The notes under the pieces: generated by a model
Database searches by the model: none
Seen by the model: the letters and a program-made list of their open reading frames with translations, nothing else
What the model was told of the DNA's origin: nothing
Position numbers and translations under genes: made by a program
Assembly (NCBI RefSeq): GCF_900176365.1
Contig: NZ_FWXY01000001.1
Span: 310,001 to 374,000, forward strand
Length of the DNA stretch: 64,000 nt
Direction: 5' to 3'
DNA from: Desulfocicer vacuolatum DSM 3385
Lineage (GTDB): Bacteria > Desulfobacterota > Desulfobacteria > Desulfobacterales > Desulfobacteraceae
In this document: in pieces, positions 1 to 64,000 of the stretch
Layout of the letters: every line of letters starts with the position of its first letter
How positions within the stretch are numbered: the stretch's first letter is position 1

Positions 1-1362
1 ACTGTCACCATGGGGTGCCTGGAAAAAAACATACTCCATTGAAAATTCGATATCGTCGGAAAAATCATAATCAAAACCAATTTTATGAAAAGCATTTTTT
101 TTACTGACTTCACTATAACACACATATTCAATTGTCAGAGTGTCACGGAAAAACGATTTATTATATTGAAAATAAAGACCTGTATTATTTTTTTTCACAC
201 CGTAAAACTCGCTTGTATAATCAACTATATAACGATTGGTCAGTTCAATATTTATCACATACCTTCCATTGGCATCATATTCCATGGCAAAGGCGGTGTC
301 CCAGACATTCCCTTGCTCTGCGCTGTATTGAGAAAGTGTTTCCATGGACTGAAACAAAAAATCTTTTTTAAATGCGATATCCATCTTAAACAGAAAACTG
401 CCAATGGTATAGCTTGCTCCAACCCCGTAGAAGTTGTACCTGCCATAAACGCCACGACAGGCTTCTCCATCGCTACCGACAACAACCCTGTCATTGCCAA
501 GCAATGATGCCGTCATCAATGAAATTTCAAATTTGTCATATATTTTTTTCCATTTAACCCCCAACTCTCCATGGAAAAAATGGGGACGATCCAGTATCAC
601 AACAAAGGGATATTTCTCTCTGAAATATCGGGTTCCCTGGGAAGGATTGTCATTAAAACCAGGATCAAGCGTGAAAAACCAAAAGAAATCCCCAAGTTTG
701 GAATAATAATCCATGGAGAGCATATATTGACCAAGCCTGGCATCTTCAAGGTCCATAAATACAAATTCCGACAAATCCCTTGGGGAGATCACATCATTTA
801 TCACATCACCGTCGGTTTCCCCCCATACAACAACCTGTTTGCCAGCCCGGATCATCCATTTATCAAATCCGGCCTGGATATAAAATTCTCTTATCTTTCC
901 ATCAACAACGGCTGATTTTCCCTCTGCATCTGCCACATGATCGTTTTGAAGATACAAGGATGTCCCGGCGTCAAATTTTACAAAAAAACCATCACCAAAG
1001 GATCTGTCAAACTCCCACCGCAGGGAAGATCTGTTGGTAACAACTTCAGAACCGGAAGCTTGAACAGCCCAGGAGAGATCATGGGCAAAAGTAAGCGTTA
1101 AATCTTTTAAAAAAAAAGATTTCTCAGTTTCGGTGGGGATCTCTTCCTGAAATGTATCGTCCCCGTCAAAGGTTTCAAAAACATCGAACTCCCCAAGCTC
1201 TCCAAAATTATCAAATCCTCCTGACAATTCAAGAGCCTCAACCGAATTCGGGGAGGTAAGCTCACCCGGGGTATCTGCCAAAGCCCAATGAACCATAAAA
1301 AAAAAACACCAGACAAGAAGACAAATTATTCTTTTCCCCCTGGACAAAAAAGAAAATTTCAC
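1..1362 (-). CDS. DUF1302-like outer-membrane protein, 3' end outside window
   Basis: Open frame on the minus strand running off the left edge; its C-terminus is not in the window. I take the GTG at 1362-1360 as start because it overlaps the TGA of the upstream RND gene (GTGA) and is followed by a good signal peptide (basic KFSFLSRGKR, then a hydrophobic stretch ending at ALA). The mature N-terminus is acidic. From about residue 175 there is the motif KQVVVWGETDGDVINDVISP followed by RDL and ..MDLEDARLGQYM, which resembles the conserved block of DUF1302-type proteins that form outer-membrane beta-barrels. In related genomes such a gene commonly accompanies an RND exporter and a LolA-like protein, as here. 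Function unknown; an outer-membrane partner of the RND exporter is an inference. Confident about the frame, moderately confident about the family. Confidence 0.7.
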   Translation of the reverse strand, partial: MKFSFLSRGKRIICLLVWCFFFMVHWALADTPGELTSPNSVEALELSGGFDNFGELGEFDVFETFDGDDTFQEEIPTETEKSFFLKDLTLTFAHDLSWAVQASGSEVVTNRSSLRWEFDRSFGDGFFVKFDAGTSLYLQNDHVADAEGKSAVVDGKIREFYIQAGFDKWMIRAGKQVVVWGETDGDVINDVISPRDLSEFVFMDLEDARLGQYMLSMDYYSKLGDFFWFFTLDPGFNDNPSQGTRYFREKYPFVVILDRPHFFHGELGVKWKKIYDKFEISLMTASLLGNDRVVVGSDGEACRGVYGRYNFYGVGASYTIGSFLFKMDIAFKKDFLFQSMETLSQYSAEQGNVWDTAFAMEYDANGRYVINIELTNRYIVDYTSEFYGVKKNNTGLYFQYNKSFFRDTLTIEYVCYSEVSKKNAFHKIGFDYDFSDDIEFSMEYVFFQAPHGDS

Positions 1363-4300
1363 CGCCCGGACTCCTGATATTCTTTTAGTTTTTGTTCCCT
1401 GAATCCCTTGTCCGTCAAGGTTCTCTGGGTTAAATAAGCATCATCCACAGCCCTGTTTAATATGATTTTTTCATAAACCATGATGGTTCGTCTGCCGGTT
1501 TCAACGTTATTTACAATAATTTTCATGGGAACCAGGATGCCATCAATGATTTTAATATTACCATAAAGAATTTTTTTTACTTTTTTGCCGTTACGATTAA
1601 ACAAAATAGATTTCAAAATAAAATCCCTTTTTTTGTCAATCCATAGAATTTCACGGCTATAGTTACTTTTTACGGCTTTTCGCATCACAGGAATTGCCTC
1701 CATTACCCAGCACTGATTTTTCCCATAGAGTTCACTGCCAAGAATTCTGTAGGTATAGTCATCTATATTATAGAATTCCATATCCTCATAGTTTAATTCG
1801 GTGCCAAAAAAACTGCCGGTTTTGGGCTCATTGTCATTACCGGAAACAATACGTTTTACCTTACCCATGGCCGACAGGTACATCCATTGATCTGTATCCC
1901 TTCCCACCTTTTCATAATCGTATTGCAAAAAACTGATGCCTCGCTCACTTTTAGGCTGGACCACGGTGGATACACTTTTATGATCTTTTTCCCTGGGACC
2001 GTAATCTTTTCTGACAAAATCCATTAATTTGACCCTTGGTTTTTCAGCTGGTACGTACTTTCCTCCTTTTTTTACATATCGATAGCTTGTCAGGCGCACC
2101 CGGGAAATAAGGCTGGAACCATCGTCCCGTTTATCCACCTTTTCCATGATACTTCTTGCATCCTGGGCAAAGCAGATGGACACTGGCAAAATTAACATCA
2201 CCACCAGTGAGATGATACTGTTTTTTAACGGCAATTGTCTTTTTTTAGCTCTATTTTTACAATTTTCAGGAGATCTTGAGCTTTCTCTGGAGTATTTCCC
2301 CCAGAAAAAATATCGTTTTTTAAAGGTACCCGATTTGAAATCCACCTTAAAAAAAGTGCACAAGGCCGGAAGCAGATAAATATCGGCAATGAATGCCGTT
2401 ATAATGGCGATGGCCGAAAATATGCCAAAATGACTCAATCCCTTATGAAATGAGAGAAAAAACATTGAGAACCCCGTTGCAAGAATAAGTGATGTGAAAC
2501 AAATAGCCTGACCGGCCTCCCTTATGGAACTAACGGCTGCTTTTTTAATATCTCCGTATTTATCCACTTCAAGCCGGTAATGGGTTAAAAAATGAATGGT
2601 GTCGTCAACGGCAAGCCCAATTATGACAGGAGCGATCAAAAGGGTATCCATATCCAAAGGTATCCCCAGAAATCCCATGATACCAAAGGTGGCAAGGATG
2701 GGAAAAACATTGGGAACAATGGCCATGATCCCAGCTTTTACATTGCCCAGCACCATGAACAGAATCACCGAAATCACCACAAGGGTAAGGCCAAAACTTT
2801 TAATCTGGGACCAGGAAATATAATCCAGCATCTTTGCAAGAAGAATCATGTTTCCGGTGAGGGTTATCTCACTGTTCGGGTATTTTTCCCTTATCTCTTT
2901 AAAATTATCATCAATGTAATGCTGCACCTTTTCTTTAAACAACAAAGATTCCACAGATCCTGCATTTTTTGAATGTATACCTATCCTTGCATTGCTGTAA
3001 TCATCAGACACCAGTCGCCTTCTGTCCCTTGGATTTGCATTATCAAAAAGAAATAAGGTCTGGGCCAGCACACCGGGCTCATCAGGAATCCTATAAAAAT
3101 GTTTATCTCCATTATTCAAGGCTTTGTATGAATCTTTGACAACATTTACAAGGGAAATGGTTTTCACCACCTTTGATCCCTCAACATCCCTTAAATAATC
3201 CTGCAATGCCTGGATTTTATAAAGAATTGCCGGGTCTTTCAAGGCATCCGCCTCTTTAAAATCAATGGAGATTTCCATGTTACCGGTACCGCCCATGTGT
3301 GTATTTACCACATCAAAGGAGGCCCTCAGGGGCAACCCTTTCTTCAACACTTCAATTTCATCGGAATCTATGCGAAGGGTCATAAGTCCCATGAAAAAAA
3401 TTATCCCCAATCCTGTAAATACCATGATCACTTTACCGGGAGCCACAAGACCTGTGTTTTCAACCTTTTGAATCATGCGCTGTATAAAATGCTGTTTTTT
3501 TACGCCAACCCGGGGACCCGGATGCCACAGGTCAAGCATGAGCGGCATCAACACCAAGGTGAGTAAAAACGCTGTCAAAACCCCCAGAGCAGTAAAAATC
3601 CCAAACACAGCAATGGGTTTAATGGGCACAAGGGAGAGGGATAAAAGCCCCACCGCCGTTGTGGTGCTTGTTAAAAAACAGGCCAGACCCGATTTTTTCA
3701 TCACTGCCTTTAAAGCGTTTTCATGGTCACAATTACCCTGCCTGAAAAAAAGATATCCCGATAAAATGTGCACGGCATCTGCCACACCAACGGATAAAAT
3801 CATGAAAATGATAATTTGGAACATGATGGACATGGGAACCTTACTCCAACCGATGATCCCCATCACCCAGATCACAGTGGTAACAATCAAAACCACCGGC
3901 CACACCACAGCACAAAAGGATCTGAATAGAAGCCAGAGCATGGCAACGATGATGAGCAGTACAAGGCCCATGATTTTGCCCATGTCTTCAAATACAACCT
4001 TGGCGAAAAAATCCATCATCACCGGCTTGCCAACGGGATGAAAATCCAGGGCATTACTATATTCCTTTTTATTCATAAGTGATCTAAGGGCAGACAATAA
4101 AAGGGGATATTCGCCCATATCTGTTTTCTTAAACACCATATCAGTGGGCTCTCCACTGAACACAGAATCATCCCAGGTTTCATCAAACTCATCCTCATTG
4201 TCAAAGGTTTCGGTATTCTCACCCCCCCCATCACCCAAGGCCGCAATTTCACTGTTAAAATCGGTTCGTAGCAGCATTCCCCCGTAACGTGAGTCCTTTG

Positions 4301-4829
4301 ATAAAAAAAGATGGGGATAATCCGGATGATTCAGAGCTTTTTCCCGGAGAATTTCCCTTTCATGCCTGTTTTCCGGTAAATTATCTCCAATGAGACTTCT
4401 TGAGTAGAGGGTATCTTTTGAGGCTTCAAGAAATTTTATATTAATCAAGGATTTAATTTCAACAATATGATCCAGGGGCGATTTTTGCAAGGCCGGTAAT
4501 CCCAATCGATACTGGGCAATATCGTCATAAAATCCCTTCAGGGCCTGGATGGATTTTGCTGAAAAAATATCCCCGTCCCTGGCACGATAAACAATGTATA
4601 TGTATTCATCCCCTCCAAAAACCGCCTTAAAGCTGTCATACTGTTTTTTTACAGGATCATCGTCCTTAAAAAAAGAGTCCAGGGAGTTGTCCATGATAAT
4701 TCCACGGATACCTCCGCCCAACACCAGAGTTATGGCAAGCATCACTGCCAGCACCACAAATTTATGCCGCCTGAGCATCTTTGGCAGATTTTCAAAATAG
4801 TTGTTCAGCCCCTTAACCGTGTCTTTCAT
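1359..4829 (-). CDS. RND/MMPL-family exporter fused to a LolA-like lipoprotein-sorting domain
   Basis: About 1156 residues. Residues 1-835 form an MMPL/RND permease: an N-terminal membrane helix, a large periplasmic loop, a block of helices around 270-440, a second loop, and a second block of helices around 660-830 (GLAVDDTIHFLTHYR lies in the helix region typical of the family). After a basic linker there is a signal-peptide-like hydrophobic segment at about 870-890 (ISLVVMLILPVSICFAQ), then a 260-residue domain of the outer membrane lipoprotein-sorting type (QWMYLSAMGKVKRI, FFGTELNYEDMEFYNIDDY, CWVMEAIP). These two parts are normally separate genes. The extra helix would place the LolA-like domain in the periplasm. 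Start: ATG at 4829 has GGGAG five bases upstream; an in-frame ATG at 4847 has no such site. Probably moves a lipid or hydrophobic compound towards the outer membrane with the downstream DUF1302 protein (inference). Confidence 0.88.
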   Translation of the reverse strand: MKDTVKGLNNYFENLPKMLRRHKFVVLAVMLAITLVLGGGIRGIIMDNSLDSFFKDDDPVKKQYDSFKAVFGGDEYIYIVYRARDGDIFSAKSIQALKGFYDDIAQYRLGLPALQKSPLDHIVEIKSLINIKFLEASKDTLYSRSLIGDNLPENRHEREILREKALNHPDYPHLFLSKDSRYGGMLLRTDFNSEIAALGDGGGENTETFDNEDEFDETWDDSVFSGEPTDMVFKKTDMGEYPLLLSALRSLMNKKEYSNALDFHPVGKPVMMDFFAKVVFEDMGKIMGLVLLIIVAMLWLLFRSFCAVVWPVVLIVTTVIWVMGIIGWSKVPMSIMFQIIIFMILSVGVADAVHILSGYLFFRQGNCDHENALKAVMKKSGLACFLTSTTTAVGLLSLSLVPIKPIAVFGIFTALGVLTAFLLTLVLMPLMLDLWHPGPRVGVKKQHFIQRMIQKVENTGLVAPGKVIMVFTGLGIIFFMGLMTLRIDSDEIEVLKKGLPLRASFDVVNTHMGGTGNMEISIDFKEADALKDPAILYKIQALQDYLRDVEGSKVVKTISLVNVVKDSYKALNNGDKHFYRIPDEPGVLAQTLFLFDNANPRDRRRLVSDDYSNARIGIHSKNAGSVESLLFKEKVQHYIDDNFKEIREKYPNSEITLTGNMILLAKMLDYISWSQIKSFGLTLVVISVILFMVLGNVKAGIMAIVPNVFPILATFGIMGFLGIPLDMDTLLIAPVIIGLAVDDTIHFLTHYRLEVDKYGDIKKAAVSSIREAGQAICFTSLILATGFSMFFLSFHKGLSHFGIFSAIAIITAFIADIYLLPALCTFFKVDFKSGTFKKRYFFWGKYSRESSRSPENCKNRAKKRQLPLKNSIISLVVMLILPVSICFAQDARSIMEKVDKRDDGSSLISRVRLTSYRYVKKGGKYVPAEKPRVKLMDFVRKDYGPREKDHKSVSTVVQPKSERGISFLQYDYEKVGRDTDQWMYLSAMGKVKRIVSGNDNEPKTGSFFGTELNYEDMEFYNIDDYTYRILGSELYGKNQCWVMEAIPVMRKAVKSNYSREILWIDKKRDFILKSILFNRNGKKVKKILYGNIKIIDGILVPMKIIVNNVETGRRTIMVYEKIILNRAVDDAYLTQRTLTDKGFREQKLKEYQESGR

Positions 4830-5256
4830 TTTGTCTCCCATGTTCATCTGATTTAAATGAAATCAAGCAAGTTTCAACGAGACAGCATCTTAATAAGCAC
4901 AATGGATCACAACATCGCCTTTTCCGGAATGAATCCATGGCAGGGATTGTCAGGCCTTTGTTCTTGTCTTCATTTTAACTGTTTTTATCAACTCCACAGG
5001 ACACTTCCACCCGTTGACAGGGAAAGAAACGCCTGTAAAACCCTGCTAATGCCATCAACCATGATGGTATAATGAAAGCATGGATAAAAATCACCATCCA
5101 AAAGGATGGAAATAAGGGAGCTTTTTCAGGGAAAGAATCAAGATTTGCTGGGAAAAATGAGGTAAGGATGGGGTGAAAAATTAATCACATCGTAACCATC
5201 CCGGGAGATGATACCCCGGTCGGTTGTATTTTTTGTCATTTTTAATCAAGAGCACT
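4830..5256. other. Gap between RND gene and LuxR gene
   Basis: About 400 bases without a credible gene. Two small perfect stem-loops are present, CCATCA/TGATGG at 5052-5067 and CCATCC/GGATGG at 5094-5109; neither is followed by a T-run on the minus strand, so I do not call a terminator. The promoter of the RND operon should lie here but I cannot place it with confidence. Confidence 0.5.
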
Positions 5257-7860
5257 TCAGATCAGATCATAGGTTTCAGCCACTGCCACGGCTTCTCCCC
5301 GTCTTTTCACATTGAGTTTTGCAAAAATACGACTGGCATACCATCGAACGGTATTCACGGATAGAAAAAGGGTGTTGGCAATAATCTTATTTGAGCTGCC
5401 TTTTTTCATCAGTTTGAGAATCTCAATTTCACGGTCATTAAAATTCTCTTTAAATTCATTGATGATGACCCATCGTGTTTGAGATTGCCTGGGAAATGCT
5501 TCATCAACAAAAGGGATTAAATAATCGGGTAGGAGCTCTCTTTTTAACGCCTCCTTAAACAAAAGCTGAACAGGCGCCCCTTCATCCATATATATCCGTA
5601 CCTGCTTTTCTTTTTCAGAAATATCAAATGCTTTTTTAAGGGTGTCAAGGGCCTTTTCCATATTCCGGTCCACAAAATATGCAATGGCCTTGAGAAGATA
5701 ACATTCAAGAAGCCGCCCATTCCTCTTAACAACAAGATCCTCTTTAATCATGGCTGTTGTAATTTCATGCACCTGTGAAGTTTTTTTATTATAAAGACAA
5801 TACCGACAAAAGCTAAGATATTCACACTGTCTGTGGTAGGGAATATCTGTTTGTGAAAAATCCCCCATCTCTTTAAGCAGGCTTTTTGCCCCAGCCATGT
5901 TCCCCCGGGATATTTGGATTCTGACCCAATGGGCCATGGACATGAACGCACCCCATGTGGAGCTTGCCCTGGCCGCCTCAATGGAAACCACCATTGCCTT
6001 TTCAGAGGCTTCATAACTTTTGTCCGCCGCAAGAATTCTTGCATATTCCAGGTTACCCAGAAAAATAATTTCAGCATATTCATTGTTTCTGGCAAGGAAC
6101 AATCCCCTGCGGCAGGCTTTTAAAGCGCCTTTAATATCATCCCTCTCCCGGAGAATTCCCCCTTTAAGGATATAAAGAAAGCCATATTCCGGAACAAGAT
6201 CATTCCCGTAACGGAGGATTCCATTTTCAATGATTTTTTCGATGAAAGACAGAGCCATGGAAAGATCTCCCATGGTAAGAAGCACATCGGCATAACTAAT
6301 GGCCCGTAATACAGAGGTGTCAGCATCCATGGGCATTTTTTTAAGATAGGCATGGGCCGATGCCATGTCACCGCTATACCGCAGGGCAAGCACCAGCACC
6401 AGCTGCCCCATCTCACGAACCAGAGAATCCTTTTCCGGCAAAAGCTGAAGAGAGCATTTCACCTCTTTTATACTTTTTTTAAACTCCCCGGTCTGATAAA
6501 AATAGCGATAACTTTTTATCAGAGATGTAAAACCTGCCACCCCTTTATCGCCCTTGAAACGCTCCTTATAAAGTAAAGCAACACCTTTAAAATCACCGGC
6601 AAGAACATTGAGCCACACCGAATAACAGCATAGTACCGCATTTTCATGGACAATTCTTGGGGGCAGACGATCAATGGATTGCTTGAGCATATATCCACCA
6701 TATTCCCGGAATAATTCCGGTGCATTTTCTGCCAGAAGTGTTGCTGCTGCCCTGTAATTTTCACCCAGCAGCCCATGCTCAAAAGCTTCAGTGGCATAGC
6801 CCTTATCTTTCAGCCAGACAAAGGCCTTAAAATGAAGGTCCTTTACCTCCCGGGGGGGCAGATCCACCTGTCTTTTAAGTAGAAATTCCCTGAAAAGATG
6901 ATGGTACCGGAACCATTCCCGCCGGTCATCCAACGGCACCATAAAAAGATTGCGCTGTTCCATGTCCATTAAAATAGAGTGGGTTTGAGGATTTTGTGTC
7001 ACATCCCGACACAGGGCCGGACAAAATCGTTCCAGAATTGCAATCCTGATCATAAAATCTTTGATCTCCTGCCCAAGACCGGACAACACCTCTTCGGCAA
7101 GATAATCTATTATATATCTGTGACTGCCGGTGAAGGCATCAATAAATGCTGCCCGGTCAGTCTGCTCTTTCATGGACACAACCGCAAGGGCAAGTCCTGC
7201 AATCCACCCTTCGGTTTTATTCCTGATGGATAAAATCGCATTTTTGTTCAAGTTAAAGCCGTGAACCCCATTGAGCAGCGCCTCTGTCTCATCGGTGTTA
7301 AATCGAAATTCAATCTCCCGAATTTCAATCAGTTTTCCCCACACACGATATTTTGAAAGTGATATCCGGGGCTCTTCCCTGCCTGCAATGATTATCCGCA
7401 TATTGCAGGGAAGATGATCCATTAAGAACTCCATTCCTCCATGGATTGATCCATGGGAAATCACATGATAGTCATCTAAAACAAGAGTGAATTCAGTCTT
7501 ATCCTCAATAATTTCATTGATTAGAGTAATGAGAATATTTTCAATGGCGGCACCATTGGATGACTTAATCTGTTCCAGAGAACAGTTATCGTATTTTTTT
7601 AAAACAGACGAGACGGCGGTTATGAAATAACGCCAGAAAACCACAGGAATATCTTCACTCTTTTCAAGGGAGATCCATGCCACCTGCGCTTTACAACGCC
7701 TTGCCCACTGGCTCAACAGGGTTGTTTTGCCAAAGCCCGCCGGTGCCGAAAGGATACAGATGGAAGCGCTCTCATCCATTATACGACTTATTCGTTCCCG
7801 GTGAACCATGGCCCCATTGCTTAGCCCCGGAATATGAAATTTTGTTTTAAGAAGCTGCAT
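5257..7860 (-). CDS. LuxR-family transcriptional activator, large MalT-type (LAL)
   Basis: 867 residues with the MalT/LAL layout. An N-terminal NTPase has a Walker A motif (SAPAGFGKTTLLSQWA, about residues 38-53) and a Walker B-like FTLVLDDYHVI near 125-135. A long helical TPR-like middle spans about 330-790. The C-terminal LuxR DNA-binding domain (NDREIEILKLMKKGSSNKII...VNTVRWYASRIF, about 800-860) is complete. Length matches the roughly 900-residue family norm. Such regulators bind an inducer in the helical domain and activate promoters in an ATP-dependent way. It is co-oriented with and directly upstream of the RND-LolA/DUF1302 genes, so it may control them (inference from position). No inducer can be named. 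Confidence 0.9.
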   Translation of the reverse strand: MQLLKTKFHIPGLSNGAMVHRERISRIMDESASICILSAPAGFGKTTLLSQWARRCKAQVAWISLEKSEDIPVVFWRYFITAVSSVLKKYDNCSLEQIKSSNGAAIENILITLINEIIEDKTEFTLVLDDYHVISHGSIHGGMEFLMDHLPCNMRIIIAGREEPRISLSKYRVWGKLIEIREIEFRFNTDETEALLNGVHGFNLNKNAILSIRNKTEGWIAGLALAVVSMKEQTDRAAFIDAFTGSHRYIIDYLAEEVLSGLGQEIKDFMIRIAILERFCPALCRDVTQNPQTHSILMDMEQRNLFMVPLDDRREWFRYHHLFREFLLKRQVDLPPREVKDLHFKAFVWLKDKGYATEAFEHGLLGENYRAAATLLAENAPELFREYGGYMLKQSIDRLPPRIVHENAVLCCYSVWLNVLAGDFKGVALLYKERFKGDKGVAGFTSLIKSYRYFYQTGEFKKSIKEVKCSLQLLPEKDSLVREMGQLVLVLALRYSGDMASAHAYLKKMPMDADTSVLRAISYADVLLTMGDLSMALSFIEKIIENGILRYGNDLVPEYGFLYILKGGILRERDDIKGALKACRRGLFLARNNEYAEIIFLGNLEYARILAADKSYEASEKAMVVSIEAARASSTWGAFMSMAHWVRIQISRGNMAGAKSLLKEMGDFSQTDIPYHRQCEYLSFCRYCLYNKKTSQVHEITTAMIKEDLVVKRNGRLLECYLLKAIAYFVDRNMEKALDTLKKAFDISEKEKQVRIYMDEGAPVQLLFKEALKRELLPDYLIPFVDEAFPRQSQTRWVIINEFKENFNDREIEILKLMKKGSSNKIIANTLFLSVNTVRWYASRIFAKLNVKRRGEAVAVAETYDLI

Positions 7861-7897
7861 TCCACTTACACCCCGATCATTACACCTTGATCATACT

Positions 7898-8692
7898 TTA
7901 CTTGGCGGGTATTATGACCTGTATGTGTTCTGGGCGCAACATTTTTGAGAAGCGGGTACCGTTTTTTGAATGAATTTTATAAAATGCCAGTGCCCGTTTT
8001 AATACTTCAAGAACTTCCAGTTCCGACATCAGCCGGGGGATCTCCATGGCCAGGCGGGGATGTCTGCCAAGACGTCCTCCCAATTGTACCCGAAAGCCTT
8101 TTTCACCCTCATCAATGGTGCCACTGGGACAAGCATTGATACATTTGCCGCACATCATGCAGGCATCAAAATCAATAGATGGCGCTTTCGCATTGTCATC
8201 CAGAGAAATGCAGAGATCCGGACAAACCGCCACGCAGGCAAGGCACTGGGAACAGGTCTCGTCTGTCAAACGGGGAGTAACTGCCCCTAAAATGCCCACA
8301 TCTTTTATCTGGGGTTGGGAACACCCATTGGGGCAATCAGCACAGCTCATGCGAAATTCATGGTGGTATTTAAGATCACCTTTGACCTCTTTTTTTAGAA
8401 ACCCCAAAATATCTTCTTCCATAAAAACAGCTTCAGCTTTTTCCATGATCCCCTCACAGGACATGGCCCCATGGGGGCATCCCGATGCACCAAAGCAACG
8501 ATCCAGCTGATATCCCTTGATATCTGTGGACATGGAAGAAAGGAATTTCTTTTTGGCGGCTTTGACATCAGCAATTCCCACAAGGGTTTTTCCCTTGTCC
8601 CAGGTATATTGCTCAACTTTTTGGCGTACCTTTTTTCTTACGAAAAAAGGTACTTTTTGCATTGCCTTGTCCGCTTCGGGGGACCACTTCAT
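7898..8692 (-). CDS. Fe-S protein: PCP_red domain, siroheme/4Fe-4S half-domain and two ferredoxin clusters
   Basis: 264 residues. Residues 1-55 (WSPEADKAMQKVPFFVRKKV...) match the PCP_red domain otherwise known from the C-terminus of the dark protochlorophyllide reductase B subunit. Next is a nitrite/sulfite-reductase-like half-domain with CFGASGC and CADCPNGC, i.e. the C-x5-C and C-x3-C pattern that binds a 4Fe-4S cluster and siroheme in that superfamily. Two ferredoxin motifs follow (CSQCLACVAVCP and CMMCGKCINACP). It is much shorter than a catalytic sulfite reductase, so it may be an electron carrier or small redox enzyme. Its start overlaps the stop of the ferredoxin gene upstream (ATGA at 8689-8692), implying translational coupling. 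Substrate unknown. Confidence 0.82.
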   Translation of the reverse strand: MKWSPEADKAMQKVPFFVRKKVRQKVEQYTWDKGKTLVGIADVKAAKKKFLSSMSTDIKGYQLDRCFGASGCPHGAMSCEGIMEKAEAVFMEEDILGFLKKEVKGDLKYHHEFRMSCADCPNGCSQPQIKDVGILGAVTPRLTDETCSQCLACVAVCPDLCISLDDNAKAPSIDFDACMMCGKCINACPSGTIDEGEKGFRVQLGGRLGRHPRLAMEIPRLMSELEVLEVLKRALAFYKIHSKNGTRFSKMLRPEHIQVIIPAK

Positions 8693-9435
8693 TGAACCAC
8701 ATCTCCCCTGGCACTGATCACCACTTGTTCCATGGGGATCTCAACACCGGCAAGGGCCATGGCCTTTTCCACAAGCCCCGGCAGACCGGAACAACAGGGA
8801 ACTTCCATGATCAAGGTGGTGATGCTTTTAATGCCAGCCACTTTAAAAATCTGGGCAAATTTTTCCACATAGGAGTCCACATCATCAAACTTGGGACATC
8901 CCATCATCACCACTTTTCCCTTAAGATAATCATTGTGAAAAGACGGGGCTGATACTGCCGCACAATCTGCGGTGATCAAAAGGTCTGCATCCTTAAGAAA
9001 GGGAGCTGTGGGGGGAATGAGGCGGATCTGAACCGGCCAGTGACTTAAGGCCGAGGTCCCCGTTGAAATGTCGACGGGTTTGTTGGCCTCTTGGCACCCC
9101 CCCGCCACGGGAAAAGTCTTGAGATGAGTGGAGGCGCAACCGCAATCCAATTTGGGCGCAGCCTTCTTTTGTTGGGCCTGTTGTTTCTTTTGTTCTTCCA
9201 GAAACGCTTCCACAGCAGCCTCATCAAATTCATCAGCTTCCCGCTCAACAAGCTTTAAGGCATCCTGGGGACATTCTCCCAAACAGGCTCCTAAACCGTC
9301 ACAATACTGATCTTTAATTACCTTGGCTTTGCCGTCAATAATCTGTATGGCCCCCTCGGCACAAGAAGGAACGCAATTACCGCAGCCATCACATTTTTCT
9401 TCATCTATTTCGATTATTTTTCTAAGTACTTTCAT
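8689..9435 (-). CDS. 4Fe-4S ferredoxin-domain protein
   Basis: 248 residues. The N-terminal 60 residues carry two cluster motifs: a full CDGCGNCVPSC and a second motif CDGLGACLGECP in which the second Cys position is Leu. That variant recurs in this family as I know it. Residues 75-95 are Gln/Lys-rich and helical, and a C-terminal part of about 150 residues has several Cys (CGCAS, GGC, ADCAA, MGCP, PCCSG) that could hold more metal. It is a probable cytoplasmic electron-transfer protein. SD AAAGGAAA precedes the ATG. Its stop overlaps the start of the PCP_red/siroheme-type protein, so the two are probably made together and act in one redox unit; the partner enzyme is not identifiable. Confidence 0.8.
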   Translation of the reverse strand: MKVLRKIIEIDEEKCDGCGNCVPSCAEGAIQIIDGKAKVIKDQYCDGLGACLGECPQDALKLVEREADEFDEAAVEAFLEEQKKQQAQQKKAAPKLDCGCASTHLKTFPVAGGCQEANKPVDISTGTSALSHWPVQIRLIPPTAPFLKDADLLITADCAAVSAPSFHNDYLKGKVVMMGCPKFDDVDSYVEKFAQIFKVAGIKSITTLIMEVPCCSGLPGLVEKAMALAGVEIPMEQVVISARGDVVQ

Positions 9436-9629
9436 TGTATTTTTCCTTTAAAGCCTATATAAAATTTAGAATATCGAATTGAAATCTCAAAAGATTGCAA
9501 CCGATTCATTTATTTCTATGCAGGCCCATATCTGTGAGGGGGAGCGCCCCTGTTTTTCATTAAATACCGTCTATCCGAATCATGGTTACAGGGTATCCGG
9601 CTTTGAATGTCGGCATATAAATTTTTAAC

Positions 9630-10355
9630 TCAACCCAGAATTCTGGATGCCTTGGCTTTTCCAGAATCCGTCAAAAAAAAATTTTCAAGCATACGATCCA
9701 GTTGTTCAAATGCCATTTTTTCTTCTTTATATTCTTCTTCCAGGTTGGCAATAAGATCAGCATCATACAAAACCTTAAAATTAACGGTCTCATTTTCCCT
9801 GGGGTGATGATGGTGTCCCACAATATCGCACACTTCATCAATGAGTTCTGATTTTGCCCCCAATTTTTCCAATATGCTTCTGGCAATGGGCGGGCCCTCC
9901 AGTTCCTGGTACTTGGGGGCATTGGAATTATATTTTTCCTCGGCCGATTTAATGCCGATGTCATGGAGATAGGCCGCTGCCAGAATCACAGCAAGATTTC
10001 CCTTTTCATTGCGTCCAATCTCTTCGGCATACCGAGCCACCCGCATGGCATGCCCGATGCGTCTAAAGTCAGTTTTAAAATAGCGCTTCATCTCCACTGC
10101 CACTCTATCTTTAAGGAGATCTTCCCGTTCTTTTAAAAATTCTTCTGGCAGCGTACCAATGCATTGATCTGCAAACTGGCAATAGGAAGCACATCCAAAA
10201 TCCAGATGAGGATTTACAATGCGTTTATCGCACCCTTTACATTTTCGGGCCGTATCGTCCTTGAAAAATTCAATGGAATTTCCGCACTCGGGACATGCAA
10301 TTTCAAAAATCGCTTCTTCATTCCAATATTGGGTATCCTGTCCGGGACATTTCAT
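9630..10355 (-). CDS. HD-domain phosphohydrolase-like protein with N-terminal zinc ribbon
   Basis: 241 residues. The N-terminus has CPECGN and CKGCDK (about residues 20-41), a likely zinc ribbon, followed by further Cys/His (FGCASYCQFADQC). Residues about 100-215 are an HD domain: GHAMRVARYAEEIGR, then AAYLHDIG with the defining HD pair, then GHHHHP and DADLI as further metal ligands. HD proteins hydrolyse phosphoester bonds, often of nucleotides; the substrate here is unknown. Start ATG at 10355 has GGGAGG upstream. It is the first gene of a three-gene minus-strand group with the two Fe-S proteins, separated from them by 194 bases, downstream of an FNR-like palindrome. Confidence 0.83.
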   Translation of the reverse strand: MKCPGQDTQYWNEEAIFEIACPECGNSIEFFKDDTARKCKGCDKRIVNPHLDFGCASYCQFADQCIGTLPEEFLKEREDLLKDRVAVEMKRYFKTDFRRIGHAMRVARYAEEIGRNEKGNLAVILAAAYLHDIGIKSAEEKYNSNAPKYQELEGPPIARSILEKLGAKSELIDEVCDIVGHHHHPRENETVNFKVLYDADLIANLEEEYKEEKMAFEQLDRMLENFFLTDSGKAKASRILG

Positions 10356-10699
10356 GATTGCCTCCCTGTGGTCTCTTTGTTAATCCACCCGTTGTATCCA
10401 TGGACTGTTTTCCATGTGGGCTTTTGCCTTTTAAGTCAACCCTTGGGTTTCATGGCAGCAGCAGAGGCTCTCGGCCATTGATGCTGACGTGGAATCAAAT
10501 TTAAACAACTCAATTTTTAAGATTGCCTTTCCAAGGCATGATTTGAATATAAGACATGAAAAAGCTTTTTTCCTTGATCCGGATCAAGTTTTTTATTTTT
10601 TATGGAAAATCATGGATTCATGAAGTGCACAAAATGAAACGTGCCTGCATTTACCCGGTTTAATTCGCTATCACAAAAAAACCGGGCAATATCATGGAC
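10356..10699. other. Gap between HD gene and chlI
   Basis: About 340 bases without a credible gene on either strand. The only clear signal is the FNR-type palindrome at 10573-10588, flanked by A/T-rich DNA. The leader of the HD/Fe-S operon is expected here. Confidence 0.5.
10573..10588. promoter_or_regulatory. FNR/CRP-type binding site
   Basis: The sequence contains TTGATCCGGATCAA, an exact match to the FNR consensus TTGAT-N4-ATCAA, extended to a 16-bp perfect palindrome. It lies about 220 bp upstream of the HD-domain gene and downstream of chlI. As a hairpin the stem would be only 6 bp with a CCGG loop, which makes a terminator less likely. Which promoter it serves is inferred from position only. 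Confidence 0.5.
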
Positions 10700-11752
10700 T
10701 CAGCTTGCTTTCCGGGTCCGATTCTGCTCCCGCAGGGCATTCACATCCCGGGCCACTTCCTGGAGGGGTTTGCGCCGGATGCGATGGGGAAGGGCCAGTT
10801 CCGCCCCATGTTCAATATCTTCAAGAATCACCTCGGTGCGACCATGGTAGGCCGCCAGGGTCTTGGCGGTTTTTAAAATAACAATATCCCCCCGGTGACC
10901 GTCCACCCCCACATCCAGACAAAAGGAGGCAATTTCAAACAGCAGAGAACGATCCATGGTAACCTTGGGATAAAGGGCCATGGCGGTTTCAATTTTCCGG
11001 GAAAGGGCCTGGGAATCATCCTGCCAGCGGCTGCAAAAAAGCCCGGGATCTTCATCAAAGGCTGCCCGCCGTTCCATGACAGCCACCCGATCCTCGGGAT
11101 CATGGGCACCTTCTATATTCACACACAGCCCAAAACGATCCAGCAACTGGGGCCTCAACTCCCCCTCTTCGGGATTCATGGTACCCACCAGGGTGAATTT
11201 TGCCGGATGGGAAAAAGACAGACCTTCACGTTCTATGGTGTTTACCCCCATGGCTGCAGAATCCAGCAGCACATCCACCACATGGTCATCCAGCAAATTG
11301 ACCTCATCCACATAGAGAATGCCCCGGTGGGCCGCGGCCAGGATACCGGGATCCACCCGTTTTTCTCCTTTTTTCAGGGCATGTTCCAGATCCATGGTGC
11401 CCACCACACGATCTTCAGTGGCTCCCACAGGCAATTCAATCACCTTGATGCCAGTTTTCTCCATATCCGGCCGGTTGATATTTCCTTCTTTAACAGGGCA
11501 GGCGGCCACAATGCATTCCCTACAGGTATTTCCTGTTTCCCGGCGGGACAGGCGAAAAGGACACCCCTTTACCGTGTCAATTTTGGGCAAAATTTCAGCC
11601 AGGGCCCTCACCGCCGTTGATTTCGCGGTTCCCTTTTCCCCCCGGATGAGTACCCCGGAAAGACCGGGATTGATGATATTTAAAATCAGGGCCAGTTTCA
11701 TCTGCTCCTGGCCCACGATGGCAACAAAGGGAAATGTGGCTCTTTTTTCCAT
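10700..11752 (-). CDS. chlI: Magnesium/cobalt-chelatase AAA+ ATPase subunit I
   Basis: 350 residues, the usual ChlI/BchI length. It has Walker [10 protein letters not shown] (about 38-46), Walker [13 protein letters not shown] (about 145-156), [16 protein letters not shown] (sensor and arginine-finger region), and the C-terminal HRIRRKPLQ block. A Cys-rich insert (CPF...CRECIVAAC, about 64-85) could bind a metal; a comparable insert is present in ChlD. The I subunit powers metal insertion by a large H/CobN subunit together with a D subunit. No chlorophyll genes are present, while cobN and chlD are nearby and riboswitch-controlled, so a cobalt or other tetrapyrrole chelatase is more likely than a magnesium one. 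SD AAAGGAGA is native and lies just outside the repeat block that separates it from chlD. Confidence 0.9.
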
Positions 11753-11776
11753 GAAATTTTCTCCTTTTTATTTTTT

Positions 11777-11907
11777 GTAAATATTCGGCTTGGTCGTGTA
11801 AATGTTTGGCAAGTGCCCCATATTCGTTTAGTTGGGACTGCGTAGCATACTATTGCTATGTGAGCAGGCCCAAATGAGTGAAGATGGGGTGCTTGCCGAA
11901 TATTTAC
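11777..11907 (+). repeat. Family A repeat, copy A1
   Basis: 131 bp bounded by perfect 12-bp inverted repeats, GTAAATATTCGG and CCGAATATTTAC. Internally it is an imperfect palindrome (GCCCCATATTC near the left, GAAGATGGGGTGC near the right). A2 at 16868-16998 is the same length and highly similar in the opposite orientation; A3 is truncated. The small size and terminal inverted repeats suggest a MITE-like element mobilised in trans. Confidence 0.8.
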
Positions 11908-11916
11908 TATTTTTTT

Positions 11917-12008
11917 ATGAAATACTCTACAGATCAGGGGCGTATTTCATGCTTCGTTGTGGGCAGAGCCGGATCAGAACACGGTCTGCCCATGGCAGTT
12001 TTTATATA
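11917..12008 (-). repeat. Family B repeat, copy B1
   Basis: Begins TATGAAATACTC and includes the second hairpin half GTGGGCAGAGCCGGATCAGA...CGGTCTGCCCATGG. Same element as B5 at 58213, where the ATG of this repeat is used as a start codon. It directly follows A1. Confidence 0.7.
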
Positions 12009-12126
12009 CAAAGCAGGTACTGGGTGCTGGGTATTAGGTACTGGATGTTCACAGTAACTACTTTTTCATTGTTCGTTGTGGCTGGTGTTCATAGCCATGT
12101 ATGTTTATTAAAATATTTACTTTCGG

Positions 12127-12288
12127 GCAACCACAGCAGAGCCGCCCCCCGATGGGCAATAGGAACCGGACAATTGAGCTGTCTACAGTTCCGGTCCGGG
12201 ACCATTGCCCGTCGGGGGGGCGGCGGCGGTATAATACCACTTGGCTCCGCGTCTACGACCCCATATTTGTTGTGTCCGACAGGACATG
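12127..12288 (+). repeat. Family C repeat, copy C1
   Basis: About 160 bp. The core is a long imperfect hairpin: the arm GCCGCCCCCCGATGGGCAAT faces ATTGCCCGTCGGGGGG about 50 bp later. A conserved tail follows (TTGGCTCCGCGTCTACGACC). C2 at 29442-29594 is nearly identical in the opposite orientation. Confidence 0.8.
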
Positions 12289-12311
12289 TGGGTTATATGA
12301 AACTCCAATAC

Positions 12312-12360
12312 ACTCCTGGGCCGGGGCCATTACCCCTCGGGGGGCGGCATAATACCATTC
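12312..12360 (+). repeat. Family C fragment
   Basis: Resembles the right arm and following bases of C1 (GGGCCATTACCCCTCGGGGG, then GGCATAATACCATT). It lies directly after C1 and abuts the chlD stop codon, so it is probably a decayed partial duplication. Confidence 0.55.
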
Positions 12361-14421
12361 TCAATATCCAACAGATTTCTCCCCGGTGGCACCATGAACC
12401 AGATCCACCAGGGATTCAGCCTTTAAATCATCTATTTTGCAATATTCAGCCCGGGCCGCCAGGGCCAGCTTCCGGGCAATACCAAAGGTGACAATGCCCT
12501 GGGGCTCGGTGTCCACAACAATGTACTGAACCCGGTCATCATCCCCCATGATTGATGCAAATTTCAGGGCTTCTTCCACAGGTTTTTCCCAGCCCATGGC
12601 CACATTGGATTTTCCATCGGTGATAATCAACACAATGGGACGGATGGCAGGATCTTTTAACAAGGCAGCAGAAACCAGACGATGGGTCTGGTCCAGGCCG
12701 GCGGAAAGGGGGGTTCGTCCCCCCACGGGCATCTCCTTTAAATAGTGGGCCGCAAGTTCAATGGAAGCTGTGGGGGGCAGATTGACAACGGCCTCGTTCT
12801 TGCGAAAAGATAGCATGGCCACCCGGTCTCTTTTCTGGTAGGCATCCAGAAGAAGGGAGAGAATGGCCCCTTTGGAGGCTGCCATGCGGCCCCGGGAACC
12901 CATGGAACCACTGGCATCCACACTGAAAACCAAAAAATTGCCCATGCGTTTTTCCCTGATCTTTTCCCGAATATCCTGGGATTTCAGTGCAATGGTCATC
13001 CCCGGGGGAATGGTGCGGGTGGCCTGAAAAGGGGCCGCAGCCCGCAGGGTGGCATCCAATGCCACATCATTATTATGGCGTTTCATACTGCTTTTCACAT
13101 AACGTCCCTGCTTTTGGGAAACCCGACTGCGTGAGCGCTTACCAGACCCCCTTCGCATTTGACGATCCTTGGGAGAACTGATTTTTTTCACCTGAAATGT
13201 GGCTCCAATCTCAAAAATCTGATCTCCACCGGTATCCTTGTCCGATGGGGACTCTTCCCTGTCCTTATCCCTGGAAGATTCAGGAAGCGATGGAGGGGAT
13301 AAAGCATCTTCTCTGGAGGAATCGTCCCGGGGAGATGATGTCTCATCATCCCGGGGAGGTGGGGGGGCCGTTTCCTGCTCTTGTTTTTCTTCTTCCCGGG
13401 ATTGCTCATTTTCCCGGGAGTCATTGTCCGCTTCCGGCGGTTCCGGCGGCGGTGGCGGAGGGGCAGCATCCCGTTTCCGGTGAAGCAGCACAAAAGGTGC
13501 CACCCGGGAAATATCCTCCACTTCCACCCGGATCCGGCCCTCCAGGGCAGCATGGGCCCGGGCTGCCTGTTCCATGACAATATCAGCCCGGTGCCCTGCC
13601 ACATTGTTGGTGGCGCACAACTCTGCAATAAAACCTCTGAGCTCTTGTTTGACGCCCACCCGGGGCAGGATATCCCGGGCTTCAATAATTTTCCGGGCCA
13701 ACTCCAGGCGCTGCACCTCATGGGCTTTTCTAAATGCTGCAGGATCGTTGTCATAGGCTTCCCGCTGCTCCATAAGGGTCATGCGGACCTCGGGATCTTT
13801 TTCCGATTCAACTTCCACACAAAGCCCCAGACGATCCAGCAGCTGGGGTCTTAAATCCCCCTCTTCAGGGTTCATGGTTCCCACCATTATGAACCGGGCC
13901 GGATGATAAAAAGAGAGCCCCTCACGTTCAATGCGATTCTCCCCGGAGGACGCCGCATCCAGGATAATATCCACGATGTGATCATCCAGCAGATTAATTT
14001 CATCCACATAGAGTATCCCCCGGTGGGCCTGGGCCAGAAGTCCGGGTAATAATACCTTTTTACCCTCTTTAACAGCCCTGTTGAAATCCATCCCCCCTGC
14101 CACCCTGTCTTCGGTGGCATTTAAAGGAAGGGTCACCACCCGCTGGGAACGAAGGTGTGTCTGGAATTTTTGTCTTTTTTGTTGACAGTCATCACACAAC
14201 ACCTCTCCTCCAGGATCACAGCTGAAGGGACAGTCTGAAACCACCTCAATGGGATAGAGCAGATCTGCCAGTCCCCGGACAATGGTTGATTTGGCAGTTC
14301 CCTTTTCACCACGAATGAGCACGCCCCCCACACCGGGATGAACGGCGTTGAGCATCAAGGCAAGTTTGAGATCCTCCTGGCCCACAATGGCTGAAAACGG
14401 AAAAACGTCATTGAAAATCAT
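12361..14421 (-). CDS. chlD: Chelatase subunit D: AAA+ domain plus von Willebrand A domain
   Basis: 686 residues with the ChlD/BchD layout. An N-terminal AAA+ module has GEKGTAKST (about 37-45), a Cys-rich insert (DCPFSCDPGG...CDDC) and YVDEINLLDDH. A low-complexity linker rich in Pro, Glu, Asp, Arg and Ser spans about 320-430. The C-terminal VWA domain carries the MIDAS residues DASGSMGS (about 500), GGRTPLS (about 569) and ITDGKS (about 600). The D subunit bridges the I-subunit hexamer and the large CobN/H subunit. Its mRNA leader contains cobalamin riboswitch 1 and a terminator, so synthesis should fall when cobalamin is plentiful. With chlI downstream and cobN at 25.4 kb all three chelatase-type subunits are in the window. 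Confidence 0.9.
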   Translation of the reverse strand: MIFNDVFPFSAIVGQEDLKLALMLNAVHPGVGGVLIRGEKGTAKSTIVRGLADLLYPIEVVSDCPFSCDPGGEVLCDDCQQKRQKFQTHLRSQRVVTLPLNATEDRVAGGMDFNRAVKEGKKVLLPGLLAQAHRGILYVDEINLLDDHIVDIILDAASSGENRIEREGLSFYHPARFIMVGTMNPEEGDLRPQLLDRLGLCVEVESEKDPEVRMTLMEQREAYDNDPAAFRKAHEVQRLELARKIIEARDILPRVGVKQELRGFIAELCATNNVAGHRADIVMEQAARAHAALEGRIRVEVEDISRVAPFVLLHRKRDAAPPPPPPEPPEADNDSRENEQSREEEKQEQETAPPPPRDDETSSPRDDSSREDALSPPSLPESSRDKDREESPSDKDTGGDQIFEIGATFQVKKISSPKDRQMRRGSGKRSRSRVSQKQGRYVKSSMKRHNNDVALDATLRAAAPFQATRTIPPGMTIALKSQDIREKIREKRMGNFLVFSVDASGSMGSRGRMAASKGAILSLLLDAYQKRDRVAMLSFRKNEAVVNLPPTASIELAAHYLKEMPVGGRTPLSAGLDQTHRLVSAALLKDPAIRPIVLIITDGKSNVAMGWEKPVEEALKFASIMGDDDRVQYIVVDTEPQGIVTFGIARKLALAARAEYCKIDDLKAESLVDLVHGATGEKSVGY

Positions 14422-14519
14422 TCCTTTCCCTCATATTCTCTCAAGCAACACAATGGAATACACCTGATCCTGTTCATCAAAGCGGATATCCAAAAATTGA
14501 GATATGCTTTTTAGGCCCG

Positions 14520-14563
14520 TAAAAACAAAAATCCACGGACCGATTAATTCAATCCGTGGATTT
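14520..14563 (-). terminator. Riboswitch-1 expression-platform terminator
   Basis: On the minus strand an 11-bp stem (AAATCCACGGA facing TCCGTGGATTT) is followed by a T-rich run (TTTTTGTTTTT). It lies between the cobalamin aptamer and chlD. An almost identical hairpin is present in the leader of riboswitch 2 (35942-35980), which suggests a shared regulatory platform. Confidence 0.75.
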
Positions 14564-14621
14564 CCCTTTTTATCCATTAGACCACTGACTTGTATGCACT
14601 CCCATGCATTACAGTCCTTAT

Positions 14622-14822
14622 TGTCCAGGCAGGTCTTCTGACTTTCGGATCATCCGCTTCACCGCGCCTTCCCGGACCGTTGGAAACAAAAAATAACAGC
14701 TTTTGTTTTCAACGCTTCCAGTGACATCATGCGGTGTTTGTCCCCGATTACAGCGATGGGCTCGCTCCCGATTTTCACGGGATTCCCTTTTCAGCCAATG
14801 GCACCTGAAACAGGTGCAAAAT
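14622..14822 (-). promoter_or_regulatory. Cobalamin riboswitch 1
   Basis: On the minus strand, in order: an outer hairpin (GCACCTG/CAGGTGC), AGGGAATCCCGTGAAAATC, GGGAGCGAGCCCATCGCTGTAA, a GTCACTGG...GGGAAGGCGCGG segment, and the closing GTCAGAAGACCTGCCTGG. This is the ordered motif set of the AdoCbl riboswitch family. It precedes chlD on the same strand. Confidence 0.92.
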
Positions 14823-14961
14823 TATCCAAATCACCCCAAACTGTCAATATCTTAATTATCATGAAAGGCAAAAACCGGGCATGAAATATCCCAATTAATC
14901 ATGCAGACAATTCATATAACGGGCATCTCCTGTGGAACACAACGAATATTGGAAAAAAATT

Positions 14962-16542
14962 TTAGTTGAACCTGTTTTCCCTTGTCATCTTCAACATTTT
15001 ATAGGTCGAGACTATAAATGCGATACTGACAAAGAAAAATGGCCCACCTAAAACAATTGCAAGACTCTTGATTGCAGCAAATCCCCCCGTCAATTGGAAA
15101 AGGATACCGGTTAGACCAATAATTGCTCCCCAGAGAAGTCTCATGGCAATGGATGGATTAAAAGACCCTTTTGTCATCTGCATTGCGATGAAAAAGGATG
15201 CAGAATCCGCAGTTGTAACAGCAAAAATAATAAGGTTGGTAAGAACGATAAGGCTCAACCACCATCCTCCCTTCATACTTCCAAGGAGAAGATATATACC
15301 TGCTTCATTGTTCAGCTGAACTTTTTCCCAAAGTGGAACGATTCCACTTACATCGGCATAGGTGGCGGAGCCGCCCCAGATACAAAACCATAAAACAGTA
15401 AGAATCATGGGGACAACCATAACCCCCACAACAAATTCTTTTAATGTTCTGCCCCGTGAAATACGGGCAATAAATCCACCACAAAACGGAATATAGGAGA
15501 TGTACCATAACCAATAAAATACAACCCACCAGCCAAGCCATTCCCTTTGTTTGAGACCTTCAACATCACTCCAGAAGGAAAATTCAACCAATTTTGTTAC
15601 ATAATCACCTGTCATCTGTGTGATCATATTCAGAAGGTAATTTGTTGGAGCAGGCCCCCAAAAAAGTATTATTAAAAGAAGAATACCGGCAAGCGTCATA
15701 TTGGTTTGACTTAAAATTTTTATTCCCTTTTCAACACCACTTGCAGCACTTATGACATAAGCAGCAATAAGAAAAAGCATAAGGATTATTTTTCCGACAT
15801 TATCAAGCTGGACACCAAAGATCTGGTTAATTCCAAAACTTATGGAGGCAACGCCAAGTCCCATCATTGTGGCAGTTCCGCCAATGGTTCCAAGGGCTCC
15901 AAGGCCATCTGCAAGTCGTCCCCAAATACTTGAATTGCATCTGTCTCCAAGTATTCCGTAAAGGCCGGTGGCAACGGTCATTGGTTTTCCAAGCCTGTAG
16001 GCCGGGTAAGCAATGGCCCATCCGGCAACGACAAAAAGAGCCCAACCATGCAGGCCCCAGTCCAGAAGGGTGAGATGGATGGCCCTGGGAATACCGGCTG
16101 CAGTTCCTGTAAGACCGGCATCAGCAATATAGGGGGCTTTATATAAGTGAATTAAAGGTTCTGTCACGCTGTAAAAGACGAATCCAATACCAAGACCACA
16201 ACTAAACAGCATTGCGATCCATGCTGAAAATGAAAAATCGGGAATATCATCTTCCTTTCCAAGCTTAATATCGGCATATGGGCTGAAGATAAGATAAATA
16301 CAAAAGAAAAGTGTAAATCCCACCCCCAAAAGAATGGCCCAGCTAAAGTTAAATATCATAAAGTTACGGGCTGTGATAAATGTCTTTTCAGTTTCTTTTG
16401 GGAATGCAACGGCACAGATTAGAATGATGAGAAAAAAGGTGAGAACCGGCCAGAAAAGTTTTGGATCATAACCCTTTAATATTTTTTCCATCAGGCCTTT
16501 GGTTTGTTGGGTTTTGCTTTGAACTGCTGATGTGGTCGACAT
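14962..16542 (-). CDS. BCCT-family betaine/carnitine/choline transporter
   Basis: 526 residues with about 12 membrane helices. It carries BCCT hallmarks: GCGLGIGFVFYSVTEPL, LDWGLHGWALFV, the signature WVVFYWLWYISYIPF followed by GGFIARISRGRT, and GSMKGGWWLSL near the C-terminus. BCCT proteins import betaine, choline or carnitine by sodium or proton symport, or as antiporters. SD AAAGGAG precedes the ATG. It is a single gene on the minus strand. Betaine uptake would fit osmoprotection in a marine organism or corrinoid-dependent demethylation, but no methyltransferase gene is in the window, so substrate and role are open. Confidence 0.92.
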   Translation of the reverse strand: MSTTSAVQSKTQQTKGLMEKILKGYDPKLFWPVLTFFLIILICAVAFPKETEKTFITARNFMIFNFSWAILLGVGFTLFFCIYLIFSPYADIKLGKEDDIPDFSFSAWIAMLFSCGLGIGFVFYSVTEPLIHLYKAPYIADAGLTGTAAGIPRAIHLTLLDWGLHGWALFVVAGWAIAYPAYRLGKPMTVATGLYGILGDRCNSSIWGRLADGLGALGTIGGTATMMGLGVASISFGINQIFGVQLDNVGKIILMLFLIAAYVISAASGVEKGIKILSQTNMTLAGILLLIILFWGPAPTNYLLNMITQMTGDYVTKLVEFSFWSDVEGLKQREWLGWWVVFYWLWYISYIPFCGGFIARISRGRTLKEFVVGVMVVPMILTVLWFCIWGGSATYADVSGIVPLWEKVQLNNEAGIYLLLGSMKGGWWLSLIVLTNLIIFAVTTADSASFFIAMQMTKGSFNPSIAMRLLWGAIIGLTGILFQLTGGFAAIKSLAIVLGGPFFFVSIAFIVSTYKMLKMTRENRFN

Positions 16543-17352
16543 ATGAAACTCCTTTGATTGATAATGGTATTACTCTTTCTCAGGATATTATTTGTTCAAC
16601 AATTATTTACTTTTTTCAGGATTTAACTCACAGCTATCCCTCCATGGTTGTTAGCCCTCCGCCCGTGGCGATTTATGCCGCCTTCCGGGACAATGCTATC
16701 ATGTACGAAAATGGATTGTTTCGCGAATATGGCGAACTGAGATATTCTCTTGGAAATGATAGAAGAGCGGAGCGTACTGTTAAAATTTGAAATGAATTTC
16801 CGACAAAATAATTTCCGGCAGATCAAGCATAAAATCTGGGATTACTTTGCTTTCTGTGAAACAAAAAGTAAATATTCAGTCAGCACCCCATCTTCACCTG
16901 TTTTGGTCTGCGCACCGAGTATTAGTATGCTGCGCAGCCCCAAACAGGCGAATATGAGGCACTGCCCAAACATTTACATAACCAAACCGAATATTTACAA
17001 CAAAAAAAAACTAAGGGTAAGAGGATGAAGAAATCCGAATAATTTAATGATAGTATCCGGATTAAATTTTGATCGCATTGTCAAAGAACCAACAGTACCA
17101 ATGCAAAGAGTTAACCGGACAGCGCTAAATATTAATCTCATTTTTAATTTTAAAAACCTGTTTTTCTTGAAAACATATCAAGAATGATGCATAGATTCAG
17201 ATACTTATTAGTTTTATCATGCAGATAAAAATCATCAAAAAATATTTAAAAAAAACTTAATTCACATGGCGCAGTGATGCCGTCGCGCATCAACCTGAAT
17301 CAAACGATTCATTATTGCATAACAAAAGCTCAATCTTATCAATGTCTTTTAC
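16543..17352. other. Gap upstream of the BCCT gene with repeats
   Basis: About 800 bases without a credible gene. It holds a family B-like fragment near 16638-16676 (CCGCCCGTGGCG) and the complete family A copy A2 at 16868-16998. 17000-17350 is A/T-rich with no clear feature. The BCCT promoter should lie just upstream of 16542. Confidence 0.55.
16868..16998 (-). repeat. Family A repeat, copy A2
   Basis: 131 bp, the same length as A1, reverse orientation. Ends are GTAAATATTCAG and CCGAATATTTAC. The internal CACCCCATCTTCACCTGTTT and CAGGCGAATATGAGGCACTG arms correspond to the A1 arms. The GTAAATGTTTGG (reverse-complement) sub-end is conserved. Confidence 0.8.
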
Positions 17353-18705
17353 TCATGATATTTTTATTGCGACAATCAACATTCCTTTAACCTGGACTCC
17401 TGATTGCTTTCTGATATCGGCTTTTTTCTTTTCCATTAATTGAAATCCATGACATTCCAGGCATTGTTCAATATAGGCTTGGGAATGGGCATAACGCCCA
17501 CTGGGAAAAAGCGCATACCCATGGCTGGAGTCCTCCAGCAATTCCACAGAAAACCCAAGAATACCACCATTGACAAGGGAGGTTGATGCAGATTTTATAA
17601 TGGAGTCCAGATTTCCAAAATATACAAAAACATCAGAGCTGTAAATCAGATCAAATTTATGAAAAAAAGGCCATTCCTGGAGAATATCAAACACCTCCAG
17701 CCGGTTGTAAATATTCTTTTCAGCCGCTTTTTCAAGCATTTTCAAAGACACATCAACCCCTGTAAGATGTTTTGCAAAGGGCTTATAAAACTGTGCTCCA
17801 AGACCGGTACCGCAGCCAAGATCCAGCACATTCATTTTTTCCGTTAAATGGGGCTGAACAAGCTCAAACAGGCGCTCCGGGGTTTTGTACGCCAGATCTT
17901 TTACCAAAATGGTTTCAAAATTATCCGCACACCGGTCAAAGATATTGCGCACATGTTCCACCGGGGCCGCATCCGGTGTTTCCAGAATTCCCAGACTCTG
18001 GAGCATAAAAGTTGCAACCTTGTTATCCGGCTGGATCTCAAGGACCTTGTTATAATGTGATTGCGCTTTTTTAAACTCTTCTCTCTTTTGAAGACAAATC
18101 CCGATATTTAAATGGGCCGAAGCATAATCCGGCTCTATCTCAATGGCTTTATTATATGAGTCCAGGGCGTTTTTGCTCTGGGTTAACTCATCCTGGGCCA
18201 CCCCAAGGTTATTCCATGCCTCTGCCATGCCCGGAGCAAAGTTAACAGCCTTTTGAAAACAGGAAAGGGCATGGTGCTTGTTTCCGATTTCCCGGTATGC
18301 CACTCCCAGATTATTCCATGCATCACCAATATCCGGCTGTTGTTCCAGCATCATTTTATAAATGGGTATGGCTCCCCTGTGATTATTATCCATCTGCTTC
18401 ATCCGGCCCAGATTATAACATGCAGATAAATCAGGCGGCGTGATCCGGGTGGCTTTTTCAAATATTTTTGCGGCTTTTTCCGGCCGGTTCTGGTCAAGAA
18501 AGAGATTTCCCAGGGCATTCAAAGCCCGACCCCAGTCCGGCTTTTTTTTCAATATTTTTTGATACCCTTTTTCTGCCCTGGCAAGTCTGCCTTGTCTGTG
18601 GGCTGAAACGGCTTTTTTAAAAAGATGTTCCACATCTCCTTGAATAGAGGGTTGCAGGTTTGATCGTTTTGGGGGTTGGCCCGGTCTAAGTGGTTTGTTT
18701 GTCAT
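17353..18705 (-). CDS. TPR-repeat protein with C-terminal SAM methyltransferase domain
   Basis: About 450 residues. Residues 20-245 contain six or seven TPR units (for example GNLFLDQNRPEKAAKIFEKA, WNNLGVAYREIGNKHHALS). Residues about 260-450 are a class I methyltransferase with the SAM-binding motif VLDLGCGTGLGAQF (about 290-303) and VDVSLKMLEKA. Start: I use ATG at 18705, which has AGGAAG five bases upstream; an upstream TTG (18735) has no ribosome site. TPR-linked methyltransferases may modify proteins or small molecules; the substrate is unknown. It is a single gene with no operon partner. Confidence 0.85.
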   Translation of the reverse strand: MTNKPLRPGQPPKRSNLQPSIQGDVEHLFKKAVSAHRQGRLARAEKGYQKILKKKPDWGRALNALGNLFLDQNRPEKAAKIFEKATRITPPDLSACYNLGRMKQMDNNHRGAIPIYKMMLEQQPDIGDAWNNLGVAYREIGNKHHALSCFQKAVNFAPGMAEAWNNLGVAQDELTQSKNALDSYNKAIEIEPDYASAHLNIGICLQKREEFKKAQSHYNKVLEIQPDNKVATFMLQSLGILETPDAAPVEHVRNIFDRCADNFETILVKDLAYKTPERLFELVQPHLTEKMNVLDLGCGTGLGAQFYKPFAKHLTGVDVSLKMLEKAAEKNIYNRLEVFDILQEWPFFHKFDLIYSSDVFVYFGNLDSIIKSASTSLVNGGILGFSVELLEDSSHGYALFPSGRYAHSQAYIEQCLECHGFQLMEKKKADIRKQSGVQVKGMLIVAIKIS

Positions 18706-19026
18706 TTTTGCTTCCTTGAACCCCTTTGTTTTCAATTATCTCAATGCAATTCATAGTGCCATTTTGCCGGACATTTAAAGATTTCCCAGCCAAATAACCG
18801 TTATCTCCTCCATCAATTCTTCGTGAAGATAATTCATATCCCCCACACCTGTAAACAACAATTGCCTTCGTCCCAGTTAAGCGGTATAAAGAGCGCCTCA
18901 TTTGTAGTTAACAAAGCGTCTTCCAGAAAATAATCAAAAACATATTTATTCATTATTATCTCTGAGACTTATCATGCGCACCCCTTAATAATAGCCCCCT
19001 TGGAAGGAACATCAGGAATAACTTAA
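18706..19026. other. Divergent gap between methyltransferase and PepSY genes
   Basis: About 320 bases containing the diverging promoters of both genes. I see an A/T-rich stretch around 18925-18975 but no motif strong enough to call, and no credible gene. Confidence 0.4.
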
Positions 19027-20583
19027 ATGAAACGCAGTTTTTATAAAATATCCAAAAAAATTCACAAATATGTGGGACTCATCTGTCTGTTCTGGTTTTT
19101 ATTGATGGGGGTCAGCGGTGTACTGATTAATCACCCGGCACTGATTCGGGGAATATCAATTCCAACCCCCTTTGTGCCAACGGGATTCCATTACAAAAAC
19201 TGGAATCGCATGGCCATAAAAGAGGTGGTCTATTCTAAAAAAAGAGCAAACACCCTGTTTGTCGCAGGAAGAATGGGTGTCTGGCAGAGCAACGATGGGG
19301 GCCGCACATTTTCTCCCATGGACACAGGCTACCCTTTGTCAGCCTTTGATCGTGACACCAATTGCCTCTTGTTAACCCGGCACAATGGTAAAAAAACACT
19401 ATATGCCGGTAACCGCTCAGGCCTTTTTTTCTGGAATTTTCGCACCCGGCAATGGACACAAATTACCCACAAAGATGTGAACAACATGGGGATAAAAGAC
19501 ATTGTTTTGATCCATGGAACCCCCGTGGTATTCACTTCCCGGGGATGTTTTGGCATTGACCCATCTAATCAAGATCCCACCCTTTCACCCATGCCGCTAA
19601 AACTTGACACCCGTCCTTTACAAACCGTACCCATGGTCATAGGGATGCTGCGCATTCATGACGGCAGCATCCTGGGACTTCCCGGCAAATTATTTGTTGA
19701 TGTTCTGGGAGTGGGATTAATATTTTTAACCATTTCTGCCATCTGGCTGTGGTATCTTCCCTGGCGCAGAAAACGATTATATAAACGCACCATGGATGCA
19801 TATCTCTATCGATGGATGCATAAATATCATTTAAAACTTGGCATTTATACCAGCTTATTTTTATTGGTATTAACCTTGACCGGCATGATTATCCGTCCCC
19901 CCTTTCGTCACCCCATTGACAATAAAACCATTCCATCCACCTGGGTTAAATTTGATGAATTTTCCGGGAATCAATATCCTGAAATTCGACGGGCACTTTA
20001 TCTTGAAAAAGATAATTGTCTTCTTTTGGCAACCAAGGTGGGGTTTTTCATGGGAGCGGCGGATTTTTCTAAACCCTTTACCCTGACTCCCATGGGGATT
20101 CCCGTCAGCGGCATGGGGGTGAATGTGCTGGAATCCCTTTCCGGGGATCAGATACTTGTTGGTTCTTTTAACGGGCTGTATATCAAAAATCTTATAAGCG
20201 GTGCTGTAACCGATGCCATAAAAGAAAATAATCCCACCATGCTGAATTTTAAAAAACGCCGTAAAAACAGAGCGGTGGGAGCCGGTATAAAAAAGGGAGA
20301 ACTGCTGTTCTGGGTGGATTATAGACAAGGAATAATACCCGTTGGACTTGAGGCGAAATCCATCACCATGCCCAAAGCACAGAATTTTAACAATCAAATG
20401 TCATTATGGCATTTTATGCGGGCCGTTCACACAGGGCAAATTTTTAAAGATTTATTGGGAAGATACACCTGGCTGGTGATTCCCGCAGGGGGGATGTTTT
20501 TATTGATTAGCTTGCTTAGCGGTGGTTATGACTGGTTGTATCGACAAAAAAAAGAGTTGCGTCCTTTTCCAATAATTTCATAA
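19027..20583 (+). CDS. PepSY-associated membrane protein with Asp-box propeller-like insert
   Basis: 518 residues. The N-terminus (KISKKIHKYVGLICLFWFLLMGVSG) and the paired helices LYRWMHKYHLKLGIYTSLFLL and the C-terminal WLVIPAGGMFLLISLLSG are the layout of PepSY-associated transmembrane proteins, which often act in iron or haem-related redox steps at the inner membrane. Both periplasmic loops look like sensor or propeller segments: VWQSNDGGRTFSPMDTGYP is an Asp-box (S-x-D-x-G-x-T-F) and similar GLFFWN / GLYIKN units recur. An Asp-box domain in this position is unusual to me. It lies 280 bp upstream of perR and is co-oriented; shared control by metal status is possible. Reaction unknown. Confidence 0.72.
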   Translation: MKRSFYKISKKIHKYVGLICLFWFLLMGVSGVLINHPALIRGISIPTPFVPTGFHYKNWNRMAIKEVVYSKKRANTLFVAGRMGVWQSNDGGRTFSPMDTGYPLSAFDRDTNCLLLTRHNGKKTLYAGNRSGLFFWNFRTRQWTQITHKDVNNMGIKDIVLIHGTPVVFTSRGCFGIDPSNQDPTLSPMPLKLDTRPLQTVPMVIGMLRIHDGSILGLPGKLFVDVLGVGLIFLTISAIWLWYLPWRRKRLYKRTMDAYLYRWMHKYHLKLGIYTSLFLLVLTLTGMIIRPPFRHPIDNKTIPSTWVKFDEFSGNQYPEIRRALYLEKDNCLLLATKVGFFMGAADFSKPFTLTPMGIPVSGMGVNVLESLSGDQILVGSFNGLYIKNLISGAVTDAIKENNPTMLNFKKRRKNRAVGAGIKKGELLFWVDYRQGIIPVGLEAKSITMPKAQNFNNQMSLWHFMRAVHTGQIFKDLLGRYTWLVIPAGGMFLLISLLSGGYDWLYRQKKELRPFPIIS

Positions 20584-20827
20584 TTTCTCCAAATAATGAT
20601 TTTCAAGCGGTTAATCATTTGCTTACCTTTTGATGCCTGTTCAGACAGGTTCCAACGTGCGTTATTGTCCTTTGTCTTGATAAAACGGATTGTAAAAAAG
20701 CATCATAACACAAATTATGACTTTGTTGCAGCAGATACCCTATAACCGCCATGGAGAAGTTTAGCTTAGTCTATACTCTCCTTTAAATTTGAAAACAATC
20801 TTGACCAAAAAGATATTAGATGTTAAA

Positions 20828-20846
20828 TAAGAATAATTATCATTTA
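20828..20846. promoter_or_regulatory. Fur/PerR-type box upstream of perR
   Basis: TAAGAATAATTATCATTTA: an A/T-rich, partly symmetric site centred on ATAATTAT and located 17 bp before the perR start. It resembles PerR/Fur operators and the clearer box before katG, which suggests autoregulation. Confidence 0.5.
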
Positions 20847-20862
20847 ATATCAAGAGAGTCCC

Positions 20863-21306
20863 ATGGCAGATCATAAAAAAAGATTTGAAATCATCATCCA
20901 GAAATTAAGGGAGAATGGCCAGAAGATAACGCCCCAGCGTATGGCCATCGTGAAAATTCTTGCCAAAAGCACAGGGCATCCCAGTGTTGAAGATATCCAT
21001 GATGAAATAAAAAAAGATTTTCCCACAATGAGTCTTGCCACAGTATACAGAAATATTGTATTAATAAAATCACTTGGTGAAGTTCTTGAGTTAGGATTTC
21101 CAGATGGGCGCAATCGATATGACGGAAACAAACCTTACCCCCACCCCCACGTGATCTGCATTAAGTGTAAAAAAGTAATTGATTCCAATCTGGGAAGCCT
21201 GGATGATCTGAAAGACGAAGTCGCTGTGGAGACCGGCTTTAAAATTTTGAATCACCGATTGGACTTTTTCGGTATTTGCAGCAATTGCATGGCAGAAAAA
21301 GTGTAA
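20863..21306 (+). CDS. perR: Fur-family peroxide/metal-responsive regulator, PerR-like
   Basis: 147 residues, the standard Fur-family length. The winged helix spans about 15-85 (ITPQRMAIVKILAKSTGHPSV, SLATVYRNIVLI). The metal-binding half has HPHVICIKCKKVID and FGICSNCMAEK, i.e. two CxxC pairs forming the structural zinc site, plus His/Asp ligands for the regulatory metal. PerR rather than Fur is suggested by direct linkage to katG and by a perfect palindrome in the gap between the two genes. PerR represses peroxide-defence genes until its metal site is oxidised by hydrogen peroxide. A short A/T-rich palindrome also precedes this gene, consistent with autoregulation. Assignment PerR versus Fur is inferred. 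Confidence 0.82.
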   Translation: MADHKKRFEIIIQKLRENGQKITPQRMAIVKILAKSTGHPSVEDIHDEIKKDFPTMSLATVYRNIVLIKSLGEVLELGFPDGRNRYDGNKPYPHPHVICIKCKKVIDSNLGSLDDLKDEVAVETGFKILNHRLDFFGICSNCMAEKV

Positions 21307-21325
21307 TATTTTTTTTGCCATTAAT

Positions 21326-21340
21326 TGATAATCGTTATCA
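21326..21340. promoter_or_regulatory. PerR/Fur operator upstream of katG
   Basis: TGATAATCGTTATCA is a perfect 15-base inverted repeat with one central base, of the Fur/PerR box type, located 44 bases before the katG start and directly downstream of perR. Confidence 0.7.
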
Positions 21341-21362
21341 CATAGTATCCTAATCCCCTTGA

Positions 21363-23582
<2,220 letters not shown>

Positions 23583-23593
23583 TTTTTTTTGAA

Positions 23594-23690
23594 TAAATAT
23601 TCGGCCGGCACCCATATTCACTCTTTTTGACCTGCTCATACTACGCAGTCTCAACTAAATGAATATGGGGCACCGGCCAAACATTTGTGC
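23594..23690 (-). repeat. Family A repeat, copy A3 (truncated)
   Basis: Starts TAAATATTCGG 11 bases after the katG stop and ends at the GCACAAATGTTTGGCC sub-end, lacking the outermost roughly 20-30 bp of A1/A2. Arms CACCCATATTCACT and GAATATGGGGCACC can pair, so it may also act as a transcript 3' end for katG. Confidence 0.75.
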
Positions 23691-23788
23691 AGAAAGGATT
23701 GCATTATTGACAATAATACTTAAATTTTATCTCAATACAAATCATTGTCAAAAGCATGGGGCCTGATAAATAAAAATTCTGGAGAACG

Positions 23789-24382
23789 ATGCCTACTTCC
23801 ACAAAGAAAATGCAGCAAATAGAAGAATTTGCCCTGGACAACGGAGCAAGTAAAGCCGCTGTTATTTCATCCCGGGACATTGATGTTAAGAACAGATTTG
23901 CAGCTTTTTGCAAAGAACCCAAATGTCCCAATTTTGGTAGATCCATGAGCTGCCCGCCCCATGTATCAGGTCCGGAAGGATTCAGGAAAAAACTAAAGGA
24001 AACGCAATATGCAGTGGCAATTCGATTGGAAGTCGATGCAGGATCACTCATCGGCGAAGAGCGTCCCCAGGTTTTTCGAATATTGCAGGAGATTGTGGCG
24101 GCAACAGAGCTGAAAGCAAAATCACTGGGGTTTACAAAGTCGGAAGGATTTGCCGGTGGATCATGTAAACAGAGTTTCTGCAGTGAACATGACTTTTGCC
24201 GGGTTCTTTCCAGAAAGGGCACATGTCGGTACCCCGACAGCGCCCGTCCGTCCATGTCCGGTTTTGGTGTAAATGTTGGAAAGCTGATGAAGTGTGCCGG
24301 ATGGAGTTCAGAATTTTTTTCTTCTAAAGCCCCCCGGGAAGAACAAATGATGTGGCTGGCCGGGGTGGTTCTTTTGAAATAA
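23789..24382 (+). CDS. DUF2284 metal-binding protein
   Basis: 197 residues. It shows the Cys pattern of DUF2284: FCKEPKCPNFGRSMSCPPHV (about 46-66) and a second Cys cluster near 130-155 (GGSCKQSFCSEHDFC, GTCRYPD), with a later MKCAGW. The family is described only as putative metal-binding proteins, common in anaerobes; the Cys set suggests an Fe-S cluster. SD GGAGAACG precedes ATG. It stands alone between family A and family B repeat remnants. Biochemical role unknown. Confidence 0.8.
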   Translation: MPTSTKKMQQIEEFALDNGASKAAVISSRDIDVKNRFAAFCKEPKCPNFGRSMSCPPHVSGPEGFRKKLKETQYAVAIRLEVDAGSLIGEERPQVFRILQEIVAATELKAKSLGFTKSEGFAGGSCKQSFCSEHDFCRVLSRKGTCRYPDSARPSMSGFGVNVGKLMKCAGWSSEFFSSKAPREEQMMWLAGVVLLK

Positions 24383-24406
24383 CTGCCACGGGCAGACCGT
24401 ATTTAC
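24383..24406 (+). repeat. Family B fragment
   Basis: CTGCCACGGGCAGACCGTATT directly after the DUF2284 stop matches the first hairpin half of family B (CCGCCACGGGCGGACCG). The remainder is missing. Confidence 0.45.
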
Positions 24407-24468
24407 TGATACTGGATTTTCCAGACCGTTGAAGCCAAAACCAATGTAATCGGTGCCATAAGTCTAAA

Positions 24469-25257
24469 TCAGTCCCCGTCAAAGAGCCTTCCAATGCCCC
24501 CCAGGACAGACCCTTCTCCCTTGTTACTTCCTCCGACAGCTGGCGCATGGGCAAGCACCCGATCAGCCAACCGTGAAAACGGAAGGCTTTGGAGATAAAT
24601 GGTACCCGTACCGCTGAGGGTGGCAAGAAAGAGCCCTTCACCGCCAAAAAACATGGATTTCAGATTTCCGGCACGCTGGATATCATAATCTATTCCCGGG
24701 GTGAAACCCACAATGCAGCCGGTATCCACCTTGATGGTTTCATTGACAAGCTCTTTTTTCACAATGGTGCCACCGGCATGGACAAAGGCCATGCCATCTC
24801 CACACAGACGTTGAAGAATAAACCCTTCTCCACCGAAAAAACCAGCGCCAAGCTTTTTATTAAAGGCAATGGTCACCTGGGTACCAAGAGCCGCACACAA
24901 AAAAGCATCCTTCTGGCAGATCAGTTCGCCCCCCATGGTGGCCATGTCAACTGGAATAATTTTACCGGGATAGGGAGCACTGAAGGCCACTCTTTTTTTA
25001 CCCGTTCCCTGGTTGGTAAAATGGGTCAGAAAAAGGGACTCTCCGGTGATGGCCCTTTTACCGGTGTCCAGAAGTTTGCCGAACAATCCCCTTTCCGGCT
25101 GGGAACCGTCGCCCATTTTGGCTTCAAAGGAGATTTCTTCCTCCATCCAGTTCATGGCCCCTGCTTCTGCAATAACGGTTTCTCCGGGGTCCAGTTCCAC
25201 TTCTACCACCTGCATATCGTCCCCGAAAATTTCATAATCTACTTCATGGCATTTCAT
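24469..25257 (-). CDS. AIM24 / TIGR00266-family protein
   Basis: 262 residues. The whole length is the beta-rich AIM24 fold: [21 protein letters not shown] at the N-terminus, [14 protein letters not shown], a Gly-rich [15 protein letters not shown] and [14 protein letters not shown]. Its C-terminus is GIGRLFDGD. Bacterial members have no settled function; eukaryotic AIM24 is mitochondrial and linked to membrane-complex integrity. Start: ATG at 25257 has GAGG six bases upstream; a longer frame from GTG at 25329 lacks a ribosome site. Minus strand, convergent with DUF2284 and downstream of cobN, so co-transcription with cobN is possible (182-base gap). Confidence 0.85.
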
Positions 25258-25438
25258 TGTACACCTCTTTATTTCCATCTGTTTTCCATAGTATATGCTC
25301 CATGATCTTTTCAAAGCCTCTGGGGGCACAGTTGAACCAACATAACCCTGCTAATAATGCAACCCCTCTACGGAAATTAATCAAGTATGACACTACAAAG
25401 GTTAAATAGAAAAATCAATGCTATAGCATATTAAGTGT

Positions 25439-28400
25439 TCAACTCAGCTCTTCAATATCCCCTTCAATCTCAAGATATTCTTCTTTAAGACGCTCTTCCA
25501 TATCAGCATCCGCCTCCCACATACCCCGGGCAATGGCTTCCAGAAGTTTATCCAGAATATTTTGCCGGGCATGGGGGTTCACCGACTCCATCCATTCTTT
25601 CATATCTTCGTCCAGGGCATATTTATTGGCCATGCTTTCATACATCCAATCTTCCATGACCTCGGCAGTGGCATCCCATCCCAGGGCAACATCCATCATA
25701 TGGGAGATGTCACCGGCCCCTTTATACCCGTGGCGCATCATTCCCTGGAGCCATTTGGGATTCACCAGCCGGGATCGCAGCACATGTTTTGCCTCCTCGG
25801 CCGTGGTGCGCATGATCACCCGTTTGGGATCAGAACTGTCCCCCACCATGGAAAAGGGCAGTTTGCCCCGCACTGTTTTGTTTGCCACAATCAGCCCGCC
25901 ATAATAGTTATAATAATCGGTGCATGACATCATGTCATATTCCCGGGAATCCTCGTTCTTTACCGTGACATCCATGCGGGAAAGAACGGTTCTAAAGGCC
26001 GAAGGTTTCTGCTTACCATAGCTTCCCTCTCCATAGGCGTGGCTGGAATAGCGGATGTAGTTATTACCCAGATCTTCCTGGGTCTGCCAGTTCTTGGACT
26101 CCACCAGCTCGGAAACTCCTGCCCCATAGGTGCCCGGAGGGCAGCCAAACACCCGGAAAGATGCCTCACGAAAGGCGTCATCCTCTGTCATCCCCTGGGA
26201 TTTATACGCTTCTACGTCCGTGAAAACATGCTTTCTGATCAAATTTGATTCATGGGGTTCATCCAGAAGAGCCACCATGCGCACAGCCTCGTCAATGCGT
26301 TGGACCAGGATGGGAAAGGAATCCCTGAAAAAACCTGATATCCGGGGAATCACATCTATTCTGGGACGGTTGAGCTCTTTTTGGGGAATAATCTCAAGGC
26401 CGGTGACGGCCTGACTGGTGGGATGCCACACCGGCCGAACCCCCAAAAGGTAGAAAATCTCTGCAATATCATCCCCCCGGGAACGCATGGTGGAGCCGCC
26501 GTAAACAATAATCCCCACACTTTCAGGATAATTATCTGTCTCCTGCTGATATCTGTCCAACAGGGCATGGGCCAGGCGTTTGCCCACTTCCCAGGCCCCG
26601 GGGCTGGGAATTTTATTGGGATCAACGGAATAAAAATTTCTGCCTGTGGGCAAAATATCTGCCTGGCCCCGGGTGGGGGCCCCTGAAGGTCCGGGAAGTA
26701 CAAATTCACCGTCCAGGGCCGTGAGGGTGGCATCCATTTCATCGGTGGTCTGATAAACATTGGGCAGAAGATAATCTGCAATGTATTTAAGGCTTTTCAT
26801 AAGATCTCCAAAGGCACCGGCATTGACGGGGGGAGCTTTTGCAATCATATCAATGGCCCTGCCCGGTTCGCCCACGGGGAATGCCGGATCAGCCCCATTG
26901 TTTTTTTCACCCATGACATCCTTTTCCCAAAGCCCCTCAATGTCAGGTTTTGCCCGGTCAAGATCAAAATCAAAGGCTGCCAGGGCTTTTACCACGGCCA
27001 CGGCAAGCCCATGGGCCCCGGCAATGATGTCACCCCCGGAAAGCCCCTTACCGGGATCCACAATACTGCCTTTATTCTCAGCCACATGGTCAAAATCATA
27101 TCCCAGACAGGAGACAATGGATTCCCGCAGGGAGGGAACTTCACCGTTGGACAGGCGGGTGAGTTGCACCAGGAACTCCACCAGACGGTCCCCTTCCGGC
27201 GGCGTTCCCAGGGTGTGAAGGCCGTCGTTGATCATGGTGTCGGCAAGCTCCCCGAGATAGGTGTGAAGGGATTCCAGAAATTTTTCAAAATCATCAAAGG
27301 CACTCTCCCGGGTAATGTCAAGATCCTTGTCCAGACTTGCAGCAGCAACAGCTTCCCAGATCATGGGCCGGAGCACCTCACATTTACCCGGATCTTCCCT
27401 TGTGGCGTCCCCATACGCTTTGATGTGGTTTTCCACCGTGGAAAGTTCCTCATAAAGATCGGCATTGGTCATGGCCGGGATGAGATGATCAATGATGCAG
27501 CAAAAGGAGCGACGCTTGGCCTGGGTGCCTTCACTGGGATCATTAATAATATAAGGATAGATATTGGGAAGCTCCATGATGGAAAGATCAGGATAACACT
27601 CCCGGGACAATCCCAGGGCCTTGCCCGGAAGCCACTCCAGGGAGCCGTGTTTCCCCACATGGATCACCGCATCGGCCTTAAAAGAGTCCCGGATGTATCG
27701 GTATTGGGCAAGGTAATGGTGGGGGGGAGACAGATACATGTCATGGTAGGCTTTTTCTATATTTTCAAGGTAGCCCCGGGGGGGTTGCACTGTGATAAAC
27801 AAATTTCCGTTCAAGGTGCCGGAGAACATCAGCTCATCATTGTGCACGAAAAGATCACCGGGCATCTCCTGCCAGTCATGGACCATTTTCTCCCGGGTGG
27901 ATGGGGGCAGTTCCCGGTGCCAGGGCATGAATTCCTCCCTTGACGCCCGGGCCCGGCATCGCTCGTGCATCTGTTCCGGCAACAGCCAGCGCTGATCGCA
28001 GGTCATGCCCGACACAATTTCATGGGCCAGTTCATCCCCGTTTTCATAGGTTTTTTCCACCTGATACCCCTTTGTCTTCAGGGTATCTATTATCTTTTTG
28101 ACACTTTCAAAGCTGTCAAGACCGGCCGCACATCCAATGCGATCGTTGCGGGGGGGATAGTGGTGAAAAATAATGGCCATTTTTTTATCCCGGTTTTTCT
28201 TTTGCCTCAGTCGCGCCCAGTTCATGGCCATTCTCACCACCTTGGCCGTGCGATCCTGTATGGGGATGTACCGGGCCATGAGTGCCCCGGTCAAGGGATC
28301 GGTTTCTTCCTGCTCCCGGGAGGCCACAGGCACGGTGATCAGGCATCCGTCAAACTCGGGCTGGGCTGCGGAAAAGGAGACCTCCATGGTGGTCATTCCC

Positions 28401-29314
28401 TGGACATTTTCCTGCCAGCTCTCAAAGGGCTGCAGGGTAATCATGGCCTGGATACAGGGAACGTTTAAACGGGGATAAAGGGTTTTATAGTCCTCATGGG
28501 CCAGGGTCAAAGAGAACATCATGGGGCTGATGAGCACATCAATGACGGGTTCTCCATTGTCCATGAAAAACTGTTCCACAATGTAGTCTGCCCCGTTGTT
28601 TTTCAGCTGGACATCTTTATATCGGAGGTGAAACACCGGAATAATATTGGCACCGGCCCCTTCTGCAGCCCGGATAATGGCATCCACAAAGGTCAAATTA
28701 TTATTCAGCCAATAGGTTTGATTGAACCACAGGCCAATGGTGGGACGATGCGGTTTTATGCGGGCACTGCGGTATTGGTCCATGGTGGGAATACCGGGCA
28801 TGTCCGGATGGTAAAGCCCTTCATTGGGTAATATCATGGCAGGAGGAGCCTGGTTATCCCGGTTATGAACCTTATTACAAAGATGGGTTAACAGATAGGC
28901 ATAGTTAATGCTTCCCCCCTGTTTTAAATACCCATGTATGGTATCCCAGGCAGGGGTGCCAAACCCGTCAGAATGCTGCCGGGCCATGGCAATGCCGTCC
29001 TCATCCCCCCCTGTGGGTTGAATGTGCAGCCATGGCAATGTATTCCCTTTTTCCTTATGGGAATCCATTGCCTCGATAAGGGCATCAAAGGCCGGGCAGG
29101 AATCCTTGCCGCCATGGAGGTTCACTATAATAATATCCGATGCCAGAGCCTTTTCCACAAACACATTGATACGGCTCCGGTCAAAGAGCTGGGTCTGGGT
29201 TCTGGCGTATACACCAACGCTGCCACCGGTTTTTTGATATTGATCAATGCCCTGGGACAGGGAGGAAATTTCCATGGATGTGGCACTGTAGTAGCAAAGT
29301 TGAAAGGATGTCAT
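25439..29314 (-). CDS. cobN: CobN-type cobaltochelatase large subunit
   Basis: 1291 residues, normal for CobN/BchH. Conserved blocks: HVGKHGSLEWLPGKALGLS (about 555-573), GTPPEGDRLVEFL, VYGGSTMRSRGDDIAEI (about 935-951), TYGAGVSELVESKNW and WMYESMANKYALD near the C-terminus. CobN inserts cobalt into a corrin substrate using ATPase partners; in this window the partners would be ChlI and ChlD, giving a mixed CobN-ChlID enzyme of the type described in some anaerobes and archaea. It is the distal gene of the run led by riboswitch 2, but a 480-base repeat island precedes it and may carry a separate promoter. A strict role in cobalt insertion is assumed from the family. Confidence 0.93.
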   Translation of the reverse strand: MTSFQLCYYSATSMEISSLSQGIDQYQKTGGSVGVYARTQTQLFDRSRINVFVEKALASDIIIVNLHGGKDSCPAFDALIEAMDSHKEKGNTLPWLHIQPTGGDEDGIAMARQHSDGFGTPAWDTIHGYLKQGGSINYAYLLTHLCNKVHNRDNQAPPAMILPNEGLYHPDMPGIPTMDQYRSARIKPHRPTIGLWFNQTYWLNNNLTFVDAIIRAAEGAGANIIPVFHLRYKDVQLKNNGADYIVEQFFMDNGEPVIDVLISPMMFSLTLAHEDYKTLYPRLNVPCIQAMITLQPFESWQENVQGMTTMEVSFSAAQPEFDGCLITVPVASREQEETDPLTGALMARYIPIQDRTAKVVRMAMNWARLRQKKNRDKKMAIIFHHYPPRNDRIGCAAGLDSFESVKKIIDTLKTKGYQVEKTYENGDELAHEIVSGMTCDQRWLLPEQMHERCRARASREEFMPWHRELPPSTREKMVHDWQEMPGDLFVHNDELMFSGTLNGNLFITVQPPRGYLENIEKAYHDMYLSPPHHYLAQYRYIRDSFKADAVIHVGKHGSLEWLPGKALGLSRECYPDLSIMELPNIYPYIINDPSEGTQAKRRSFCCIIDHLIPAMTNADLYEELSTVENHIKAYGDATREDPGKCEVLRPMIWEAVAAASLDKDLDITRESAFDDFEKFLESLHTYLGELADTMINDGLHTLGTPPEGDRLVEFLVQLTRLSNGEVPSLRESIVSCLGYDFDHVAENKGSIVDPGKGLSGGDIIAGAHGLAVAVVKALAAFDFDLDRAKPDIEGLWEKDVMGEKNNGADPAFPVGEPGRAIDMIAKAPPVNAGAFGDLMKSLKYIADYLLPNVYQTTDEMDATLTALDGEFVLPGPSGAPTRGQADILPTGRNFYSVDPNKIPSPGAWEVGKRLAHALLDRYQQETDNYPESVGIIVYGGSTMRSRGDDIAEIFYLLGVRPVWHPTSQAVTGLEIIPQKELNRPRIDVIPRISGFFRDSFPILVQRIDEAVRMVALLDEPHESNLIRKHVFTDVEAYKSQGMTEDDAFREASFRVFGCPPGTYGAGVSELVESKNWQTQEDLGNNYIRYSSHAYGEGSYGKQKPSAFRTVLSRMDVTVKNEDSREYDMMSCTDYYNYYGGLIVANKTVRGKLPFSMVGDSSDPKRVIMRTTAEEAKHVLRSRLVNPKWLQGMMRHGYKGAGDISHMMDVALGWDATAEVMEDWMYESMANKYALDEDMKEWMESVNPHARQNILDKLLEAIARGMWEADADMEERLKEEYLEIEGDIEELS

Positions 29315-29441
29315 GGGGTGCTTTTCCTTCTATAAGTAGTAGGACATAATTTTTTTCCCTTGATCCATCAATTATTGCCTTGACGGCAGGTGTTATTTAA
29401 AACCTTAACAGGAAAAAAATTCGTCCATGTATTTAACCGAT

Positions 29442-29594
29442 ATGTCCTGTGGGACAAAACAAATATAAGGTCGTAGACGCGGAGCCAAAGGGTATTATAC
29501 CGCCGCCCCCCGACGGGCAATGGGCCCGGACCGGAACTGTAGACAGCTCAATTGTCCGGTTCCTATTGCCCGTCGGGGGGCGGCTCTGCTGAGG
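29442..29594 (-). repeat. Family C repeat, copy C2
   Basis: Begins ATGTCCTGTGGGACAAAACA and carries GGTCGTAGACGCGGAGCCAA and the hairpin arms CCCCCGACGGGCAATGG / CCTATTGCCCGTCGGGGGG. It is nearly identical to C1 in the opposite orientation, so the two form an inverted pair bracketing 12.3-29.4 kb. Confidence 0.8.
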
Positions 29595-29613
29595 TTGATT
29601 TAGGCAGCATTTT

Positions 29614-29765
29614 CTAATAACCGCACGGGCGGAGCGATATTCTCATCTCGGCTCGCCCACAACAAAATTTGAAATACTCCCGGTTGTACGGAGTATTTCA
29701 TATAAAAAATTACCATGGGCAGATCGTATCGGGATTTGACCGGCCCACAACGAGAAGTGAAACTC
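29614..29765 (+). repeat. Family B repeat, copy B2 plus a partial second unit
   Basis: Full unit: ACCGCACGGGCGGAGCG...GGCTCGCCCACAACAAA, then hairpin GAAATACTCC/GGAGTATTTC (29671-29699) and CATATAAA. From about 29711 a second first-half unit follows (CCATGGGCAGATCG...CGGCCCACAACGAG). Confidence 0.7.
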
Positions 29766-29793
29766 TAACCATTACAAGTCTTTGGATGGAGCT

Positions 29794-30807
29794 TCATACA
29801 AAAAAACATCCATATAATGTTTTATACATAACACAGGCCAAAGCGGCATTGCCGTTATAATAAATCCGGCCGGGGCAGTCTCCGGGACATCTGCCTTTCA
29901 GCGGGCAGGCTCCACAGTATTCCGGATCAAAATTCCCGGCCCGTTTTAACCCGGACAGGGATGCCGGAGCATCCATAAAATGAGGATTCTCCAGGGTGCC
30001 CCAGAAAAAATCAGGATCAAAGGCTGTCTGGGTACAGGGATAAAGGCCCCCCTCCGGTGTGACGGCCAGGCTTTTATTAACAGCGGCATGGCAAAAGTGA
30101 CAATTGTCCCTGCCCCGGGCTGATGATGTCAGACGATTAAGCTCCCTTAACTGCAAAGGAATGGGCCGCAGGCGGTTCACCCCATCAAGGGCTGTCATCA
30201 TCTTTGTAATTCCCTGTTCCAGCTCACAGGGATCAGGAACAAGATGGTTTTTCGCATTGCCCTTGTTAACCAGCAGATCAAGCCCCAGGCCCCGGGCCTG
30301 GGCAAATCCCCCCAGCACCATGACAAGGGCATGGAGATGGGAAACATTTTCCCGGGTGACCACGGTGGTGACGGTGAAGGGAATTTGCCGATCTTCAAGA
30401 TATTGAAGCCCCAGAAACGTTTTTTTTGCCTTTCCCCGGAGCTTTTCCTGGATCTGGGGAGGGCCGTCAAGACTCACCCCCACATCCATATGAAAGTCCA
30501 GCATCATGTCGGCCATGGCATTGTCAATGCAGGTGGCATTGGTCTGAATGCCCAGGGTGGAATCAGGGCTCAATGTTCTCACCTTTTTTGCGGCATGAAA
30601 AACCGCCCGGGGAGCCAGGGTGGGCTCTCCGCCGGAAAGCTGTACATGAAAAGGCGTTCCCGATGCCAGGGCAAGATCCATGGCCCGGTCAATGGTGTGG
30701 GGTGCCATGGTGTGGGTGGATTTATGGTTCCCCAGATAACAATAGGCACACTCCAGGTTACAGGCATCGGTGAGCATTAAGATGAGATAATCCGGAGAAA
30801 AATCCAT
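29794..30807 (-). CDS. Radical SAM protein with C-terminal SPASM-like Cys region
   Basis: 337 residues. The radical SAM motif CNLECAYC lies at about 17-24, with QLSGGEPTL and GVSLDGPP further on. The C-terminal half has FCHAAVNKSLAVTPEGGLYPC and CGACPLKGRCPGDCPG, a SPASM-type set of Cys for auxiliary clusters, as in enzymes that modify peptides or other proteins. It lies 5 bases after btuD in the riboswitch-2 operon, so it should be made when cobalamin is low. Peptide maturase, anSME-like activator and small-molecule enzyme are all possible; no candidate peptide substrate is visible nearby. Confidence 0.83.
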   Translation of the reverse strand: MDFSPDYLILMLTDACNLECAYCYLGNHKSTHTMAPHTIDRAMDLALASGTPFHVQLSGGEPTLAPRAVFHAAKKVRTLSPDSTLGIQTNATCIDNAMADMMLDFHMDVGVSLDGPPQIQEKLRGKAKKTFLGLQYLEDRQIPFTVTTVVTRENVSHLHALVMVLGGFAQARGLGLDLLVNKGNAKNHLVPDPCELEQGITKMMTALDGVNRLRPIPLQLRELNRLTSSARGRDNCHFCHAAVNKSLAVTPEGGLYPCTQTAFDPDFFWGTLENPHFMDAPASLSGLKRAGNFDPEYCGACPLKGRCPGDCPGRIYYNGNAALACVMYKTLYGCFFV

Positions 30808-30812
30808 ACGTT

Positions 30813-32036
30813 TTATGTTGCCTTAAAAGTAATCGTTTCCATTTCATCCACAAGCTGACATTCATCATCCAGAAAATGAATCTCATCGTATTCCAGGGCC
30901 GTAAAATGCTCCCGACTCTGGCCGTTCCTCAGACTCAATACCGGTTTTTTCATGGCAAGGGCGTCTTTTAACAGACAGATGTTATCTCCATTAACCTTTT
31001 CCAGGCCAAACCCGGTATCAATGACCCAGTCACATTGGCTCATCTCCTCCTTTGCCCACTTGCATATCTCCTCGGAAAATTTATCTATGTGGGGCTGCAC
31101 CAGACAATGGGCACCCAGGGAATGGGCCACATGGTAATCAATATCATTCTTATGAAGCATGCCTGTAAAAATATGATACTCTTTTTTGGCCAAAAGCCGA
31201 TACAGTACCGATGCACTGCCCATGCCCCCCACCACAAAAACCTTGCCTTTTTTTTCACTGTTTTTCATCTCAATGGTGCCAAGCATGCGGTTGAAACTGG
31301 CATTACTAAAATCATACAATTGGGTCACCGCATCATCCTGCAGCACATTTTCCGGAGGCCCAAAGGCCTGGATGGCACCTCCTTTAACCAGGGCCACCTT
31401 GTCCGAGAGCTTGGCGGCAATGTCCACATCATGCAGGGAAGCCACAACGCAGATGCCCTTGTCCCGGCACAGTCTCTGGAGAATGGACATCACCTCCATG
31501 CGGTGTTTCAGGTCCAAATGCATGGTGGGTTCATCCAGCAAAATAATATCCGGTTGCTGGGCCAGGGCCCTTGCCACCAGCACCTTTTGCCGTTCACCGT
31601 CACTCAAGGTGGAAAGATCTCTAAAAACAAGTTCCCGGGCATGGACCATGGTGAGGGATTCCATGATCACCCCATCATCCTTTTTTTCCAACCTGCCGCT
31701 CCAGTGGGTATGGGGATAGCGGCCCATGGCCACAAAATCATACACCGTAAACAGGGGGGGCTTGACCTTTTCCGTGAGTACCACAGACATGGTTTGTGCC
31801 AGGCGTTCCTGTTTCATGGCGCTGATATCTTCGTTATTCACCAGAACCTTGCCATTGATGGTTTTAAGATGTTTGGACAGGGTGCGCAAAAGGGTGGTTT
31901 TACCGGCCCCGTTGGGCCCTAAAAGGGATATAAATTCTCCCTTTTTAAATTGCAGTTCCACCCCTTTGAGTATCTCTTTTCCGGAATATCCCACACAAAG
32001 ATTCCGGGTGGATAAGATGGTGTTTTGGGTGTTCAT
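30813..32036 (-). CDS. btuD: Cobalamin/iron-chelate-type ABC ATPase with extra C-terminal domain
   Basis: 407 residues, about 150 longer than a usual BtuD/FecE ATPase. Residues 1-250: Walker A GPNGAGKTT (40-48), signature LSDGERQKVLVARAL (second Gly of the usual LSGGERQ is Asp), Walker B IILLDEPTMHLD, and the H-loop ASLHDVD. Residues about 258-407 form a separate domain starting GKVFVVGGMGSASVLYRLL, with a Gly-rich Rossmann-like start, that I cannot name. It sits between btuC and the radical SAM gene; its start overlaps the btuC stop (ATGA). The ATPase part energises corrinoid import; the extra domain could sense or process a nucleotide or corrinoid (inference). Confidence 0.87.
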   Translation of the reverse strand: MNTQNTILSTRNLCVGYSGKEILKGVELQFKKGEFISLLGPNGAGKTTLLRTLSKHLKTINGKVLVNNEDISAMKQERLAQTMSVVLTEKVKPPLFTVYDFVAMGRYPHTHWSGRLEKKDDGVIMESLTMVHARELVFRDLSTLSDGERQKVLVARALAQQPDIILLDEPTMHLDLKHRMEVMSILQRLCRDKGICVVASLHDVDIAAKLSDKVALVKGGAIQAFGPPENVLQDDAVTQLYDFSNASFNRMLGTIEMKNSEKKGKVFVVGGMGSASVLYRLLAKKEYHIFTGMLHKNDIDYHVAHSLGAHCLVQPHIDKFSEEICKWAKEEMSQCDWVIDTGFGLEKVNGDNICLLKDALAMKKPVLSLRNGQSREHFTALEYDEIHFLDDECQLVDEMETITFKAT

Positions 32037-33091
32037 ATATCAACCCTCCTTTTCATAAGAAGACTTAACACCACCGGCGCCCCGAAAAATGCGGTGATGG
32101 CACTGATGGGAAGTTCCACAGGGGAAAAAACCATGCGGGCAATGAAATCGCACAGACTGATCACCATGGCCCCCACAAGTATGGTGCCGGGGATGAGTAT
32201 TTTATTGTCCGATGTGGAGAACAACAGGCGCACCATGTGGGGAACCGCAAGACCCACAAAGGCCACAGGCCCGGCCACAGAGGTGACCATGCCGGCAAGG
32301 GCACAGGCACTTAGCAAAATGAGCATGCGAAACAATTTAATATTCACGCCCATGGATGCGGCATAATCCTCCCCCAGTAAAAAGGCATTCAAGGGTTTGG
32401 CCAAAAAGTAGACCAACACCAGTATGGCCCCCCCTGCCACCAGCATGATTTCAATCTCGGTCCATTTGAATCCGGAAAAGCTGCCCAGCTGCCACAAAAC
32501 AAACCCTTTTATCTTTTCTTTTTCGGCAAAGGCCACCAGCACACTGGTGACGGCATGGCATAAATAACCCATCATCAACCCCACAATGAGCAGGGTCACT
32601 CCGTTCTTCACCCGGGAGGCAACACTTAACACCACAAGCATGGTGCCATAGGCCCCGGCAAAGGCGGCCAGGGTGCACATAAATGGGTTTAACATGGTAA
32701 AGCCCAGAGAGATGGTGGAGAGCATCACCACTGATACAAACAACGTGGCTCCGGAAGAGATCCCCAGGATAAACGGTCCCACAATGGGGTTTCTGAAATA
32801 GACCTGGAGCAGCAGACCGGCCACGGCCAGGTAAGCCCCGCCAAGACCTGCAGCAATGGCCCGGGGAATGCGAATGTTCCAGATAATAAAGCCCTTGGTA
32901 CTTGTGGTTTCATGGCTTAATAAAATATCCATCATCTCAGAAAAGGGGATGCTTATGGAGCCCACCAGGATATTTACGGCCATAAAAATCACCAATAGAA
33001 TGCCCACAACGGCAAGGCAGATATTTTGTCGTTTCATCACCTTCCGGCGAAATGCCATGGTGCCCGAAGATTTGATTGCTGTGGTTGTCAC
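32033..33091 (-). CDS. btuC: BtuC/FecCD-type ABC permease
   Basis: 352 residues of mostly membrane helices, about ten. Family features include PRAIAAGLGGAYLAVAGLLLQ followed by NPIVGPFILGISSGA, then GEDYAASMGVNIK (cytoplasmic loop that contacts the ATPase) and AGPVAFVGLAVPHMVRLL. Starts with GTG, with AAGGTG five bases upstream. Imports cobalamin, cobinamide or a metal chelate handed over by the BtuF-like protein next to it. The riboswitch at the head of the operon favours a corrinoid substrate. The N-terminal tail of about 18 residues before the first helix is basic. Confidence 0.92.
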   Translation of the reverse strand: MTTTAIKSSGTMAFRRKVMKRQNICLAVVGILLVIFMAVNILVGSISIPFSEMMDILLSHETTSTKGFIIWNIRIPRAIAAGLGGAYLAVAGLLLQVYFRNPIVGPFILGISSGATLFVSVVMLSTISLGFTMLNPFMCTLAAFAGAYGTMLVVLSVASRVKNGVTLLIVGLMMGYLCHAVTSVLVAFAEKEKIKGFVLWQLGSFSGFKWTEIEIMLVAGGAILVLVYFLAKPLNAFLLGEDYAASMGVNIKLFRMLILLSACALAGMVTSVAGPVAFVGLAVPHMVRLLFSTSDNKILIPGTILVGAMVISLCDFIARMVFSPVELPISAITAFFGAPVVLSLLMKRRVDI

Positions 33092-33112
33092 TGTTTCACC
33101 TTTATTTTTTAC

Positions 33113-34231
33113 TTAGGATTCAGGGTCTTTGTCAGGCAGTTCCCGGAAAAATTTAGATTTATACCCCGGATAACAGCTGGGATGAATAATAGCGGCAATG
33201 TCCGTTAAAATTTCATCCAGTCGATCCCCGGACTGGGAATAATGGGGCAAAGGAGAGTAAACCTTACCGTCTTTTAACGGTTTCAATCCGGCAATCATGG
33301 GGTTGGCCCGGGCCAGGGCCGCCTTGGAGGTGGCTCCGTTTTTCGGGGTGCGGTAGGTAAAGAAAATCTGGGCATCCTGGCCACTGAACAAAAAGCGCTC
33401 CAGGGAGATTTCAATGCACGATTTTCCAAACACATCGTCAAACAGGTAATCGCTCTGGGCAAGCCCCACCAGTTCTCCCACCCAGGCATTGCCGGGCTCC
33501 ACCAACACTCTTTTTTCGTAAATGTCCCCCCACATCACCTTGGGCTGGTCTGTGGCGTTCCGGGTGGTTTCCCGGATGTTTTCAAGGGCCGTTGCCACCT
33601 TATGAAAATATTGCTGAGCCTGTTTTTCCCGGTTGAAAAAAGGCGCAATGAACTTGACAAAGTGCATCCTGGCATTGAGGCACATGGCCACAGGAGTGGT
33701 GGTAATGACACAGGCCGCTCCCATCTCTTCCACCATGGGGATGATGGACATGTCCCAGGTCATCACAAGTTCCGGTTCACTTTGTTTAAGTCGCTCAAAA
33801 TCAATGGCATTATAATTGCCGAGAAAGGCGATCTTGCCCTTTTCCATGCCGGTGACCACCTCGGGAATGGCCCACTCTTTTTTGGGGGCCGTGACCCCCA
33901 CCAGCACATCTTCTATAACCCCCAAAGCTTTTAAAATGGCGATATCAAAGGAACCATAAGCAACCACCCTTTGAACAGGTGTGTAAATAATCTGTCGGGG
34001 CTCGTATCCTGCCGGTGGTGTTTCCCCCCGGGGGATGAGGACAAATTCTCTACCGGCACCGTCCCGGACTTCCACCCAGCCTTTATCAATGGGATTAACA
34101 GAAAAGCCTCCTATACTCATAAAGCTTGTTTTATCTGCTTTTGTTTCCGATGCATCCTGCTTGTCATCAGAGGTGCATCCGGACATCATCAGCAACGCCC
34201 CCATCAGCATTACCACTAATTTATTTTTCAT
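33113..34231 (-). CDS. btuF: Periplasmic substrate-binding lipoprotein of the corrinoid ABC transporter
   Basis: 372 residues. Signal peptide with a lipobox (LLMMSGC, Cys19), followed by an Asp/Lys-rich linker. The body is a class III binding protein of the BtuF/FepB type: QRVVAYGSFDIAILKALGVI, GNYNAIDFERLKQSEPELVMTW, and VELVGLAQ-like GELVGLAQSDYLF. It is larger than E. coli BtuF (about 266 residues). Anchored in the membrane facing the periplasm, it delivers substrate to BtuC. Its start overlaps the resB stop (ATGA at 34228-34231), with SD GGAG nine bases before ATG. Confidence 0.88.
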   Translation of the reverse strand: MKNKLVVMLMGALLMMSGCTSDDKQDASETKADKTSFMSIGGFSVNPIDKGWVEVRDGAGREFVLIPRGETPPAGYEPRQIIYTPVQRVVAYGSFDIAILKALGVIEDVLVGVTAPKKEWAIPEVVTGMEKGKIAFLGNYNAIDFERLKQSEPELVMTWDMSIIPMVEEMGAACVITTTPVAMCLNARMHFVKFIAPFFNREKQAQQYFHKVATALENIRETTRNATDQPKVMWGDIYEKRVLVEPGNAWVGELVGLAQSDYLFDDVFGKSCIEISLERFLFSGQDAQIFFTYRTPKNGATSKAALARANPMIAGLKPLKDGKVYSPLPHYSQSGDRLDEILTDIAAIIHPSCYPGYKSKFFRELPDKDPES

Positions 34232-35082
34232 AACCTGTTCTCCTGACCTTGGCCCTGGGTCATTGTTTGTTTTATCTTAAACTCTCCGTTTTTCACCCGT
34301 TTTTCCCAGAGATACATGAAAAGCCCCAGGGTGAAAAACAACATGCCGGCAAAATAGTAATATTTTCCCGGATCATTTTTGATAATGACGTGGATAAACC
34401 GCCTGCGCCCCATTCCCCCACTGGTTTTAGGGGCAAAGTCCTTTAAATGGATGGAAATTGGGGAAAAATAGATGGGCTGATTAAATCCCAGAACGGCCCG
34501 CTTTTGCCTGTGATCATTTTTAATGGCAATAACAGCCGTTACGTTAATGGCTCTTTTTGCCATGTTGGCAATGCGATCTCCCCGGTAGTAATCAATATCA
34601 AGTTTTTCCAGGGTGATGGTGCAGGCAGGCGTGGCAAGGGAGATAGATGTTCCCGGCAACAGAACCTTTCCCATGTGGGTACCGGCACACAGATAACTGA
34701 TAAGATACCCAAGGAACATCAAAAGCATGCTGTAATGAATGATGTGGGGGGATAATCTTAAGACAAACTGAATGCGGGTGGAAAATGCGCTGCGGTGTCG
34801 AATCAATTTTGTCATGCGCTGGGTGGTGCACACAAAGGTGTTGATGGAAAGAGATGCCAAGAGTCCCACCAGCATAAACAGCCAAAATGTATGTTTTAAA
34901 TAATGAACCCCGTAGGTCATGGACCACTTGTAAAATCCCACATCATTGATGGGGGCAAAAAACTCTGGATGATGTTTCAACGGATGATATCCTGCAAACA
35001 GATCCAGCATCATCAGTCCAATGATAACCAGGGTCAGGTGAATATGGCCGCAAAAAAACCAGATGGCATGAATAATTTTCAC
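34228..35082 (-). CDS. ResB-like system-II cytochrome c assembly membrane protein
   Basis: About 284 residues. Four main hydrophobic segments: IIHAIWFFCGHIHLTLVIIGL, FWLFMLVGLLASLSIN, IIHYSMLLMFLGYLISYL and a C-terminal YYYFAGMLFFTLGLFMYLWE, with a large periplasmic region between the third and fourth. This matches ResB/Ccs1, the partner of CcsA/ResC in haem delivery to cytochromes c, though it is short. Start: GTG at 35082 overlaps the upstream stop (GTGA) and has a purine-rich AGGGGGG six bases upstream; a longer GTG start lies wholly inside the upstream gene. It lies in a cobalamin-riboswitch operon, which is unexpected for this family. Confidence 0.75.
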   Translation of the reverse strand: MKIIHAIWFFCGHIHLTLVIIGLMMLDLFAGYHPLKHHPEFFAPINDVGFYKWSMTYGVHYLKHTFWLFMLVGLLASLSINTFVCTTQRMTKLIRHRSAFSTRIQFVLRLSPHIIHYSMLLMFLGYLISYLCAGTHMGKVLLPGTSISLATPACTITLEKLDIDYYRGDRIANMAKRAINVTAVIAIKNDHRQKRAVLGFNQPIYFSPISIHLKDFAPKTSGGMGRRRFIHVIIKNDPGKYYYFAGMLFFTLGLFMYLWEKRVKNGEFKIKQTMTQGQGQENRL

Positions 35083-35828
35083 AACAGCCCCCCTGGACAT
35101 CTGAAAATACCAAGTTCCGGCACACAAGTGCTCACAAACATCGTCACCGAACCCAGCAATGCCAGGACGGATCGTGGAACGGGCCGGTACAATGCAGGGA
35201 TAAGATGGAGATGCAAAAACAAAGTGTAATACAGCCACACGGCCATGGTGGTGCTTAAAAGCGGATCATCCCAGATAACAGGAGAGCCCCACCCCAGATA
35301 AGACCACATGGCACCGGAAAAAATGGACAATGTCCAGAAAAAAAATCCCCACATGGTGGTGGTACTCATTTTTTTAATATTTCCTGAATCATCTGATTTG
35401 ATTAAGATCATCACGGCCCAGATGCCGGACATAAAAAACATGGCTTTACCCACAACTCCGAAAAGAAAAAAGAGGTGCGAAAAAAGTGTTTTAAACTGTA
35501 AAAAGGGCAGATAATAATCATTGGGGAAAAACAGTGCTGTGACGGCCAGCAATGAAATTGTCAATAAATGGACAGGATGGCCTGAACGGGAAAAAACCGG
35601 TTTGATGCAGCAGACACCGAGGATGCAGGGTACAAAATACGCGCCCTGGTAAAGGGGAAGCAGGGGAAAAGACGTGTAGTAGCGTACCCCCAGGGACAAA
35701 GCATTGCAAAAACATCCCACGCTTAATAAAAAAGTGGCACCAACGATATGACGCCGGAGCATAAAGGCCAGGCTGGTGATATAGCACAGGGTTGCCGCCA
35801 AAAAACTGCTCTGTATGAATTCAGACAT
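35079..35828 (-). CDS. CcsA/ResC-like haem-handling membrane protein
   Basis: About 250 residues with seven or eight helices. The diagnostic region is WSYLGWGSPVIWDDPLLS followed by AVWLYYTLFLHLHL, a degenerate version of the CcsA tryptophan-rich WG-x-W-x-WDPKE motif and its downstream His. An additional His (LFSHLFFLFG) may be a haem ligand. It is the first gene after riboswitch 2. Start uncertain: ATG at 35828 has AAGGAG 13 bases upstream, while an in-frame GTG at 35840 is too close to that site. Together with the ResB-like protein it forms a system-II pair, but the operon suggests a job with corrinoids or another tetrapyrrole, not general cytochrome assembly (inference). Confidence 0.73.
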   Translation of the reverse strand: MSEFIQSSFLAATLCYITSLAFMLRRHIVGATFLLSVGCFCNALSLGVRYYTSFPLLPLYQGAYFVPCILGVCCIKPVFSRSGHPVHLLTISLLAVTALFFPNDYYLPFLQFKTLFSHLFFLFGVVGKAMFFMSGIWAVMILIKSDDSGNIKKMSTTTMWGFFFWTLSIFSGAMWSYLGWGSPVIWDDPLLSTTMAVWLYYTLFLHLHLIPALYRPVPRSVLALLGSVTMFVSTCVPELGIFRCPGGLL

Positions 35829-35941
35829 GGCAGATGACACGCTCCTTAAAATATGTGCAAAAAACGCAGATGGAGGTGACAAAAGAAAGGCAGTTGCAGG
35901 CAAAATATGTTGTTCGGTGTTTCATGTTCCCCCATAAACGC

Positions 35942-35980
35942 AAAAAATCCACAGATCACAATTAGCAGATCCGTGGATTT
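35942..35980 (-). terminator. Riboswitch-2 expression-platform terminator
   Basis: Minus strand: AAATCCACGGATC pairs with GATCTGTGGATTT (one G-T pair), followed by a T-run. It nearly matches the stem in the riboswitch-1 leader. A second hairpin (CATGGGAGTGCTATTG / CAATAGACTCCCATG, 35993-36027) directly precedes it and may be the competing structure. Confidence 0.75.
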
Positions 35981-36040
35981 CCCTTTTTTATCCATGGGAG
36001 TCTATTGGACACAATAGCACTCCCATGCAATGTATCCTTA

Positions 36041-36158
36041 AGCAATTTAACGGGGAAAAGTCGACATGTTCACCTGTCGGACACCCACCGATCAGATCGG
36101 TGATGTTTTACCTGTCAGCCCCCAAGCATATTAAATATATCTTCGGGGTTAAATTGCT
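36041..36158 (-). other. Structured insertion in the riboswitch-2 leader
   Basis: 118 bases between aptamer and terminator, closed by a perfect 11-bp stem (AGCAATTTAAC with GTTAAATTGCT) plus further C-G pairs, and containing an inner hairpin CACCGATC/GATCGGTG. The corresponding place in riboswitch 1 has only a few bases, so this looks like an inserted RNA element. Confidence 0.6.
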
Positions 36159-36164
36159 TTTCTT

Positions 36165-36322
36165 CACCAGGCAGGTCTTCTGACTTTCGGATCATTCTAC
36201 TGACTGCGCCTTCCCAGATATTAATATCCAGTGACATGTTTGCAGTGTTCGTCCCCGATTACAGCGGCGGGCCCGCTCCCGATTTTCACGGGATTCCCTG
36301 TTTGCAACAGCAAAACCTGATA
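36165..36322 (-). promoter_or_regulatory. Cobalamin riboswitch 2
   Basis: Minus strand order: CAGGTTTTGC, AGGGAATCCCGTGAAAATC, GGGAGCGGGCCCGCCGCTGTAA, GTCACTGG, GGGAAGGCGC, GTCAGAAGACCTGCCTGG. It heads the run ccsA-like, resB-like, btuF, btuC, btuD, radical SAM, and probably cobN. Confidence 0.93.
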
Positions 36323-36597
36323 AATTATCTGGACAAATTACAAAGGATAAAAAGGAAAGTCAAGCGCAAAAGAACAACCGAACCCAGGGTGGACGTGGTG
36401 GAAATGTGGAGAAGGGACTTTTCAACGATTTCCATTTTGGTTTCCAGAGCTTAAGTAAATATTTACGAGCTTAAAATAAAATTTTCAGTTGATAAAGCGC
36501 CTTATATCATATATCTGTTTCACCCAGCCGACAATAAGCATTTGTTCAAAAACAACATTTTATTGATATTCATCTTAAAAAAGGTCAAGGAAACAGT
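36323..36597. other. Divergent promoter region between riboswitch 2 and the first TonB receptor
   Basis: No gene. A perfect 12-base palindrome GTAAATATTTAC is at 36455-36466, between short direct repeats GAGCTTAA. It could be an operator; its halves also equal the outer ends of family A repeats, so it may instead mark an excised or target site. I see no second aptamer on the plus strand here. Confidence 0.45.
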
Positions 36598-38322
36598 ATG
36601 GCAGACAAACAAATTTTTACGGCAATTGCTCTGGGAATCTGGTGTTTGTTTTTGAACTTCCCAACAACTTCAACGGCATCCAAAGGCAGTGATGCCATCA
36701 CCATCACAGCCAAAGAAATTGAAGCCATGAACGTTAATACCATGGCAGATATTTTAAACCGGATTCCGGGGGTGCGATGCGGAGACACATCGGTATCCAT
36801 CCACGGCTCATCCAAGGTCAAGGTCTATGTGAACGGCAAACCCCTTAACGATCCCACAGCCACCCACGGTGGTGTCCGGTGGGATATGGTGGACATCGAT
36901 CACATTGAAAAAATTGAGGTTTTCAAGGGTAAGGGCGGGGTATCCCATGGCAGTGATGCCGCAGGGGGGGTGATATTAATTTCCACCGGAAAAATTACGA
37001 AATTCAAAGGAAGCGTTAAAACCCATGTGGGCAGAAATGATGTATTCAACGCAAAAACAAACGCCACCATGCTTTTGGGAAAAATGGGCCTTGGTCTATC
37101 TGGAGAATACAACACAGACGATGGATACAAACTAAATAATGACAAAGAGACCCACAGGCTGGGGGGACGACTTGAATACTCCCCCGGGGATGCCGCAGAC
37201 TTTATTTTAACAGCTGATTATATGAACGATGAACGCGGGTTAAGCGGCCTGCCCGATTTTCCAACGCCCTTTTCACGTAAAGAAACAGATATCTCCATTT
37301 TTTCTCTTCTCTCTTCATTTAATGCCGTCACCGCAAAAACATACCTGAACCAGGGGAAAAAACACAACACCGATATCAGCAAAGGTCTGGATAAAAGCAT
37401 TAAAGTAAAAAAATGGGGCCAGGACATCAAGTATAATTGGAAATTCAACAAAAATAATGGATTTAATCTGGGGGCAGCCTGGGAGTTAAACACAGCATCA
37501 GGCACAGCCTTTTCCTCCAAAGAAGAAAATTCTCTTTCTGCATTTTCCACATGGTCCAGGAGCTTTGATTCCCTGCCCATCACCCTTTCCATGGGGCTTC
37601 GCGGCAATTATAACTCAGATTTTGAAAATGCCGTAAACCCGGAATTAAAAATAATTTACAAGAAAAACAGCTGGCAGATATCTGCATCCTATAATCGTGC
37701 CAATAATACACCGTCGTTTTATCACAGATACAATGAAACCTCGTCCACCATTCCCAACCCTGATCTGACCATGGAAACCTCAAACAATTATGAACTGGGG
37801 CTCTCCATGACCCATTCTGATGCACTTTCCACCCACGTGACCTTGTTTTACAACCGGCTCAAAGACAAAATCACCTATGTTCGCAATGATTACGGCATTG
37901 GCCAATATCAAAATTTGGGAGAGGCAACTTACAAAGGCGGAGACCTGGGCATCAATTATCGCCCCCTGGAACAGCTTGCCATCAACGGTTCATACACCTA
38001 CCTTGAAGCAAAAAATGAAAAAACAGGCTTATGGCTAACGGCCAAGCCTGCCCATCGGGCCAATGTGGATTTTAATTTCACCCCCACTCCGAAACTATTT
38101 TTTAATCTTAATTTGTTGTACACATCCAAAAACTACACCAACAAATCCAATACCCGGAGTGTTTCACAATACCTCATTGCCAATGCCCGGGCAGAATATT
38201 TTTTCCAGAAATTCAGTGTTTTTTCAGAAATAGAAAACATTGCCGATACCACCTATTATTTCGTAGATGGCCTGCTTGCCCCTCCCCTGCTTTGGATTGT
38301 GGGTCTGGAATATAAATTTTAA
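36598..38322 (+). CDS. TonB-dependent outer-membrane receptor, short form
   Basis: 574 residues. N-terminal signal peptide (IALGIWCLFLNFPTTSTAS), TonB-box-like DAITITA at about 31-37, a plug domain (MADILNRIPGVRCGD, VYVNGKPLND, IEKIEVFKGKGGVSHGSDAAGGVILI at about 105-130), then a 22-strand-type barrel ending in YKF, the terminal Phe needed for outer-membrane insertion. Somewhat short for the family (typical 600-800). It diverges from riboswitch 2 and its operon, so a corrinoid or related tetrapyrrole is the best guess for substrate, but I find no riboswitch of its own. SD AAGGAAAC precedes the ATG. Confidence 0.88.
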   Translation: MADKQIFTAIALGIWCLFLNFPTTSTASKGSDAITITAKEIEAMNVNTMADILNRIPGVRCGDTSVSIHGSSKVKVYVNGKPLNDPTATHGGVRWDMVDIDHIEKIEVFKGKGGVSHGSDAAGGVILISTGKITKFKGSVKTHVGRNDVFNAKTNATMLLGKMGLGLSGEYNTDDGYKLNNDKETHRLGGRLEYSPGDAADFILTADYMNDERGLSGLPDFPTPFSRKETDISIFSLLSSFNAVTAKTYLNQGKKHNTDISKGLDKSIKVKKWGQDIKYNWKFNKNNGFNLGAAWELNTASGTAFSSKEENSLSAFSTWSRSFDSLPITLSMGLRGNYNSDFENAVNPELKIIYKKNSWQISASYNRANNTPSFYHRYNETSSTIPNPDLTMETSNNYELGLSMTHSDALSTHVTLFYNRLKDKITYVRNDYGIGQYQNLGEATYKGGDLGINYRPLEQLAINGSYTYLEAKNEKTGLWLTAKPAHRANVDFNFTPTPKLFFNLNLLYTSKNYTNKSNTRSVSQYLIANARAEYFFQKFSVFSEIENIADTTYYFVDGLLAPPLLWIVGLEYKF

Positions 38323-38497
38323 CATTTTTTTAAAAAAATAAAAAACCGGCAGGCCATGTCTTTTTATAAAAAACTGAATCCAACGGACCTTGAACCTGAA
38401 TCAAAAATAGAGGTAGCCACATAAAAACATTGACTATTCACCCAAAAGCTGCTTAAAGCGATCTAATAAAATTGTTTGGGTGCTTGATATGCATAGA

Positions 38498-38816
38498 AAT
38501 GTCCCGTGATGCAGTGTCATAAAAAAAATGACACGGCAATGGGATGTTTTGAACAGGGAACCCCGTGAGAATCGGGGACGGGCCCGCCGCTGTAATCCGT
38601 TTTTTCCATAATTAAAGGGAAAGCCACTTCAGCTGTGTATGCCACTGCCTTATTGTATTGGATTTGTTTTCAGCTTGATTTTAAACCGTAATTTTCAATG
38701 ATTTACAAAATCATTGATATGGAAAATTATAGCTTAAAAGCCTGCTTTGTAAAAACAGATGCAATCCCGGGTGGGAAGGCTGCTGAAAGGGTAAGGAGAG
38801 TCAGAAGACCTGCCTG
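38498..38816 (+). promoter_or_regulatory. Cobalamin riboswitch 3 with enlarged variable loop
   Basis: Plus strand order: hairpin TGTCAT/ATGACA, CAGGGAACCCCGTGAGAATC, GGGGACGGGCCCGCCGCTG, AAGCCACT...GCCACTG, an A/T-rich insertion of about 100 bases (38655-38755), then GGTGGGAAGGCTGCT and GTCAGAAGACCTGCCTG. About 320 bases, versus about 160-200 for the other two. It precedes the BtuB-like gene at 39242. Confidence 0.9.
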
Positions 38817-39241
38817 AACAATAGATGAATCATTTTTTCGTGGACGGGAAAAATGATTTAATGATCCTGCCGGATAAAAATGGGACATCCCAGGTCGTTG
38901 TTTTATGATGATTTGGGGTGTTTTTTGCATCTGTTGCCATGGTCTGAAATGCATTTTTTTTGTGTTTCCATGGATACACCGGAATGCGATTTTCACAAAT
39001 ACAATTCAAATCATAAAATCTTGTCCTCGTAAAAAAAAGGCAAACGCCTGTAAATGAAGCTTTTTTTTTCCTGCTTCACAGGAAAGAATACGTTTCAACT
39101 CAGTGCATTGACTTTACATGGACAGTTACGCCACCGGCGTAATTGTTCACCATGTTTAAAATTGCTTTGCAAAAAAAGCAGACCGCAGAAATGCATATTT
39201 AATGTATTTTTGTTAAATTGTGTTTGTAAGAGGAAAAAAAG
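38817..39241 (+). other. Long leader between riboswitch 3 and the BtuB-like gene
   Basis: About 425 bases without a credible gene. Hairpins seen: AATCATTTTT/AAAAATGATT (38828-38860), TGGGACATCCCA (38880-38892), and CCTGT..ATGAAGC with GCTTCA..CAGG around a T-run (39048-39083). One of these may be the regulatory platform; none looks like the terminator shared by riboswitches 1 and 2. Confidence 0.45.
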
Positions 39242-41296
39242 ATGAAAAAAAAATTATTTGCTATTATTGTTGCAGGGATATGCTGTTTGCCGGGATTGAC
39301 CCCGGCCCAGGCCAGTGAAACGGTTCAACAACTGGATGAGGTGGTTATAACCGCCACCCAAACCGAAAATTCCATTATGAAAACAGCATCCAACATTTCC
39401 GTTATTTCGGCAGGAGATATTGAACGGCTGGATGCAGAGAATGTGGCAGAAGTGTTAAGAACTTTGCCGGGTATTTCCTATACCAATGCTTCGGGCCTTG
39501 AACCGAAAATCAATCTGAGGGGCACCAAAATGGGCATGAGCCCCGGTGCTCTGGTGTTGCTCAACGGCATTCCCGTTAATATTGGAAAATTTGGATATGT
39601 GGATTACGAAGCCCTTCCCATTGAAAACGTGGAAAGGATCGAAGTTGTCAAAGGTCCCATGTCATCCCTTTACGGCGGAAATGCAGCCCGGGGTGTTATC
39701 AACATTATCACCAAACGGGGCAAAGACGGTTTTGGCGGTTCTGTAAGTGCCATTGCCGGGTCCAACAATGACCGGCGACTATCTGCACTTATCAATGGCG
39801 GCAAAGGAAAATGGGATTATAATCTCAATGTTAAAAAAAGAGATGAAGATGGCTATCGTGATGAAACAGATATTGACAATTTCAATGTCAACGGCGAGCT
39901 GGGTTACTGGATTTCCGATGATGTAAGAGTTGGCGGCTATGTCAATGTCATGGACAAAAAACGATCCCTTGCTAAGAAACTGACCCAGGCCCAGAAAGAT
40001 GAAGATCCCACCCAGGCAACAGATTACAGTCTTACAGATAATGACGATCTGATCACCGGAATAAATCTGGACATCACAAAAAAATTATTTGATGTCAAAA
40101 CCACAGTTTATTATAAAAATCGGGATAAAACCTACGAAAATTATCTCATGGCCACCTCCACCCCCTACCTTGAAGAGCTGGAAGAGGATGTGTTCGGCAT
40201 GAGCGCCATTGTCACTTATAAAGGCGATTTGATGAGCCGGACCAATAAGTTGTCCGTGGGGTTTGATTATGACAATGATCAAATCGACCTTGCCACCACC
40301 AAAGCAGGGTCCAAGACCGTGGGAGCAGCCTATACCAAACCTGATCCCAAAAAAACCGGCGATTTTGCAAGCGAGGTGATCGGCGTATTTATCCAGGATG
40401 AATTCTCCATTCTGGACAATCTGACCCTCACAGCAGGTCTCAGATACGACTATTTTGAATTTGACAACGACGCTGAGTATGACTTTTCCCAGGGTGGCAA
40501 ATACGATTACAATGACAATCCTGATTATGACAAATTAAATCCCAAGCTCAGTCTTAATTATCAACCCATGGCCAACCTTGGTATTTATGGAAGCTACAGT
40601 CGTTCCTACCGTCCCCCAAGCATTTATGACTATTATGCCAGTGGCTCCTACTCTTCCAAAAACGCCTATGTGCTGGAACCGGAAACCTTTACCCAGTATG
40701 AAGCAGGTGTAAGATATCAATATGCTGCCTGGTTGAACATTGATGCATCCGTATATCATATGGTGATTGACGATATGATGGATTCTGCCTACGAAAACGG
40801 CAAGTATATGGGTAAACAAAACATTGGTGAAGCCACCACCAAAGGATTTGAACTGGGCCTTTCCGGCACCCCGTGCAAATACTTTAACTACAATGTGGCA
40901 TACACTTATACTGATGCCAGATATTCCGACGATATTTTCATAAAATCAGGAACCAATATCAAAGATAATCGCATTACCAAGGTACCCTACAACGCCTTGA
41001 ATGTGGACCTGGGATTCCTGCTTTTTGAAAACGATACATTCAAAGTACTGTGGGACAACAACATCATGGCCCAGGATGGATTTGCCATGGACAATGCAAA
41101 CACCAACACCTATAACGGCTATGCACTGGTCAACACCAAACTTCGCCTGAAATATAATGATTTTACCTGGTTTGTTGCCGTGGACAACGTACTGGACAAA
41201 GATTACGACGGCTATGCCTATACAAGCTCCGGCAAGGATTATTTTTATCCGGCAGACGGTGCCACTGTGGCCCTGGGAGTGGAATATAAATTTTGA
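39242..41296 (+). CDS. btuB: BtuB-like TonB-dependent receptor under cobalamin riboswitch control
   Basis: 684 residues. Signal peptide ending AQAS (about 1-25), TonB box DEVVITATQTE (about 32-42), plug domain (VAEVLRTLPGISYTN, VERIEVVKGPMSSLYGG followed by NAARGVINIITKRG), barrel, and terminal YKF. The cobalamin riboswitch on the same strand upstream makes corrinoid uptake the most likely function; the enzyme would be energised by a TonB-ExbB-ExbD complex such as that at 59-62 kb. SD GAGGA precedes ATG. A rho-independent terminator follows at 41458. Substrate could also be cobinamide or another tetrapyrrole. Confidence 0.9.
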   Translation: MKKKLFAIIVAGICCLPGLTPAQASETVQQLDEVVITATQTENSIMKTASNISVISAGDIERLDAENVAEVLRTLPGISYTNASGLEPKINLRGTKMGMSPGALVLLNGIPVNIGKFGYVDYEALPIENVERIEVVKGPMSSLYGGNAARGVINIITKRGKDGFGGSVSAIAGSNNDRRLSALINGGKGKWDYNLNVKKRDEDGYRDETDIDNFNVNGELGYWISDDVRVGGYVNVMDKKRSLAKKLTQAQKDEDPTQATDYSLTDNDDLITGINLDITKKLFDVKTTVYYKNRDKTYENYLMATSTPYLEELEEDVFGMSAIVTYKGDLMSRTNKLSVGFDYDNDQIDLATTKAGSKTVGAAYTKPDPKKTGDFASEVIGVFIQDEFSILDNLTLTAGLRYDYFEFDNDAEYDFSQGGKYDYNDNPDYDKLNPKLSLNYQPMANLGIYGSYSRSYRPPSIYDYYASGSYSSKNAYVLEPETFTQYEAGVRYQYAAWLNIDASVYHMVIDDMMDSAYENGKYMGKQNIGEATTKGFELGLSGTPCKYFNYNVAYTYTDARYSDDIFIKSGTNIKDNRITKVPYNALNVDLGFLLFENDTFKVLWDNNIMAQDGFAMDNANTNTYNGYALVNTKLRLKYNDFTWFVAVDNVLDKDYDGYAYTSSGKDYFYPADGATVALGVEYKF

Positions 41297-41457
41297 TAAA
41301 CACCATGTTTGTTTTTTGCCTTTGACCTTCGCTCTGCATTCTCTTGGCGGTTTGCAATGATAATTTTGAAAAACTATTATTGCAATCTTAAACCATAATT
41401 ACCGGTTTACCCCATGATTGAGCCAGGCAAAAAAAACAATTTATCAAAGATATAAAT

Positions 41458-41494
41458 AAAATCCCCACTTGCCTTGGTTTGTGGGGATTTTTTT
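41458..41494 (+). terminator. Rho-independent terminator after the BtuB-like gene
   Basis: AAATCCCCAC pairs with GTGGGGATTT around a 13-base loop and is followed by TTTTTT. It separates the receptor from the nitrogenase-like genes, which therefore need read-through or their own promoter. Confidence 0.85.
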
Positions 41495-41542
41495 ATGAAA
41501 TGTTAATTTATCGACAAAAAAAATTAAAAACCAGGGGAGCTT

Positions 41543-43747
41543 ATGAAAATCGCAATCTATGGAAAGGGCGGTATCGGGAAATCCACAATTTCAGCCAATC
41601 TTTCTGCGGCCCTTGCAAAGGCCGGTAAAAAGGTGTTGCAGATCGGCTGCGATCCCAAACACGACTCCACCCGATTGCTTCTGGGGGGAAAACGCATTAT
41701 GACGGCCCTGGATTACATGAAAAACACCCCTGTGGGCCTGCAACGGCTGGACCGGGTTCTCCATGTGGGATACAAAGGCATTGTGTGCGCCGAGGCCGGT
41801 GGACCGGAACCCGGTGTGGGGTGTGCGGGACGGGGTATTTTAAGCACCTTTGCTCTGTTTGAGCGCCTGGGCCTTGATATGAACACCTTTGATGTGGTGG
41901 TATACGATGTGCTGGGGGATGTGGTGTGCGGTGGATTTGCCGTCCCCTTGCGACAAGGCTTTGCCGACACTGTCTATGTGGTGACCTCAGAGGAGTTCAT
42001 GTCCATCTATGCTGCCAATAACATCCTTAAAGGGGTGAAAAATTTTGACCAAGGGGGCCATCGTCTGGCAGGGTTAATCCTGAACAGCAGGGGTACCCAT
42101 GAGAACCGCCACCCCGTAAAAAGATTTGCCCAAAATGTTAAACTGCCCGTGAAACAAACTGTACCAAGAAGTGAATTGTTCAGAAAAGCTGAAATGATGG
42201 AAAAAACCGTGGTTGAAGCTTTTCCTGACTCCACGGAGGCCCGGGCCTTTCATGATCTTGCCCGGGATGTCCTGGAAAACCATACCTTTTACCCTGCCCG
42301 ATTTTTAAATGAAGACGTTCTTGAACAGCTGATTTTGCAAGATTCCCCCCCCCAGGCACAAACAGATGCGGAAAATCGGGTCCCGTCCAAAGCGCCTGGG
42401 ATTAATGAAAAATCGCCGGAAAAAAAATTCAAGGTCAAATCCAGCGATAAAAAAAGCGTTTTTTTATCCAAAAGCCTTCTCACCCGGGAACCCCTGCACG
42501 GCTGCGCCTTTTCCGGAGCCCTTGCCACCACCACCCAGATCAAAGACACCGTCACCGTGGCCCACGGCCCCAGAAGCTGTACCAACATCGCCTGCCAGGC
42601 CATTTTATCGGCAGGGTTCAGGCTGTTTACCCGGAAAAAGATATTGCTGGAAAACCAGATAGCCCCGGCGGTGATCTCTTCGGACATGGATGAATCCGTG
42701 GTGATTTACGGGGGAAAAGACAACCTTGTAAAAACCCTTGAACAGGCCATGGAACAAAATCCAAAAGCTGTATTTCTGGTGACCACCTGTCCCTCCGGGG
42801 TCATTGGAGATGATCCTGTTGCCGCCATCCATGAAATCCGGCAGAAATACCCCCAGATACCGGTGATTGCCGTCACCTCCGACGGTAACCTCCGGGGGGA
42901 TTACATGCAGGGGGTGCTTAATGCCTGCATGGAAGGGGCCGGCGCATTGATGGATAAAACCGTCACCCCCAAGTCCCATTGTGTAAATATCCTGGCGGAA
43001 AAAAACATTGCCTTTAACGCAGAGAGTAATTTTAACACCATTGCGGACATTCTCAAGGAGATGAACATTGATATCAATTGCCGCTTTGTGAGAAACACCT
43101 CTGTGGAGCAATTGAAAGGCTTTTTAAAAGCCCCATTGAATCTGCCTGCCTACACCGACTATTTTGGGCGCCTCATGGCAGATTTCATTGATGAAAGACT
43201 GGGGATTCCCACAGCAAAACAACCCTTTCCCGTGGGGTTTTCCGAAAGCGTTGCCTGGGTCAGGGAAATTGCAGATTTTTTCCATGAATCCATGGCCGGG
43301 GAAAGGGTCATTGACACCCATCGCCGACACTATGAAACCATGATTAAAACATATGGACATACCCTTAAGGGACGACGGCTCATGATTCTCACCTACATGC
43401 ACAACGTGGACTGGATTGTGGAGGCAGCCTTTGATCTGGGCATGGAAGTTATCAAAGTATGTATTTTAAACTTTTCCCAGGACAATCTTTTTATCACCCG
43501 ATATCCAGAGCGTTTTGAGGTGGAAACCAATTATGATCCAGCCAAAAGAGATAAAGATCTGGAACGGTTAAAACCGGATCTTCTTCTGGGAAATTACACC
43601 CCCAAAAACCTGCCTTATCCATTGCACGTGGATATCATTCCCATGTGTCCGGATGTGGGATTTTACGGCGGACTTGCCTTTGCCCATCGCTGGGCAACCT
43701 TAATCAAAGCACCGGTCACCGAAGGATGGAAAAATGATGCCCTCTGA
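41543..43747 (+). CDS. Nitrogenase-like fusion: NifH-type reductase joined to NifD-like subunit
   Basis: 734 residues. Residues 1-265 are a NifH/BchL-type Fe protein: Walker [10 protein letters not shown] (7-15), DPKHDST (37-43), Cys94 in [12 protein letters not shown] and Cys129 in [14 protein letters not shown], the two ligands that hold the shared 4Fe-4S cluster of the dimer. A Lys/Ser-rich linker spans about 268-312. Residues 313-734 are a component-1 subunit with HGCAFSGA (Cys321), AHGPRSC (Cys346) and [11 protein letters not shown] (Cys416), the three Cys positions of P/NB-type clusters. I see no equivalents of the FeMo-cofactor Cys and His ligands. Fusion of reductase and catalytic subunit in one chain is unusual. 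SD AGGGGAG precedes ATG. Likely a tetrapyrrole or corrinoid reductase, by context. Confidence 0.88.
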
Positions 43748-45026
43748 TAATTCAAATATTATTCCCGACAGCTTCACCGGAGCCATTATGGCCATTGAAG
43801 GCATCCGGGATGCAGCCGTGCTGCTCAATGGTCCCACAGGATGTAAATTCTATCATGGTGCGATTTCTGAAAATCAGATGCCCCGCACCGATTTTATTGA
43901 TCCGCTGTACTATAGTGAAGAATTTTATTTTGGTCAGCCCCGGGTGCCGGTGACATATCTGGATGATTACGATTATGTATTTGGCGCCACGGACAAACTT
44001 GAAAAAATCTTACCTGTGGTGGCAAAAAAAGGCCAGGGACTCATTGGCGTAATCAATTCGCCGGGGGCCGCCCTCATCGGCGATGATCTGCTGCGCTTTA
44101 TTAAAAACGCCAACCTGCCTGTTCCCTGCATTGCCGTGGAAAACACAGGCTTTTCCCAGCCCCTGGCATGGGGATTTCAAAACACTGTCAAAGAGGTGCT
44201 CACCCGCATTGCCCCCCTGGAATCTCCCCGGGAAAAAGCCGGTGTCAATTTAATGGGAGTTTCCATTTTTCACCACCATTGGCAGGGCAATATTGCCGAA
44301 CTCACCACTCTTTTGCAAGCCTGCGGCATCCGGGTGAACACCACCGTCTGTGCGGGATGCACCCTTGCTGAACTTAAAAACATAAATTTGGCCCGGTTAA
44401 ATGTTGTTGTCCATGCCGAGTATGCCAATACCCTTATGCCCTTTATGGCAGAGCGATTTAACATGGATAGTTTTATTCCCCCGGATGGCGCCCCTGTGGG
44501 ATTTCAAGCCACGGAATCCTGGATATCCGGGGTGTGCGAAATCCTTGATGTCAGCCCTGCACCGGCCCTGGAATTGATTAAAAATGGCCGGCAAAAAAGC
44601 CATGAAGCGTTAAATCGATTCAATGCCCTGACAGGGTTGCCCAAGGGAGCCACCTTTGGCGTGGAGGGGGATGCCTCCATGGCATTGCCCCTGGTGACAT
44701 GGCTTTATGAGTACCTTGGCATGGTGCCGGTTTCTGTCCGGGTAAACAGAGGAGATGCCCAATCCACGCACAATCTCAAACTATTTCTTCAAAAAATAGA
44801 TTGTGCCGGGGCCTGGCAGGCCCACATGGCCCATGAAATTCCGGATGTGGTTTTTGGAAGCGGGGCCGTGATTGCCCGTTTAAGGGTGTCCGGCCATCCC
44901 TTTACAGGTATTGAGCTGTCCCTGCCGGCAGGTACATACCAGCATGTGATCCCCAAGGCATATATGGGCTCCCAGGGAGCCCTTTATCTCATTGAACGAA
45001 TCATCAACGGCCTGGCCGGTTGTTGA
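43734..45026 (+). CDS. Nitrogenase component-1 beta-like subunit (NifK/BchZ-like)
   Basis: 430 residues, overlapping the fusion gene by 14 bases, so translation is probably coupled. It has the component-1 pattern [20 protein letters not shown] then [11 protein letters not shown] (Cys37), and [13 protein letters not shown] where the third nitrogenase Cys is absent. Only Cys37 of the three nitrogenase beta cluster ligands is therefore kept. In dark protochlorophyllide reductase the matching position is an Asp; in chlorophyllide oxidoreductase it is a single Cys. Three Cys from the D-like part plus this one would make one 4Fe-4S cluster at the interface. The remainder ([32 protein letters not shown]) follows the family fold. 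Substrate unproven. Confidence 0.85.
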
Positions 45027-45136
45027 ACGCCCATGAACCTCACAAAGATGCCCATTATCCTGATGCCCAGGCCCTTGCCGGTTGTAAAAAAGAAATTGGA
45101 ATGGTCCAGCACACATTAATTAAACAATCCCATTGA
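45023..45136 (+). CDS. Possible 37-residue peptide after the NifK-like gene
   Basis: TTG start overlaps the NifK-like stop (TTGA). The reading gives a plausible composition ([19 protein letters not shown], then CKKEIGMVQHTLIKQSH) with no stop for 37 codons. There is no convincing ribosome site other than coupling. It may be a real small peptide, the remnant of a longer gene, or chance. Low confidence. Confidence 0.25.
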   Translation: MNAHEPHKDAHYPDAQALAGCKKEIGMVQHTLIKQSH

Positions 45137-45291
45137 ATTATTTTTTTCTAACTCCCTGCCACATCAAGCAGGTATAGATCTATTGTTCACTTATATGTTC
45201 AAGCTTTTCTCATCCATTGATGATGGCAGCACAGTGTGCTGCTTGGAATGGCAGCATTTTGCCCACCTGTTAAACACAGGTGCACCGCATC

Positions 45292-46170
45292 TCAGGTAAG
45301 AGTCAGGGATTTGATATGACGTATCAAATCCCTGAATATTTTTTTTTCATAATTACGCTTTTTTAAATAAATATTAATCTGATCGTTCAAAGTCTCTATC
45401 TCCGGAAACAGTTCATTTAGCTCTCCCTGTTTCAACTCCCTTAATACGGTATATCGGGGAACAAAACCCACCCCCAGAGATTCCAGGGTTCCGTTGATAA
45501 TGCCTCTGACACTGGAGATGGTGGTGATAAAATCAAACCCAAAATCAGCATTGTGATCCAATGCATTGATAAAATTTTTCCACCATCCCAGATTCCTGTC
45601 AAAGGAAAGCAGATTACAACCTCTTAAATCTTTCATTGTTACGATTTTCTTATCTTTAATATACTGTGGAGTGGCAATTACCACATATTCCTCCCTGAGC
45701 AACGGAATAACCACCAGATCCTGATGAATGTGGGGCACGCAATCCACAACCAGGTTCAACTTATCTGTTAAAAGGGACGGCAAAAGATCGGATCTAAGAT
45801 CAAAATCCATATGAACATAAGTATGTTTCTTTAAAAAAGGGGTCATGCCTTTAATGAGCACGGAAGATCCAAACTCCACCGGTGCTCCCAAGGTTATGGA
45901 TATCGGAAGGTAGGCTTCCTGGGCCAGATATTCAAGGGTTTCCTCAATGCAATCGAATATTCCGGCACACCGGGTGGAAAGGAACTCTCCCTGGCGGGTC
46001 AATCGGAATTGACGATTGGCCCGGTCTATGAGATTAAATCCAAGATCTGTTTCCAATTTTTTGATGGCGTGGCTCACTGCAGACTGGGTCAGATAAAGTC
46101 TATCTGCGCACCGGGTGTATGATTTTGTTCCCGCCAGGGTATAAAATATCTTTAATTTGTTCAGATCCAT
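45292..46170 (-). CDS. LysR-family transcriptional regulator
   Basis: About 292 residues. N-terminal winged helix with LNKLKIFYTLAGTKSYTRCADRL and LTQSAVSHAIKKLETDLGF (about 3-42), then the periplasmic-binding-like effector domain (about 90-290). Start ATG at 46170, or GTG at 46176; both follow an AAGGA. It diverges from the TRAP transporter genes, the classical arrangement for a LysR regulator controlling its neighbour in response to the transported acid or a product. Effector unknown. Confidence 0.9.
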   Translation of the reverse strand: MDLNKLKIFYTLAGTKSYTRCADRLYLTQSAVSHAIKKLETDLGFNLIDRANRQFRLTRQGEFLSTRCAGIFDCIEETLEYLAQEAYLPISITLGAPVEFGSSVLIKGMTPFLKKHTYVHMDFDLRSDLLPSLLTDKLNLVVDCVPHIHQDLVVIPLLREEYVVIATPQYIKDKKIVTMKDLRGCNLLSFDRNLGWWKNFINALDHNADFGFDFITTISSVRGIINGTLESLGVGFVPRYTVLRELKQGELNELFPEIETLNDQINIYLKKRNYEKKIFRDLIRHIKSLTLT

Positions 46171-46577
46171 CCGCACTCAGTCCTTTTTTCATTTGATGGG
46201 TGGGCAATATCTATAATGACGTCCATCCATGGCGGTTATAATCAAATGCCAAAAAAATTTCAACAAACCTTTGAAAATAAAGCCGCTTTTCAACAATTGC
46301 TCCGCGATAAAAAAATTAAATGCCGATATGTCGGCTGATATTAATATCGCACAGACTTCTATACACGAAACAAAAGCAAACAATATAGACAGTATCGACA
46401 CAAAAGCTATTCATTAATGACGATTTCGCATCAAAAGCACCTCCCACACAGACATGAATGAATTTCATGGAAGGGCATTAATTTTTTCCATTTGACATAA
46501 TTTCCAATAGATATATAAGAATCGCTCTGATGTCAATGTAATGTGTTAATCCTCAAAACATAATGGAGAAAGGTCAA
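46171..46577. other. Divergent LysR/TRAP promoter region
   Basis: No gene. Candidate operators: GATATTAATATC (46337-46348, perfect 12-base palindrome), GCCGATATGTCGGC (46322-46335), and CATGAATGAATTTCATG (46453-46469). A sigma-70-like promoter for dctP lies downstream of these. A/T-rich. Confidence 0.55.
46492..46519 (+). promoter_or_regulatory. Sigma-70-type promoter of dctP
   Basis: TTGACA (46492-46497) and TATAAG (46514-46519) separated by 16 bases, about 60 bases before the dctP start. The symmetric sites at 46322-46348 and 46453-46469 lie upstream, as expected for LysR activation. Confidence 0.5.
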
Positions 46578-47645
46578 ATGAAAAAAAGAAATCTGCTGTA
46601 TCATCTCATCGCAATGAGCATTTGCTTGTTGTTTCTGTTCGCCATGCCATTAACGGCGATGTCAAAGGAAAAAAAAATCGTATGGCGCAACGCCATAATG
46701 TGCGCCGGCACAGAAGATGCGTTTAACTGGGTGCAACTGGCTAAGGATGTAAAGAAAGCGACAAACGGCAGGCTGGAAATAGAGCTTTATCTACCGGGTG
46801 AACATCCCTACGCCCCTGCGGATTCCCTCCGGGCAGTGAGAGATAATGAATTTCAGATAACCGGTCTTTCAGGGGGGTATGTCACCGGGGTGGATCCCAG
46901 ACTGGGCGCACTGGATCTGCCCATGCTCTTACCCGGCGGAGATTATGAAACCTTTTTAAAAGTACATGACGTCTTTGACTCCTATCTGAAAAAAGTTCTT
47001 GATGAGAGATGGAACGCTGAAGTTCTGATTCATCATAACTGGGGTAACATGCAATTTTTCATGAAAAAAGGATTTCTGGAGGATTGGGACAGCTTTAAAG
47101 GGAAAAAAGTTCGAGTATGGAGTGCGGAGATCGCCGATCTTGTAACGCTTCTCAACGGCACTCCCATAAACATTCCATGGGGTGAAGTGTATACTTCCCT
47201 TGCAACAGGTCTTGTCAATGGTTTGACCACCGATTTCTTCTCCGCTTACAGCACCCGTCTGACAGAGCTGGCCCCCAATCTCACAATGATGTCTTACATG
47301 TTTGGTACAAACAACTATATTGTGAACAAAGATGCATTAAACGCTTTGCCGGCAGACGTAAAAGAAATTCTGCTCAACTTGATGGCTGAAAAAGACCATG
47401 AATTCCGCACCGCCACCGTACAAAAAGACGGTTTGGCCCTTCAAGAAGCATTTTTAAAAGATAATATAAAAGCCCATGGCATCTCCAAGGGATTTTTTAA
47501 AGAGGTGCGTGAAAAATCATATGAAGCCATATGGAAGCCATGGATCAAACGAAGTGGTCCCGAAGGCGCTGCTGCATTTGACGAAGTCGCAAAACTCATA
47601 ATTGATCTGGGATATGATGTTCCCGGCTATAAACCTCAAAATTAA
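46578..47645 (+). CDS. dctP: TRAP transporter solute-binding protein (DctP-type)
   Basis: 355 residues. Signal peptide to about residue 30 (HLIAMSICLLFLFAMPLTAMS). Mature protein has the DctP fold: ATNGRLEIELYLPGEHPYAP, FKGKKVRVWSAEIADLVTLLNGTPINIPWGEVYTSLATGLVNGLTTD (spanning about 175-222), with Arg in KVRVW the usual carboxylate-binding residue. Start: ATG at 46578 with AAAGG upstream is better than GTG/ATG at 46563. It binds a carboxylate in the periplasm and hands it to the Q and M membrane subunits encoded downstream. The substrate cannot be told from sequence. Probably controlled by the divergent LysR protein. Confidence 0.92.
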   Translation: MKKRNLLYHLIAMSICLLFLFAMPLTAMSKEKKIVWRNAIMCAGTEDAFNWVQLAKDVKKATNGRLEIELYLPGEHPYAPADSLRAVRDNEFQITGLSGGYVTGVDPRLGALDLPMLLPGGDYETFLKVHDVFDSYLKKVLDERWNAEVLIHHNWGNMQFFMKKGFLEDWDSFKGKKVRVWSAEIADLVTLLNGTPINIPWGEVYTSLATGLVNGLTTDFFSAYSTRLTELAPNLTMMSYMFGTNNYIVNKDALNALPADVKEILLNLMAEKDHEFRTATVQKDGLALQEAFLKDNIKAHGISKGFFKEVREKSYEAIWKPWIKRSGPEGAAAFDEVAKLIIDLGYDVPGYKPQN

Positions 47646-47652
47646 AAAAATA

Positions 47653-47738
47653 GAACCGCCACGGGCGAACCTTGTTTTAACTCTGGTTCGCCCACAACAA
47701 AAATAAAAAATCTCCCCAGATCTGCGGAAATTTTTTTA
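47653..47738 (+). repeat. Family B repeat, copy B3, within the TRAP operon
   Basis: ACCGCCACGGGCGAACCTTG...GGTTCGCCCACAACAA, then AAAAATCTCCCCAGATCTGCGGAAATTTTT. It lies in the dctP-dctQ gap directly after the dctP stop. The hairpins could lower expression of dctQM relative to dctP, as expected for a binding protein needed in excess. Confidence 0.65.
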
Positions 47739-47910
47739 CAAAAATATCAGGCAATTTCAGTTGAAAAAATTTTAAACCTTAGTTTTTGTCTTATTTTTCA
47801 GAATCAAGACGGGCCTTTTCCCCATGTCACCATCATGAACAAAGCCCCGCATGAACCATGCACATCTCGTTATTTTTTTATTGAAATCGCTGATAACCTG
47901 GAGAAATTGC

Positions 47911-48420
47911 GTGATTACCGTTTTAAATAAAACATCAAAAATTCTTTCAAATATTTTAGTTAATATCGCAGCAGCCACCCTTATTTTCTGGGTATTTATT
48001 ATCGTTATATTTGTCTCTGCCCGCGCTTTTTTCAATGTGAACTGGATGTTTGTAGAAGAATACACCGGTTATGGAATGGTTCTTTTAACTTCCTTTTCCT
48101 TTGCCTATGCATTACGGCGCGGTGCCCATGTAAAGGTCACTGCTGTTGCAGACAATATCCCCAAAAAACTGCAACGACCATTGAAAATTTTTGCCGACTT
48201 GGTGGGACTTATTGTTGCGCTTTATCTTACCTGGCATGGAATACAGTGGTTGATGCATGGCATTGAAGGCGGTGAAAGATCCTGGTTCCCCAGTCGGACC
48301 CTTATGTGGCCGGTGTATGCCCTGATTCCCATTGGGTTGGGGGTTCTATCCCTTGAATTTCTCAATCAACTGGTTTTAAACCTGAGCGGTTCCCAAGAGG
48401 AACGTGAGGAACAAAAGTAA
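47911..48420 (+). CDS. dctQ: TRAP transporter small membrane subunit (DctQ-type)
   Basis: About 169 residues with four helices, typical of DctQ. Recognisable: AATLIFWVFIIVIFVSARAFF, WMFVEEYTGYGMVLLTSFSFAYALRRGAHVKV, and WMPVYAL-like MWPVYALIPIGLGVLSLEFL. Start: GTG at 47911 has GGAG upstream and gives the normal length; a longer frame from 47851 would add 20 residues. Downstream of family B repeat B3 and just before dctM (14-base spacing). Confidence 0.87.
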   Translation: MITVLNKTSKILSNILVNIAAATLIFWVFIIVIFVSARAFFNVNWMFVEEYTGYGMVLLTSFSFAYALRRGAHVKVTAVADNIPKKLQRPLKIFADLVGLIVALYLTWHGIQWLMHGIEGGERSWFPSRTLMWPVYALIPIGLGVLSLEFLNQLVLNLSGSQEEREEQK

Positions 48421-48433
48421 AGGAGAGTATATC

Positions 48434-49744
48434 GTGTCATTGTGGTTATTAATTATAAGACTTGTTGTACCGCTTTTTGTGCTGCTGGCAGGTGGAGTGT
48501 ACATTGCCGTTTCCCTTGCGGCAACAGGTATACTCGGTCTGGAGTTTCTGGTAAAGGTACCCCAGTTAACCGGGAACCTGATGTTTAAGAATTTAAACAG
48601 TTATACCCTGCTGGCCATTCCCCTTTATATATTCATGGGAGAAATCATGCTCCACAGCGGGCTGAGTCACGGTCTTTTCAGTGGAGCCTCCAAGTTAACC
48701 AAAGTTATCCCAGGTTCTTTATTACATACAAATATTTTGAGCTGTGCCTTTTTTGCCGCTGTTTCAGGATCAAGCCTTGCCACAGCAGGAACAATCGGTA
48801 AAATTGCATATTCAGAAGAAAAAGAGCGTGGTTACAGCCGTTCCATGATCGGCAGCACCATCGCAGCCGGAGGATGCCTGGGAATATTAATCCCGCCATC
48901 CATTGATATGATCATTTACTGCGTCATTGTGCGGGCTTCGGTGGGCCGTTTATTTGCCGCCGGTTTGATCCCCGGAATTCTCTTGGCTCTGCTTTTCAGC
49001 TTATACGTCGGGTTCAGAACAAAACAGAATCCAAACATCGCGGAAAAAACACAAAAAATTTCCTGGAAATATTTTGCAGGTATTCCGGCGGCGTTAAAAG
49101 AGTTATGGCCCCTGTTTTTTATAATGGGAATCGTTTTTGGAGGAATATACGGTGGTATATTCACCCCCACCGAAGCCGCTGCCGTGGCAAGTGTGGCAGC
49201 ACTGGGCATTGCGGCCCTTAACAGAAAATTGAGTTTCACCCTCTTGAGGAATTCGGCACTGGCAGCACTGGAAACAACCGCCATGATACTGTTCATCATG
49301 CTGGGTGCCCAGATTTTTGCCATTTCATTGTCCATGCTAAAGGTACCGGCTCACCTGTGCGCCCTGGTGGCAGATCTTCCCATTCATCCCATGATTATAT
49401 GGTTTTTTGGCATTATTCCCCTCTATCTTGTGTTGGGATGTTTTCTGGATTGTGTCTCCATGATTGTGCTGACTGTCCCGATTATCTATCCCATTGTTGT
49501 GGGTTCCTTTGGTTTTGACCCCATAATGTTCGGTGTTGTTTTGGTTATTCTCATTGAATGCTCTTTACTGACCCCACCTGTGGGTATGAATATTTTTGTG
49601 GTCCACAATGTAACCGGTGGCCGTAATATCATGGCGTTGTTCAAGGCTGCTTTGCCATTTGTTATCTGCCTGTTGTTAATGATCACCGTTCTGACTTATT
49701 TCCCCCAGATTGCACTGTTTCTGCCTTCCCTGCTGTTTGATTAA
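48434..49744 (+). CDS. dctM: TRAP transporter large permease (DctM-type)
   Basis: About 436 residues, 12 or more helices, normal for DctM. Family features: NLNSYTLLAIPLYIFMGEIML, FAAVSGSSLATAGTIGKIAY, AAGGCLGILIPPSIDMIIY, GGIFTPTEAAAVASV and CSLLTPPVGMNIFVVHNVTGG. Start: GTG at 48434 has AAAGGAGAG upstream; an earlier GTG (48404) lies within dctQ. It carries out sodium-coupled import of the solute delivered by DctP. A terminator follows at 49787. Confidence 0.92.
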   Translation: MSLWLLIIRLVVPLFVLLAGGVYIAVSLAATGILGLEFLVKVPQLTGNLMFKNLNSYTLLAIPLYIFMGEIMLHSGLSHGLFSGASKLTKVIPGSLLHTNILSCAFFAAVSGSSLATAGTIGKIAYSEEKERGYSRSMIGSTIAAGGCLGILIPPSIDMIIYCVIVRASVGRLFAAGLIPGILLALLFSLYVGFRTKQNPNIAEKTQKISWKYFAGIPAALKELWPLFFIMGIVFGGIYGGIFTPTEAAAVASVAALGIAALNRKLSFTLLRNSALAALETTAMILFIMLGAQIFAISLSMLKVPAHLCALVADLPIHPMIIWFFGIIPLYLVLGCFLDCVSMIVLTVPIIYPIVVGSFGFDPIMFGVVLVILIECSLLTPPVGMNIFVVHNVTGGRNIMALFKAALPFVICLLLMITVLTYFPQIALFLPSLLFD

Positions 49745-49786
49745 GTACTCTTTAAAGACTGCTGATTTTCAGTATATCCATTTATG

Positions 49787-49828
49787 CCTGAATTGTTTCT
49801 TCTTTGATGCAATTCAGGTATATTTTTT
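49787..49828 (+). terminator. Rho-independent terminator after dctM
   Basis: CCTGAATTG pairs with CAATTCAGG around a 14-base loop, followed by TATATTTTTT. Confidence 0.8.
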
Positions 49829-49886
49829 AAAAAGTAATCATATCCGTCAGACCCACGACGTTTAAGAAATAAATTATATCTATGAT

Positions 49887-50651
49887 TTAATAATCGTATC
49901 GTATGGAGTATTTTAATTCTCCAGTGGCATCAAAACGGTTCTTTTTTTCTGGACGTTGGGAATTACCCATGGAAATGAGACTTTTTCCTTTCAGTTTAAA
50001 ATTTTTGTCAAAATATTGAATCCATTTCATATCTCCCTTCCCATCGTATTGATATTGAGTAATTTTGGAGATACTCCCCTCTGAAGAAAGGGTGTAATCC
50101 TTTATCCTTCGCCCTGATCCATCAAAAATATAAAGCTGGGTTCGTATAAGCTGATTTTCAGCATTATATGTTGTTTTACGAATTCTTTCCCCATTTTGAT
50201 TAAAATAATAATAATGCGTTTTTAAAAGGGTTTTATACCCATCCAGGGTCACATGGGTACACATATTTTTACGGACATTATAGGAGTATTGATTGATTTT
50301 CAGGGGATGGCCCTGGGAAGTCTGTTTTATTTTTTTCACCAGGCGATCCCGGCTGTCAAACCGGTATATAATTTCCAATTTAACTTGGCCATTATGATCA
50401 AAGTGTGTTTTTTTCACAATACGCCCCTGGGCATCGCGCTGGATAACGATTTTTTTTACCTCCCGGCCCCGGTTGTCTATTTTGGTGTAACCCAGAAGAT
50501 CTTTCACCCGGTATGAATACATGCCCACCTGACCGGAAACCGGACTTGCAAGAAGACCATTTTTTTCCAGCGCCTGTACATGGGACGGCACTATGCATAA
50601 AGGAATAAACATGGCCAAACAATAAAATATTAAAACCAATTTAATTTTCAT
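49887..50651 (-). CDS. Secreted protein with tandem YD-like repeat motifs
   Basis: 254 residues. Signal peptide (LVLIFYCLAMFIPLCIVPSHVQA). The mature part is made of about seven repeats of 20-24 residues with the form RDAQGRIVKKTHFDHNGQ, RFDSRDRLVKKI, YNVRKN, FNQNGERIRKTTYNAENQ, FDGSGRRIKDYTLSSEG, YDGKGDMKWIQYFDKN, FDATGELKYSIRYDY. This is reminiscent of RHS/YD or MORN-like beta repeats. No enzyme domain is present. It may bind carbohydrate or cell wall, but no function is known. It is the last gene of a minus-strand group with MarR and ICMT-type genes; a short TTG-started frame between (50641-50829) is unconvincing. Confidence 0.68.
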   Translation of the reverse strand: MKIKLVLIFYCLAMFIPLCIVPSHVQALEKNGLLASPVSGQVGMYSYRVKDLLGYTKIDNRGREVKKIVIQRDAQGRIVKKTHFDHNGQVKLEIIYRFDSRDRLVKKIKQTSQGHPLKINQYSYNVRKNMCTHVTLDGYKTLLKTHYYYFNQNGERIRKTTYNAENQLIRTQLYIFDGSGRRIKDYTLSSEGSISKITQYQYDGKGDMKWIQYFDKNFKLKGKSLISMGNSQRPEKKNRFDATGELKYSIRYDY

Positions 50652-50803
50652 ACAGATGATTTTTCCTTTCCCGGGAAATTCCTATGCAATCTGCCATAAG
50701 GAAATCCATATCAGATTTTGTTTTCTCATTAAGTACAACACATCGTAATGCATGGTGAATCCCTGATGGAAGCCAAAAGGATTTAATGGAGACTATTTTA
50801 ATC

Positions 50804-51325
50804 TCAATACCTTTCTTCAGGATTTTCAAAATCTTCTGATTGGCTCCAAGGGAAAGTTGCTAAATCCACAGAACCGATCTGCCCCCGAATCCGTTTAAGA
50901 AGCTGGACAGCCCGGGAAGCCTCTTTTAAATCAATCCCAGGCAGGGCCTGTTCAATAATTCGGTGTTCTTTTTCTTCAGCCTGCTGAAATCTCACAGCAC
51001 CGGACTCGGACATCCGAATCAACATGGATTTTTTGTGAAACGGATTTTCCCCGGACTCCAGAAAACCCTCTGCAATCATCTTATTGCAAACCGTTCTTAT
51101 AAACTGGCGGCTGACCCCAAGCCTTGAGGCAATATGGGGAATAGTTGTTGGTCCATGCCGGTCCAGGACATGCATAATTCTACGTTGAGGAGTCCCCAGA
51201 CCGGCCTGCTCATGAACAGTATCAGTGATGGCGGATAACACCCCATGGAGCAGAAATACCTCCTTAAAAAGATCGTGAACCACCTGCCCCCGGGATTCCT
51301 CTGTATCTTTTTTTACCTGTATCAT
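50804..51325 (-). CDS. MarR-family transcriptional regulator
   Basis: About 173 residues. Winged-helix core: LGTPQRRIMHVLDRHGPTTIPHIASRLGVSRQFIRTVCNKM (about 45-85), followed by the wing with FHKKSMLIRMSESG. The start ATG at 51325 overlaps the ICMT-type stop (ATGA), so the two are coupled. A candidate operator (TGACAATAGACTTGTCA) sits just upstream of the ICMT-type gene, consistent with autoregulation of this pair. The inducer is unknown. Confidence 0.88.
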   Translation of the reverse strand: MIQVKKDTEESRGQVVHDLFKEVFLLHGVLSAITDTVHEQAGLGTPQRRIMHVLDRHGPTTIPHIASRLGVSRQFIRTVCNKMIAEGFLESGENPFHKKSMLIRMSESGAVRFQQAEEKEHRIIEQALPGIDLKEASRAVQLLKRIRGQIGSVDLATFPWSQSEDFENPEERY

Positions 51326-51816
51326 ACCCAGCGCCGCACCTTTTCGCAATATAACAGATATTCATTTTTAAAAGTTCTTTCCATGTACGATTCCTCCTTT
51401 GGAACAACATAACAAGCCAAATATATTCCCAATGGAAAATAAGAAACTATCATCCAAAGACTTCCCAGTGCAAGTCCAAGACCTAAAAAAAAGGCAGAAC
51501 CTCCCACATACATGGGGTTCCGGCTGAACCGATAGGCCCCTTTAATAACACACAGGGAAGCCGATTGATTGGTGGGAACATTGGTGCCGAGGGCTTTAAA
51601 TTTCTCATGGGCGCACATCATAAATATAAAACCGGCGCTTCCAATCAAGATACCAATTATCCTTACCATTGGATGATCAAGCATTAGAATAAAAGACGGA
51701 AAAAAAAACTCCGCCACGCCTCCTGCGATTAGACAGGCATAAAACACGACAGGGGGCATGATATTCACACCCGGATTATCTTTCTTTTGATTTTTAAGAG
51801 CCACTTGAACCAACAT
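51322..51816 (-). CDS. Isoprenylcysteine carboxyl methyltransferase-like membrane protein
   Basis: 164 residues with four or five helices and the ICMT/PEMT signature: FSRNPMYVGGSAFFLGLGLALGS and the C-terminal EESYMERTFKNEYLLYCEKVRRW that binds SAM. Bacterial members act on lipids, quinones or unknown small molecules, not on prenylated proteins. SD AAGGAGG precedes ATG. Together with the MarR gene it forms a two-gene operon of the detoxification or membrane-modification type (inference). Confidence 0.85.
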   Translation of the reverse strand: MLVQVALKNQKKDNPGVNIMPPVVFYACLIAGGVAEFFFPSFILMLDHPMVRIIGILIGSAGFIFMMCAHEKFKALGTNVPTNQSASLCVIKGAYRFSRNPMYVGGSAFFLGLGLALGSLWMIVSYFPLGIYLACYVVPKEESYMERTFKNEYLLYCEKVRRWV

Positions 51817-51861
51817 GATTTCCTCCTTGATCTGGATTAAAGTTGGATCAAACCTACATCA

Positions 51862-51878
51862 TGACAATAGACTTGTCA
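51862..51878. promoter_or_regulatory. Candidate MarR operator
   Basis: TGACAA-TAGAC-TTGTCA, a 6-bp perfect inverted repeat with a 5-base centre, 46 bases before the ICMT-type start; on the minus strand TTGACA in it can also serve as a -35 element. Confidence 0.5.
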
Positions 51879-52037
51879 AATTGGCATCATTATTGTCATT
51901 GTTTCTAATTCATATCCAAACCTGGCACTGAATAATATTCACGTCAAAAACAAATTACATCCCATATCAAGGCTGCCAAAAGCCTTTATTTTAAAGGCCA
52001 TTCCGCTTTAAGTCGATAACTGGAAAAAATATTATAA

Positions 52038-52238
52038 CTTGATAACTCAACTTTCGGTGTTCGCATTTCGTGGTGGGTTCAGGCTTTCGTTATTGACATT
52101 ATCGAGGCTTTTTTCGTTGGCAAAGGCCTTGGTCGATAACATCAATAACAAAAGCCTGAACCCGTCGGCACACTGCGCCCATCGGTACATTTAAAAATGC
52201 CGGCTTTGAAATGAAGCCCGAAAGTTGAGTTGATAAAA
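52038..52238. repeat. Large inverted repeat (family D, single copy here)
   Basis: Outer arms ATAACTCAACTTTCGG and CCGAAAGTTGAGTTGAT; inner arms GGGTTCAGGCTTTCGTTATT... (52075-52105) and ...AATAACAAAAGCCTGAACCC (52133-52163), nearly perfect over about 30 bp. Together a roughly 200-bp cruciform-like structure. No coding capacity. Confidence 0.7.
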
Positions 52239-52396
52239 GAAAAGCTCTTGACAGAGAAATAAAGATCGGATAGTAAGAAACCTCAATAAAAGTTTTAATA
52301 TTCTAACTTAACAACATGATTAGCACATAGTTATAATTATAAACACATTTACCATTAAGTAGCGATGCCGTCATAGCATGAAGGAGAACAAACAAA

Positions 52397-53320
52397 ATGA
52401 CAATAAATCGAAAAGGGCATTGGATTCAATTTGCATGGAACGGGTTAACCATTCAACAATTGCCTGGAAGGATAAAATTATTAGAGATACTCTTTGTTGC
52501 AATTCTGCTCCTGGGAAATATGCTTTCACCTTCCAACACCTCAGCCCACTCTCTCTACATTCAATCCAGCAGATATGATGTCAAGGAAGGAAAAAGTTTT
52601 CCTCTCTTTTTTTGTTATGGTCATCATATCCCTGTTTCCGATGGCTTGAGAGCTAAAAAGATCAAATCCATTCAAATCCACACCCCCACAGGTGAGGTGC
52701 GAGATATCAGCGTTCGGGATGAGACCTCACTTCATTCGTATCTTGTGGAATACGAGAACAAGGGCACCTATGCTCTGACCGCCCAGACAACCCCGGGCTA
52801 CTATACGATTTATGTTGATAAAAAGGGACGGGAGCACCATGTGATCAAGCCCCAAAGCAAGATTAAAGACAAGGCAAAAGAGATCAAGCTCAGTCTTTAC
52901 AGTCGACAGTTTACAAAAAGCTACGTCACCTGCGAAGCTTCATCCACGCCCTTTCCAGCCAATGTCGGCCTCCCTCTGGAGCTGGTTCCTGAAAAGGATT
53001 TAAATAATCTTAAGGTAGGGGAAGACCTTGTGCTGCAAGTTTATTTTAATGGAAAACCTTTCACTGGATCAGGGACCTGGGACGCAACTTACAACGGCTT
53101 TTCCAGCCTTGCCGAAGACCATTACTATCCCGGCAAAGAGATCAATGGTGACACCATTAAGATGTTCGTTTCCAATCCCGGTCGCTGGTTTGTCCGTTAT
53201 TTCATAAAAGTCAATGCCCCGCCGGAAGAAAAGGAGAAGTGCAGCCAGCTTAAATATACTGCAACATTGGTTTTTGAGATTCCCAATGAGCGGATGAGAC
53301 AAAAAAAGACATCCCATTAA
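52397..53320 (+). CDS. DUF4198 periplasmic protein
   Basis: 307 residues. A hydrophobic segment at about 29-51 (LLEILFVAILLLGNMLSPS...AHS) acts as a signal peptide or anchor; the mature part starts HSLYIQSSRYDVKEGKSFPLFFCYGHHIPVSDGL. DUF4198 proteins are periplasmic beta-sandwich proteins, often found near cobalt, nickel or iron transport genes. The N-terminal 28 residues before the hydrophobic segment are longer than usual for a signal peptide. SD GAAGGAGA is present. A metal or tetrapyrrole-related carrier role fits the neighbourhood but is inference. Two terminator-like hairpins follow. Confidence 0.75.
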   Translation: MTINRKGHWIQFAWNGLTIQQLPGRIKLLEILFVAILLLGNMLSPSNTSAHSLYIQSSRYDVKEGKSFPLFFCYGHHIPVSDGLRAKKIKSIQIHTPTGEVRDISVRDETSLHSYLVEYENKGTYALTAQTTPGYYTIYVDKKGREHHVIKPQSKIKDKAKEIKLSLYSRQFTKSYVTCEASSTPFPANVGLPLELVPEKDLNNLKVGEDLVLQVYFNGKPFTGSGTWDATYNGFSSLAEDHYYPGKEINGDTIKMFVSNPGRWFVRYFIKVNAPPEEKEKCSQLKYTATLVFEIPNERMRQKKTSH

Positions 53321-53414
53321 TTTAAGTCTATTTGGTAAAACCAAAATTCATTGAATTCACGTAAGGGTATCAGGGGGCATCCTGCGGTTCGGATTGAAAT
53401 AGATTCGAAAAGTG

Positions 53415-53475
53415 AGGGCGTAACCGGATGTGAACAGAAAGCTGTTTTCTTTCGCATACGATTACGCCCTTTTGG
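53415..53475 (+). terminator. Terminator-like hairpin after the DUF4198 gene
   Basis: AGGGCGTAA pairs with TTACGCCCT, with an inner AGAAAGC/TTTCT hairpin, followed by TTTTGGG. Moderate T-run. Confidence 0.55.
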
Positions 53476-53544
53476 GTTTGTAACAACCATGAAATCTCAT
53501 CCAACATATTAATTAACAAAACAAAAAGGCCGTGGAGCTCCTCT

Positions 53545-53578
53545 CACTCTCCGCAGGGGCAGGAGAGTGGGGTTTTCT
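53545..53578 (+). terminator. Second terminator-like hairpin
   Basis: CACTCTCC pairs with GGAGAGTG around a 9-base loop, followed by GGGTTTTCTT. Confidence 0.55.
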
Positions 53579-53680
53579 TGAAAGGGTCCGACAGGCGTGA
53601 AAAAAATGTGGTGATTCGAATAAGCAACGGCCTTATGCCCCACTACTTTTAAAAGATACTTCAAAAACGCATGGCCAGTG

Positions 53681-53776
53681 TTTCATATAACCGCCACGGG
53701 CGGACCGCATTCTAACCTCGCTCCGCCCACAACAAAGCTTGAAATACACCCCCGGTTTGCGGGGTATTTCATATAA
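53681..53776 (+). repeat. Family B repeat, copy B4
   Basis: Reference copy: ACCGCCACGGGCGGACCGCA...CTCGCTCCGCCCACAACAAA, then hairpin GAAATACACCCCC/GGGGTATTTC and CATATAAA. Confidence 0.75.
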
Positions 53777-53837
53777 AAAGAAACAAAGAACAAATGATTG
53801 TAACAATTGAGTTTAAATTATTTTTTGAGGAGACAAG

Positions 53838-56342
53838 ATGAAATCTTTAGTTGTCTATTCAAGTAAAACCGGAAATACCAAAAAGGTGGCACAAGCCGTG
53901 TTTGATACCCTGCCGGAACCCAAGGAGATCCACCCCATGGAGAATGCACCCAGGGTTGATGGATTCGATTTTCTGGCGCTGGGGTTCTGGGTGGACAAAG
54001 GGACAGCCGATCTAAAGGCCCAAAAATTTTTTAAGAAAATCAAGGGAAAACAGATCGGTCTATTCGGCACCCTTGGCGCATACCCTGACTCAGATCATGC
54101 CGGGGAGAGTATGAAAAAAACCAAAGCCCTTCTGGCGGGTAACGAGATCCTGGGAACGTTCATGTGCCAGGGAAAAGTAGACCCTTCTTTAATTGAGTGG
54201 ATGGCTAAACAATTTAAGGATGATCCCCATCATTCCATGACACCGGAACGGAAAGCACGACTAAGGGAAGCTGAAAAACACCCCGATAATGCCGATTTAA
54301 TAAATGCCCAAAACGCTTTTACCCAAATGCTTGAAAAGTTGCCTAAATTAGCGCTTCTTTTGTGCTTTGCTTTAACGCTTACACTCTTTTCAACCGGGTT
54401 TTCAGGAAAAACGTCCATTGCAAATGCTGCAGGTTCTGATTCCGATGATGAGATGATCATAATGGATAACACCTTAATCACCGCCACCCGGACCGAAAAC
54501 AATGTAAAAGATGTTCCCGTCAGTACAGAGATCATCACGGCAAAGGAGATCAGCAACATGGCCGGAGCCACGGCCCAGGATGTGCTCACCTATGCCGTGG
54601 GGGTCAATTTTTATGAAAACATGCTCAGATCCGCCCCCTCCATTCGCGGATTTGAAGGAAAACACACCTTGATCCTCATTGACGGCAGGCGCATGGCAGG
54701 CCCACTGGGCAAATTCAATGAACTGGACCGCATTACTTCGGATAACATCCAACGTATCGAGATTATCCGCGGCCCCATGAGCACACTCTATGGGTCCGAA
54801 GCCATGGGCGGCGTCATCAATATCATCACCAAAACGCCCCGGAAACCCAGTGGCAGTGTTGGATTCAAATATAGTGTCTACAACGATAACAGCGATGTAG
54901 ATTCCACTGAAGCCACCTTCAACATAGCTGGTGCCGGAGAAAACATGGGGCGATTGGGTTTCTTTCTTTCCGGGAGTGTCATCAAAAATACCCCCTTAAA
55001 AAACGATGAAAATGAATATCTTTCTTCTGACAAGGAACTTTACAGCATCAACAGTAAGCTTACCTGGAAATTTTCCGATGTACTTTCATCGGATATCACT
55101 TTTGATTTCTCCAACGACGACGTGGAAAACGAGTATTTCAGCACATACATGCGAAGTTCAAGTAACTGCTATGACCAAATGGGGACATCCGTCGGTCTTG
55201 CCTACGACACAAAAGAGCTCCAGGCCAATGCAAGGGCCTACTTCTCCACCTGGGAAAAAGATTATGAATCCAGGTACGCCCAGGATTACACCGGTCGGGG
55301 CAAATTTCACCCAAAAGGGGAATTAAAAGATTTTAGCAATGACGAGCGCGAAACCACTGTAGTGGAAGCCTCTGCCTCAAAGGTATTGATGGAAAGCCAT
55401 CGAATCACCCTGGGGGGGGACTGGCGCAAAGAGTTGTTTCACAGCGCCCGGAACAGCACCGGTGACAACCCTTTTACCTTGACACGTGAAGGCATCACCA
55501 TTAAAGGGTCAGATTACGAGCCTTCGGCATATTCACTCTTTCTCCAGGATGAGTGGTTTATCGGTAATAAATTATTGATTATCCCCGGTGTCCGTTATGA
55601 TAAACCCGACGATTTTGACAATGAATTGAGTCCCAAAATCGGCATCACCTGGTTTGTCCATCCACAATTCAGGGTAAAAGCCAACTACGGACATAGTTAT
55701 GCCACCCCGGCAACAGGCCAGCTTTATAAAGACTGGTACGGCATGGGGGGCAAGTATCATATCATTGGAAACCCCGATCTTGAACCCGAGACAAGCAACA
55801 GCTATGAAATTGCCCTGGAAGGAGAAATGGGCAGATTGGGCGGACGGATGGCCTTTTTCCATAACGATGTAGATGATCTCATTGACACAGTCAAGATTGG
55901 GAAAGAAGCAGAAACCGGCGCCACCATTTCCAATTACACCAACATTGACGAGGCTGAAATCAAGGGTTCGGAAGTGGAGTTCAATGTCAAACTTCATAAT
56001 AACCTCACCTTTGAAGCCGGGTATGCCTACCTTGATGCCATCGACAAAAAGACAGATGAACGACTGGAGCAGCGTCCAAAGAACAAGGTTACGGCAAAGC
56101 TCTTCTACACCAACGAAGACTATAACTTTGACGTCAATATCTGGGGTGAATATGTGTCTGATTTTCTCCAGGATAAAAAGGATTATAACTTTACCATCTG
56201 CAATCTCAACATAAAAAAACGTTTCCTTAACGGTGTGGAGGTCTATGCTGGCGTGGACAATATTTTTGATGAAATGGAGAAAGATCTCCACGACAGGGTG
56301 CTGGGTGCCAAGTACTATACTGGAATAAACTATAAATTTTAA
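53838..56342 (+). CDS. In-frame fusion: N-terminal flavodoxin and TonB-dependent receptor
   Basis: 834 residues with no stop between two parts. Residues 1-160 are a flavodoxin: FMN P-loop YSSKTGNTKKVAQAV, FLALGFWVDKGTAD, and GLFGTLGAYPDSDHA. Residues 164-198 are a complete signal peptide (MLEKLPKLALLLCFALTLTL...IANAA). Then TonB box NTLITATRTE (about 211-220), plug domain (IQRIEIIRGPMSTLYGSEAM, about 300), and a barrel ending YKF. An in-frame ATG at 54327 starts exactly at the signal peptide but has no ribosome site; the only good one (GAGGAGA) precedes the flavodoxin. The flavodoxin could serve the HutW-type enzyme downstream, and the receptor would import haem or a similar tetrapyrrole. A sequencing or assembly cause for the fusion is not excluded. 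Confidence 0.85.
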   Translation: MKSLVVYSSKTGNTKKVAQAVFDTLPEPKEIHPMENAPRVDGFDFLALGFWVDKGTADLKAQKFFKKIKGKQIGLFGTLGAYPDSDHAGESMKKTKALLAGNEILGTFMCQGKVDPSLIEWMAKQFKDDPHHSMTPERKARLREAEKHPDNADLINAQNAFTQMLEKLPKLALLLCFALTLTLFSTGFSGKTSIANAAGSDSDDEMIIMDNTLITATRTENNVKDVPVSTEIITAKEISNMAGATAQDVLTYAVGVNFYENMLRSAPSIRGFEGKHTLILIDGRRMAGPLGKFNELDRITSDNIQRIEIIRGPMSTLYGSEAMGGVINIITKTPRKPSGSVGFKYSVYNDNSDVDSTEATFNIAGAGENMGRLGFFLSGSVIKNTPLKNDENEYLSSDKELYSINSKLTWKFSDVLSSDITFDFSNDDVENEYFSTYMRSSSNCYDQMGTSVGLAYDTKELQANARAYFSTWEKDYESRYAQDYTGRGKFHPKGELKDFSNDERETTVVEASASKVLMESHRITLGGDWRKELFHSARNSTGDNPFTLTREGITIKGSDYEPSAYSLFLQDEWFIGNKLLIIPGVRYDKPDDFDNELSPKIGITWFVHPQFRVKANYGHSYATPATGQLYKDWYGMGGKYHIIGNPDLEPETSNSYEIALEGEMGRLGGRMAFFHNDVDDLIDTVKIGKEAETGATISNYTNIDEAEIKGSEVEFNVKLHNNLTFEAGYAYLDAIDKKTDERLEQRPKNKVTAKLFYTNEDYNFDVNIWGEYVSDFLQDKKDYNFTICNLNIKKRFLNGVEVYAGVDNIFDEMEKDLHDRVLGAKYYTGINYKF

Positions 56343-56397
56343 GGCATTTAAAACCTTATTTTTTCAACCAAAGCCATTGACAGGATGGATTGACAGA

Positions 56398-57849
56398 ATG
56401 AAAGAAAATTCAAAACCCAGGGAAATATCCCATGAAAGCGATGAGTCAGCCCTTGACAAAGAAAATCAAGCAGAGAACAAGAACGCGCAGAATCTGGGTA
56501 AGCTGGATCTGATGACATCCCAGATGACCCACAAGGAGGATCGTACTTTCTTTGCCAAAGAAAATGTCAATCCCTTGACCCATGCCTTTGATAAAAAAAG
56601 CACTGTGCATGCAGGACTGGGCGGAAAACCGGTGGATCCATCCCGCATGGCCGCAGTTTGGGACGAACTGATGGAGATCCCCCGGAATCAGCAAACAGCG
56701 CTTTATGTTCATATTCCCTTTTGTCGGAACCATTGTCTGTACTGCGGTTTTTACCTTAACCCGGTAACCGCCATGTCCAGTAAGATTTACACCGATGCCC
56801 TGATCCGGGAGATGGCTCTGGATGTGGATAAAAAGGCCAACACCCAATATCCGATCCACGCTGTTTACCTGGGGGGGGGTACACCCACAGTGCTGGACCC
56901 CTGGGATTTGAAACGCCTGTTAAAAGCGATCCGGTCCTTTTTTCCCCTGGCCAATGATTGTGAAATTACAGTGGAAACCACTGTGTTTGATCTGAATGAA
57001 GAGATCCTCTCATCTGCTCTGGAAGGGGGTGCCAACCGTTTTTCCGTGGGCGTTCAAACTTTTGACACCACCATACGAAAAAATCTTGGGCGCACCTGTG
57101 ATACCGATGCCATCATAAAAAATCTTATCCGTGCGCGGGATACCGACAATGCCGTGACGGTCATTGATCTCATCTACGGTCTGCCCGGTCAAACCATGAG
57201 TGTCTGGGGAAAGGACATTGAGCTATTTCAATCCCTGGAACTGGATGGGGTTGATCTTTATCAACTCAATACCTTTAAGGGAAGCCCCTTGGAAAAGGCT
57301 CTGAACAAAGGACGATTACCCCCTGCCGCAACAATTCCGCAACAGGCCCTCATGTTTAAAAGGGGGGTGTCGATGATGTCAAATGCCCACTATGGACGAT
57401 TGTCCATGAGTCATTGGGGGCGGGAAACGCGGGAAAGAAATCTTTATAACCTTCTCATGAAAAAAGGAGCACCGTGCCTTTCCCTGGGATCCGGAGCCGG
57501 TGGTTCCCTCCACGGATACGGATGTTTTACCACTAACAGGCTGGCACCCTATCTTACTGCCCTTGAGACCGGGAACAAACCCCTTGCAGCATTGATGGCC
57601 TATCCGGAACAAAGACCTGTCATCAACAGCATCACCGGGGCATTGGAGGTGGGACATCTGAATCTTTCCGGCATTAAGCAAAAGCATCAATTTGACCTGG
57701 CCCGGGTATGCGCACCTCTTTTGGAGCAATGGGAAAAAGTGGGCCTGATCCGGCAAAAAGGAGACTGGATTGATCTCACCGTTGCTGGCCAGTTCTGGCA
57801 GGTCAATCTGGCCCAGGCCTTGATTGATTACTGTCATAAAAATTCATAA
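56398..57849 (+). CDS. hutW: HutW/ChuW-type radical SAM enzyme for anaerobic haem breakdown
   Basis: About 483 residues. After a 75-residue polar N-terminus comes the family block NPLTHAFDKKSTVHAG, then the radical SAM motif YVHIPFCRNHCLYCGFYLNP (about residues 103-122), YLGGGTPTVLDP, and SVGVQTFDTTIRKNLGR. The C-terminal half has LSLGSGAGGSLHGYGCF. This combination is that of ChuW/HutW, which opens haem to a linear tetrapyrrole without oxygen using SAM and an electron donor. A flavodoxin domain in the gene before could be the donor. Start: ATG at 56398, with AGGATGG eight bases upstream; an upstream TTG at 56377 is less likely. Confidence 0.87.
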   Translation: MKENSKPREISHESDESALDKENQAENKNAQNLGKLDLMTSQMTHKEDRTFFAKENVNPLTHAFDKKSTVHAGLGGKPVDPSRMAAVWDELMEIPRNQQTALYVHIPFCRNHCLYCGFYLNPVTAMSSKIYTDALIREMALDVDKKANTQYPIHAVYLGGGTPTVLDPWDLKRLLKAIRSFFPLANDCEITVETTVFDLNEEILSSALEGGANRFSVGVQTFDTTIRKNLGRTCDTDAIIKNLIRARDTDNAVTVIDLIYGLPGQTMSVWGKDIELFQSLELDGVDLYQLNTFKGSPLEKALNKGRLPPAATIPQQALMFKRGVSMMSNAHYGRLSMSHWGRETRERNLYNLLMKKGAPCLSLGSGAGGSLHGYGCFTTNRLAPYLTALETGNKPLAALMAYPEQRPVINSITGALEVGHLNLSGIKQKHQFDLARVCAPLLEQWEKVGLIRQKGDWIDLTVAGQFWQVNLAQALIDYCHKNS

Positions 57850-57866
57850 TAATCTGGAAAACAAAC

Positions 57867-58160
57867 ATGGATATTCAAAAACAGGAAATAGTCAGTACGC
57901 TGAACAGCAGTGTCAAAGATCTTCAGGAAAGAATGGATCTGCATTGCTGTCTGGTCTCATCCATTTTGGAAAATCAACTGGATGAGAGACATGTCCAATC
58001 TTTTTTCGACCGCTGCCCCAAACGATCCAGAGAAACGGCACTGGAAGATGCCATCAAGCATGCCATTGAGGTGTTGGAAGAGACCAGAAAAGCATTTAAG
58101 TCCAAAAAACTGGAGCACTTGAGAAAGGATTTGACCAAAGTTTTAATTAAAGCGGAATAG
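57867..58160 (+). CDS. Small helical protein of the haem locus
   Basis: 97 residues, predicted nearly all-helical: IVSTLNSSVKDLQERMDL, RETALEDAIKHAIEVLEETR, LEHLRKDLTKVLIKAE. Contains CC at about 27-28 and CP at 50-51. I do not recognise a family. It follows hutW by 17 bases and is probably co-transcribed, so a role as haem chaperone, partner or adaptor for HutW is possible but unsupported. No signal peptide, so cytoplasmic. Confidence 0.6.
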   Translation: MDIQKQEIVSTLNSSVKDLQERMDLHCCLVSSILENQLDERHVQSFFDRCPKRSRETALEDAIKHAIEVLEETRKAFKSKKLEHLRKDLTKVLIKAE

Positions 58161-58212
58161 TAAATCAAAATGATCAGGGAGTAAAAATGGAGACGTTTTT
58201 ATGGAGGAGTTC

Positions 58213-58300
58213 TATATGAAATACTCCGCAGATCTGTGGAAATATTTTAAACTTTTTTGTGGGCAAAGTCGGATCAGAATACGGTCCCGTAGCGGTTATA
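58213..58300 (-). repeat. Family B repeat, copy B5, forming the 5' end of the DUF3450 gene
   Basis: TATATGAAATACTCCGCAGA...TTGTGGGCAAAGTCGGATCA...GCGGTTATA, the same order as B1. The ATG at 58216 is part of the repeat and the first roughly 28 codons of the next gene lie inside it. Confidence 0.75.
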
Positions 58301-59148
58301 AGAATAATCGCTGGCATCCATTATCATTTTATGCCCTTTTGCCCCCGGGCCTGATCCTTGGTCTTTTATTGATATTTCAGCCTGTGCCGGTACTGGGAAA
58401 CGCCCACACAGCCTCCCAGGTCAAGAAGGTTGCGGAAAAAACCGTCATCACTGACACCGCCACCCAGAAAGCGGTGGAATCCTGGGTGGATGAGGAACAA
58501 AAACTTATGGATCGGATTGAGGCAGTTTCAACCCGGCTGAAACACACCCGGTGGCAGGTGGAAAAAAATAAAATTTTTCAACAGACCCTTGCAGCAAAAA
58601 TTGAGACACTCAAGGCCCAGGGTGCTGAGCTGGAAAAGGTAGAAACACAACTTCTCCCGGTGCTGGAATCAACCCTGCAGAAACTGGGTTATTTTGTGAA
58701 CCGGGATCTCCCCATGGAACTTGAACGCCGTCTGCAAGCCATAGACTCTTCCCAGTCGGTATTGGACGACTACGACATGTCACTTCTCATCAAAACCCGG
58801 GCAGTACTTGATTCTCTCATCAGGGAGGTGGACATGGGATATAGCGTGGGCGTCAGGGAGGATAAAATTGAGGTGGACGGCCGGGCCAGGCAGGTTAAAC
58901 TTCTGAGGGTGGGCCGTATCGGCCTGTTTGCATTGACGCCGGATGGGCAGACAGCCTATGTCTGGGACAGGGATCAAAATCGTTATATTGCCCTGGAAGG
59001 AGGGGAAACAGATATTACCCAGGCCATGGAAATAGCAGAAGGCATTAGAATTATCGGATTGAGTCGACTTCCTGTTACCCTGACAGAATCTGCCGGATCT
59101 GCCCAGGCAGAACCCGGGAAGGGAGGAGATTCCATTGAAAACAATTAA
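58216..59148 (+). CDS. DUF3450-family TonB-system protein with repeat-derived N-terminus
   Basis: About 310 residues. A long coiled coil spans about 85-160 (VDEEQKLMDRIEAVSTRLKH, LAAKIETLKAQGAELEKVE) and is followed by a beta-rich C-terminal half (RQVKLLRVGRIGLFALTPDG, YVWDRDQNRYIALEGG), the layout of DUF3450. Signal-type helix FYALLPPGLILGLLLIF at about 36-52. Start: ATG at 58216 has the SD GGAGGAG six bases upstream; the whole N-terminal 28-residue basic segment is encoded by family B repeat B5. No other in-frame ATG is present before the helix. DUF3450 proteins accompany a TonB-type energising complex, as here, and are periplasmic. Confidence 0.82.
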   Translation: MKYSADLWKYFKLFCGQSRIRIRSRSGYKNNRWHPLSFYALLPPGLILGLLLIFQPVPVLGNAHTASQVKKVAEKTVITDTATQKAVESWVDEEQKLMDRIEAVSTRLKHTRWQVEKNKIFQQTLAAKIETLKAQGAELEKVETQLLPVLESTLQKLGYFVNRDLPMELERRLQAIDSSQSVLDDYDMSLLIKTRAVLDSLIREVDMGYSVGVREDKIEVDGRARQVKLLRVGRIGLFALTPDGQTAYVWDRDQNRYIALEGGETDITQAMEIAEGIRIIGLSRLPVTLTESAGSAQAEPGKGGDSIENN

Positions 59149-60544
59149 AACACTGTTTATGGCCCTTGCCCTTCTTGGGCTCCTTGGAGCAAATGCTCCG
59201 GTTTTTGCTAACAAAACCCTTGATGTGGTGGGGGATGTCGTAGATTCAGAACTGAAAACAGCCGTAACAATTCAAAAATCAAGCAAAAAAGACATTAAAG
59301 AAAAACGCAGTCAACGGCTCCGGGAGCTTGCGCAATTAAATAACAGCCTGGAGGCATTAGAGCTGGAACTTACAACCGGCAGGGAGCAGCTCAAGGAAAT
59401 GGCCGAAGAAAGGGATCGTCTTGAAAAAGAGATTTCATCCCGACTGGCCGGAAAAGAAGAACTGGAAACCATTATGCGGGATGTGACCCGTAACCTTCTG
59501 GGTCGGGCGGAAAAAAGCCCTTGTTCAGCTGAGCATCCCGAAGACATCCAGACCCTTAAGAGCCTCCTGGAGATAGAGCATCTGCTGGGGATGAAGGAGC
59601 TTGAAACGCTTATTAATATCTGTTTCAAAGATATGGATCATTCCGCAACCCGGAAACAATATACAGGAATGGTTCTGGACCGGAACGGAGAAACCGTGGA
59701 ATCTGAAATCACCCGTCTGGGTCATATGACGGCCCTTCACAGGTCAGGGAAAAATATCGCGTACCTGACCATGTCCCCGGCATCCGGCCGTCTGGTGGTG
59801 GGAGCCAAACCGCCTTTTCCGGTCAGAAAAAACCTTAAAAAATATCTTGAGGGAAAGAGCGAAAAACTCTTTATGGATATTTCAGGGGGCATCGCCATTG
59901 CCCAGCTTTCCCGAAACGTGAGCTGGATGGAACAGCTCAAAAACGGCGGTATCCTGGTCATCCCCATACTTGTGGTGGGAATTGTGGCCCTGTTTTTGAC
60001 CATTGAACGTCTGTTTTTCCTGGGAAAAGTTCGCCACAACACCGACGAGCTCATGACAAAGGTCACAGATCTTGTTGCCCAGGGTGACATCAGAGCCGCC
60101 CTTGCTGCCACCATGCCCCATAGAAAGCGCCCCACGGGCCGTGTTCTCATGGCCGGGCTGGCACTTAAGAATGAGTCCGAGACCGTGATGGAAAGTGCCC
60201 TGTCCGAGGCGATCCTAAAGGAGACCCCCCGGTTGGAACGCTTCCTTTCCGCCCTGAAGGTCTCAGCAGCCGTTGCTCCGCTCCTGGGACTTCTGGGAAC
60301 TGTCACAGGCATGATCAATACCTTCCAGGTGATCACCGTCCACGGCACCGGGGACCCCCAGCTCATGGCCGGGGGGATCAGCGAAGCCATGATCACCACC
60401 CAGGTGGGCCTGGCCGTGGCCATCCCCATCATGATTATTGCCGCGTTTTTAACCCAGCGGGCCCAATCACTGGCCAGGGACATGGAAGAGAAGGGGCTGG
60501 CCCTCATGGCTGCCCTGCTCAAGCTTGAAACCAACGGAAAATAA
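59135..60544 (+). CDS. exbB: ExbB/TolQ-family proton channel with periplasmic N-terminal extension
   Basis: 469 residues, twice the length of a plain ExbB. Signal peptide (LFMALALLGLLGANAPVFA), periplasmic coiled coil at about 45-110, then membrane helices ILVIPILVVGIVALFLTIERLFFL, VAPLLGLLGTVTGMINTFQVI and VGLAVAIPIMIIAAF in the MotA/TolQ fold (about 275-460). This extended form belongs to the TonB2-type complexes of Vibrio and other marine bacteria. It starts with TTG at 59135, preceded by GGGAGG and overlapping the DUF3450 stop by 14 bases; a later ATG (59159) would shorten the signal peptide. Confidence 0.87.
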   Translation: MKTIKTLFMALALLGLLGANAPVFANKTLDVVGDVVDSELKTAVTIQKSSKKDIKEKRSQRLRELAQLNNSLEALELELTTGREQLKEMAEERDRLEKEISSRLAGKEELETIMRDVTRNLLGRAEKSPCSAEHPEDIQTLKSLLEIEHLLGMKELETLINICFKDMDHSATRKQYTGMVLDRNGETVESEITRLGHMTALHRSGKNIAYLTMSPASGRLVVGAKPPFPVRKNLKKYLEGKSEKLFMDISGGIAIAQLSRNVSWMEQLKNGGILVIPILVVGIVALFLTIERLFFLGKVRHNTDELMTKVTDLVAQGDIRAALAATMPHRKRPTGRVLMAGLALKNESETVMESALSEAILKETPRLERFLSALKVSAAVAPLLGLLGTVTGMINTFQVITVHGTGDPQLMAGGISEAMITTQVGLAVAIPIMIIAAFLTQRAQSLARDMEEKGLALMAALLKLETNGK

Positions 60545-60557
60545 GAAACCGACTCCA

Positions 60558-61193
60558 ATGGAAATCTTTTTTAGAATATGGAAAATTATAGAAACCGGGG
60601 GGCCCGTCATGGTGCCCATTGCCCTGTTGTCCGCCTGGATGTGGGTTCTCATCGTCCTTAAAGTAGATTGGGTCCGACGAAAAACCCGGCATGTTCTTTC
60701 TGTGCCGGAGGCCCTGAAATGCCTTCAATCCACGGATCGGCCCGTGCCGGTTACGGACTGCCCCCGGGCTGGAATCCTGAATTTTTTTCTGGAAAATCAT
60801 TTTAGAAAAAGAGCAGGAAAACCAGGCCGACCGGACCAGATTTTTTTCGAAGTGGCCGTCCGCCGCCAGACCAGGGATTTTTACCGCCACATCCCCACCA
60901 TCATGGCCCTGGCTGCGGCGGCCCCTCTTTTGGGGCTCCTGGGAACTGTCACAGGTATGGTGGAAACTTTCAGGGTGATCGGACTCTACGGCATGGGCAA
61001 CTCCCAGGCCATGGCTTCGGGGATAAAAGAGGCCCTGATGACCACCCAGGCAGGCCTGGTGGTGGCCCTGCCCGGTCTTCTTGTGGGACAGTTCATGCGT
61101 AAAAGAATAAGAGCTGTTCACCAGGATATCATGATTTTTCACCGGGCCGTAAATCAATGGCTGGAAAAGGAAAAAGAAAAATGCACAGAATAG
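60558..61193 (+). CDS. exbB: Second ExbB/TolQ-family proton channel
   Basis: About 211 residues. MotA/TolQ fold with helices GGPVMVPIALLSAWMWVLIVLKV, IMALAAAAPLLGLLGTVTGMVETFR (about 135-158) and TQAGLVVALPGLLVGQFM. This is the ordinary-length ExbB, placed after the long form. Together with ExbD and TonB it would convert proton motive force into movement of outer-membrane receptors. Start ATG at 60558; a TTG 11 codons earlier lies inside the upstream gene. The ribosome site is weak. It overlaps the next gene by 13 bases. Confidence 0.87.
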   Translation: MEIFFRIWKIIETGGPVMVPIALLSAWMWVLIVLKVDWVRRKTRHVLSVPEALKCLQSTDRPVPVTDCPRAGILNFFLENHFRKRAGKPGRPDQIFFEVAVRRQTRDFYRHIPTIMALAAAAPLLGLLGTVTGMVETFRVIGLYGMGNSQAMASGIKEALMTTQAGLVVALPGLLVGQFMRKRIRAVHQDIMIFHRAVNQWLEKEKEKCTE

Positions 61194-61606
61194 GCAATCT
61201 TTCAGGTCCCTCGGGTATGGATGACAATGATATTGAAATCAACATGATGCCCCTGATCGACATGATTTTCATACTCCTGATTTTTTTTCTGGTTACGGCC
61301 AGCTTTGTCCGGGAATCCGGTGTAGAGGTAAACCGCCCCCAGGCGGTTACGGCCCAGGCAAAGGAAGCTGTGGGTTTTATCGTGGGCATCACCAAAGACG
61401 GCAACGTTTTCATAGACAATCAGAAAGTTGATTTAAGAAGAGTCCGGGGCCTGGTGGAAATCTTTTTAACGGAAAACAGCGAAGGTGGGATAATCATTGA
61501 TGCAGACGGTGCATGCCCCACTTCCCGCCTGGTGGCAGTCCTGGATCAATGCCGCCTGGCAGGGGCACAAAATATTGCCGTATCTGCAGTAAAACCGGGA
61601 CGGTGA
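61181..61606 (+). CDS. exbD: ExbD/TolR-family protein
   Basis: About 141 residues. One membrane helix with the conserved Asp (MPLIDMIFILLIFFLVTASF; Asp at about 26) that takes part in proton flow, followed by a periplasmic ExbD domain (VGFIVGITKDGNVFIDNQKV, IIDADGACPTSRLVAVLDQC). Start ATG at 61181 has AAGGAA upstream; ATG at 61157 would add eight residues. Works with the two ExbB proteins and TonB. Overlaps upstream exbB by 13 bases. Confidence 0.9.
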   Translation: MHRIGNLSGPSGMDDNDIEINMMPLIDMIFILLIFFLVTASFVRESGVEVNRPQAVTAQAKEAVGFIVGITKDGNVFIDNQKVDLRRVRGLVEIFLTENSEGGIIIDADGACPTSRLVAVLDQCRLAGAQNIAVSAVKPGR

Positions 61607-61609
61607 ACA

Positions 61610-62425
61610 ATGCAGTACAACGCCCTGTCCATAACAAGTCATCCCTGGCGAAAGCTCTTTCTTACGTCAGCAGGTATTCTGCTGGGAACCGGGGTTCTGG
61701 GCCTGATTCCCTTTTTAATGCATCATACCACAATGAAGCACAAAAAATTCTCGGCCCAGGAAATCCGACTCATCGCCCAGGAGCCTGCCTCCTTAATGGA
61801 ACCCTTCCGGGAAAAAATCCCCGAAGATCCCCCCCCCCCCCCGGAGCCGGATATAGATATCCCTCCCCCCGAAGTGCCTGACCCCATAGTTCAGGAATTG
61901 CCGGAACCACTGGTTCCGGCACCCCCACTCCCGGAAGCTGTGGATCTTTTACCCCTGCAGCAACCCGTATCCGCTTCGGTCAACCTTCCATCCCTGGGTG
62001 CCCTTGCCGTAAAAGGAGTGCCGATTCATGCCAATCTGACAGGCTCCGGGTTCAGATTCTCCAAGGAACCCGTACCCGGACATCTGCCCGTTCCCAAAAC
62101 TTCCATAAAAAAACCGGTGAACAAAATCCGCTTTAATATGGATGAACTGGATACCCCGCCGGAAAAAATTTCTGCCATCCAGCCCATGTATCCCTACCGG
62201 GCCAAACGGATGAATATTGAAGGTGTGGTATCGGTAAAATTTCTGGTGGACCGCTCAGGCGCAGTCCGGAAGCTGGCAGTCATCAAGGCTGATCCATCGA
62301 ATATGTTTGAGGAGATCGTCATGAAAACTGTTAAAAAATGGCGGTTCAAGCCGGGAAAAAAGGACGGCAGGGCAGTGGAAACATGGATGAAAACCAGCAT
62401 AGAATTTAAACTGGAGAAAAGCTGA
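61610..62425 (+). CDS. tonB: TonB energy-transducing protein
   Basis: 271 residues. N-terminal membrane anchor LFLTSAGILLGTGVLGLIPF (about 15-35), Pro-rich spacer (about 70-115: EDPPPPPEPDIDIPPPEVPDP region, split by acidic residues), and the C-terminal TonB domain PMYPYRAKRMNIEGVVSVKF ... DRSGAVRKLAVIKA ... MKTVKKWRFKPGKKDG (about 185-271). It contacts the TonB box of outer-membrane receptors to drive import; four-gene cluster with exbB, exbB and exbD. The receptors of this window (36.6, 39.2 and 53.8 kb) are likely clients. GGTGA precedes ATG; its stop overlaps the TPR gene start. Confidence 0.92.
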   Translation: MQYNALSITSHPWRKLFLTSAGILLGTGVLGLIPFLMHHTTMKHKKFSAQEIRLIAQEPASLMEPFREKIPEDPPPPPEPDIDIPPPEVPDPIVQELPEPLVPAPPLPEAVDLLPLQQPVSASVNLPSLGALAVKGVPIHANLTGSGFRFSKEPVPGHLPVPKTSIKKPVNKIRFNMDELDTPPEKISAIQPMYPYRAKRMNIEGVVSVKFLVDRSGAVRKLAVIKADPSNMFEEIVMKTVKKWRFKPGKKDGRAVETWMKTSIEFKLEKS

Positions 62426-64000
62426 TGACAGGCATTGCATGGGGTCTGAAAAAACAGGAAAGAATGGAAAATTCTAAAATAAAAAAAAATACTATTTTTT
62501 TAAAATTTATTTTTGCCTTTGGCGCATCACTCCTGTTGACTCTGGGTCTGGGCCAACAGGCGACATGCATGTCCGGAACCCATGCCCCCTGCCCTGCAAT
62601 CCAGGCACCCCTGCCAGCAGAGGTCCATGAAACCGTCATCCGGGCCGAAGAGCTGGACAAGGCCGGAAAGCACGGGCAGGCTGCCGCACTTTTATCAAAT
62701 TTTCAAAAAAAACATCCAGAACATGTTTTTGCCTATATTGACTATAATATCGGGTTCTTTTTCTACAATGCCGGAAAACATAAGTCTGCGGTTTCGCACC
62801 TGGAAAAAACAGTTAAACTCGCCCCCTGTTTTGCCGGGGGATGGCAGCTCCTGGCAGCTGCTGCCCAGGAGCTGAAGGATTTTAAGCTGGCAGCCCGGGC
62901 CATGGAAAAAACTGCGGCCATGAACCATGATCCTGATTTGAAATACCAGGCAGCCCTGTTATGGATGGAATCCAAATCACCCCAAAAGGCCCTGCCCCTT
63001 TTGCGGGATCTGGAAAAAATAAAACCTGTTAAGTCCCAATGGCTGGTGGCCCTGTCCAATGTGCTGGGTACCATGGAGAAAAAAATAGAAATGGCCAGAA
63101 CCATGGAAAAAGCAGCCCGGGCCGGAAAATCCCCGGATCTCTGGTTCCATGCAGCCTGGCTCTGGGTGGATGCCCACCGCCCCCGGAATGCCCTGGGGCT
63201 TCTGGAGGTTCTGGCCCAACGGAAAAAGGTCAAGCCAGACTGGCTTTTGATGCTGTGCAATGTCTACATGGCACTGGACAAACCCCTTAAAGCTGCCCAG
63301 ACCATGGAGCATGCACTAACCCTTGATTCATCCCCCCAAAATCTGTATACGGCAGGGGTTCTATGGCTCCAGGTAAACAAGCCGGTGAACTCAAGGAAAC
63401 ATTTATTGAAATTAGTTGAATTAAATCCGCCCAAGGCCGACTGGTTTGTGGCCCTGGCCCAGTCATGGATCATGTCCAAACAAATTTCCAGGGCGGCCCA
63501 GCCCATGGAAAAGGCGTTTAAAATAAGCAGAAACCCCGACCATGCCTACCAGGCAGGCTTACTCCGGCTTCAACTGACCCAGCCAGACAAAGCCTTAAAC
63601 TCTCTTTTGTTTCTGACAAAGCAATCCCGGCCAAAACCCAAATGGATGAAGGCTGTTTCCGATGCATGGCTCATGAAAGAAAAATTCCCTCAAGCGGCCA
63701 GGGCCATGGAAAAGGCTGCCAATATCAGCCAAAAGAACAAGCATTATTACAGGGCCGCTCGGTTGTGGCTCCAGGCCCAGGCACCTGAAAAAGCTCTGCC
63801 TTTGCTTACACGGCTGGCAACGACCAAACATCCCAGGGCAAAATGGTGCATTACCCTGTCCAATACCCATCTGCTTTTGAAAAATAATCTCCAGGCGGCA
63901 AGGGCCATGGAACAGGGTGCCCGCATCTCAGGCAAGGGCAAGCATTTATACCGGGCAGCCATGCTCTGGGATCGGGAAAACAATCAGAAAAAAACCCTTT
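62425..64000 (+). CDS. TPR-repeat protein of the Ton operon, 3' end outside window
   Basis: 525 residues visible; open to the right edge. The start ATG at 62425 overlaps the tonB stop (TGATG), with GGAG eight bases before it; ATG at 62464 is an alternative. A signal-type helix is at about 22-47 (FLKFIFAFGASLLLTLGLG). The remainder consists of regular TPR units of about 34 residues: each carries an A..ME(K/H/Q) motif (RAMEKTAAM, RTMEKAARA, QTMEHALTL, QPMEKAFKI, RAMEKAANI, RAMEQGARI) and a preceding Trp or Leu. Periplasmic TPR proteins are standard partners in TonB2-type operons. Exact role unknown. Confidence 0.85.
   Translation, partial: MTGIAWGLKKQERMENSKIKKNTIFLKFIFAFGASLLLTLGLGQQATCMSGTHAPCPAIQAPLPAEVHETVIRAEELDKAGKHGQAAALLSNFQKKHPEHVFAYIDYNIGFFFYNAGKHKSAVSHLEKTVKLAPCFAGGWQLLAAAAQELKDFKLAARAMEKTAAMNHDPDLKYQAALLWMESKSPQKALPLLRDLEKIKPVKSQWLVALSNVLGTMEKKIEMARTMEKAARAGKSPDLWFHAAWLWVDAHRPRNALGLLEVLAQRKKVKPDWLLMLCNVYMALDKPLKAAQTMEHALTLDSSPQNLYTAGVLWLQVNKPVNSRKHLLKLVELNPPKADWFVALAQSWIMSKQISRAAQPMEKAFKISRNPDHAYQAGLLRLQLTQPDKALNSLLFLTKQSRPKPKWMKAVSDAWLMKEKFPQAARAMEKAANISQKNKHYYRAARLWLQAQAPEKALPLLTRLATTKHPRAKWCITLSNTHLLLKNNLQAARAMEQGARISGKGKHLYRAAMLWDRENNQKKTL

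Follow-up and report, generated by a model that had tools for sequence, protein, structure and literature searches.

Nitrogenase-like enzymes are known for the reduction of N2, chlorophylls, F430 and thioethers. In COR (BchXYZ), an Fe protein serves two different component-1 subunits that contribute three ligand cysteines and one, and this set holds one [4Fe-4S] cluster. DPOR (BchLNB) has a four-ligand arrangement too, with an aspartate (Asp36) on BchB. CfbCD, a tetrapyrrole reductase acting on Ni-sirohydrochlorin a,c-diamide, is described in the part of the source cited here as working without an eight-iron cofactor (PMC12176620), whereas Mar (MarHDK), by the corresponding part of its own report, has a P-cluster and an eight-iron cofactor (PMC12552129). 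A further arrangement has been mentioned in passing: Dos Santos et al. 2012 gave one sentence to a fused nifH/nifE-like gene followed by a nifN-like gene (PMC3464626), and Borrel et al. 2014 refer to a "fused nifH/nifE" (PMC4153887). Where they mention the fusion, these two papers give no sequences, function or corrinoid linkage.

We describe such a fused pair, called HD-K below, from Desulfocicer vacuolatum DSM 3385, where it lies in a 64,000-nucleotide stretch of DNA that was analyzed as a whole (the window). The pair often sits among vitamin B12 genes, for which reason its probable substrate is a B12-type molecule and not nitrogen gas. The reading we favor, and consider probable, is that HD-K is an ATP-driven nitrogenase-like reductase of the DPOR/COR working type, acting on a corrinoid or a closely related cobalt-tetrapyrrole in B12-type salvage by anaerobes. 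A corrinoid-reducing family, if this is true, would add B12 chemistry to the nitrogenase-like repertoire and a reductase to anaerobic corrinoid salvage.

The fused gene and its partner

An open reading frame at 41543-43747 (+) encodes 734 residues in a single chain, made up of a NifH-type domain, a linker and a NifD-type domain; Pfam assigns Fer4_NifH to residues 1-266 (310 bits) and Oxidored_nitro to 321-721 (252 bits), in agreement with a preliminary description of the locus that had placed the reductase and a D-like subunit on one polypeptide. In the Fe-protein (H) domain (residues 1-266, 41543-42340, +), the Walker A motif and the pair Cys94/Cys129 reported there hold up well, since the P-loop GKGGIGKS and both cluster cysteines are invariant columns over the 25 rows of alignment A6 (A5 and A6 each combine 24 of 45 related loci with the window, and the two sets of 24 differ). 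The predicted model of this domain resembles NifH chains (Z about 36). Residues 268-319 (42344-42499, +), a stretch of about 50 residues with pLDDT under 50, are predicted to be a disordered or flexible linker. The NifD-type domain follows (residues 320-731, 42500-43735, +; Pfam, ligand columns and model), with a model that resembles MarD and BchB chains at Z about 28.

The NifK-type partner (43734-45026, +; 430 residues) shares 14 bases with the fusion reading frame and matches Oxidored_nitro with 160 bits. The best fold neighbor of its predicted model, in which residues 53-84 are of low confidence, is DPOR BchB (Z 37.7, rmsd 2.7, 390 residues aligned); Mar scores lower, at Z 34.2. A chance overlap of reading frames is ruled out as the origin of the fusion, which a script found in 41 of the 45 related loci. 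These loci come from both bacteria and archaea, and the fused pair is common to many anaerobic bacteria and methane-making archaea.

A separate family with a COR-type ligand set

Trees and ligand counts were based on 36 rows, comprising 34 of the 45 loci, the window and G016; eleven loci (L075, L082, L088, L092, L094, L097, L103, L106, L108, L110 and L111) were omitted as duplicates, fragments, near-copies or weak relatives. Cys321, Cys346 and Cys416 of D and Cys37 of K align with the cluster ligands of nitrogenase, DPOR and COR. Cys346, Cys416 and K Cys37 are present in 36/36 members, and Cys321 in 35 (the remaining row has a gap), so that the distribution first read from this one locus, three cysteines on D and only Cys37 on K, extends to the family. 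Three P-cluster cysteines are thus kept in D and one in K, versus six in nitrogenase. A point absent from the preliminary description is that K Asp12 is invariant and occupies the NifK Cys70 column; the NifK Cys153 column holds Pro, Ser or Leu. The FeMo-cofactor ligands, said earlier not to be visible, are lost as judged by alignment, with Cys in 1/36 members at the NifD Cys275 column and His in 0/36 at the His442 column. Four cysteines are by themselves no proof of cluster type; their pattern suggests one [4Fe-4S] cluster.

The preliminary description had proposed a phylogenetic check, and in D and K trees each part forms a clade separate from the reference rows for Nif, Bch, CfbD and MarK. 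How the family branches relative to the Bch and Nif clades is uncertain, with several weak deep forks and long branches that meet. The AU test, run without the K row of L109 because of its long branch, rejects a single clade of family K plus MarK (p = 0.002, with a partial MarK sequence). Reference labels in the trees are our own; NCBIfam was used to check three CfbD rows and one each of BchY, BchZ, BchN, BchB, NifD and NifK, where the BchZ row reached 520 bits, slightly under its cut-off of 529. The L147 row, labeled NflK, had no NCBIfam match at 1e-30. By sequence comparison, then, HD-K is a separate family. The fusion of Dos Santos et al. (PMC3464626), which in the sentence given to it shares the gene order and occurs in archaea, Firmicutes and Deltaproteobacteria, is very probably this same family; the suggestion of a possibly new nitrogenase-like reductase accordingly survives for its separate clades, and not for the fusion, mentioned in 2012 with no function in that sentence.

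Compared with COR, HD-K has the same division into an Fe protein and two different component-1 subunits, and the rows that NCBIfam identifies as BchY and BchZ (BchZ slightly under cut-off) show the same ligand columns as D and K. It differs in that H is fused to D, D and K form clades apart from BchY and BchZ, the neighbors are B12 rather than chlorophyll genes, the invariant Asp12 contrasts with Ser in BchZ rows, and scores against COR models in NCBIfam are far under cut-off. DPOR shares the four-ligand arrangement and provides the closest fold to K, but both BchB rows have Asp36 where K has Cys37 (36/36), and here too the fused H, the B12 neighbors and scores far under the cut-offs set HD-K apart. 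Against the CfbC model the H domain reaches 325 bits, short of the cut-off of 402. CfbD, however, is a single gene with Ser at the Cys321 column, unlike the two different subunit genes of HD-K; CfbD rows make a clade of their own apart from family D and K, and the methanogens G450, G451 and G452 carry the pair plus a separate CfbD. CfbCD is ruled out by the two subunits and that separate CfbD. Mar shares the nitrogenase-like HDK architecture and a similar fold, but ligands for a P-cluster and an eight-iron cofactor are absent from HD-K and NifB is absent from the host.

The best NifB score in the host genome is 24 bits against a cut-off of 344. Among 13 pair-carrying genomes, seven have NifB above cut-off, a point against the favored reading, and six, the host included, are below it or have none; in four of those six (G000, G456, G458 and G459) the fused pair is the sole PF00148 pair, and G460 has two copies of the fused pair and no further PF00148 pair. 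With neither NifB nor a second such pair, a nitrogenase-type cofactor in the host is very unlikely. Nitrogenase is ruled out by the lost ligands and the host's lack of NifB, and Mar by its ligands, the same lack of NifB and the AU test.

Genes around the pair in the window

The three cobalamin riboswitches reported for the window are confirmed as RF00174 matches: one upstream of a TonB receptor gene (38496-38831, +; 58.3 bits), one at the head of a BtuFCD-type gene run (36153-36335, -; 110 bits) and one ahead of a ChlID-type gene (14611-14823, -; 102.8 bits). The TonB-dependent receptor adjoining the fusion is at 39242-41296 (+) and a second at 36598-38322 (+), both by Pfam. The BtuFCD-type run includes a BtuF-like periplasmic binding protein (33113-34231, -; Pfam Peripla_BP_2), a permease whose best model is BtuC (32033-33091, -; NCBIfam 202 bits, under its cut-off of 334), an ABC ATPase whose best model is the corrinoid ABC transporter ATPase (30813-32036, -; 220 bits, under its cut-off of 537), a radical SAM protein (29794-30807, -) whose relatives also occur in the linked L066 and L091 runs, and a CobN-type chelatase subunit (25439-29314, -). 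The cobN and chlID genes named earlier are indeed present: CobN exceeds its TIGR02257 cut-off (945 bits against 822; it falls just short for the BchH model, at 828.2 against 829) and lies 12 kb from the pair, while Pfam identifies a ChlI/ChlD-type AAA plus VWA chelatase subunit (12361-14421, -) and a ChlI-type AAA subunit (10700-11752, -). ResB- and CcsA-like proteins are encoded within the same gene run as the BtuFCD- and CobN-type genes.

A terminator-like hairpin with seven T (41452-41496, +; sequence and centroid fold) separates the fusion from the riboswitch-led TonB gene; it lies 47 bases 5' of the fusion ATG and is absent from the preliminary description. A pattern scan with loops limited to 3-8 did not list it, the 180-base stretch around it, taken whole, is no more stable than shuffled sequence (z = -0.63), and Rfam at an E-value threshold gave only matches under gathering scores for 41280-41560.

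Corrinoid linkage across genomes

Of 25 bacterial genomes, 11 have a cobalamin riboswitch in the scanned stretch around the pair, versus 1.03 expected at a background rate that may be low, having been taken from 12 genomes most of which had only 100 first-look candidates scored. An earlier count over those 12 (8/12) was biased by the choice of several genomes for their linkage, whereas the 25 are all the bacterial genomes; the Rfam scan covered bacterial loci, and riboswitch and marker lists for this count and for the K tree were entered by hand. In five of the 11 (L071, L072, L076, L081 and L094) the riboswitch lies downstream, after the pair and ahead of other genes. Specific corrinoid markers lie near the pair, within the examined stretch, in 17 of 42 genomes, counted with L110 and L111 out, loci of one assembly merged and L075 (a fragment with no visible H part) in; none was seen in 25/42, some of them on short contigs.

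The linked loci include riboswitch-led, same-strand runs in the order TonB-HD-K-BtuF-BtuC-ATPase-...-rSAM-CobN (L066) and TonB-BtuF-HD-K-BtuC-ATPase-hydrolase-rSAM-CobN-ChlI (L091), and L090, where a riboswitch 317 bases 5' of HD is followed by HD-K-CobA (the CobA adenosyltransferase scores 208 bits, cut-off 168); L089/L066, L090 and L091 form one subclade of the family. Methanolobus (L080) has CbiZ-BtuFCD-HD-K-CbiK, and Methanococcoides (L079) a similar set with ChlI and CobN. CbiK is beside the pair in L079, L080, L088 and L100, and CobN in L066/L089, L079 and L091, with a CobN-clustered fragment in L088. Methanosarcina copies L078, L086, L087 and L092 stand alone. The three nearest relatives of the window (G016, G007 and G022) have no specific corrinoid marker in the examined stretch; beside their pairs is what we take, by eye, to be either an ABC transporter of the branched-chain amino acid type or an MsrA/B-like gene. 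(The neighbor labels PduO, CbiM, MsrA/B, branched-chain ABC transporter, MetE-like and CobT were likewise assigned by eye from sequence and are presumptive.) In L070 (Chloroflexota), a 350-residue protein after the pair matched nothing in Pfam (0.001), NCBIfam (1e-20) or PDB sequences (0.1).

On the K tree, again without L109, the linked state needs at least eight changes over 35 rows, which means that it is not one inherited cluster. CbiC was found in 12 of 14 tested genomes, and those genomes probably make corrinoids themselves, which counts against the favored reading. The corrinoid linkage appears real but is partial. The proposal that corrinoid gene proximity points to the substrate gains from the riboswitch excess in other genomes, and is weakened by markers in only 17/42 genomes and none in the nearest relatives, and by the hairpin that splits the window pair from the riboswitch-led gene.

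What the pair may reduce

An (HD)2K2 complex would assemble from two copies each of the fused chain and of K, and its two tethered H domains would make one Fe-protein dimer able to dock on either DK half. ATP hydrolysis would power one-electron transfers, first from the H2 cluster to the D/K cluster and then to a corrinoid, held in a pocket matching the protochlorophyllide site of DPOR. That the substrate is a corrinoid we infer from the neighborhoods. The least certain step is the electron acceptor, which may be the macrocycle, as in DPOR, COR and CfbCD, or the cobalt, where Co(II) to Co(I) reduction would feed an adenosyltransferase or aid metal exchange by a CobN-type chelatase. The CobN relative HmuS, which takes iron out of heme with NADH (PMC12583661), is a further point for the favored reading. 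It could well be, though we stop just short of expecting it, that the self-tethered fusion spends ATP to feed electrons to an imported ring of the B12 type or to the cobalt of that ring, allowing metal exchange in, or re-adenosylation of, corrinoids scavenged by anaerobic bacteria and methanogens, with the acidic Asp12 replacing a P-cluster cysteine at the cluster site.

Within the favored reading, the macrocycle branch has HD-K reduce and protonate a double bond in a tetrapyrrole, imported or unusual, that chelatases (CobN/ChlID, CbiK) then take over. The COR-type ligand set, the likeness of K to BchB and the adjacent chelatases (CbiK in four loci, CobN in L066, L079 and L091) speak for it, and the sporadic spread fits accessory salvage chemistry; but fold likeness is no evidence of substrate, and we know of no intermediate or product that would need such an enzyme, so this branch is possible while somewhat doubtful. 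The cobalt branch, in which a salvaged corrinoid is reduced from Co(II) to Co(I) for adenosylation by CobA or PduO, so that HD-K would fill in anaerobes the place that CobR has between CobN and CobO, we regard as unlikely. It draws on the riboswitch-HD-K-CobA order of L090, on what is presumably (by eye) a PduO-type gene divergent from HD in L095, and on CobN at the loci named above, 12 kb off in the window; yet adenosyltransferases are near the pair in only 2/42 genomes, and strong K matches, found in only 3 of 57 other genomes in one set and 3 of 394 others in a second, make a general role as the anaerobic cobalt reductase impossible.

Two readings take the pair away from corrinoids. A Mar-like reductase of sulfur compounds or other small molecules, for which the B12 neighborhood would be incidental, is suggested by Mar chains among the nearest solved relatives in sequence and fold, by the other transporters beside some copies and by Mar-like genes near methyltransferase gene clusters, as noted in part of one report (PMC10418091). 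It is quite improbable: the MarD ligands Cys270 and His429, as given in the cited part of PMC12552129, correspond to the Cys275 and His442 columns lost in this family, K has only one of three P-cluster cysteines, the host has no NifB, and the AU test stands against K joining the partial MarK. We also see very little chance that the BtuFCD- and CobN-type genes serve heme uptake (hmu/BtuS-like) and that the pair reduces heme for de-chelation. The CobN relatives HmuS, which removes iron from heme with NADH (PMC12583661), and BtuS (PMC6460266) serve iron release from heme in the portions of those papers cited here, the window CobN scores nearly as well for BchH, and ResB- and CcsA-like proteins share its gene run; against this, the gene runs of several lineages are headed by cobalamin riboswitches, and CbiZ, CbiK and CobA as neighbors point to corrinoids.

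For the favored corrinoid role, the Methanococcoides cluster offers a concrete setting for testing. Through the fusion, Fe protein and catalytic protein come in a set ratio, a property useful for studies of electron delivery.

Sequence Family and Phylogeny

The pair is made up of a NifH-NifD-type fusion of 734 residues (41543-43747, plus strand) and a NifK-type partner, K, of 430 residues (43734-45026, plus strand); both reading frames are present as the preliminary description had placed them, and they overlap by 14 bases. The fused chain matches the Pfam families Fer4_NifH (residues 1-266) and Oxidored_nitro (321-721), and K matches Oxidored_nitro. None of the NCBIfam models listed for nitrogenase, DPOR (BchLNB), COR (BchXYZ) or CfbCD reaches its cut-off for either chain (H part, 325 bits against 402 for CfbC and 323 against 394 for NifH; D part, 132 against 486 for nitrogenase alpha; K, 77 against 490 for BchB).

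Strong matches to K are rare, found in 3 of 57 other genomes of the first set (G016, G007, G022) and 3 of 394 other genomes drawn from the phylum (G093, G133, G443); other nitrogenase-type proteins, matched more weakly, turn up more often (17/58 at 0.001 and 40/395 at 1e-10, respectively, own genome included). When seven K sequences were used to query species genomes, 45 loci were recovered, with bacterial hosts in Desulfobacterota, deltaproteobacterial MAGs, Chloroflexota, Clostridia, Thermoleophilia and Planctomycetota, and archaeal hosts in Methanosarcinales, Methanomassiliicoccales-type archaea and Bathyarchaeia. A script recognized the H-D fusion, immediately 5' of K, in 41 loci. The remaining four are a 738-residue frame with the H motif (L097), a fragment (L075) and two weak relatives without the fusion (L110, L111). 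The P-loop is present in every one of the 43 fusions collected, a total that counts the window and G016.

A quick tree of 109 rows set the family against Nif D/K/E/N, alternative nitrogenase, BchN/B/Y/Z, CfbD, other Nfl rows and a MarK segment; the 36 D parts group in a single clade (SH-aLRT 100), and the 36 K parts in another (SH-aLRT 94). A more careful tree of K-type rows puts 35 K parts on one side of a branch with support 97/91; deeper branching order is unsettled. For the D and K parts, the phylogeny proposed as a check in the preliminary description gives clades of their own, apart from Nif, Bch, CfbD and MarK rows. The pair belongs to a genuine nitrogenase-like family that is conserved and widely distributed. 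A clade of family K with MarK alone (Mar being methylthio-alkane reductase) was rejected by the AU test (p 0.002, with a partial MarK row).

Cluster Ligands and Predicted Structure

The pair is not a nitrogenase. Aligned with reference rows, Cys346 and Cys416 of the D part are Cys in 36/36 members; Cys321 is Cys in 35, and the remaining row has a gap there. Cys37 of K, also invariant (36/36), shares its column with BchB Asp36, BchZ Cys35 and NifK Cys95, and with the Cys at position 36 of a BchB in PDB chain 3aet_B. The proposed set of three Cys on one subunit and one on the other holds across the 36 members aligned, as does the absence of FeMo-cofactor ligands: the NifD Cys275 column is Cys in 1/36 and the His442 column His in 0/36. 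The NifK Cys153 column holds Pro, Ser or Leu in K, and the Cys70 column holds Asp (Asp12, 36/36). COR has the same ligand set, but the pair adds this acidic residue at a P-cluster position, a combination not known from any described member.

The K model (mean pLDDT 82, pTM 0.85, residues 53-84 low) is nearest to DPOR BchB (Z 37.7, rmsd 2.7, 390 aligned), followed by Mar (Z 34.2), NifEN (32.4) and nitrogenases (32.0 and below), with Foldseek ranking its relatives alike. In the fusion model (mean pLDDT 82.5, pTM 0.64) the H part resembles Fe proteins (Z about 36), the D part is as close to MarD as to BchB (Z about 28), and residues 268-319 are predicted to be a disordered tether. Fold likeness of such models is no evidence on substrate.

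The fusion is already in print, noted once, without a function: Dos Santos et al. 2012 (PMC3464626) noted it, and "fused nifH/nifE" stands in a table of Borrel et al. 2014 (PMC4153887). Our literature search, largely of open-access papers, found no paper giving the fusion a function or tying it to corrinoid genes; none of the literature searched mentions its place among corrinoid genes, Asp12 and the accompanying ligands, or the NifB-free hosts.

NifB and Other Nitrogenase-Type Genes

The host genome (5.04 Mb, 80 contigs, 98% complete) has only two PF00148 matches, both from the pair, and a genome search found no NifB (best score 24 bits, cut-off 344); the host is thus without a nitrogenase system or an enzyme for making a nitrogenase-type cofactor precursor. 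NifB scores above cut-off in 7 of 13 tested genomes with the pair and below it in six: the host, Clostridium tetanomorphum, and Marinisporobacter, Eubacterium, Syntrophaceae and deltaproteobacterial MAGs, the MAGs being possibly incomplete. Methanococcoides, which is NifB-positive, has no nif pair; a need for NifB in activating methyl-coenzyme M reductase has been proposed for methanogens (PMC12176620). Several other carriers also hold nif genes, so NifB there requires no tie to the pair. The fused pair is the sole PF00148 pair in three genomes (G456, G458, G459), and a fourth (G460) carries it twice and has no further one. The NifB-free C. tetanomorphum genome has a second, unfused nitrogenase-like pair (L151:1492-4012).

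Corrinoid Gene Neighborhoods

Clustering and labeled searches show the pair (HD, K) inside corrinoid gene runs at some of the loci. In Syntrophobacteraceae (L066/L089) a single cobalamin riboswitch leads a same-strand run of TonB receptor, HD, K, BtuF, BtuC, ABC ATPase, an open reading frame that is partly CbiZ-like, carbon-nitrogen hydrolase, radical SAM and CobN. The Syntrophaceae run (L091) reads riboswitch, TonB, BtuF, HD, K, BtuC, ABC ATPase, hydrolase, radical SAM, CobN, ChlI; both cobalamin riboswitches found in that genome head it. In L090, of the same subclade as these, a riboswitch lies 317 bases 5' of HD, followed by K and the adenosyltransferase CobA. A Chloroflexaceae locus (L070) has a weaker riboswitch (53 bits) just 5' of HD. 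Further runs are CbiZ fragment, ChlI, ChlI/D, BtuF, BtuC, ABC ATPase, HD, K, CbiK, CobN (Methanococcoides, L079); CbiZ, BtuFCD, HD, K, CbiK (Methanolobus, L080); CbiZ, HD, K, CbiK (L100); and CbiZ, BtuFCD, HD, K (L096). Both the radical SAM protein and the BtuF-like protein of the window have relatives in the L066 and L091 runs.

The linkage to corrinoid genes that the preliminary description saw in the window recurs in other genomes, but in only part of the family. At least one cobalamin-clan riboswitch lies in the scanned stretch of 11 of 25 bacterial genomes with the pair, against 1.03 expected from a background of 129 riboswitches in 12 genomes (49.8 Mb, one per 386 kb), a rate that may be low, only 100 first-look candidates having been scored in most of the 12. 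None of 400,000 simulations at this rate reached 11; at the richest genome's rate 3.4 are expected (P 0.00016). The riboswitch is upstream on the same strand in L066/L089, L070, L090, L091, L074 (3.7 kb away, other genes between) and the window (TonB gene and hairpin intervening), and downstream in L071 (with another some 5.5 kb upstream), L072, L076, L081 and L094. By a hand-made list counting riboswitch, CbiZ, CbiK, CobN, ChlI or adenosyltransferase, and leaving out BtuC-type transporters alone (L098, L099, L104, L105, L109, L112), 17 of 42 genomes are linked. The other 25 have no specific marker in the stretch examined, among them the window's three nearest relatives, where no riboswitch was found either: judged by eye, what lies downstream of the pair is an MsrA/B-like gene in G016 and, in G007 and G022, an ABC transporter of branched-chain amino acid type. 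Methanosarcina copies stand alone. Mapped onto the K tree, linkage (16/35 rows) takes at least 8 changes, and so was gained or lost in many parts of the family.

In the window, a terminator-like hairpin with T-run (41452-41496, plus strand) ends 47 bases before the fusion ATG, and for the riboswitch at 38496-38831 to control the fusion, readthrough or an internal promoter would be needed. Taken as a whole, the surrounding 180 bases fold no better than their shuffles, so the hairpin call rests on the stem and T-run.

Proposed Function

The linkage leads us to favor a corrinoid as substrate, and the likeliest role of the pair, with somewhat better than even confidence, is reduction of a corrinoid in B12 salvage. 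What is known of related enzymes, together with the conserved ligands, suggests that tethered, ATP-bound H domains would pair, dock on a D/K half and pass one electron to the four-Cys cluster; the cluster would then reduce substrate in the D/K pocket. The electrons may go to the ring of a corrinoid or to its cobalt. The chelatase neighbors CobN, ChlI/D and CbiK fit metal exchange after reduction; a likeness may be drawn to HmuS, a CobN relative described as needing NADH to remove iron from heme (PMC12583661). CobA adjoining K in L090 fits reduction of Co(II) to Co(I). Against the corrinoid reading stand the genomes without linkage, the hairpin in the window and the presence of CbiC in 12 of 14 genomes tested, by which most carriers would seem to be corrinoid producers in their own right.

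Other Observations

A carbon-nitrogen hydrolase gene adjoins a radical SAM gene in each of the two riboswitch-led runs (L066:11556-14074, L091:13424-15978). A diphthamide-synthase-type ATP pyrophosphatase (PF01902 in L076) directly precedes the fusion in Marinisporobacter (L076:5400-6068, L083:7132-7791, L094:4305-5024), as does a relative in a Planctomycetota locus (L109). Both Chloroflexota copies are followed by a protein of about 350 residues (L070:11321-12373, L072:5021-6055); for that of L070, searches of family libraries and PDB sequences gave no match. Of 17 cobalamin riboswitches found in the host genome, which also holds several CobN-type proteins, 7 lie on contig C47. In the window, ResB-like and cytochrome c assembly-like membrane proteins (34228-35903, minus strand; weak Pfam matches) head a riboswitch-led BtuFCD-type run, an odd site for cytochrome assembly genes. 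An 834-residue frame (53838-56342, plus strand) holds both a flavodoxin domain (1-161) and a TonB-dependent receptor (plug 223-326, barrel 348-809), either as a fusion or through a lost stop.
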